A DNA stretch of 25,333 nucleotides from a virus: the IMG/VR virus record IMGVR_UViG_3300035698_001368, positions 1 through 25,333 of that record; one strand, given 5' to 3'. Positions 1-25,333 of the stretch are shown in pieces (the stretch's first letter is position 1; the number at the start of each line of letters is the position of its first letter). Both the position numbers and the translations under genes were made by a program. Below the pieces are notes generated by a model. The model was given only the letters and a program-made list of their open reading frames with translations, searched no databases and was not told where the DNA came from.

Positions 1-98
1 AAATAGCAATAACATATACAGTTCCAGAGGCAGTGGCGAGTGGCGATCCTCTTTTTATTGAAGGCGATTTTGTCGCAGGGGATTTATTTGTTAATTAA
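1..98 (+). CDS. C-terminal end of an unidentified protein (partial)
   Basis: An open frame enters from the left edge, with codons in phase with position 3, and ends at TAA 96-98. It gives about 31 residues ending in DLFVN. The visible part alternates hydrophobic and small residues with acidic turns (for example VASGDPLFIEGDF), as in beta-rich virion or decoration proteins. It is followed by a short intergenic gap and then phage virion genes. The start and most of the protein lie outside the window, so no function is assigned. The call rests only on an open frame and a plausible composition. Confidence 0.45.
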   Translation, partial: IAITYTVPEAVASGDPLFIEGDFVAGDLFVN

Positions 99-131
99 GA
101 ATGATACACGTTAAGATAGGAAACTAACAAA

Positions 132-153
132 CTAAACTTTGCGGAGAGTTTAG
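132..153 (+). promoter_or_regulatory. AT-rich intergenic hairpin
   Basis: CTAAACTTT pairs with AGAGTTTAG (one G-T pair) around a GCGG tetraloop, in the 86-base gap between the partial left gene and the gene at 185. No T-run follows, so it is not a textbook Rho-independent terminator. It could be an mRNA processing or stability element, or chance in AT-rich DNA. The rest of the gap (99-184) holds an AGGAG ribosome binding site at 171-175 that serves the start at 185. Confidence 0.25.
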
Positions 154-184
154 AAACATTAATATAATATAGGAGTTACTCGGA

Positions 185-403
185 ATGCCTGATAAAAACG
201 GAACGCCTTGGTGGGCAAAATGGTTAGTTGGAGCATTATGGGGCGTTGTTGTCCTCATAATACTGTTTCTAGGTAATGTTGTGAACGCCAACAAGATTGA
301 CAATACTAGGGAGCATACTGCGATAAGGAAAGAAATATCCGAGTTCAGCGTTGAACAGATGCGACAGGGTACTATCCTTGAGAGGATAGATAGGAAATTG
401 TGA
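185..403 (+). CDS. Small single-span membrane protein, phage
   Basis: The product has 72 residues. A short polar N terminus with WWAKW is followed by a strongly hydrophobic stretch at about residues 13-35 (LVGALWGVVVLIILFLG), predicted to be one transmembrane helix. After it comes a charged helical tail of about 37 residues that could form a coiled coil. AGGAG at 171-175 is well spaced for ATG 185. Its stop overlaps the GTG of the next gene, so the two are probably translationally coupled. Small membrane proteins of this shape in phage late regions are often lysis accessory or envelope proteins. No endolysin is visible nearby, so holin or spanin roles cannot be assigned. The gene is real with good likelihood; its function is unknown. 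Confidence 0.7.
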   Translation: MPDKNGTPWWAKWLVGALWGVVVLIILFLGNVVNANKIDNTREHTAIRKEISEFSVEQMRQGTILERIDRKL

Positions 404-561
404 AACCTGAGGAATTTAGGCATGAAATATTGATTCCTCTGGAACAGATCGAGAAGTCAATCATCCATCGCCTCTCGGACGTGCCAGAGAAAGAAGATTT
501 AGAGAGGTTGTTTGAAATATTAAACAGAAAATTATCACAAACTTATGAAAGGTTAAGCTAA
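400..561 (+). CDS. Small charged helical protein, unknown function
   Basis: A 53-residue frame begins with GTG at 400, overlapping the upstream stop as GTGA, and ends with TAA 559-561, whose last A is the first base of the next ATG. It has no transmembrane segment. It is rich in Glu, Lys, Arg and Leu with heptad-like spacing (for example EKEDLERLFEILNRKL), so it is probably alpha-helical. The perfect stop/start junctions on both sides are the main reason to accept such a short frame. It may pair with the helical tail of the membrane protein just upstream. No family is recognised. Confidence 0.6.
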   Translation: MKPEEFRHEILIPLEQIEKSIIHRLSDVPEKEDLERLFEILNRKLSQTYERLS

Positions 562-968
562 TGGCTAGTGGAATTTATGATGATTTCAAGGAAGACCTGA
601 TGATGGGAGATGTTGACCTAGAGGCAGACACTATCAAGGTTGCCTTATTAGATGATTCTCATGCCTTCGATGCTACGGATAGTGTTTGGGGAGATATTAG
701 TGCGAACGAGATTTCAGGTACAGGATACACGGCTGGCGGGGCAACGTTGGCTAGTTTAGCTGTTACGGTAGCCGCGAACACGGCTAAGTTTGATGCTGCA
801 GATTCAGCTTGGACAACAGCAACATTTTCAGCATGGCACGCAGTGATATATGATACGACAAATACGAGTAGTTTAATTGCGAGTTTTGACTTTGGTAGCG
901 AAAAATCATTAACAGCCGGAACCTTCACGGTATCGTGGGGAACAGGCGGAATAATTACGTTAGGATAA
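561..968 (+). CDS. Phage virion surface/decoration-like protein
   Basis: The product has 135 residues. It opens with MASGIYDDFKEDLMMGDVDL, then has Thr/Ala/Gly-rich beta-strand text with hallmarks I associate with a common family of small phage structural proteins: a 'DTIKVALLDD' strand, an 'ISGTGYTAGGATLA' segment, a 'TATFSAWHAVIYD' strand and a C-terminal 'TFTVSWGTGGIITL' strand. The family is usually annotated as hypothetical or structural and sits among tail, decoration or fibre genes. ATG 561 overlaps the preceding TAA, and AAAGG lies upstream. The likely role is a beta-sandwich protein on the capsid or tail surface. The family resemblance is from memory of the sequence pattern; the exact role is inference. 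Confidence 0.65.
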   Translation: MASGIYDDFKEDLMMGDVDLEADTIKVALLDDSHAFDATDSVWGDISANEISGTGYTAGGATLASLAVTVAANTAKFDAADSAWTTATFSAWHAVIYDTTNTSSLIASFDFGSEKSLTAGTFTVSWGTGGIITLG

Positions 969-972
969 TAAT

Positions 973-2460
973 ATGTCAATGGAAAACTGGAGAGTTTACG
1001 AAGATGATGCAGCTGAACCAACGTCTGCCTTAGCGAATGAAAACACTAGGCCAACGTTAGCTAATTTGAATTTGATACGAATGAGGATGAACTGCTCTAA
1101 CGTCGTAGGTGGTGGTGGATATTCTACGATTGGAAAACTTAGATATACAACAGATATAACTGAAACAGAATATAATGCAGCAGATTATGAGCCTGATAAT
1201 GGCAGTGAAACAAATCCATGGACAAAGTCGACAGAGGGAACGTATTCATCTGCAAGAGTATCAGATGCTGATTGTATCAATGGTTATAGGCTTACGATTG
1301 ATACCCCGACTTCTGGTGCTGATAATCAGTTATTGTATGCCCACGCTGGTAATCCTTGGGATGCGGGTATTGATAATACGAGAGGATATGTTATTAATGC
1401 ACGCCTTAAAGTTGTAGATAGTGGTACTGACGGTGCTCAAAGTATTATTATATTTGATGGAACAAGATTTTCAAGAGTTGATTTTTATACAGACAAGGTG
1501 GTTATTCCTGCTCTTGTTATATCTGAGACTGACCAAGAATATTTAGTAGATACTACTGCTGATTATCTTACTTATGCCATAGAAATAAAGGGTGATGAAA
1601 TTATCGTAAGAGTAAGTCAAACAAGAAGACTATCTGGTACGCTTGATAGCAGTACTAGTGCTTCGGCTTTTTACTTTGGAGATGGGAGCGGTGGAGCTGA
1701 TAAGGGAGGCGAAGTTCATTGGGATTATATTAATTATCACTTATATCCATGGGTAGAGGTTGATAGTACTGGTGCTCATTGGGATTACGGGTCTGGAAAA
1801 GGTGCTGGAGGAACTGATATTGCAGGATATTTGCTTACGGACTCTGGAGTAAAAGAACATTATTGCACTAGTGCAGCATATGTGAACAATTTGCAACTTT
1901 ATAACGGTACTACTGAATTTGATATATGTCTTCAGCAAACAGGTGCTGCATCGTTTGAAGAAACATATTACTTTAGGCTTTCTGACGATATTGGTTATTA
2001 TCTTAGATACTTTATCTTAGAAAGTGGCAAAACGTATCCTCAAGTCATTTCAGCAGCAGACCCCGATGTTACCGTAACGGTGTCAACCTTGACATTAACG
2101 GCAAGTTTGATAGCAGCGGTTGGTGAAGGTCTTATGGTAATAGCAGTGGCTACGTTGTCTTTAATAGCCAACATAATCAAGCCGGGTGTAACCAAGACTA
2201 GAGGATACTATGACCCAGTTGTTAAGGGAGGGTGTCCTCAGTGTGGTACATATATGTATGGGAACAAGAGGATTCGTTCGATGGCGGTTAAGTTTGGCAG
2301 GCATAAGGATGGAACTGCTAAAGATGACGATAAGCACGTTAGATGCGCAAGGTGTGGCTTTATGTGCCACAGAGACACAGATGCTCACGCTCCGGAAGGT
2401 TCTAAGCGTGGATGGGGAATAGAGAGCGAAGCAGCAGAAACAGATGCAGAGGAGATTTAA
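973..2460 (+). CDS. Modular virion protein, lectin-like middle and C-terminal zinc ribbon
   Basis: The product has 495 residues. Residues from about 110 to 260 are Gly/Asp/aromatic-rich beta text (for example 'GYVINARLKVVDSG', 'YLTYAIEIKGDEIIVRVSQ') resembling a concanavalin/LamG-type jelly roll, often used for glycan binding in tail or fibre proteins. Residues about 364-405 form two hydrophobic beta repeats built on 'VSTLTLTASL' and 'VATLSLIANI'. The C terminus has a zinc-ribbon pattern with C421-x2-C424 and C458-x2-C461 plus C465, ending in an acidic tail. AGGA sits before ATG 973; ATG 979 is an alternative start. The stop overlaps the next ATG. The middle of the gene looks more AT-rich than its neighbours and lacks the CCAACG/CGTTGG hexamer common elsewhere, so it may have been acquired separately. 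A tail-fibre or appendage role is inferred. Confidence 0.65.
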   Translation: MSMENWRVYEDDAAEPTSALANENTRPTLANLNLIRMRMNCSNVVGGGGYSTIGKLRYTTDITETEYNAADYEPDNGSETNPWTKSTEGTYSSARVSDADCINGYRLTIDTPTSGADNQLLYAHAGNPWDAGIDNTRGYVINARLKVVDSGTDGAQSIIIFDGTRFSRVDFYTDKVVIPALVISETDQEYLVDTTADYLTYAIEIKGDEIIVRVSQTRRLSGTLDSSTSASAFYFGDGSGGADKGGEVHWDYINYHLYPWVEVDSTGAHWDYGSGKGAGGTDIAGYLLTDSGVKEHYCTSAAYVNNLQLYNGTTEFDICLQQTGAASFEETYYFRLSDDIGYYLRYFILESGKTYPQVISAADPDVTVTVSTLTLTASLIAAVGEGLMVIAVATLSLIANIIKPGVTKTRGYYDPVVKGGCPQCGTYMYGNKRIRSMAVKFGRHKDGTAKDDDKHVRCARCGFMCHRDTDAHAPEGSKRGWGIESEAAETDAEEI

Positions 2461-2705
2461 TGGGACGGAGAATTTACTCAGAAGCAATCAACCATGGACG
2501 AAACCAAGACAGGGGACGGAATGAAGATAGATTTGTCCGCTGTTCAAGGTGTCGCTGGATATGTAAGGTAAAAAGAGATAGGCAAGCAGACGTGGGATCA
2601 ACTGTGGGGTGGGGGATGGCTTTCGTTGATGATAGCGTAAATCCTATTGATCCAACGGTAACAGCAGGGTGTCCTCAATGTGGGACTTACCTGTATAACA
2701 AATAA
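2460..2705 (+). CDS. Small zinc-ribbon protein
   Basis: The product has 81 residues from ATG 2460, which overlaps the upstream TAA as TAATG, with GAGGAG just before it. A longer frame upstream (from 2412) lies inside the previous gene and is not the likely start. It carries two knuckles: CSRC...C near the N-terminal third and CPQCGTY at the C terminus, with a GWG motif between them. These elements match those at the end of the preceding 495-residue protein but in reversed order: there CPQCGTY comes first and CARCGFMC second. The protein probably binds one zinc ion and may be a separate copy or partner of the neighbour's C-terminal domain. Its function is unknown. Confidence 0.7.
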   Translation: MGRRIYSEAINHGRNQDRGRNEDRFVRCSRCRWICKVKRDRQADVGSTVGWGMAFVDDSVNPIDPTVTAGCPQCGTYLYNK

Positions 2706-2714
2706 GGAGGAATC

Positions 2715-2870
2715 ATGTTCGAAGGGAAAAAGACTTACATCGTGATGATCGTCGGAGTATTGGTCAATGGCGCAGTTGCCATGGGTTATATTCCAGCAGA
2801 GTATTTCGGATTAGTAAACTCTATTTTAGGATTCTTAGGGTTAGGTGCATTAAGGGCGGGGGTTAAATAG
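2715..2870 (+). CDS. Small two-segment membrane protein (holin-like?)
   Basis: A 51-residue frame runs from ATG 2715, with an excellent AAGGAGG site at 2704-2710, to TAG 2868-2870. After MFEGKKTY it has two hydrophobic segments, about residues 9-26 and 31-48, split by a short turn with PAEY, and it ends in RAGVK. That size, charge pattern and strong ribosome site are typical of small phage membrane proteins found near lysis genes and sometimes called holin-like. No endolysin is visible in this window, so the holin label is only a possibility. The next gene starts with GTG on the last base of this stop. Confidence 0.6.
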   Translation: MFEGKKTYIVMIVGVLVNGAVAMGYIPAEYFGLVNSILGFLGLGALRAGVK

Positions 2871-3085
2871 TGGTAAAGATAGCAAACCCAGTATCAGAAA
2901 TTGCGGGTGCTATCAAGGCAGGCTTTCAGCTTCTTGCGTCCTATAAAAAGGATAGGCACGTTCGGAGGCTGAGGCTTGCGATTGATAATGCCGAGACATA
3001 TATACTGGAAGACCAGAAAGACGATCCAAGTGAAAAAATTAAAAGTAAATGTTACACTAAATTCTTTAAATATAACCAGGGGTGA
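2870..3085 (+). CDS. Small basic protein, unknown function
   Basis: The product has 71 residues from GTG 2870, overlapping the upstream TAG by one base (TAGTG), and ends four bases before the next ATG. The N-terminal third is mildly hydrophobic (EIAGAIKAGFQLLASY). The rest is rich in Lys, Arg, Asp and Glu and looks helical. The tight stop/start junction supports coupled translation with the membrane protein upstream. That pairing, a small membrane protein followed by a basic amphipathic protein, is common in phage late regions. No family is recognised, so no function is given. Confidence 0.55.
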   Translation: MVKIANPVSEIAGAIKAGFQLLASYKKDRHVRRLRLAIDNAETYILEDQKDDPSEKIKSKCYTKFFKYNQG

Positions 3086-3088
3086 TAT

Positions 3089-3823
3089 ATGACCAGACTA
3101 GAAATTAGAACATTAGCCCGGAAGAAACTAGGAGAAACAACAGCTGCCTTCTGGTCTGATACAGAAATGAATACCTACATTAACCTAGGATGTAGCGATG
3201 TAGCAGAACGTACCCTCTGCCTGAGGACAACCGGGCACCTCACAACGTCAGAGGTCGTGCAGAACGCTGGAGCCACAGTTGAATCACAATGGGCTTTATC
3301 TTCAAGCTTTACAAACTTCCTATCTGTTCTTGATTGTCATTTCCATCAGAACGGCACGAACTGGGAAGAGATGGAACATAAGTATAAGAAGGATTTGGAT
3401 GTGGAAACTCCGGGATGGCGAGATGCTGTTGGAAGACCCGTAACGGATCCTTCAACTCTTTACAACTATCAAGCAAGGTCAGGCGTTCCGTATCAATACT
3501 GGTGGGATTATGAAGAGGATTTGATTGGAATCTATCCTCCAAGTAACTCAGCCAACGCTACGTCCAATAATCTGAAGATTCTTTATGCTTTTGATAGTGC
3601 TGGGATGAGTGAGGATTCTGAGTCTCCGGATATTCAACGCCCTTTACATTTGGCTATCGTTGAGTTCGTAACAGCCACAGGTCACGAAACTCGTGGACTT
3701 CAGGACAAGGCGAACAATTCATGGGCGAAGTATTTCAAGATGCTTGATGATTATCATATCAATAAACTAAAAGGACGTGAGGACGATGACGTCTCTACTA
3801 AACCATACAGGAGTGTCTCGTAA
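3089..3823 (+). CDS. Head-tail adaptor / tail-tube-A-like structural protein
   Basis: The product has 244 residues. The N terminus (MTRLEIRTLARKKLGE...FWSDTEMNTYINLGCSDVAE) is a helical hairpin of the kind that begins many phage head-tail adaptor (gp6/gp4 or T7 gp11-like) proteins: an alpha-helix, a 'W-x-D-x-E-x-x-x-Y-I-N' turn and a second helix. The central part is beta-rich with aromatic residues ('YQYWWDYEEDLIGIYPP'). The C-terminal 60 residues are again helical ('LHLAIVEFVTATGHETRG'). The position just before a long tail-hub protein fits a neck or tail-tube adaptor joining portal to tail. It lies downstream of AGGGGTG and its stop overlaps the next ATG. The assignment rests on layout and the N-terminal pattern, not on an invariant motif. 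Confidence 0.6.
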   Translation: MTRLEIRTLARKKLGETTAAFWSDTEMNTYINLGCSDVAERTLCLRTTGHLTTSEVVQNAGATVESQWALSSSFTNFLSVLDCHFHQNGTNWEEMEHKYKKDLDVETPGWRDAVGRPVTDPSTLYNYQARSGVPYQYWWDYEEDLIGIYPPSNSANATSNNLKILYAFDSAGMSEDSESPDIQRPLHLAIVEFVTATGHETRGLQDKANNSWAKYFKMLDDYHINKLKGREDDDVSTKPYRSVS

Positions 3824-6800
3824 TGGATGACCAATACCAACAGTTTTACATGAAGGCGACTCCTGGTATGAATACTAAAGCCGAGGAGTTGGAACTCAAC
3901 GGGAAGTGGGTTAAGTTGGCGCAGAACCTCAGGTATGAAGCTGAGCCTGGCGCAGTATCTAAGCGTCCACCGTTGGCTTATTATAATAGTTCTCCTGTCT
4001 CAGGGGTAGGAGGATGCCTTGGCTTGTATCGATATTATGGAAGTGCTAACATCAAAACGTTATTGGCGTTTGCTGATAAGATATATGTTGGTGATGACTC
4101 AGCTGGAACCTTTGCTGAGGTTAGAGATTTAACTACATCTGGATACAGGACTTCCTTTGTTACATACAAAGACCTTGTAATCGGCTGTAACGGACAAGAT
4201 AACCCGTGGGTATATGATGGGTCGTCTGACAATGTAACGTGGGAACTGGGGGCATGTAAGGCAGTTGCCTTAGCTGGAGGGTCCAACCTAGATTCCGCTG
4301 CCGAATATGAATACAAAATAACCTACGATAATGATACTTATGTTTGTGATACGGTCAGCAACACCATTACGACAGATGCTGGTAATCGAAAGGTGACCTT
4401 ATCTAATATCCCATTGCCACAGCTTGGTGCTACAAACCGAAAGATATATCGAACTGAAGGTGGCGGTGCTGCTTTTAAATTACTTGCCACTATTACTGAT
4501 AACATCCAGACAACGTATGTGGATGACATTGCTGATGGCTCTCTAGGCGCCGCATATCCGGGTGTTACAGACATTATGCCCAAAGGTGACATACTCAATA
4601 TTCACAAGGAGAGATTGTTCATTACAGGCGATCCTAACGAGTCTAACAGGCTTTATTATTCTAAGCCGTACTTGCCTCATTACATTGCCCAGACCGTTGA
4701 TATTGATTACTTGGATGTGTCCGTAGATGATGGTGATGAGATAATGGGATTAGCTGTTCACTTTGGCACAATGGTCTGCCTGAAGCGCAACACTATCCGA
4801 AAGCTATTTGTGGCTACGGCTGGTTCTGGTGCTGACCCTGCGTCTTGGTATGCTGATGATCCGATTGCTTACATTGGTTCACCGGTTAAGACTTCGATAT
4901 GTGCAACGCCTTACGGGATTGTATTCCTGAGTTGGAACAGCTGGTATATATTTGACGGCTCCAACGCTAAGCCGTTCATTGATGAATTTGATACCACTCA
5001 CATCTTGACTTCAAGCTACACTAATGTTGTCTGTTATTACAATAAAAACCTTTTATACGCAGCGTATGCTGACTCTGATACGGCAGCTCAAACCAACGAT
5101 AAGATAATGGTCTATAATTTGAAACGTGGGGTGTTTAGCGTTGACACGATAAATGCCAGTTGCTTTTCAGCACACGTTGGAGATTCGGAAGCAGGTGAAC
5201 TTTACATAGGAGATAGCACTCAAGGCTCTGTTTATAAAGCAGAGGAAGCTGATTTGGTTTACCGGTTATCTTCTAAGACACAGTGCAGTAATGGAACTGC
5301 GGACAACGTGTTTGTTGGTGGAACAGAAAGCCAACCTTACCTAGAAATAGGTAGCGCCACTGCGGCGGAAGAGATTCCTGATGATGTTTGTATCTTTTGG
5401 GATGACCCTTCTACCAACCCCGGCTCTGGCTGGACAGACATTACTTCTGAAATAGAGGGAAAGTATATCCAATTCAGTAGCACTTATGGGACTAATGCCG
5501 GTGGTGCAGGTCATACTCATGCGATTACAGGAACTCTTGCGACTGACACAGACCCTGCGGCTCCTTGTGGAGATAATGCAGACGCGAATGCTCTTAGTGG
5601 AAATCACTCTCACTCGGTATCAGGAACATCAGCGAATGGGCAAACAGCTCACGGGCCGAGGCATACCTTGTTGAGGTTATTTAAAAAGAACAACACGACA
5701 ACTGAGTATGAGTTTCCGTTGGGTGCTTTAGTTTTCTATGATCAGCCAACTCAGCCGGAAGGTTTTTGGGTTGAGACATCAAGCGTTGGGTATTATGTTA
5801 GGGGCGGAGCTGCAACCAATTACCTTACTTCAATAGAATCTGCTCACTCTCATACTTTTAGTTTTAACTCAGGAAATAACACTCCTAATGGAGCAACGAA
5901 TTGTTACTCTGGTCCAGTCACTTGCGTAAACTATTATCCTCAGCATACGCATACAGTAGCAGGTTCAATTTCTTCTAATGATGATACGGTTTGGGAACTT
6001 GCCAGTGTTAGTTTTACGCTAGTAAGAAAGGTTGGAGAGCAAAGCACTTGGGATGGTGTGAGCAATTATGTTTATTGTTTGTTTGCTACAAGCGGTGCTG
6101 CTTCTAACGGGTGGACAAAGGTTACTGATTACAACGCTAAATTCCTTAAGCTAGGAAGCTCTGGTATAGAAACTGGAGTAGCGGCAGGAACATCTCATGG
6201 GCATGGTGGAGCTTCCGGAAATACTGATGGATTTAATGGTGATAAGGCGGGAGCTGTTGCCTCTCGCAGTGCAGAGCCACATGACCATACACATGCATAC
6301 ACTTTATCTACCACAGATGGTAGCCATACGGCGCCAGCCAATAGAACCTTTTGTTTGGTAAAGAAAGAACTTGGCAAGATGAAGGATTATAATGCTGCGA
6401 TTACGTCTTCCGAAACCAACGGGATATGGACATCTCCAGCTTTAAACATAAATGCTGACACTTTAGAAACCGTAGAGTGGAACGCCTCTCTCGAAACGGG
6501 AGATACCTTCAGCTGGTTTATTCGAACTGCATCAACGCAATCGTTGGTAGAAGATGCAACAGCCATAGGAACCGTTGACCACACGGCAGAAACATTCACC
6601 CAGGCAGGACACGGGCTTACCAACGGTAAGAGGATTGTTATTGATGGAACGGTTGTTCCCACTGGATTGTTTAATACTATTATGTATTATGTCGTTGGCG
6701 TAGCTGGCAACGATTTCCAGGTATCGTTGGCTTCTGGTGGATCTGCCGTTGCGTTCTCTTCCAACGGAACCTCCGTAACGTTTAAAGAATGGACTGATGA

Positions 6801-7275
6801 GCAGACCGTCTCTGGAACATCGATAGGTGCAACCGTTCCAGCTAATTGGATTCAATACGTTAATGTGTTTACGGCTGTTGACACAACAGATACAAATCCA
6901 AGGTTGTCGCTTTCCAACAGTTTTGTTGTTAAGATTATTTATACCAAGCAAGGGACTTCGGCTGAAGCAGGAGTTGAGTTCATTTACGAAACTGGCTCCA
7001 TGAATGCTGACACCCCTATGCTGGATAAGTTATGGAAGAAACTGGTAACCAATCACTCTGGAACACAAGGCGCTTTCACTTTTTTCTGGGAAACTGAACT
7101 CGCAAGCGGTTCGTTTGTCGTTGATTTATCTACTAATCCTCAACGTTTTAGTACATTTTTTCAATCAGACGCAATCGGAACCACGATCAGTTTTAGAATC
7201 TATAAAAATGACAATGCGGAATTCAAGCTAAAAGAGTTTCACGGTCTCTTTACACCAAAACCTTTGATAATATAA
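3823..7275 (+). CDS. Tail hub/nozzle-like protein with three tail-collar-like modules
   Basis: The product has 1150 residues. Residues 1 to about 510 are repetitive beta text ('VYDGSSDN', 'RLYYSKP', 'IYIFDGSNAKP'-like strands) resembling the beta-propeller tail hub or nozzle proteins of short-tailed phages, including a fibronectin-like stretch at about 140-240 ('YEYKITYDND...NRKIYRTEGG'). Residues about 517-850 are three successive modules with paired His-x-His motifs such as GHTHAI, NHSHSV, AHSHTF, QHTHTV, SHGHGG and HDHTHAY. Residues about 918-988 match a small insert common in phage tail proteins ('HGLTNGKRIVIDG...TGLFNTIMYYVVG...FQVSLASGG'). The C terminus is a further beta domain. Function: tail tip and probably receptor or appendage binding. 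TAATG coupling links it to both neighbours. Confidence 0.7.
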   Translation: MDDQYQQFYMKATPGMNTKAEELELNGKWVKLAQNLRYEAEPGAVSKRPPLAYYNSSPVSGVGGCLGLYRYYGSANIKTLLAFADKIYVGDDSAGTFAEVRDLTTSGYRTSFVTYKDLVIGCNGQDNPWVYDGSSDNVTWELGACKAVALAGGSNLDSAAEYEYKITYDNDTYVCDTVSNTITTDAGNRKVTLSNIPLPQLGATNRKIYRTEGGGAAFKLLATITDNIQTTYVDDIADGSLGAAYPGVTDIMPKGDILNIHKERLFITGDPNESNRLYYSKPYLPHYIAQTVDIDYLDVSVDDGDEIMGLAVHFGTMVCLKRNTIRKLFVATAGSGADPASWYADDPIAYIGSPVKTSICATPYGIVFLSWNSWYIFDGSNAKPFIDEFDTTHILTSSYTNVVCYYNKNLLYAAYADSDTAAQTNDKIMVYNLKRGVFSVDTINASCFSAHVGDSEAGELYIGDSTQGSVYKAEEADLVYRLSSKTQCSNGTADNVFVGGTESQPYLEIGSATAAEEIPDDVCIFWDDPSTNPGSGWTDITSEIEGKYIQFSSTYGTNAGGAGHTHAITGTLATDTDPAAPCGDNADANALSGNHSHSVSGTSANGQTAHGPRHTLLRLFKKNNTTTEYEFPLGALVFYDQPTQPEGFWVETSSVGYYVRGGAATNYLTSIESAHSHTFSFNSGNNTPNGATNCYSGPVTCVNYYPQHTHTVAGSISSNDDTVWELASVSFTLVRKVGEQSTWDGVSNYVYCLFATSGAASNGWTKVTDYNAKFLKLGSSGIETGVAAGTSHGHGGASGNTDGFNGDKAGAVASRSAEPHDHTHAYTLSTTDGSHTAPANRTFCLVKKELGKMKDYNAAITSSETNGIWTSPALNINADTLETVEWNASLETGDTFSWFIRTASTQSLVEDATAIGTVDHTAETFTQAGHGLTNGKRIVIDGTVVPTGLFNTIMYYVVGVAGNDFQVSLASGGSAVAFSSNGTSVTFKEWTDEQTVSGTSIGATVPANWIQYVNVFTAVDTTDTNPRLSLSNSFVVKIIYTKQGTSAEAGVEFIYETGSMNADTPMLDKLWKKLVTNHSGTQGAFTFFWETELASGSFVVDLSTNPQRFSTFFQSDAIGTTISFRIYKNDNAEFKLKEFHGLFTPKPLII
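5371..6369 (+). repeat. Three tandem His-x-His collar modules within the tail protein
   Basis: Within the 1150-residue protein, residues about 517-623, 631-737 and 742-849 each follow the same plan: a 'phage tail collar'-like beta start (CIFWDD..., LVFYDQ..., CLFATS...), a G/Y-rich 'FLKLG/YYVRGG' strand, two His-x-His motifs on Gly/Ser/Asn-rich loops, and a closing strand of LLRLFKK, FTLVRKV or FCLVKKE type. The nucleotide sequences have diverged, so this is a protein-level repeat. His-x-His motifs in T4 gp12-type short fibres bind metal in trimers; metal binding here is inferred. Confidence 0.65.
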
Positions 7276-7508
7276 TGGCAATAGACGAAGTTTATAAAAT
7301 AAATCAAATGAATCAAGACGAAACGCCAACGATAAAGAAGGCGTTGGCTCACATTCACGAACAAGCTGTTGGTGTTCACTTTGTAGATGCTGCTCCCACG
7401 GATGTACCGGCTGGGAAGATAGTTGTTTATGATGACGGAACAACCCGGCGACTCTACGTAAGGACTGGTAAAGGTGGCATTGGATACGCGACCTTAACCA
7501 TGATATAA
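7275..7508 (+). CDS. Small structural-region protein, unknown function
   Basis: The product has 77 residues starting at ATG 7275, on the last base of the tail protein's stop. The N-terminal half is helical (DEVYKINQMNQDETPTIKKA). The C-terminal half has the pattern 'AGKIVVYDDGTTRRLYVRTGKGGIGYATLTMI', two or three beta strands of the kind found in small phage tail or fibre accessory proteins that describe a parameter-like 'YVRTGKGGIGY' hairpin. It could be a chaperone, a minor fibre or a trimerisation piece for the upstream tail protein. I recognise no specific family, so only the phage-structural context is claimed. Confidence 0.6.
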   Translation: MAIDEVYKINQMNQDETPTIKKALAHIHEQAVGVHFVDAAPTDVPAGKIVVYDDGTTRRLYVRTGKGGIGYATLTMI

Positions 7509-7509
7509 T

Positions 7510-7986
7510 ATGAATGATTTGATAGATGAAATAATGGAAGACCCTGCAGTTACTAGGGCTAAGATTATGGTATTTGAGGACGAGCTTGGCAAGGTGGACG
7601 GCATTACGCGCGGGGACATGGATGAATGTCCGTTGACTCATACCTTTGCTGAAGGGGTTTATGTGAGGGAAATATTCATACCGGCAGGAACTCTTGTAGT
7701 GGGTAAGATACACAGACACTCACACCCGAACTTCCTGATGAAGGGCAGGGTAACCGTTGTTACAGAAGGTAAAGGTCGTGAAACATTAGAAGCGCCTTTG
7801 TCTATGATTTCTCCAGCCGGAACTAAGCGGATTGTTTATACCCACGAAGATACCGTTTGGATCACTGTTCACAAGACAGAGGAAACAAATATAAATAAAA
7901 TCGAAGAAGCGGTTATAGCTAAAGACTATGATGCCCTTCCTCCTTCGCGGGAGCATAAACAATTAACAAAAGAGGAGGCAATATGA
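7510..7986 (+). CDS. Cupin-fold protein
   Basis: The product has 158 residues. A central double-stranded beta-helix pattern is clear: 'VYVREIFIPAGTLVVGKIHRHSHPNFLMKGRVTVVTEGKG' carries the cupin motif 1 arrangement G-x-x-x-H-x-H with HRHSH and a following glycine turn, and 'YTHEDTVWITVHKTEETN' supplies the motif 2 histidine strand. Histidines near residue 75 and in the second motif could coordinate a metal. Small cupins of this type occur in many tailed phage genomes between tail and internal virion genes, with unknown function. ATG 7510 follows the previous stop by one base and has no good Shine-Dalgarno sequence, so translation may depend on coupling. Its end overlaps the next gene as ATGA, and GAGGAGG in its tail serves that gene. 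Confidence 0.75.
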   Translation: MNDLIDEIMEDPAVTRAKIMVFEDELGKVDGITRGDMDECPLTHTFAEGVYVREIFIPAGTLVVGKIHRHSHPNFLMKGRVTVVTEGKGRETLEAPLSMISPAGTKRIVYTHEDTVWITVHKTEETNINKIEEAVIAKDYDALPPSREHKQLTKEEAI

Positions 7987-8717
7987 GCTGGGTAGCATTA
8001 GGTACTACGGCCGTAGGGGCTGGAATGAGCATGATGAATAAGAAGAAGGCTGGTGGTCAACAGATGATGAACGCCGGCAACATCATGGCGCCTGAAGATA
8101 AATGGGCAGAGGGAGCGCGTCAAAAGAACTTTGACTTTGTTTCCAATATGATGGATGATGTTTCTGCTGGTCGTGACCCGTTGCAAAATAGACGTGACCA
8201 ACAGTTAGAGCATCAAACCAAAGGGATTCGTGAGGATTTCTTTGGAACTGAAGGTGACCGTAATGAGAGCATTGCCAACGTTGGAGTGCAACAAATGGCT
8301 ATGTTTGGTGGTAACGCTAAACAGATGTTGGCTCAAAAGAAGAAGACGCAAAACAGAATGCAAGGTCAGCTTGATGATGTAAGACAGCGGATTGCTGATG
8401 CAGGGACTTCTTATATAGAGAAACAATCGCAGTTTGCTCCTGAGATGATGAACAGGTTGAAAACTGGCGCAGCAACAACAGGTTCCTTCGGCCCTCAAGC
8501 AATGGGTGCACCTTCAAGTGGAGGCGGTCCAGACATGGCAGGGATTAGTTCTATGGTAGGAGCGGGAATTGGGACTATTAAGAAGTCTGGGTTCTCGGCA
8601 AATAATGTTTCAGGCTCCGGACTTTTTGGTAGTAAGTTCATGGGGAAAACCGTAGGAGAAATGGGGCAACAGGGTCCAATGAATAAGCCAGGATTTCGGG
8701 ATAGGAGGGTAAGATGA
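7983..8717 (+). CDS. Probable internal virion / DNA-ejection protein
   Basis: The product has 244 residues. The N terminus is a short Gly/Ala/Met-rich hydrophobic segment (VALGTTAVGAGMSMM). It is followed by a long Gln/Asp/Arg-rich helical region with coiled-coil character (residues about 60-150, for example 'NRMQGQLDDVRQRIADAG') and a Gly/Ser/Pro-rich tail with 'GAPSSGGGPDMAGISSMVGAGIG'. This profile matches the smaller ejection proteins of podoviruses (T7 gp14 or P22 gp7 class), which leave the capsid with the DNA and associate with the host envelope. Position supports it: two more genes follow, the last giant, as in the ordered ejection sets. ATG 7983 has GAGGAGG upstream. There is no diagnostic motif, so the role is inferred. 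Confidence 0.55.
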   Translation: MSWVALGTTAVGAGMSMMNKKKAGGQQMMNAGNIMAPEDKWAEGARQKNFDFVSNMMDDVSAGRDPLQNRRDQQLEHQTKGIREDFFGTEGDRNESIANVGVQQMAMFGGNAKQMLAQKKKTQNRMQGQLDDVRQRIADAGTSYIEKQSQFAPEMMNRLKTGAATTGSFGPQAMGAPSSGGGPDMAGISSMVGAGIGTIKKSGFSANNVSGSGLFGSKFMGKTVGEMGQQGPMNKPGFRDRRVR

Positions 8718-9568
8718 GTAACACAGGAAATCAGCCACCATTAACATTTACAACAATACCTGGTACTGAACCTCCTAGTAAAATGGAGAACTTCATCAAC
8801 GCTACAACGAAGTTCATGGGAGACAAGGCTAGGGCTAAAGCAAAAGAGAAGTCAACCCTTATGCAGTCTATGGCTAATAACAATAGGCTAGGACCGGCTA
8901 AGGATGGAGAAGCAGGTTCGTTTGAATATGGAGATCAGAACCTAAAGGTTCTTGATAACGTTAATACTGGTGCGGATCGCCTGAACAACATGAAGGCAGA
9001 TAATTATATCCAAGACCAGATACTTAGTCAATATAATGAGTCATACATCAAGTCTTATCAGGCTGGTTTAAATAAACAACAGGCTGAAGAGATAGCAAAC
9101 CAGACATTAATACAGGCTGGAAGTGCTTATGGTGTTGACATTTCAGGGCTATTGCCACAGTCGTCAGCTCCCGAAAAAAAGAACTTCCCGGCGCTTAACG
9201 CTAAGGTCGATATGAACAATCCCCTGAGGGCATTACCTTGGGTTACTGGAAATGATCCCGATAAATATCTTCAGCAAGGTGAACCCGGTTTCAAGGGTAA
9301 AATCACAAAGGATTCCATGAAAACTAAAAAGACTCCACAGTCTCAGCCAACTGTTCAGCCGACAACGCAACAGCAGGTTGAGAACTTCAAACCACACGTT
9401 CAGGCTATTACCAAACGCGCACCACAGAATCCTGGAACTGACGTTGAAGGTTTAATTCGAGCAATCAGAGCTCATAAGAAGAAAGGTGTTAGTAAGGACA
9501 TGATTATCAAGGAACTAGGTAGTTTCGTTACTAACGCTAATGTTTTTTACGAGGAGGCAATTAAATAA
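8714..9568 (+). CDS. Probable internal virion protein, disordered Gln-rich
   Basis: The product has 284 residues. It has a helical N-terminal half (FINATTKFMGDKARAKAKEK; 'QILSQYNESYIKSYQAGLN') with Gln/Asn bias, and a Pro/Gln/Thr-rich linker near residues 198-218 ('TPQSQPTVQPTTQQQ'). It ends in a compact helical domain ('DVEGLIRAIRAHKKKGVSKDMIIKELGSF'). There are no membrane segments and no enzymatic motif. It sits between the small ejection-like protein and the giant polyvalent gene, coupled by ATGA at its start and TAATG at its end, with GAGGAGG near the end serving the giant gene. It is most simply a middle member of the ejection set, similar in place to T7 gp15. That role comes from context only. 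Confidence 0.5.
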   Translation: MSNTGNQPPLTFTTIPGTEPPSKMENFINATTKFMGDKARAKAKEKSTLMQSMANNNRLGPAKDGEAGSFEYGDQNLKVLDNVNTGADRLNNMKADNYIQDQILSQYNESYIKSYQAGLNKQQAEEIANQTLIQAGSAYGVDISGLLPQSSAPEKKNFPALNAKVDMNNPLRALPWVTGNDPDKYLQQGEPGFKGKITKDSMKTKKTPQSQPTVQPTTQQQVENFKPHVQAITKRAPQNPGTDVEGLIRAIRAHKKKGVSKDMIIKELGSFVTNANVFYEEAIK

Positions 9569-12500
9569 TGGGAAACCTGTTCAAAGATTTCCAACCGATA
9601 AAGAGCCAAGACACCTTATTTGGTGGATTTGACAAGCTTGATGAAACCACTCCGATGGAAGAACCAACGAATCCGGTTCAACCGATAACTGAAGAACCTG
9701 TGGAGTTTGATGTTCCTCAGGGGAACATTGGCATTGGCACCAGTTATGATGCTCAGGGACAAGTCCCGAAAGGGAAGTGGGGCGAAGCTGTGCCTGATGG
9801 TGCTCGTGGGGTTGTCAGAGGCGTCGTTGGGTCAGGCGAAACGTTGGGACAAATGGGACAGGGATTAAGTTATACCGTGCGTAATCTTAAACAGATTCTA
9901 GCACAGCAAGTGGCTCTTTCCAATAAGATGAATTATGAGAACAATTATGGTCGTCACGTTGCTATGGGTGGCAAGAAGTTTGATTACCCTGAGATTAAGA
10001 TACCAGATGTTGTTGAGAATCCAGATGCATCTTTGTTTAATAAGTTGTTAGAGATTACGCTTGGCGGGTATTGGATGAAGAAGGGAGCCGAGAAGCAGGG
10101 AATGAGGTTCGGTGACGATTACCTTCGTGCCTATTCTCGTCAGCTTATGCAAGACAACCGACAGTATATTAAAGACGTTGGGTTGGATAAGGGTGAGGAG
10201 AAGTTCATTAACAAGCTTGGTGTTGGGTCAGTATCACTTGGCTTATCGCTTGGTTCCGCTTTGATAAATCCGGCACTTCCCTTCATAGCGTTTGGTGGGA
10301 TGGCGGCTGCTTCTGAGTTTGATGAACTGCTTAATGCACATGGGAATGAAGAAGGCGAACAAATGCCTTTGGAAGAAATGATGGGACGCTCCTTTGCTGG
10401 TGGCGTTCTTGAAGGTTCAATAGAGGGAATAGGTGTTAATTTCTTACTATCCCGATGGGGTGGCCCGTTACTTAAAGCTGTTGGCTTATGGGCTATGGAA
10501 GGTGCAGGTCAGGAATCGTTTCAGCAGATTTCTGAGAACGCAATGGTCTATCCGGCAAGACACGGAGAGTATGCTAGACCTGAGATGAAAGATTCTTGGG
10601 GAAATGTATGGCATGAAGGTGTTGGAGATGCTGCTTTATTAGGAGCCGTCTTAAGTGGAGTTGCTGGTAGTGCGTCTTCCGTTTACCATGAAGCCAAGGT
10701 TCGTTCAGTATTAGAGAAGGATATGGGATACACAAAGAAGCAAGCGAAGAAGACTGCCAAGAAGGTGTTGCGAAACTCTCGCAGAGGCATCGATAAGCTG
10801 ATGAAAGATTACATCATGGACGATGTAAAGGCGCTTCAAAACGAACTATCCAAAGCAAAGAACATGGATGAGTATAAGCAACGAATGGACGCGTATTTTG
10901 TTGAGAATCCTAGCACGGAAGTTAAGTTATCTAAGGCTCTTGAGGGCGACATTGAATTCTCTGGAAAGAAAGACCCTAAGACGGGTGAGCTTGAGATTAA
11001 TCGAATCCCTGCATCAAAGGAACAGATAGACCCTAAGAACAGAAAGCAAGCAGAGGAATTACTTCAGCGAGTGTGGGGCAAGTTCCTTGCTTCAGCTAAT
11101 GAGAACAACATCAATATCAGCGATGCTAAAGAACCCGGACAATGGATGCAATCGTTCAGGGAAATCGAATACATCTCAGAGATTATCAAGATGGTTGATT
11201 CTGCGCAGAAGGCTGGTGACACGGAAGGCATTACAGAGTATATCGAAGACCAAATCTTTGGTAAATTAGCTAAGAATTTTAAAGACCCGAACAAGACTAA
11301 GTTTAGAATTTATGTGGAACGCTTTAATCAGGACAGAGCTGATAGTGCTGATGCATTGGTGTGGGTTCCGGACACCTTATCTTCAATGTCGATAGGTGAC
11401 CTTGCTCATAATATTTCCAAGATAAATGCTCAGAGAACTCACCCTGAATACGTCAAGCTTGTAGAAGAAGAGAATACCCGCAGGGAAGCCAACGGTCAGG
11501 AGCCGATAGAGATACCAAAGCCAATTACGCCTGATGACGTTCAGTTTGTAGCTCAGAGAACTAAAGAACAGGGCAGTGCCGTAGCGTCTGCGCGGGAAGC
11601 TTTAGACTTTGCGTTGAGAAATCTTAACGAAATCACTGATGCTGAACTTAACTCTGCCGCATTATTGGAGCGAGCAAGAGAAGATTTATATGGACAGAAC
11701 AATGACCCAAGGGATGACCCTTCGCAAGAAGCGGATCCTGTTGACCCTAAGCCAACGCCAACCCCTCAAGTCGAAGCTGCAGTCCAATCTGAGATTGATA
11801 AGATGAAACAGGGAGGTGAGTCTAAGGAGAATCAGGCCGCGGATCAATGGGTATATTTGCATAAGCTAAAAGCAGAACAGATGGTGGATTATTTTTCTAT
11901 TGGATATAATAATGGCGCACCTGTGGTTGGAATAGGTAGTATGTCAAAGAAAGCTCCGTTCGGCCTTGAGGGCGCTGAAATAAAACTTACAGAGGATCAT
12001 AATCGGCGTCTAAAAGAAGCTAATATGTTAAGCGAGGTTGGTAAAAGGAAAGAAGCATCGGACATAACAAAGCAAGTCAAGAAAGAGATCGGGCAATCTA
12101 TCATTGATGGAACAGTTAAGTTTATTGAAAAAAATGTTAACGTTTGGCATGGGACTAAGGAGAACTCAACGCTATCTAATTTAGCTGCGCGGGAGTTTAT
12201 GTATGATGGTGTTCGGTTTATGTCAGTTGAACACGCTTACCAAACTATGAAGTCCGGAACATTTGATAATGCAACTTGGGTTGCTTACGCAGAAGCTGGT
12301 CCGGGCAAGAAGATTGTTGGTAAAAAGCCAGCGCTTACTACGAACAATTACAATATTTTCCTTATGCAGAAACTCGTTCAGGCGTCGTTTGATCAGAACA
12401 AAGATGCCCAGATGGAACTATTGGCTACCGGCCAGGCGGAGCTCACGCACACGCAAGACATGAGCATTTGGAGAAAGGAATTTCCTCGTATCTTGATGGA

Positions 12501-15500
12501 AGTTCGTGAGTCTTACAGGGACAAAGCTGTTAAATATAAGGGAGATTATGTAAATGACCAGATAGTTAGGGCTGAAGTTCAGGCTAATCAAGACAAGACT
12601 TACATCTTTGGCGATAACGTTAAGGCGTGGGGAGTAAAGCAGGAGACTGGAGACGACATTCATTTTGGAGGACAGGCAAAAGAAATACGCGGAGAAGCCA
12701 ACGGCATAGGTATCCCAACGAAACTAGACGCCACGATGAAAGATGATGCATTCATGAGTGACGCTGAGTTTGATAAGAACAAAGAAGTCATTGATAAAGC
12801 TATTGAATTAGTTCCTAAGGAAAAGCCAGTGGTCATACCGTTGGCTGGAATAGGGACAGGTTTGGCTCAGCTGGAGAAGCGAGCACCCAAAACGTGGGCT
12901 TACCTTCAGGAACAGCTTAAGAAGCTCGAGCAATATCCTGTGAAACAATCAGCTGTTGAGCAAGCGCCTACGGTAGAAACAGGTCTATTTGACAACTTTG
13001 CCCTACACCAAGACCCGGGTGATTCTTATGAAGGACATCCTATTCTTAACCTGCGACACGGGATTGAGACATGGTCTTGGACAGGTGATCAGCACAAAGC
13101 ACTGACTGCTATTGGCTCTTGGATTGACCATAGATTTGAAGCTGGAATGCCTAACAAGCAACGGTATTTTGTGCTTGGAGGATACGCCGGAACTGGTAAG
13201 ACCACGATGATTGAGAATATTATCAAGCATTGCCAGAACCAAGGACTTAGCGTTGGAATAGCTGCCTACACAAACAAGGCAGTTTCCGTTGTGCGAAAGA
13301 AGAATGTGAACCTTGGCGTTGATCCAGCCACTCAAGAGAAGATGATTGAGTATGTTGACCCTGATCAGTTCCAGACTTTACATAAGACTTTACAATTAAA
13401 GATGGACCCATTGACAAAGAAGTTCCACTTTGACGGATCCGGAGAGTTACCCAACGTTCTTATCGTTGATGAGGCGTCTATGGTTTCAACTGAGATGCTC
13501 GGCTGGTTGGCAGAAGCATCTGATGCTACTGGTGCTAAGATTCTTTATATGGGCGACAGTGCTCAGCTTCCACCAGTTAAGAGTGCGAATCCTAATATCT
13601 TTACCTCAGATAAGTTTGTTCAGCCCACAAGGGCTCAGCTCACACAGGTAAAGCGTCAGTCATTAAGTTCTAAGATTCTTCAATACATAACAGCCATAAG
13701 AAATTATGAAGGCAACGAAGGATACTTTATCCCTTCAGAAAGCAACAAGGACGTTAGCGTTCAGAGTTCTGCTGATGCAGTCAAGAACTGGTTGCAGGAA
13801 GTAGTTCAACGGCTAAACACTGTTATGATCGTTGGCACAAATGATGTTCGCAAGGTTCGTAATAAGATGGCTCGTGAAGCTAGGTTTGGTAATGGAGAAT
13901 TGCCTCCTCAGGTTGGCGATGAGATTATTGTCATCAATAACGGAAGCCTTCACGCTAAGAATGGAGAGCTTGGCACGATAGAATCTATTGACAGTCTGGT
14001 GACCAAAGACGTTACGGTGGTTGATTGGCGAAATGGTTATCCAATGCCAGCTGGAACTAAGGAAGCCCACTTCTTATACGTTAAGATTAAAGATATTGAT
14101 GAGGTTGTTCCGATGATGCTCGTTCCTGAGCAACACGCTGCCTCTTATATGGGAGAAGATATTGATGGCATGTCATTGCCAGAGGACTTTAGGGTTGAAA
14201 AGAAGGGCAAGAAGGGTAAGGTTTATGCCAAACTGAAGCCTAGCACTGCAATTTCAACGTGGGGTTACGCCATTACTGGTCATAAATCTCAGGGTTCTCA
14301 ATGGGAGAATGTTTACATTGACCCTGCTATTGGCAACTTCCTTACTAATGTCCTTAAGAGAGATGGTCAGATTTCTAACTGGATATACACTGCCGCTTCA
14401 AGAGCATCTGAACGGTTGAACATTATTGATACTGGAATTGCTCATAAAAGCTGGGCTGAAATAGATGTTAAGTCTAAAGAAGCGATTGAATCTGCAGACC
14501 AAGCACCGAAGAAGGACATATCACCTGAAAAGATGATGGAGCTTGTTCAGGAGAAAGAGGAAGACAATGAGCGAGAAGCTGAGGATAAAGCCGCGGCAGA
14601 CCTTATTGTTTCACAAGCCAATGCTGAGAAGATAAAGGAAGAGAAGCAAACGCCACGCGGGCAAGAGCCGAAGCACGTTAGCATTAAGGAGCCTGTCAGC
14701 GTTCAAGAACCTGCGTTCTCTGAGTTTGAGGACTTGGGTATAGCTGATTTAATTAAAGATTGGTCTGATACCCATATAACATCCTTAGACGCTTCAAGCA
14801 ACTTAGAGACATGGAAGAAGACCATAGCGCCTCAGCTTGGAAGGGATCTCACCTCTCAGGAAGAACAACGCCTTATCTATGAGTGGGGCAAGTATCTGAA
14901 AAAGAAGTTTAGTTCCACGCAGGAAAAGAAAGCTATTAAGGATACTGTTTCGAGAATGAAGAAGTCTGGAGCTATTAAGACCCAAAAGCAAGAAGCTGAG
15001 CAGGAAATAGCTATCGGCCAGTTCTTTGAGAAGCGCAGGAAGATTGCCTCTGACATCACAATAGGATTATCCCAACAGGCAGAACCGTTGGATGGAAGTG
15101 ATCCGTCAGATGTTGATGCATCGCGTCCGCAGCCGAACCAACCCAACAGTAAGAGGGCAACTGGCACTACGTTTGTATGCCAAAGCGGGAATGCCTCAAA
15201 CAAAAAGGGGTTTGGATCGGAAGTAAACGCCGACAGGCAGTTTGAGTTAATAGGGGCGCAGTATGGCGTTTTGACTAATGCCTGGTCATTCGGTGGCAAG
15301 TATGGAGATAAGAGCCCAAATGAGGTGTTTTTGAGTAAAGATGAGCTTGCAGAGGGGTGGAAGAAGGTTCTCCTTGCCAACAAAACTATGCGCAGAAAGC
15401 TTGATAATGTGAGCCAACAGGTTAAGAATCTGTTGAGTCGCAACTGGTTTCAGGTTAAGCATGCTGATGAGGTATTTGCTATTGCTCCAATGAAGAACGG

Positions 15501-18500
15501 AAAGGTTCAGGGTGGCACAGGCTACGCTGTTCAGATGGCGATCGATGCTAAGAAAACTGTCCATGTCTTTAACGGGCAGGAGAATACTTGGTATGTTAAT
15601 AGAGGCAGTGGTTGGATTCTTGAACAACCTCCGATTCTTACTCAGAGCTTTGCTGGTGTTGGGTCACGCACTATGGAGGCCAACGGACAGCAGGCAATCA
15701 AGGACCTTTATGACCGCACGTTTACTGGATTTACTGTTCATGACAGCTTAGGTCAGCAGGATACCATCGAAGCAGAAGCCCACGCAGTCGCGAACGAAGC
15801 GTTGACTAAAATCGAGCAGGACAAAGATGACAACCGAATGGTTGCCAGCCCGGAACTCGATAAGGTGCTGCAGGCTTTCGTTGACATGGAGGAGGAAGGC
15901 ATTGCCGTTGATTTTACAGGTGAAGATTTAGTTGAAGAGTTGTCTAAAAGATTAGGGATACACAAGGAAAAGGTTCATGGATTGCTTTATGAGTTTGAGA
16001 ATCTTCAGACATTTGTTCAGCAAGGCGTGATTTCCGGGAACTCCATTGAGGAGCGCGTTGGTAGAGGCCGACGTAGGCAAATAGAGCAGTATGCCTTCAC
16101 CGAGGAACTGCAAGAGATGTCCCTGAGCATGAACTTCGTTTCTTTTGAGTATGCGAAGAAGATGGCACAGCAGGATATGGGAGTTGAATCGGCAGCATTT
16201 GAGGATCCGTCAGTTCAAGTTGACCCATCGGGGGAAACGTTGAGATTAAAGCCGGAGTCAGGCGTTGAGTTCGTGCACGGAACTTCACCAGGGATGACAA
16301 TGGAGGAGAAAAAGAAGCACGATATGTCAATCAACACGAGAGAAACTCCAAAGAGTATGCTTTCTAAACCGTTGACTAAAGCTCAACAGCAAATGAAAGA
16401 TAAGGAGCTGGCTAAACGCAAGCAGGATTCGGACAGGGAAGCTGGCAATAAGCCAATCGAACCTAATAAGAGTTCTGATATGTATATTACTCAGTTGCTA
16501 AAGATAGTTAATCCTTCCGGCAACCTAACGTTTGAACAGTTCAAGCAGATGGAAGCGTTGATCAAGGACGATTGGAAGAAGACGAACTATGCTGAAGAGC
16601 AGATTTATTCTATGGAACTTCCTGACCACTCTACCTTGTTCATGAAGGTTAAGGGATTTGGCAATTACAAGAAAGACGACCGCACGATTACAGCCATCAA
16701 GAACCCAGCTTACGCTCAATACGTTGGGTGGAAGATGAAGGCAGCCCGTAAACATTTAGGCGCTAAAAAGCTTTCATGGGTTGAGCCGGGAGTGGTTTCA
16801 ACTGGGAACAAGGTTCCTTCGGCAGATGAATTGGCAAAGAGATTGAAGTCTATCAATGAGACAATAGCCTCTCTTGAGGAAGCCCGAAGCGTTATCGGTA
16901 ATTATTACATCGATAAGATTAACACAATGGCAGAATCTTTTGACCCGTTGGTGCAAGCCTATGTTCAAGACCTAATGAAGAACATCACGCCTGACAGTAG
17001 TAAGGAAATAATTGCTGCAGTTCGTCTTGCTCAGGCTGATCAACGCACACAAGCCAACGCCTGGGGAGTGCGCGGAGCTGGAGAATACAATCCCAACGAT
17101 AAGATTAAAACTCAGAAGGGAGAGTTGGGTAAGGAGAGAGATGACGGTCGGGACAGAGACACGGAAAACCGTGAAGGCGATATGTCGATGAACGTAATGT
17201 TAGGTGGCGAAGGTCAAAACGTTGATGAAGTTTTTATGCTTGATACAGCTCAGGGTGTGATTTCTTTGCCTAGAGGTCACTATGTTGTTCGAAACCAAAC
17301 AACCAGAGGCGATGACTTGCTGATTGAAACTCCAAATGGAGAGTTCCACACGGTCACTCCTTCTGAATACATGAGGTTTATTAGATCGCCGATTACTTCA
17401 TCGACAGATAGGATTAACTATTTGTTTTGTGGACCGGCAATTACTACTGAGCTGATGAAAGGATTACCTCCTCAGATTATCTCTGATGGAAGTGACACTG
17501 CTCCAATCTTGGGAGTCTGGGATTATATGAAGAAGTTTCCGGGTGTCGTTGGGATAAGTAAAATCCTTGCACCGGACTGGACTAAGGCGATGAACGAGAA
17601 AAAAGTATATGCTCAAAGTAAGTCCCAAAATGATTTAAACAAAGATAACTTGCAGGGATATAAGGTTCTTCAAGAGACATCGATGCTTGGTGCAGTTGCT
17701 ACAATCTTCCCAATCCAAAACGCTTTTACTAAAGACCGTGATGCTATGTGGGCACAGAAGATTCAGGAGCAAAGGGAACAAGGTCAAGAGGTTGATGCGA
17801 TGGCTAAAGACGAAGACGGTCGTTTACTTAGGGACAAGTTCCATCGAATGACTATGAAGTTATTAGCTTCGGCGGCAAATATGATTCACGTTGATGATAG
17901 GTCAGCAAACTATGCATTCACAAGACGTGGCAATGGAGAACATCCAAGTAACAAGCTTTACAAAGACCCAACGTTGGATCAGCGAACTTATGTTGACCGT
18001 GTAATCTTATTCCACGTTTACTTTGGCATACCTTTTACGGGAGATATTCAGAACGACATGAATGACATCTTCGGTTTAAGGACTAAAGATAAGACATATA
18101 AACCCAACGTTAATACTGATGTTTATAAATGGAGCACGCGCAGGTCTCCAGTTTTCTTTGAACTCTTATCAAATCCAAAGGTTGCCAGTGATGATACGCT
18201 GAAGAACCTTCTTGTTATGATGAAGAAGAACGTTGAGAAACCTATTCTTAAGTCGGCTCTAGAGAATGGACTGTGGAAGAATACCAACATCTTCGAGAGT
18301 GTTCTTAACGGATACTTACATAGGTCTTGGTCACTGACTAAGGAGCAACAGGGAACGTCTGGTATTAGCGGATCTCCAAGCGCTACCGGAAGCACGAAAC
18401 GTCACCCAAGAGCATACGATACTTACGAAGCTTTTATTGATGGCGCGTCAACTGACGGTTACATTGCGGCGGACGACATCTTCACGAACTTAATTGACTA

Positions 18501-20544
18501 TATCGTTGAGACAACCTTGCAGGTTAAGCAAGCGCAGATAATCAAGTCCTTCGAAAACGAAAGACAATACGGATTAAACTATGATACTCCGCATACTGAG
18601 AACGATGAAACGATGGGAATTGCTAATATCAAGAACTATGTTCCGGAAGGAGAGTTCTATGCAATCATGTATCCAACTCAAGATGTAATCGTTGCAGAAT
18701 CGGACAGGCTCACGAAAGCGACCGGAAAATTCGTCTCACCTTATCGTATATTAGAGAAGCTAGGATACATCGAAGGCAAATCGAGCCCCGGATTAGCGGA
18801 ATGGAGTCACGGTGCATTTCAGGCTGCGTTTGTTTACAAGCCCCTGAATGACATGATCGAAGTCGCTCAAGGTTCGTTACCTTCATTAGCAGAAATGAAC
18901 ATTGCAATCAAAGGCCTTAGGATGCTTCGATACCTAAAGACAATCAATCCACTCGACCAGGTTCTTCCTTGGGCTGGTGGCGCATTGATGGCAAGACCGA
19001 GAACAATGCCTGTAACCGCGGCTAGGATTGCATTGAAGGCTTTGGTTGCTGTTCCTAAGGGAATATTTGTTACCGGCCCGCAAGTGTTGGCAGGAACTTA
19101 TCGAGGTAGAGATTGGAGTGATGCAACTAAATATTCTCGTGCGCCTAGAGCAATGCGAGATGGCTTATCTGCTATTAGCTGGAATTATATGCTTCACAAC
19201 ATGATGGACACGGCTCAATCTGGTTCACATAAGGTTGGTAAGGTCGTAAGTTTCCCTAACCTAAGACCGTTAGGTGACAGAATGAAGGATTATTTCTTTA
19301 GCGTTGGCGGTGTGAGCACGGCATTGTTTGACGATATGTTGGCTGATGAGGTTTATAAAGGTTATGTCATAATGGCCGAGAAGTATGAAGGTCAAGGCAT
19401 GCACCCTGATGTTGCCTCTAAGCGTGCGGTTGAGTTTATGAATACTGCTGGGTTTATGATGGGACGATCTAAGTTCGGACACGAAAGTATGTGGATGGAC
19501 GCATTGCTTATGTCTCGCCAGTTCTTTGCTACTGGATTGAGGACAGCAGTGTTCGTTGCAGAGCAAGCCCCGATTGCTGGTGATGGCATCAGGAAGTTTG
19601 CATCAACGCAGAAGACTGGCAAGTTCAGTCGTATGTTTAACTCAGTGTTGGGTGGTGAGCTTACTGAGATGGATCACAAGACCGTTGGAAAGGATATTGC
19701 TCACGGCGTTATGTGGATTGGATTCTGGACTACTATCCTAAATTCTATGACCCAATTCGTATTAAGCTTTGATGATGATGACGAGATAGATGAGCATGGT
19801 GAGGTGGGTTCTGAGCTTGGGCTAATGGCTAAGAAACGTTGGATGATATTCAACGAAGGTCAGATGAAGTTTAGTGCTAGATTGCCATTGAAAGACTTCA
19901 ATCAGAAGCGCATTTATGCTTCTACGCAGATGAGCAAATTGTTCAAAGATCAGGTTGATTTCTACGGTGGCGCCATTGATGCTGGATACAACCTGTTCCA
20001 TGAGCCTGAGGAGCACATTGACATCGGTAAGGGATTCCATAAGTGGATGCAGAACAAAGAGGGTATGTATCGACTATTCACAGAGCTTTGGGCAAATGAG
20101 GACTGGTTCAATGACCCGATATACAGTCCTGAATTAGGGTGGAGCCAAGAGAACCTTGAAAAGGTCTTTGGTTACATCGCTACCGAGGCTATAACTCCTA
20201 TTGGAGCTGAGAAACCGTTGGGTGGAGAGAAGCTTGAGCCAGAACTGATGAGAATGTTTGAGGTCTCTGGTGGGAATATCAGGCGAGGCTCAGCGTTGGC
20301 TGAAGGGGATACGTTCAAGGAGTCCAAAAAGGCTAAAACACAGGCAAATATACAGAACTTCTTTGACAGGAGCCGGAGGAAAGAACTGCGAACTATGTCT
20401 CCGGAGCAGCTGAGAGAACACCTGCTGAAACACCCTGAAGATGCTGGTTCGTTTAAAGGTGTCACTAAGAAGCGAGGCGCTCCGTTGGGTATGTTTAAGA
20501 AGGCAAATAGAAAAGCAATTTCAAGATGGCAACAGCGTAAATAG
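9568..20544 (+). CDS. Giant polyvalent virion protein: NADAR, macro-like, SF1B helicase, SLOG-like
   Basis: The product has 3658 residues. Residues about 216-250, 275-312 and 352-377 are Gly/Ala-rich hydrophobic segments, as in injected channel-forming proteins. Residues about 855-985 are a NADAR (YbiA-like) domain: W860-H-G, 'LSNLAAREFMYDG', VEH with E888, and 'ELTHTQD' with D964. Residues about 1010-1120 carry GDN, 'GGQAKEIRGEANGIGIPTK' and 'IPLAGIGTGLAQL', possibly macro-related. Residues about 1175-1640 are an SF1B helicase: Walker A GGYAGTGKTT (1204-1213), DEAS (D1301, E1302), GDSAQLPPV (1329-1337), TGHKSQG (1570-1576), YTAASRASERL (1607-1617). Residues about 1867-2053 are SLOG-like, with 'GGTGYAVQMAID' from 1982 and 'FAGVGSRTM' from 2028. 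Proline- and charge-rich linkers separate the modules. The C-terminal 1500 residues are unrecognised, with a hydrophobic helix near 3375-3400. It is probably packaged and injected. The order of ejection genes supports this; virion packaging is inferred. Confidence 0.85.
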   Translation: MGNLFKDFQPIKSQDTLFGGFDKLDETTPMEEPTNPVQPITEEPVEFDVPQGNIGIGTSYDAQGQVPKGKWGEAVPDGARGVVRGVVGSGETLGQMGQGLSYTVRNLKQILAQQVALSNKMNYENNYGRHVAMGGKKFDYPEIKIPDVVENPDASLFNKLLEITLGGYWMKKGAEKQGMRFGDDYLRAYSRQLMQDNRQYIKDVGLDKGEEKFINKLGVGSVSLGLSLGSALINPALPFIAFGGMAAASEFDELLNAHGNEEGEQMPLEEMMGRSFAGGVLEGSIEGIGVNFLLSRWGGPLLKAVGLWAMEGAGQESFQQISENAMVYPARHGEYARPEMKDSWGNVWHEGVGDAALLGAVLSGVAGSASSVYHEAKVRSVLEKDMGYTKKQAKKTAKKVLRNSRRGIDKLMKDYIMDDVKALQNELSKAKNMDEYKQRMDAYFVENPSTEVKLSKALEGDIEFSGKKDPKTGELEINRIPASKEQIDPKNRKQAEELLQRVWGKFLASANENNINISDAKEPGQWMQSFREIEYISEIIKMVDSAQKAGDTEGITEYIEDQIFGKLAKNFKDPNKTKFRIYVERFNQDRADSADALVWVPDTLSSMSIGDLAHNISKINAQRTHPEYVKLVEEENTRREANGQEPIEIPKPITPDDVQFVAQRTKEQGSAVASAREALDFALRNLNEITDAELNSAALLERAREDLYGQNNDPRDDPSQEADPVDPKPTPTPQVEAAVQSEIDKMKQGGESKENQAADQWVYLHKLKAEQMVDYFSIGYNNGAPVVGIGSMSKKAPFGLEGAEIKLTEDHNRRLKEANMLSEVGKRKEASDITKQVKKEIGQSIIDGTVKFIEKNVNVWHGTKENSTLSNLAAREFMYDGVRFMSVEHAYQTMKSGTFDNATWVAYAEAGPGKKIVGKKPALTTNNYNIFLMQKLVQASFDQNKDAQMELLATGQAELTHTQDMSIWRKEFPRILMEVRESYRDKAVKYKGDYVNDQIVRAEVQANQDKTYIFGDNVKAWGVKQETGDDIHFGGQAKEIRGEANGIGIPTKLDATMKDDAFMSDAEFDKNKEVIDKAIELVPKEKPVVIPLAGIGTGLAQLEKRAPKTWAYLQEQLKKLEQYPVKQSAVEQAPTVETGLFDNFALHQDPGDSYEGHPILNLRHGIETWSWTGDQHKALTAIGSWIDHRFEAGMPNKQRYFVLGGYAGTGKTTMIENIIKHCQNQGLSVGIAAYTNKAVSVVRKKNVNLGVDPATQEKMIEYVDPDQFQTLHKTLQLKMDPLTKKFHFDGSGELPNVLIVDEASMVSTEMLGWLAEASDATGAKILYMGDSAQLPPVKSANPNIFTSDKFVQPTRAQLTQVKRQSLSSKILQYITAIRNYEGNEGYFIPSESNKDVSVQSSADAVKNWLQEVVQRLNTVMIVGTNDVRKVRNKMAREARFGNGELPPQVGDEIIVINNGSLHAKNGELGTIESIDSLVTKDVTVVDWRNGYPMPAGTKEAHFLYVKIKDIDEVVPMMLVPEQHAASYMGEDIDGMSLPEDFRVEKKGKKGKVYAKLKPSTAISTWGYAITGHKSQGSQWENVYIDPAIGNFLTNVLKRDGQISNWIYTAASRASERLNIIDTGIAHKSWAEIDVKSKEAIESADQAPKKDISPEKMMELVQEKEEDNEREAEDKAAADLIVSQANAEKIKEEKQTPRGQEPKHVSIKEPVSVQEPAFSEFEDLGIADLIKDWSDTHITSLDASSNLETWKKTIAPQLGRDLTSQEEQRLIYEWGKYLKKKFSSTQEKKAIKDTVSRMKKSGAIKTQKQEAEQEIAIGQFFEKRRKIASDITIGLSQQAEPLDGSDPSDVDASRPQPNQPNSKRATGTTFVCQSGNASNKKGFGSEVNADRQFELIGAQYGVLTNAWSFGGKYGDKSPNEVFLSKDELAEGWKKVLLANKTMRRKLDNVSQQVKNLLSRNWFQVKHADEVFAIAPMKNGKVQGGTGYAVQMAIDAKKTVHVFNGQENTWYVNRGSGWILEQPPILTQSFAGVGSRTMEANGQQAIKDLYDRTFTGFTVHDSLGQQDTIEAEAHAVANEALTKIEQDKDDNRMVASPELDKVLQAFVDMEEEGIAVDFTGEDLVEELSKRLGIHKEKVHGLLYEFENLQTFVQQGVISGNSIEERVGRGRRRQIEQYAFTEELQEMSLSMNFVSFEYAKKMAQQDMGVESAAFEDPSVQVDPSGETLRLKPESGVEFVHGTSPGMTMEEKKKHDMSINTRETPKSMLSKPLTKAQQQMKDKELAKRKQDSDREAGNKPIEPNKSSDMYITQLLKIVNPSGNLTFEQFKQMEALIKDDWKKTNYAEEQIYSMELPDHSTLFMKVKGFGNYKKDDRTITAIKNPAYAQYVGWKMKAARKHLGAKKLSWVEPGVVSTGNKVPSADELAKRLKSINETIASLEEARSVIGNYYIDKINTMAESFDPLVQAYVQDLMKNITPDSSKEIIAAVRLAQADQRTQANAWGVRGAGEYNPNDKIKTQKGELGKERDDGRDRDTENREGDMSMNVMLGGEGQNVDEVFMLDTAQGVISLPRGHYVVRNQTTRGDDLLIETPNGEFHTVTPSEYMRFIRSPITSSTDRINYLFCGPAITTELMKGLPPQIISDGSDTAPILGVWDYMKKFPGVVGISKILAPDWTKAMNEKKVYAQSKSQNDLNKDNLQGYKVLQETSMLGAVATIFPIQNAFTKDRDAMWAQKIQEQREQGQEVDAMAKDEDGRLLRDKFHRMTMKLLASAANMIHVDDRSANYAFTRRGNGEHPSNKLYKDPTLDQRTYVDRVILFHVYFGIPFTGDIQNDMNDIFGLRTKDKTYKPNVNTDVYKWSTRRSPVFFELLSNPKVASDDTLKNLLVMMKKNVEKPILKSALENGLWKNTNIFESVLNGYLHRSWSLTKEQQGTSGISGSPSATGSTKRHPRAYDTYEAFIDGASTDGYIAADDIFTNLIDYIVETTLQVKQAQIIKSFENERQYGLNYDTPHTENDETMGIANIKNYVPEGEFYAIMYPTQDVIVAESDRLTKATGKFVSPYRILEKLGYIEGKSSPGLAEWSHGAFQAAFVYKPLNDMIEVAQGSLPSLAEMNIAIKGLRMLRYLKTINPLDQVLPWAGGALMARPRTMPVTAARIALKALVAVPKGIFVTGPQVLAGTYRGRDWSDATKYSRAPRAMRDGLSAISWNYMLHNMMDTAQSGSHKVGKVVSFPNLRPLGDRMKDYFFSVGGVSTALFDDMLADEVYKGYVIMAEKYEGQGMHPDVASKRAVEFMNTAGFMMGRSKFGHESMWMDALLMSRQFFATGLRTAVFVAEQAPIAGDGIRKFASTQKTGKFSRMFNSVLGGELTEMDHKTVGKDIAHGVMWIGFWTTILNSMTQFVLSFDDDDEIDEHGEVGSELGLMAKKRWMIFNEGQMKFSARLPLKDFNQKRIYASTQMSKLFKDQVDFYGGAIDAGYNLFHEPEEHIDIGKGFHKWMQNKEGMYRLFTELWANEDWFNDPIYSPELGWSQENLEKVFGYIATEAITPIGAEKPLGGEKLEPELMRMFEVSGGNIRRGSALAEGDTFKESKKAKTQANIQNFFDRSRRKELRTMSPEQLREHLLKHPEDAGSFKGVTKKRGAPLGMFKKANRKAISRWQQRK

Positions 20545-20557
20545 GTGGGCTAGAAGG

Positions 20558-20572
20558 GTGGGTTATTCCCAC
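20558..20572 (+). promoter_or_regulatory. Short hairpin next to the early promoter
   Basis: GTGGG (20558-20562) and CCCAC (20568-20572) form a 5-bp stem with a TTATT loop, ending one base before the -35 box. No T-run follows, so termination after the giant gene is weak at best. It may act as a minor attenuator of read-through or be part of the control region. Confidence 0.3.
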
Positions 20573-20601
20573 TTGACAAACCCCTCGCGAGGTGTTAGTA
20601 T
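20573..20601 (+). promoter_or_regulatory. Sigma70-type promoter for the replication block
   Basis: TTGACA at 20573-20578 is a perfect -35. After a 17-base spacer comes TAGTAT at 20596-20601, a 4-of-6 match to TATAAT. Transcription would start near 20608 and give a leader of about 30 bases before the nuclease gene, whose GGGGG ribosome site is at 20626-20630. It lies in the only sizeable gap after 184, at the switch from virion genes to recombination and replication genes. It is therefore probably an early promoter read by host RNA polymerase. Confidence 0.7.
20583..20592. promoter_or_regulatory. Perfect palindrome CCTCGCGAGG in promoter spacer, candidate operator
   Basis: The ten bases CCTCGCGAGG are their own reverse complement. 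The centre lies between 20587 and 20588, within a base of the middle of the -35/-10 spacer. A symmetric site at that place is where a dimeric repressor or a MerR-type activator would bind. No regulator gene is visible in the window. A ten-base perfect palindrome can arise by chance, but its exact centring makes an operator plausible. Confidence 0.4.
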
Positions 20602-20638
20602 AGAAAAATCTTAAACACACTTCACGGGGGAATTGCCC

Positions 20639-21583
20639 ATGCTCACAATCAGTCACAACAAATCTTCTATCGCCAGAGGTTGTTGGAAAAAGTTTGATTG
20701 GCGTTACAACTACGAATACACTCCCATTAAAAAATCCACCACACTTACATTAGGTTCAGTCGTCCACCAAGCATTTGATATGTTCTACAATGGCTTCAAG
20801 CACGAGGAGGTTTACAAGTATATTGTTGACACCTTCGACGAGGAAATAGCCAGGATTGGATTGGAAGAACAAGAGGGTTTAGTTATTGCTAGATACACTG
20901 CCCTCGGAATGTTTGCGAACTATCCGTTCAGGTCACTCGGTTCCTTCGAGAAAATCGAAAGCGAAAAATCTTTTAGCGTTCGCGTTGGTAAGTTGCGTGG
21001 CGTTAGGTTTGAAGGTCGCATCGACGGTATCGTTAAGCGAGATGGTTGTTGGTGGGTCAGAGAATTAAAAACCACAGGACTAAACACAAAACAATTTGCT
21101 AGTCGCATTAGCACATCGGCACAGTCAACCGGTTATATTTATGCTATGCGCAAACTAGGGTTCGATGTCAAAGGAACGTTGTATGACTTCATCAAGAAAC
21201 CCCTGTTGCGTAAGAGGGTAAATGAAAACCAAAACGACTTCGGCAATAGGATTGCTACTGACTATTTACATAAAGGCGACATGTATTACGGACAGTTCTA
21301 TTCATGGCGTAACGAGGAGGAGATGCAGATTTGGGAGGAGGATATGATAACGTTGATACGAGATATGCGACGACGCAAAGCATACCCACGCAACCCTGAT
21401 GCTTGCTACAACTATAACTCCGAGTGCCCATATAAGAAAATATGTTATGTCAAGACACCAGATCCACTAATGTTAAAATTGTATTTCAAACACAGAGGGG
21501 AGGTAATAATCAATGAGCACGGACACGCCGAAGAAATCACAAGCCAAAACACCAAAAGCTTTTTCCGAGACTGTAGCAACTAA
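20639..21583 (+). CDS. Cas4/RecB-like Fe-S PD-(D/E)XK nuclease
   Basis: The product has 314 residues from ATG 20639. A TTG at 20633 is in frame, but it lies only two bases from the GGGGG ribosome site, whereas the ATG is at the ideal distance. The nuclease core is readable: H43 in 'GSVVHQAFD', D129 in 'GRIDGIV', E142-x-K144 in 'VRELKTT', and Q162 in 'AQSTGYIYAM'. Four cysteines (C15 near the N terminus; C256, C263 and C269 in the C-terminal part) are placed like the 4Fe-4S staple of Cas4 and AddB nucleases. Such proteins resect or trim DNA ends. The neighbouring Sak4-like annealing ATPase and SSB-like protein suggest end processing for recombination. The last 71 bases overlap the next gene in another frame. 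Confidence 0.85.
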   Translation: MLTISHNKSSIARGCWKKFDWRYNYEYTPIKKSTTLTLGSVVHQAFDMFYNGFKHEEVYKYIVDTFDEEIARIGLEEQEGLVIARYTALGMFANYPFRSLGSFEKIESEKSFSVRVGKLRGVRFEGRIDGIVKRDGCWWVRELKTTGLNTKQFASRISTSAQSTGYIYAMRKLGFDVKGTLYDFIKKPLLRKRVNENQNDFGNRIATDYLHKGDMYYGQFYSWRNEEEMQIWEEDMITLIRDMRRRKAYPRNPDACYNYNSECPYKKICYVKTPDPLMLKLYFKHRGEVIINEHGHAEEITSQNTKSFFRDCSN

Positions 21584-21707
21584 AGAAGATATTGACATGA
21601 TGCTAGATGCAGTTAAAGAATTAACAAAGTCGGTAACAGTTATGGCGACATCACTATCATCAATGGAAAAGACCCACGCGAAATGGGTAAGAGCAGGTAA
21701 ATTCTAA
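21513..21707 (+). CDS. Small helical/coiled-coil protein
   Basis: The product has 64 residues from ATG 21513, with a strong GGGGAGGT site at 21497-21504. The N terminus is Lys/Thr/Ser-rich and probably disordered. Residues about 22-56 form a helix with heptad spacing ('TKEDIDMMLDAVKELTKSVTVMATSLSSMEK'-type pattern). The gene starts inside the nuclease gene and overlaps its last 71 bases in a different frame, which implies coupled expression. It sits between the nuclease and the Sak4-like ATPase and might be a small partner of either. No family is recognised. Confidence 0.65.
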   Translation: MSTDTPKKSQAKTPKAFSETVATKEDIDMMLDAVKELTKSVTVMATSLSSMEKTHAKWVRAGKF

Positions 21708-21715
21708 GGGGGAAT

Positions 21716-22513
21716 ATGCTAGAAGACATAAAACCAATCGGGAACACGATAGACAGGGGAATTTCTTTCATCATCTACGGCAACCCCGGTGTTGGTAAGA
21801 CAACACTTGCCACCACGCTACCTCACGACGAAACACTTATCCTTAATGCCGAAGCTGGTCTCGGAGTATTGCTCGGCAAGAAAGGTCTCCACGTTATGAG
21901 CCTTGTTGACTTCATCGAGGACGGTGAATTTGAAAGGGTAGTTGACAATCTCTACAAAGAACTAAGAACAACCTCTCACGTATTCAAGTATGTCGTATTA
22001 GATAACCTCTCGGAAATAGAGAATCTCTTATTGTCAAGCTTGACTAAACGAAGAGGTAAAGAAGTCCCAACGATTAAGGAGTATGGTGACGTTGCGTTCA
22101 AGATGAAGGAATGGGTTCACCTGTATCGTGACCTTGTCTTCTCAGGCATCAACGTTATCTTTAACGCTTGGGAATTCCCAATGGAGTTACGCAATTATGA
22201 TGGCAATGTATTAACGTTGGTATTGCCAAAGGTATCCAAGAGTTATGCGCCTAATATTTGCGGGTTGGTAGATGTGGTCGGGCACATGGAAGTCCACGAG
22301 AAGTCAGGCAAGCGTTGGGTTAGGTTTAGGCCTAATGACAGTTGTCTGGTTAAATCGCAGTTCGCGGGAATTGGGGGAGCCAACGACCAATCGGGGGAAC
22401 CCGCTGATTTAATGGCGGTGATTGACAAGATCAGGAGCCACAAGTATGGGGAGGACGAAGTGGCTGAACCAGAAGAACAACCTAAAGAAACCAAGAAAGG
22501 TAAAACGAAATGA
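21716..22513 (+). CDS. Sak4-like RecA-fold ATPase (phage recombination)
   Basis: The product has 265 residues. A Walker A motif GNPGVGKTT occupies residues 22-30 with Lys28. The following strand 'TLILNAEAGLGVL' and the Walker B strand 'FKYVVLDNLSE' with Asp96 give the RecA-like core seen in Sak4 and related phage AAA-type nucleotide-binding proteins. The N-terminal core is followed by 'FSGINVIFNAWEFPMEL' and 'LVLPKVSKSYAPNICGLVDVVGHM', features I associate with this family. The Lys/Glu-rich C-terminal tail is probably flexible. Sak4 proteins promote single-strand annealing together with a cognate SSB; the next gene fits that partner. AAGGGGGA precedes ATG 21716, and its stop overlaps the next start as ATGA. 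Confidence 0.8.
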   Translation: MLEDIKPIGNTIDRGISFIIYGNPGVGKTTLATTLPHDETLILNAEAGLGVLLGKKGLHVMSLVDFIEDGEFERVVDNLYKELRTTSHVFKYVVLDNLSEIENLLLSSLTKRRGKEVPTIKEYGDVAFKMKEWVHLYRDLVFSGINVIFNAWEFPMELRNYDGNVLTLVLPKVSKSYAPNICGLVDVVGHMEVHEKSGKRWVRFRPNDSCLVKSQFAGIGGANDQSGEPADLMAVIDKIRSHKYGEDEVAEPEEQPKETKKGKTK

Positions 22514-22962
22514 AAATGAATTGGGATGTGGACACAGAGGGCGGTGGTGGCTTTTACGAAGCTGGCATTTATAGGGTAAAACCTACCGCTATCGAAGAAG
22601 TAGAGGCAAAGTCAGGAAACCAGCAATTAAGGATTAAGGCAACGATCTGCGAAGGACAGCATAAAGGTCGTAAAATTACAGAGCATATCACGTTGCTTGA
22701 ATCGTGTATGTGGAAATTAGTTAAGTTCGTGAAGGCGATGGGAGTTGACGTAACAACGTTGGCTAAAGGTGTCGATACTTCTTCTGGAGAGTTCAGAAAC
22801 TTGCTTAATAAGTGTTTAAATAAATCAACATATTGGAACGTGACCGTTACTAAGAGCCAAGATGGTTCTAAAGATGTCAACGACATTGTTGATTACCAAC
22901 CTGACCCTGATGCAGTCTGGGAAGAACAAGAAGATACTCCGGAGTTTTTGAAGAATGGCTAA
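22510..22962 (+). CDS. DUF669-type ssDNA-binding-like protein
   Basis: The product has 150 residues. It begins 'MKMNWDVDTEGGGGFYEAGIYRVK' and continues with OB-like strands ('QQLRIKATICEGQHKGRKITEHITLLES'), a helical segment ('WKLVKFVKAMGVD') and a C-terminal strand ('TYWNVTVTKSQDGSKDVNDIVDY') before an acidic end (DPDAVWEEQEDTPEFL). This is the pattern of phage DUF669 proteins, which usually sit beside Sak4-type ATPases and are thought to act as single-strand DNA-binding proteins. The acidic C-terminal tail also resembles SSB tails that recruit partners. ATGA coupling to the Sak4-like gene supports a joint role in annealing and replication. ATG 22516 is an alternative start. Confidence 0.75.
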   Translation: MKMNWDVDTEGGGGFYEAGIYRVKPTAIEEVEAKSGNQQLRIKATICEGQHKGRKITEHITLLESCMWKLVKFVKAMGVDVTTLAKGVDTSSGEFRNLLNKCLNKSTYWNVTVTKSQDGSKDVNDIVDYQPDPDAVWEEQEDTPEFLKNG

Positions 22963-23719
22963 AACCAACGGTTGGATTTGCCTACATAGAAAAATGTTAG
23001 ATACCAGTTGGTATGGGAACACTGCTTGTAGAAGCATTGCAGTTCACCTCCTGCTGAGTGCCACGCATAAAGATATTCATGTTATGTTGGGTACTCGGCA
23101 GGTAAAACTGCTTCGTGGGCAATACATCACAGGCAGGCGTAAGTTGGCAAAGGAATTAGGCATGAGAGTTGGTGCTGTTCGTGGTGCGCTAGAGGCACTC
23201 GAAAGAGATGAATTTATAACCCGCGAATCAACCCACATCTGCAGTATAGTAACCATTTGCAACTACAATGCTTACCAAAGTTCAACTCCAGATGTTACCC
23301 ACATGTTCGCCAACAGAGGGGTCCCAGATAGCCAACAGGGGGGTCCCACACAGCCATCAGAGGGGTCCCAGTTAACCACTAAACAACAACTAAACAAATT
23401 AACAAATAAACAATATATAGCGCAAGCGTTCGAAGAACTGTGGTTGGAATACCCTAAGAAGCTTGGAAAGAAACAGGCTCAACGACACTTCATGGCATCA
23501 GTGACAAGCGAAGAAGATGTTGAGAATGCAAGACAGGCTCTAATCAACTACAAGAACAGTCGCTATTGCATAGAAGAAGAGGGTCGTTATATTAAGCATG
23601 GTTCTACTTGGTTTAACAACTGGGCGGACTGGATTACTAATCCGGAGGTTCCATACGAAGACCCGCAGTTCGCTAAGATTAAACAAGCGATGGACAAGGA
23701 GAATGACGATGGAATCTGA
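22955..23719 (+). CDS. Winged-helix phage replication initiator (O-like)
   Basis: The product has 254 residues. The N-terminal domain begins 'NGWICLHRKMLDTSWYGN' and contains a winged-helix DNA-binding pattern at about residues 45-105 ('GQYITGRRKLAKELGMRVGAVRGALEALERDEFI'). A Gln/Ser/Thr/Pro-rich linker (about 115-150) leads to a C-terminal domain with 'EELWLEYPKKLGKKQAQRHF' and 'YIKHGSTWFNNWADW', typical of phage replisome organisers. Such proteins bind origin repeats and load the host or phage replicative helicase. The linker-coding DNA contains three iterons and an AT-rich segment, so the origin probably lies inside this gene. The start is inside the end of the previous gene, with GGAG about ten bases upstream. 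No polymerase or helicase loader is visible nearby, suggesting use of the host's. Confidence 0.8.
   Translation: MAKTNGWICLHRKMLDTSWYGNTACRSIAVHLLLSATHKDIHVMLGTRQVKLLRGQYITGRRKLAKELGMRVGAVRGALEALERDEFITRESTHICSIVTICNYNAYQSSTPDVTHMFANRGVPDSQQGGPTQPSEGSQLTTKQQLNKLTNKQYIAQAFEELWLEYPKKLGKKQAQRHFMASVTSEEDVENARQALINYKNSRYCIEEEGRYIKHGSTWFNNWADWITNPEVPYEDPQFAKIKQAMDKENDDGI
23309..23370 (+). repeat. Three 18-bp iterons at 22-bp spacing, candidate replication origin
   Basis: GCCAACAGAGGGGTCCCA (23309-23326), GCCAACAGGGGGGTCCCA (23331-23348) and GCCATCAGAGGGGTCCCA (23353-23370) differ pairwise at one or two positions and start exactly 22 bp apart. Because 22 is not a multiple of three, the copies are read in all three frames (ANRGVP, then SQQGGP, then QPSEGS), so the conservation is at the DNA level. 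They lie in the linker-coding part of the replication initiator gene, as the lambda O sites do. Confidence 0.8.
23371..23420 (+). other. AT-rich stretch beside the iterons, candidate unwinding element
   Basis: The 50 bases right after the third iteron have 11 G or C (22%), with an A-rich top strand built from AAC, TAAAC and AATAAAC units. This is the expected position of a DNA unwinding element in an iteron origin. It still encodes protein linker (QLTTKQQLNKLTNKQ), so the bias could partly reflect Lys, Asn and Gln codons. Confidence 0.6.
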
Positions 23720-24194
23720 TAAAATACCGGGAATGTGTAAGAAAATTGTCGAAATCTGCACAAAACAAGGCAAATTAGACATGAAAGAGTTCGACCGCAG
23801 GATGGCAATGTTGGTTTGTGATGAGGTGTTGGATGACATGCATTACGTTCAGCCGCCAAGCAAGCCAACGTCTTTGCTTGAGTATAACAAGCTGTCAAAA
23901 GACGGTAAGTTTAGGTTTAATAAGGATAATCCTGATTGGTGTAAAAGCCCTGTTTTTCAGGACTATATGGAAAAAACTTCCGAGGTTGACGCAACCAACG
24001 GTTCAAATGAATACTGGCTAAAATACTGGCTCCCACACTTGGACACGGACACGGATCGTGTGATAAAAGTCCGTAAAGTTCTTATGGATTTCAACGTTCA
24101 CATTCCGTATCCGCAGAAGACAGGGTCATACAAACCCAACGAACTCGCACCAGAAGTCGTTGATATATTCGGAGGCACTGTATGTGGAGAATAG
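23709..24194 (+). CDS. Unknown replication-region protein
   Basis: The product has 161 residues from ATG 23709, chosen because AAGGAG at 23696-23701 is seven bases upstream. ATG 23703 is too close to that site, and a frame reaching back to 23598 lies inside the initiator gene. The N-terminal 40 residues are helical ('CKKIVEICTKQGKLDMKEFDRRMAML'). The middle is rich in Lys, Asp and Asn with 'NPDWCKSPVFQDYMEK', and the later part has 'NEYWLKYWLPHLD'. There is no membrane segment and no catalytic motif that I recognise. Overlap with the initiator's end and with the next gene's start places it in the early operon. It could be a helicase-loader-like or primosome partner by position, but the sequence does not show this. 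Confidence 0.6.
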   Translation: MESDKIPGMCKKIVEICTKQGKLDMKEFDRRMAMLVCDEVLDDMHYVQPPSKPTSLLEYNKLSKDGKFRFNKDNPDWCKSPVFQDYMEKTSEVDATNGSNEYWLKYWLPHLDTDTDRVIKVRKVLMDFNVHIPYPQKTGSYKPNELAPEVVDIFGGTVCGE

Positions 24195-24445
24195 AATTAC
24201 GCAGAGGTAAGACGTATCGTAGATTGCCTGGTCAATATTACCATAGACTAATGAGTCCAAATGGAAAGGTAGTATATGTATCGGAAATGTATAGCAGTAA
24301 ACAGGCAGCACTTAAAACAATTCGGAGTTTGATTAAGACTTGTTTTCTTTGTTGTAACTTTGAGGACTGTTGTGCGCCATCATCTGTTAAGGTTGGATCT
24401 GATTCAGACGTAACTGATACATATGCCTTGATTGTCGGGGGGTAA
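24182..24445 (+). CDS. DUF1508-like small protein with Cys-rich tail
   Basis: The product has 87 residues. Residues about 19-48 ('YYHRLMSPNGKVVYVSEMYSSKQAALKTIRSL') follow the DUF1508 (YegP-like) repeat: a strand, an 'S-x-N-G' turn, a strand with SE, then 'YSSKQAA' starting a helix. The family normally has one or two such repeats of unknown function. Here one repeat is followed by a cysteine-rich stretch (C53, C56, C57, C63, C64), unusual for the family and possibly metal-binding. GGAGG at 24171-24175 serves ATG 24182, which overlaps the end of the upstream gene. Its own end carries GGGGGG that serves the GTG of the next gene. Confidence 0.65.
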   Translation: MWRIELRRGKTYRRLPGQYYHRLMSPNGKVVYVSEMYSSKQAALKTIRSLIKTCFLCCNFEDCCAPSSVKVGSDSDVTDTYALIVGG

Positions 24446-24447
24446 AA

Positions 24448-24717
24448 GTGGGTCATAAATCAAGAGTAGCTTGGAATATGGGAACGTGTATCGGGTTCTG
24501 CAGGCTTAAAGCGAAGTGTCCAGGGGGTTGTTTCGCTAAGAGCAAGTTTGAAGATTGTAGAACCGACTGTTTGAATTTCAACAAGGCGTGTGACATCTGT
24601 GATCAGGCATCTGAATATGAAAAGGGTGGTGATAATGGAGTAGTTAGCATTACTGCTACTGAGATACTTAGGAGGCAGAATTGGAAACACCGCAAGAGAG
24701 ATACAGCAGAAGAATGA
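24448..24717 (+). CDS. Cysteine-rich zinc or Fe-S binding protein
   Basis: The product has 89 residues from GTG 24448, two bases after the previous stop and just after a GGGGGG ribosome site. ATG 24478 is a weaker alternative. The first 51 residues carry eight cysteines (C14, C18, C24, C28, C37, C41, C48, C51), spaced C-x3-C-x5-C-x3-C-x8-C-x3-C-x6-C-x2-C, enough for two metal sites. The C-terminal part is charged and helical. I recognise no family; early phage proteins of this type are often small regulators or host-takeover factors. ATGA at its end couples it to the next small gene. Confidence 0.6.
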   Translation: MGHKSRVAWNMGTCIGFCRLKAKCPGGCFAKSKFEDCRTDCLNFNKACDICDQASEYEKGGDNGVVSITATEILRRQNWKHRKRDTAEE

Positions 24718-24857
24718 AAAGAAAAAGGACAAATTCGTTAAAGACACCAATGAGAAATTCTTTCAAATTAATAACTCCAAAGTCAGCGGAAAAGCAAGAG
24801 TATGACAGGGCGTTAACTTTTGGGGAGATCGGGAGGAGAATGGCATATGGAACCTAA
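24714..24857 (+). CDS. Very small basic protein
   Basis: A 47-residue frame runs from ATG 24714, overlapping the upstream stop as ATGA, to TAA 24855-24857. It begins MKRKRTNSLKTP and is strongly basic in its N-terminal half, with a mixed helical end (AEKQEYDRALTFGEIGRRM). It has no membrane segment or known motif. It is supported by the start/stop overlap and by the next gene beginning within its last 11 bases with GGGAGGAG upstream. It could bind nucleic acid; that is inference from charge alone. Confidence 0.5.
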   Translation: MKRKRTNSLKTPMRNSFKLITPKSAEKQEYDRALTFGEIGRRMAYGT

Positions 24858-24966
24858 GCATTACTGTACTAAATGTCGTTGGGTGTCAGAAGTAGCAGGC
24901 GGTTGCCCCAGGTGTGGGCGAATGTTAATTGAAGATAGAAGAAAACAAAAGGAGAGAAGACAATGA
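24847..24966 (+). CDS. Mini zinc-ribbon protein
   Basis: The product has 39 residues from ATG 24847, with GGGAGGAG ending about eight bases upstream. It is almost entirely one zinc ribbon: C7-x2-C10, a loop of nine residues, then C20-x2-C23 ('CPRCGRM'), followed by a basic tail (EDRRKQKERRQ). Single-ribbon proteins of this size are common in phage early regions and may bind nucleic acid or host polymerase, but nothing in the sequence settles that. ATGA overlaps the start of the RyR-domain gene. Confidence 0.6.
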   Translation: MEPKHYCTKCRWVSEVAGGCPRCGRMLIEDRRKQKERRQ

Positions 24967-25333
24967 AATTAATGAATTACGAGGAAATAGCAAAGTTGTG
25001 TCACCAAGTAAATAAAGCATATTGTACATCGATGGGCGATACTTCGCAGGTAAACTGGGATGACGCACCTACAGATCAGCAGCGTAGCGCATCCAACGGT
25101 GTTGAGTTCCACATGATCAACCACAATACGACGCCAAGGGATAGCCACAACAGTTGGATGTTGGAAAAGAAAAACGCCGGCTGGAAGTTCGGCCCTATCA
25201 AGAACGTTGACCTGAAGACGCATCCTTGCATGGTTCCATACGAATCGTTGCCAATGCAGCAACGGTCAAAGGATTTTATCTTTAAAGCTATCTGTGATTT
25301 CTTTAAAAAAGAGTTCTTTGGTAGCGGTGGAGG
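24963..25333 (+). CDS. RyR-domain protein (partial, runs off the right edge)
   Basis: At least 123 codons are open from ATG 24963 to the window edge, with GGAGAG upstream and an ATGA overlap with the mini zinc-ribbon gene. The pattern is that of phage RyR (ryanodine receptor) domains: 'ICHQVNKAY'-like helix (here AKLCHQVNKAYC), 'W-D-D-A-P', 'GVEFHMIN', 'TPRDSHNSWMLEKKNAGWKFGP' and 'HPCMVPYESLPMQQRSKDFIFKAI'. In many phages the domain is a stand-alone protein of about 100-130 residues, so only a few residues may be missing, though the Gly/Ser end suggests a linker to more sequence. The ligand is unknown; the fold is considered a small-molecule or peptide-binding module. Confidence 0.8.
   Translation, partial: MKLMNYEEIAKLCHQVNKAYCTSMGDTSQVNWDDAPTDQQRSASNGVEFHMINHNTTPRDSHNSWMLEKKNAGWKFGPIKNVDLKTHPCMVPYESLPMQQRSKDFIFKAICDFFKKEFFGSGG

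What the first reader, a model, noticed from the sequence alone, without database searches (positions are those of the whole stretch)
9568..20544. A 3658-residue single-gene protein carrying four enzyme or sensor modules inside a virion-type gene
One unbroken frame joins hydrophobic ejection-type segments, NADAR, a 'GGQA...GIPTK' domain, a full SF1B helicase and a SLOG-like domain to a long unknown C-terminal part. Polyvalent proteins of phages and conjugative elements are an established concept. This particular order (NADAR, then macro-like, then helicase, then SLOG-like) looks like a pre-loaded entry kit: two modules for ADP-ribose chemistry, one to open or clear DNA, one nucleotide sensor or enzyme. 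At this length the gene is about 43% of the window.
Basis: partly seen in the sequence, partly recalled or inferred. Interest (0 to 1): 0.8.

Follow-up and report, generated by a model that had tools for sequence, protein, structure and literature searches.

The report
Giant virion cargo with swapped enzyme block
One very long phage gene sits where short-tailed phages keep the proteins they inject with their DNA, and its middle carries a replaceable set of parts (an ADP-ribose remover, an unknown domain, a DNA helicase and a nucleotide-sensor-like domain) that its close relatives lack, which suggests a phage toolkit exchanged on a shared carrier.

Summary
Confirmed: window 9568-20544 is one open frame of 3658 codons (43% of the window). 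It holds a His-type NADAR domain with its catalytic residues (E888, K895, H961), a DUF7831 domain, a complete SF1B Dda/RecD2-like helicase and a phage SLOG/'DprA-like' domain. The 'macro-like' label is not supported: the 'GGQA...GIPTK' module is DUF7831, and its confident model matches no solved fold. The order has no special meaning: the modules recur in other giant phage ORFs in several orders, including crassvirus cargo-type proteins and an N4-type virion RNA polymerase. Ten syntenic IMG/VR fragments carry a giant ORF (1645-2666 aa) in the same slot, after two small ORFs; at least eight share a C-terminal ~900-aa domain with the window. Only one has any payload module (DUF7831); the closest relative (Sak4 76%) has none. 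Best reading: a virion-packaged, ejected polyvalent cargo protein with a conserved C-terminal body and a swappable early-infection block, probably countering ADP-ribose-based host defence and opening the entering DNA. Virion presence and activity are inferred. It is a new variant of a known kind, with an uncharacterised domain tightly coupled to NADAR.

The parts
9568..20544 (+). Giant ORF, 3658 aa: N-terminal region, payload block, linker, conserved C-terminal body
9568..12126 (+). N-terminal region (aa 1-853), Gly/Ala-rich marginally hydrophobic stretches around aa 222 and 355; no homologue found
12127..12519 (+). NADAR domain (aa 854-984), gp30.3-like His type; catalytic E888, K895, H961 invariant
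12562..12933 (+). DUF7831 domain (aa 999-1122), fold without a match in PDB
13075..14697 (+). SF1B (Dda/RecD2-like) DNA helicase (aa 1170-1710), all core motifs intact
15160..15723 (+). SLOG / 'DprA-like' phage domain (aa 1865-2052); first glycine-rich loop altered by an insertion, GGTG motif kept
15724..17859 (+). Linker / uncharacterised region (aa 2053-2764)
17860..20538 (+). Conserved C-terminal body (aa 2765-3657), shared with giant ORFs of syntenic relatives; predicted mainly helical, low-confidence model
7983..8717 (+). Small ORF (244 aa) overlapping the next gene; candidate ejection/channel protein by position
8714..9568 (+). Small ORF (284 aa) overlapping the giant ORF's start; candidate ejection protein by position
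3089..3823 (+). SU10-type head-tail adaptor
3823..7275 (+). Nozzle/stem-like tail protein (1150 aa), 45-69% identical in the main matches of nine relatives; the name rests on position and sequence character
7510..7986 (+). Tail fibre/adhesin family protein (phrog_12032, phrog_24280)
20633..21583 (+). PD-(D/E)XK nuclease, first gene after the giant ORF; conserved neighbour in the relatives
21716..22513 (+). Sak4-like ATPase; anchor used to find the syntenic relatives (40-76% identity)
22510..22962 (+). DUF669 / single-strand DNA-binding protein

Best explanation
The gene encodes a polyvalent cargo protein of a short-tailed phage. It is made late, packed in the head with two small ejection proteins, and pushed into the cell ahead of or with the DNA. 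The C-terminal ~900 residues are the constant body that the lineage needs for packing or ejection. The block at aa ~854-2052 is exchangeable payload acting in the first minutes: NADAR hydrolyses ADP-ribose from guanine in phage DNA (or handles ADP-ribose signals), DUF7831 assists NADAR on the same or a neighbouring bond, the SF1B helicase opens or clears the entering DNA, and the SLOG domain binds a nucleotide or single-stranded DNA. Shown here: the frame, the domains, the intact NADAR and helicase motifs, the gene slot, the conserved C-terminal body and the missing payload in relatives. Inferred: virion packaging, ejection, enzyme activity and target.
For: Domains and motifs. Slot: adaptor, nozzle-like protein, adhesin, two overlapping small ORFs, giant ORF, then recombination genes; a relative shows terminase, portal and head genes upstream. 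Ten syntenic records keep a giant ORF there; at least eight share the C-terminal body. Payload absent except DUF7831 in one. Same modules in giant cargo-type proteins elsewhere: Pylas virion RNA polymerase, crassvirus giant ORFs. The NADAR-bearing giant of cr126_1 is homologous to phiCrAss001 gp50 (32% over ~900 aa), which mass spectrometry found in virions (PMC10172136). N4 ejects a giant protein with two smaller ejection proteins from one operon (PMC12633501). NADARs including a phage one remove ADP-ribose from guanine in DNA in vitro (PMC11125620). Polyvalent concept: PMC5512222.
Against: No virion proteomics for this phage or any of its ten relatives. The small ORFs have no significant similarity to known ejection proteins. 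No clear transmembrane helix. The recombination genes that follow would also suit a replication role. The SLOG first loop is altered, so that module may not be active.
Confidence: 0.68

Rival explanations
1. It is an intracellular replication/recombination protein made after infection: helicase plus DprA-like domain working with the adjacent nuclease, Sak4 and single-strand binding protein, and not packaged.
For: Next genes are PD-(D/E)XK nuclease, Sak4, DUF669 and a DnaD-like protein; helicase and SLOG/DprA-like domains suit recombination. Jumbo phages keep stand-alone DprA-like proteins suggested to bind ssDNA (PMC7824862).
Against: Relatives keep a giant ORF in the slot with the same C-terminal body but no helicase or SLOG, so the slot's constant function is not helicase-based. 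Two overlapping small ORFs directly upstream and the tail genes before them point to the virion block.
Confidence: 0.15
2. It is a virion RNA polymerase of the N4 or crassvirus kind whose polymerase core is too diverged to recognise, with accessory modules.
For: The SLOG domain lies in the N4-like Pylas virion RNA polymerase and in giants related to crassvirus RNA polymerase proteins.
Against: No DxDxD motif; no similarity of the window's C-terminal half to the crassvirus polymerase proteins; the C-terminal profile matches no PDB chain.
Confidence: 0.06
3. It is a late-expressed effector against competing phages or for takeover of the host, made in the cell rather than injected.
For: Authors of the polyvalent-protein survey allow roles in superinfection exclusion for such domains (PMC5512222).
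Against: Same slot and cassette evidence as above; the crassvirus homologue family is found in virions.
Confidence: 0.06
4. The payload is a decaying passenger: inserted domains that are partly inactive and have no selected function.
For: SLOG first loop is altered; payload absent from all but one relative.
Against: NADAR catalytic residues and every helicase motif are intact in one long open frame; base composition is even across modules; the same modules recur together in unrelated giants.
Confidence: 0.05

Closest known systems
Polyvalent proteins (Iyer et al. 2017, PMC5512222)
   Same: Several unrelated domains in one polypeptide next to virion genes of a terminase-portal type phage lineage.
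   Different: NADAR and SLOG are not named in that paper's text; the HExxH zincin-like segment seen in six relatives is absent here.
NAD+/ADP-ribose networks of phages with SLOG-NADAR fusions (Iyer et al. 2022, PMC9503650)
   Same: SLOG joined to NADAR or to SF1 helicase, and NADAR-type genes beside virion genes, are described there as counter-defence.
   Different: Here NADAR, DUF7831, helicase and SLOG are in one giant ejection-slot protein; no held paper names DUF7831.
Crassvirus virion cargo proteins (phiCrAss001 gp47/gp49/gp50; cr126_1, cr130_1, cr131_1, cr113_1 giants)
   Same: Giant cargo-type proteins carrying the same NADAR, DUF7831 and SLOG modules.
   Different: Those are RNA-polymerase-associated proteins of crassviruses; the window shows no similarity to that polymerase region.
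N4/Pylas virion RNA polymerase and its ejection cassette
   Same: One giant protein plus two smaller ejection proteins; the Pylas polymerase carries the SLOG domain.
   Different: No polymerase recognisable in the window protein; cassette proteins not shown homologous by sequence.
T4 gp30.3 / DarT-associated NADAR antitoxins
   Same: Same E, K, His catalytic pattern as the phage class (PMC11125620).
   Different: Stand-alone proteins there; here an internal module of a giant protein.

Membership tests
Polyvalent protein (phage type) | Several domains of disparate activity in one polypeptide | tested here: met
   NADAR, DUF7831, SF1B helicase, SLOG
Polyvalent protein (phage type) | Encoded next to virion genes of a terminase-portal phage | tested here: met
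   adaptor, nozzle-like protein, adhesin upstream; terminase and portal in relative G004
Polyvalent protein (phage type) | Packaged in the virion and injected | not testable with these tools
   needs virion proteomics; only indirect support from crassvirus gp50
Polyvalent protein (phage type) | Zincin-like peptidase for self-processing (common theme, not required) | tested here: not met
   no HExxH in the window protein; present in 6 of 10 relatives
NADAR superfamily (His-type phage class) | Catalytic Glu and Lys plus Asp/His/Glu in the last strand | tested here: met
   E888, K895, H961 invariant with T4 gp30.3 and crassvirus copies
NADAR superfamily (His-type phage class) | Hydrolysis of ADP-ribosyl guanine | not testable with these tools
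   shown for a related phage protein in PMC11125620
   DUF7831 model pLDDT 84; no PDB match at E <= 0.001 and no macrodomain among 46 weak matches
SF1B helicase (Dda/RecD2) | Core motifs I, II, III, V, VI and family profile | tested here: met
SLOG / DprA | Profile match to phage DprA-like family | tested here: met
   phrog_768 3.9e-10
SLOG / DprA | First glycine-rich nucleotide loop (SGGAxGAD) | tested here: not met
   window has SG plus an insertion before NAD; GGTG motif kept
SLOG / DprA | Homology to a bona fide bacterial DprA | tested here: inconclusive
   hhalign with E. coli Smf probability 0.2%; weak Pfam DprA hit only in one relative, L076
Virion RNA polymerase (N4 or crassvirus) | Polymerase domain | tested here: not met
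   no DxDxD, no similarity to crassvirus polymerase regions; the Pylas match is confined to the SLOG part and ~90 further residues

The most novel reading that the evidence does not exclude
DUF7831 is an undescribed ADP-ribose-handling fold that works as one unit with NADAR (in one giant it is inserted inside NADAR), and the window protein is a single injected machine in which a helicase and an ADP-ribose eraser act together on the entering genome, on a constant ejection body whose payload the lineage exchanges.
Probability: 0.2. Interest if true: 0.72.

Novelty: new variant of a known kind. Interest (0 to 1): 0.52.

Why it matters
The lineage gives a natural comparison: same tail gene, same slot, same C-terminal body, different payload. 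That would let one ask directly whether payload blocks decide which bacterial defences a phage survives. It also points to an uncharacterised domain (DUF7831, without a solved relative, seen in phages and in predicted structures from giant eukaryotic viruses) that repeatedly travels with NADAR in giant phage proteins.

Tried and rejected
Macro identity of the GGQA module: rejected on the fold search. Virion RNA polymerase identity: no DxDxD and no similarity. True DprA identity: not supported against E. coli Smf. Conserved meaning of the module order: rejected, orders differ. Direct search for relatives of the whole protein or of its C-terminal half with single-sequence patterns found none; relatives came from the SLOG, DUF7831 and Sak4 alignments. 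C-terminal body structure: model too poor to use (pLDDT 48), so no fold search was made. Host: a Sak4 alignment found nothing in bacterial genomes. A mixed NADAR plus DUF7831 alignment mis-paired the domains because of swapped order and was not used for folding. Similarity of the window's N-terminal region to the relatives' N-termini: none significant.

Full report
What is there. The window is a 25,333-base IMG/VR virus record of 'linear' type, probably a fragment. The gene at 9568-20544 is one open frame of 3658 codons with a good ribosome site. Upstream are an SU10-type adaptor, a nozzle-like tail protein, a tail adhesin and two small ORFs of 244 and 284 aa; the adhesin gene, the two small ORFs and the giant ORF overlap one another by 1-4 bases. 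Downstream are a PD-(D/E)XK nuclease, Sak4, DUF669/SSB and a DnaD-like protein.

Modules. NADAR at aa 854-984: the cut-out domain matches Pfam NADAR at 3.7e-6 and the T4 gp30.3 family at 8e-6, each below the curated bit cut-off, but an alignment with seven phage copies including T4 gp30.3 keeps E888, K895 and H961 invariant, and the profile of that alignment finds YbiA (3e-16) and a NADAR structure (7e-8) in PDB. The His form is the phage class in PMC11125620, where NADAR proteins including one from a coliphage removed ADP-ribose from guanine in DNA. DUF7831 at aa 999-1122: E 6e-32; the AlphaFold model is confident (pLDDT 84); it finds no solved structure at E <= 0.001 and no macrodomain; in the viral library its significant named matches are DUF7831 proteins or crassvirus giants, from phages and from giant eukaryotic viruses such as Tupanvirus. 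Helicase at aa 1170-1710: phrog_325 1.3e-67, nearest solved relatives a deep-sea helicase and RecD-type enzymes, all motifs intact. SLOG/DprA-like at aa 1865-2052: phrog_768 3.9e-10 and 37-45% identity to other phage copies. Its GGTG motif is kept, but the first loop, SGGAxGAD in relatives, has an insertion and lost glycines. Against E. coli Smf/DprA the profile comparison is not significant, so 'DprA-like' is a family label, not a shown function.

Where else the modules occur. Among the 80 best SLOG loci in IMG/VR, 24 lie in ORFs over 1000 aa; for DUF7831 26 of 80; for NADAR 37 of 73 ORFs found. These are selected best hits, not unbiased frequencies, and some are near-duplicates. Giants with two or three of the modules show many orders: SLOG-NADAR-DUF7831 (cr130_1), DUF7831-SLOG-AlkB-NADAR (L056), DUF7831-NADAR-SLOG (L117), NADAR-SLOG-helicase (L238), SLOG then helicase (L042, L068), NADAR-SLOG-DUF4326 (L052). 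I found no other protein with all four. In L107 DUF7831 is inserted inside NADAR, and in L128 a YpsA-type SLOG-looking segment sits at about the same point, which argues for joint function.

Link to virions. The SLOG domain is part of the N4-like Pylas virion RNA polymerase. The giant ORFs of cr113_1, cr130_1 and cr131_1 with SLOG or NADAR-DUF7831 lie in the cargo/transcription block beside the structural genes. The NADAR-bearing giant of cr126_1 is homologous over ~900 aa (32%, 8e-106) to phiCrAss001 gp50, which was detected in virions (PMC10172136); the alignments leave the NADAR part of cr126_1 without a partner in gp50, so virion proof exists for the protein family, not for a NADAR-bearing copy. 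N4 has a cassette of one giant and two smaller ejection proteins (PMC12633501), the same plan as here by number and position, not shown by sequence.

The lineage comparison. A Sak4 alignment found twelve records; ten of them carry a readable giant ORF beside the shared neighbouring genes, and nine of these have the nozzle-like protein (main matches 45-69%). All ten have a giant ORF of 1645-2666 aa directly after two small ORFs. A profile of the C-terminal ~900 aa built from seven of them hits the window at 2765-3657 with E 3e-72 and one further record, G009 (L200), at 9e-34, so at least eight share the body. G006 (L197) aligns only weakly to L200 and G008 (L199) gave no C-terminal hit in that search. 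The payload is absent from nine records and only DUF7831 is in the tenth, L101. These records are fragments, but the giant ORF was read whole in each. The closest relative (Sak4 76%, nozzle-like protein 69%, nuclease 67%) has a 2328-aa giant with a weak ART-PolyVal match (E 0.007, aa ~788-956) and no eraser set. Six relatives carry HExxH; the window has none. Base composition is even across the window's modules, so the block need not be recent.

Reading. A constant C-terminal body plus variable payload in a virion slot is best explained as ejected cargo carrying early-infection enzymes. The ADP-ribose role follows from the NADAR residues and published NADAR chemistry; its target (DNA guanine modified by a DarT-like toxin, or soluble ADP-ribose signals as PMC9503650 argues) is open. 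The helicase could open the leading end of the entering DNA or strip bound proteins; this is inference. The alternatives are listed with reasons.

Novelty. Polyvalent proteins, virion cargo enzymes and SLOG-NADAR or SLOG-helicase fusions are published (PMC5512222, PMC9503650, PMC7824862, PMC10172136). What appears new, within the papers and collections searched, is this four-module set, the body/payload contrast within one lineage, and the repeated coupling of the unexplored DUF7831 to NADAR.

Noticed in passing
L107 ORF from 3731, aa 2059-2299: DUF7831 is inserted inside a NADAR domain (NADAR profile 11-45, DUF7831, NADAR 69-148).
   Followed up: partly
L128 ORF from 1910, aa 2980-3269: A YpsA-type SLOG-looking segment (SGGQTGGDEAGL...) splits a NADAR domain at about the same point.
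   Followed up: no
L192 / L179 giant ORF, aa ~788-956: The closest relative carries a weak ADP-ribosyltransferase-like (ART-PolyVal) match and no NADAR: possible writer for eraser exchange.
   Followed up: partly
L101, L193, L194, L195, L196, L200 giant ORFs: HExxH zincin-like segment with following acidic residues in six relatives; absent from the window protein.
   Followed up: partly
L002 (Pylas virion RNA polymerase), aa ~990-1254: A SLOG/DprA-like domain and ~90 further residues are shared with the window protein.
   Followed up: partly
L013 (cr126_1), giant ORF from 4842: NADAR domain near the start of a homologue of phiCrAss001 gp50, a protein detected in virions.
   Followed up: yes
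973-2460: 495-aa protein with two overlapping hydrophobic stretches and a C-terminal CxxC zinc-ribbon-like end; no family, no phage match.
   Followed up: no
24182-24445: Small DUF1508-family protein near the replication genes.
   Followed up: no
L056 aa 3202-3334 and L090 aa 1300-1432: AlkB-like 2OG-Fe(II) oxygenase matches in giants with SLOG, a further nucleic-acid repair-type payload.
   Followed up: no

Follow-up and report, generated by a model that had tools for sequence, protein, structure and literature searches.

The stretch analysed here (the window) comprises 25,333 bases of viral DNA and carries, at 22955..23719 on the + strand, a replication initiator gene of 254 aa, recognised through PHROGs and tblastn, whose product consists of an N-terminal winged helix, a low-complexity linker and a C-terminal helical domain. 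A DUF669, single-strand-binding-like protein (22510..22962, +; PF05037, E 5.2e-9; phrog_378) is encoded directly before it, and because this gene overlaps the initiator start there is no intergenic origin at that position. Further upstream lie a Sak4-like ATPase (21716..22513, +; phrog_124, E 3.8e-42; PF13479), which shares a replication/recombination operon with the initiator, and a PD-(D/E)XK exonuclease. Searches of Pfam and PHROGs recognised no helicase or loader adjoining the initiator in the 25-kb fragment, and gave no significant family match for the next gene (23709-24194). Elsewhere in the window, a giant phage protein of several domains is encoded by a single open frame of 3658 aa (9568-20544). 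It matches NADAR weakly, includes a DUF7831 stretch and has an AAA/UvrD_C_2 helicase, which is the only Pfam match in its final 2000 residues. A gene truncated by the contig end (24963-25331) strongly matches phage families of unknown function and also encodes a RyR domain (PF02026, E 2.2e-10).

The initiator matches PHROGs families of DnaD-like helicase loaders and replication initiation proteins, namely phrog_2514 (E 3.8e-27, aa 5-148) and phrog_186 (E 2.5e-12) as well as phrog_270 and phrog_9474, with its C-terminal half matching the replication-initiation families. Pfam yielded weak winged-helix matches only, with RepA_N absent from the matches listed, and a sequence search of the PDB gave no meaningful match. 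By tblastn, 240 phage records were matched, some of them annotated as O, gp18 or DnaD-like replication proteins, and these relatives include Lc-Nu ORF34, the O proteins of HK620 and HK022, phage L gp18, S. aureus DnaD-like proteins and proteins of Vibrio phages. Overall, the nearest relatives are the DnaD-like proteins of phrog_2514/186 and initiators of the P22/L/HK022 type. An N-terminal profile of the family scores the window protein, itself a member of the seed alignment, at 142 bits.

AlphaFold2 predicts the winged helix with high confidence (pLDDT 90-98 over aa 11-100) and a helical C-terminal domain with moderate confidence, joined by a linker that is disordered at aa 122-147 (pLDDT under 50) and whose codons overlap the iterons described below. 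The winged-helix codons (aa 6-109; 22970..23281, +) were delimited from this model and from structural matches to many wHTH proteins (Z 8-9), and the domain is presumed to bind the iterons; the N-terminal domains of the initiators 4pt7 and 4pql are matched at Z 8.0-8.2, tied with CRP and other unrelated wHTH proteins. The C-terminal domain (about aa 150-230; 23402..23644, +), which is similar to that of a relative termed L001 and to the C-terminal part of Lactococcus phage replication proteins, may recruit a helicase or helicase loader.

Within the linker codons, the three 18-bp repeats reported in the initial annotation were confirmed. The copies (GCCAACAGAGGGGTCCCA at 23309-23326, GCCAACAGGGGGGTCCCA at 23331-23348 and GCCATCAGAGGGGTCCCA at 23353-23370) show 17/18 identity to copy 1 and start 22 and again 22 bp apart, so that the array can be written as three iterons on the + strand: GCCAACAGAGGGGTCCCAGATA (23309..23330), which carries the family-type box GCCAACA, GCCAACAGGGGGGTCCCACACA (23331..23352) and GCCATCAGAGGGGTCCCAGTTA (23353..23374). 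Counted from the ATG at 22955, the repeats start in frames 0, 1 and 2, and they encode the unlike peptides ANRGVPDS, QQGGPTQ and SEGSQL. The accompanying claim that selection on the protein cannot have produced this near-identity also held, as the lag-22 score is 27.5, whereas 5000 synonymous recodings that preserve the protein sequence and the phage codon usage reach 12.5 at most. The same recoding rules out amino-acid repeats as the source of the periodicity. A tandem-lag score of at least 14 (lags of 8-59 bp) occurs nowhere else in the 25,333 bases, apart from the array's own echo at lag 44, and an exact search of viral contigs for the window's double iteron found none.

The array is followed at once by an A-rich stretch (23376..23420, +), which at 22% GC (27 A and 8 T among 45 bases) agrees with the earlier description and which, given the rise in AT content after the array in relatives, is probably a DNA-unwinding element. 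By nearest-neighbour energy, 23380-23419 ranks second among the least stable 40-bp stretches in the window. Part of the A-rich stretch (23382-23410) is quasi-periodic (AACAACTAAACAAATTAACAAATAAACAA, lags of 8 and 16), and an A-rich periodicity of 8-9 bp is seen at the corresponding place in several relatives.

The periodicity of the repeats extends weakly downstream, as a degenerate fourth step (23375..23396, +) made up of ACCACTAAACA (23375; 5.3 bits with the family matrix described below) and ACAACTAAACA (23386; 3.3 bits). Both are 11 bp long, match each other at 10/11 positions and stand in step with the repeat grid. At a lag of 11, the base match in 23309-23407 is 0.41 vs 0.27 in the synonymous null (p = 0.0006). 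Since lag 11 exceeds its null and 11-mers follow in step, the visible 22-bp unit lies on an 11-bp grid; our preferred reading is that each unit spans two 11-bp steps, of which one carries a canonical box.

We collected relatives of the initiator from viral contigs, bacterial contigs and phage records, using subgroup alignments as queries, the whole N-terminal alignment (A2) being too divergent for that purpose. This gave 297 sequences, with 291 open frames that fit the N-terminal profile and 141 left once similarity above 85% was removed. Behind the winged helix, the strongest tandem lag was 11 bp in 90 of the 141; the best lag was 22 in 7 (the window included), 23 in 6 and 12 in 7, and 15 had none above threshold. 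A dedicated detector found a lag-11 array in 118 of the 141, starting at a median of 14 nt past the winged helix and with a median length of 49 nt; the window fails this detector, which looks for contiguous lag-11 repeats. When the mean base match was compared with synonymous recodings made with each gene's own codons, the family lag spectrum peaked at 11 (z 28.7) and 22 (z 21.9), z values whose significance is overstated by the non-independence of relatives. The localisation of the arrays is the stronger point, with 117 lag-11 segments in the linkers vs 3 in the remaining DNA of the loci (4.6 vs 0.005 per kb). The family unit is approximately ACCA(A/G)CAAATG, and in the two 20-nt bins following the array the AT content exceeds that of the gene itself by 0.114 and 0.119. 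Some relatives have a pattern like the 22-bp one of the window; L159 (1623-1875), for example, a relative whose C-terminal domain is also similar, alternates two half-units at 23 bp, and additional copies lie 79 and 160 bp upstream of its array.

A matrix built from the arrays of the 118 relatives, with the window excluded, picks one box per repeat, in order CCAACA, CCAACA and CCATCA. These GCCAACA halves score 9.7, 8.8 and 7.5 bits, while the GGTCCCA halves, at the intermediate steps 23320, 23342 and 23364, score -3.8, -5.9 and -5.5 bits. These scores identify the GCCAACA half as the conserved box, which goes against the initial proposal that a half-symmetric GGG-T-CCC core is what the winged helix contacts. 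GGGTCCC was not seen among the unit consensuses listed for relatives and looks peculiar to the window phage, either as a spacer under its own constraint or as a second contact. The window shares with the family a homologous N-terminal winged helix of the phrog_2514/186 kind, an AT-rich stretch directly past the array, and an 11-bp-phased CCA(A/G)CA array behind the winged helix, the last as a 22-bp variant in which only alternate steps are canonical.

Exchange of domains among the relatives indicates which part of the protein the iterons follow. L001 has a C-terminal domain 56% identical to that of the window, joined to an N-terminus of the lambda O type (PF04492, E 1.8e-22), and its linker repeats, which are spaced 69, 42 and 23 apart, differ from those of the window and have cores such as CTAGGGAACAAATTGGCACTAG. 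Conversely, relatives with another C-terminus retain the 11-bp array. Because L001 pairs a similar C-terminus with another N-terminus and other iterons, we conclude that the iterons travel with the DNA-binding domain. The co-variation of iterons and winged helix that had been envisaged for related phages is thus borne out by this domain swap, and also by a Mantel comparison of unit similarity with N-terminal identity (r 0.27 vs a null maximum of 0.10), to which shared descent contributes. Residue-level covariation between the recognition helix and the iteron was also considered, giving signals for R61 with position 3 and for G73, G77 and A78 with position 11; these were set aside, as comparable signals occur elsewhere (e.g. 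L33) and the effective number is about 22.

In several relatives one more unit lies 67-91 bp ahead of the array, where it coincides with the codons of the wing motif T-I-K-S-T-N-K-F (ACC ATC AAA TC. ACC AAC AAA TT.). Such iteron-like units in the wing codons, spaced 12 bp apart, are found in L004, L005, L011, L013, L159 and others. An unbiased scan of the winged-helix codons, which compares the match of third bases to the phage's own iteron with that of synonymous codons, placed the best sites at codons 89 (Z 12.6) and 93 (Z 9.5); codon 85, which shares their register, reached 6.5, and the 95th percentile was 2.6. In 58 of 69 phages the codon for Thr-89 ends in the base that stands at iteron position 3. 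When the phages were grouped at 45% identity into 20 clusters and averages taken over these, the result was positive in 14/18 clusters for codon 89 (p 0.03), 13/14 for codon 90 (p 0.002), 16/20 for codon 93 (p 0.01) and 15/17 for codon 94 (p 0.002); codon 85 was not significant over clusters (11/16). Among 64 control tests at other codons, not one reached p 0.1 in the positive direction.

From these codon statistics, a distal pair of iterons in the wing codons is likely at the level of the family. In the window, the corresponding probable sites are ACCCGCGAATC (23219-23229; 5.6 bits) and ACCCACATCTG (23231-23241; 5.3 bits), 12 bp apart on the + strand, with 5 of 6 third bases matching across 23219-23241; the probability product for these five is about 0.001 for a set picked post hoc, and taken alone the window's pair is weak, so that we assign it tentatively. 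We see an even chance that the origin in this family exceeds the linker array, with wing codons doubling as two iterons and initiators on both clusters possibly phased or looped.

Known systems provide several points of comparison. In lambda, intragenic iterons adjoin an AT-rich stretch (PMC3349717, PMC8022706), and the initial annotation likened the present locus to the lambda O gene and its origin. The likeness stands for the layout, in that iterons and an AT-rich stretch lie inside the initiator gene, but does not extend to membership in the lambda O family: PF04492 is absent among the Pfam matches of the initiator up to E 0.1, the only lambda-O-like signal is a remote match to the O-like phrog_345 (E 3.4e-5), and both the N-terminal family and the iteron sequence differ from those of lambda O and ori-lambda. 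The winged-helix N-termini of Salmonella phage L gene 18 and HK022/HK620 O are homologous to that of the window (29-31% identity), and in these phages, as in the window, iterons follow the winged helix, in 11-bp units such as TGTCCAACGGA. Gene 18 of phage L has been described as containing six imprecise 11-bp repeats, which are called the likely origin (PMC8022706), and the records of HK620 and phage L annotate a rep_origin inside the initiator-family gene. The units of phage L, HK022 and HK620 are contiguous 11-mers, partly in two groups, and the C-terminal domain is unlike that of the window, whereas in the window canonical boxes recur only every 22 bp and alternate with a GC-rich GGGTCCC step.

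Homologous N-termini with 11-bp arrays in the same place are also found in Lactobacillus phage Lc-Nu ORF34 and an S. aureus Dubowvirus DnaD-like protein. Their arrays are contiguous 11-mers, and Lc-Nu has a type of C-terminal domain in common with the window, whereas the C-terminus of the S. aureus protein is of the DnaB_2 type. In a comparison of the C-terminal part alone, the domain is 36-39% identical to those of Lactococcus P335-type replication proteins (ul36, phi31, BK5-T); for BK5-T, a repeat_region is annotated inside the replication gene, with repeats of another kind and a 45-bp spacing. RepA_N plasmid initiators, whose DnaD-like N-terminal domain binds iterons (PMC7145576), resemble our reading of the window protein in having an iteron-binding winged helix. 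An intragenic iteron origin is a known design, and the window adds to it a member in a 22-bp variant. Neither an 11-bp rule for the whole family nor sites in the wing codons are described in the literature we searched, which leaves out most subscription journals.

These observations lead us to read 23309-23420 as very probably the replication origin of this phage, situated among the linker codons of the gene for its initiator. On this reading, the winged helix (aa 6-109) would bind the CCA(A/T)CA boxes on one face of the helix, with four boxes, the fourth degenerate, at a two-turn spacing on the 11-bp grid. Binding would be cooperative, and the assembled initiators would destabilise the adjoining A-rich stretch, after which the C-terminal domain may recruit the replicative helicase or a helicase loader. 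What counts against the origin reading is that the alternate steps (GGTCCCA) misfit the family matrix. GC skew lends the site no backing as an origin, as the cumulative skew climbs through it with no inflection, and, since the contig is a 25-kb virus record that breaks off within a gene, there could be another origin beyond its ends.

Iterons of plasmids and of lambda also serve regulation, and the repeats might be initiator sites mainly for control, acting in autorepression, handcuffing or copy-number control, with replication starting elsewhere. A box-like sequence just past the initiator start codon (ACCAACGGTTG, 22964-22974; 8.5 bits), which may be an autoregulatory site or a chance match, would suit such a role. 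The array itself, however, lies 350 bp inside the gene rather than at its beginning, relatives too have an AT-rich element immediately after the array, and the records of HK620 and phage L annotate the site as the origin, which makes a mainly regulatory function improbable. Still less credible is a protein-level repeat or a recent, functionless duplication of DNA: although the linker is predicted to be disordered and is rich in Q, N, T and K in many relatives, the copies stand in three frames and encode unlike peptides, none of the 5000 synonymous recodings reaches the observed score, and across the family the arrays are confined to the linker.

A different question is the mode of binding, where an alternative compatible with the origin would be a genuine 22-bp iteron of the lambda kind, with an initiator dimer on the entire GCCAACA...GGGTCCC unit and no 11-bp grid. 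Conservation of 18 of the 22 bp, the GGGGTCCCA half included, would fit such a unit, as would the relatives with best lags of 22 or 23 and the alternating half-units of L159. Against it, lag 11 in the window is above its null, the family spectrum peaks at 11 and the family matrix recognises one half only, so that we regard dimer binding to the whole unit as possible but rather unlikely. The two modes do not exclude each other, as the GGGTCCC half could be a second contact.

If the 11-bp grid and the origin reading are right, phage origins would become locatable from sequence, by proceeding from a winged-helix initiator to the 11-bp-phased boxes behind it and on to an A-rich stretch, and a recognition code could be tested on the natural pairings of a winged helix with its iteron, which number more than 100. 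Should the wing-codon sites be real, the T-I-K-S-T-N-K-F motif and two DNA-binding sites would share the same bases, and the recognition of the DNA-binding domain and its own coding sequence would have to change together. This would be a strong case of a sequence that is at once the code for a protein and the binding site of that protein.
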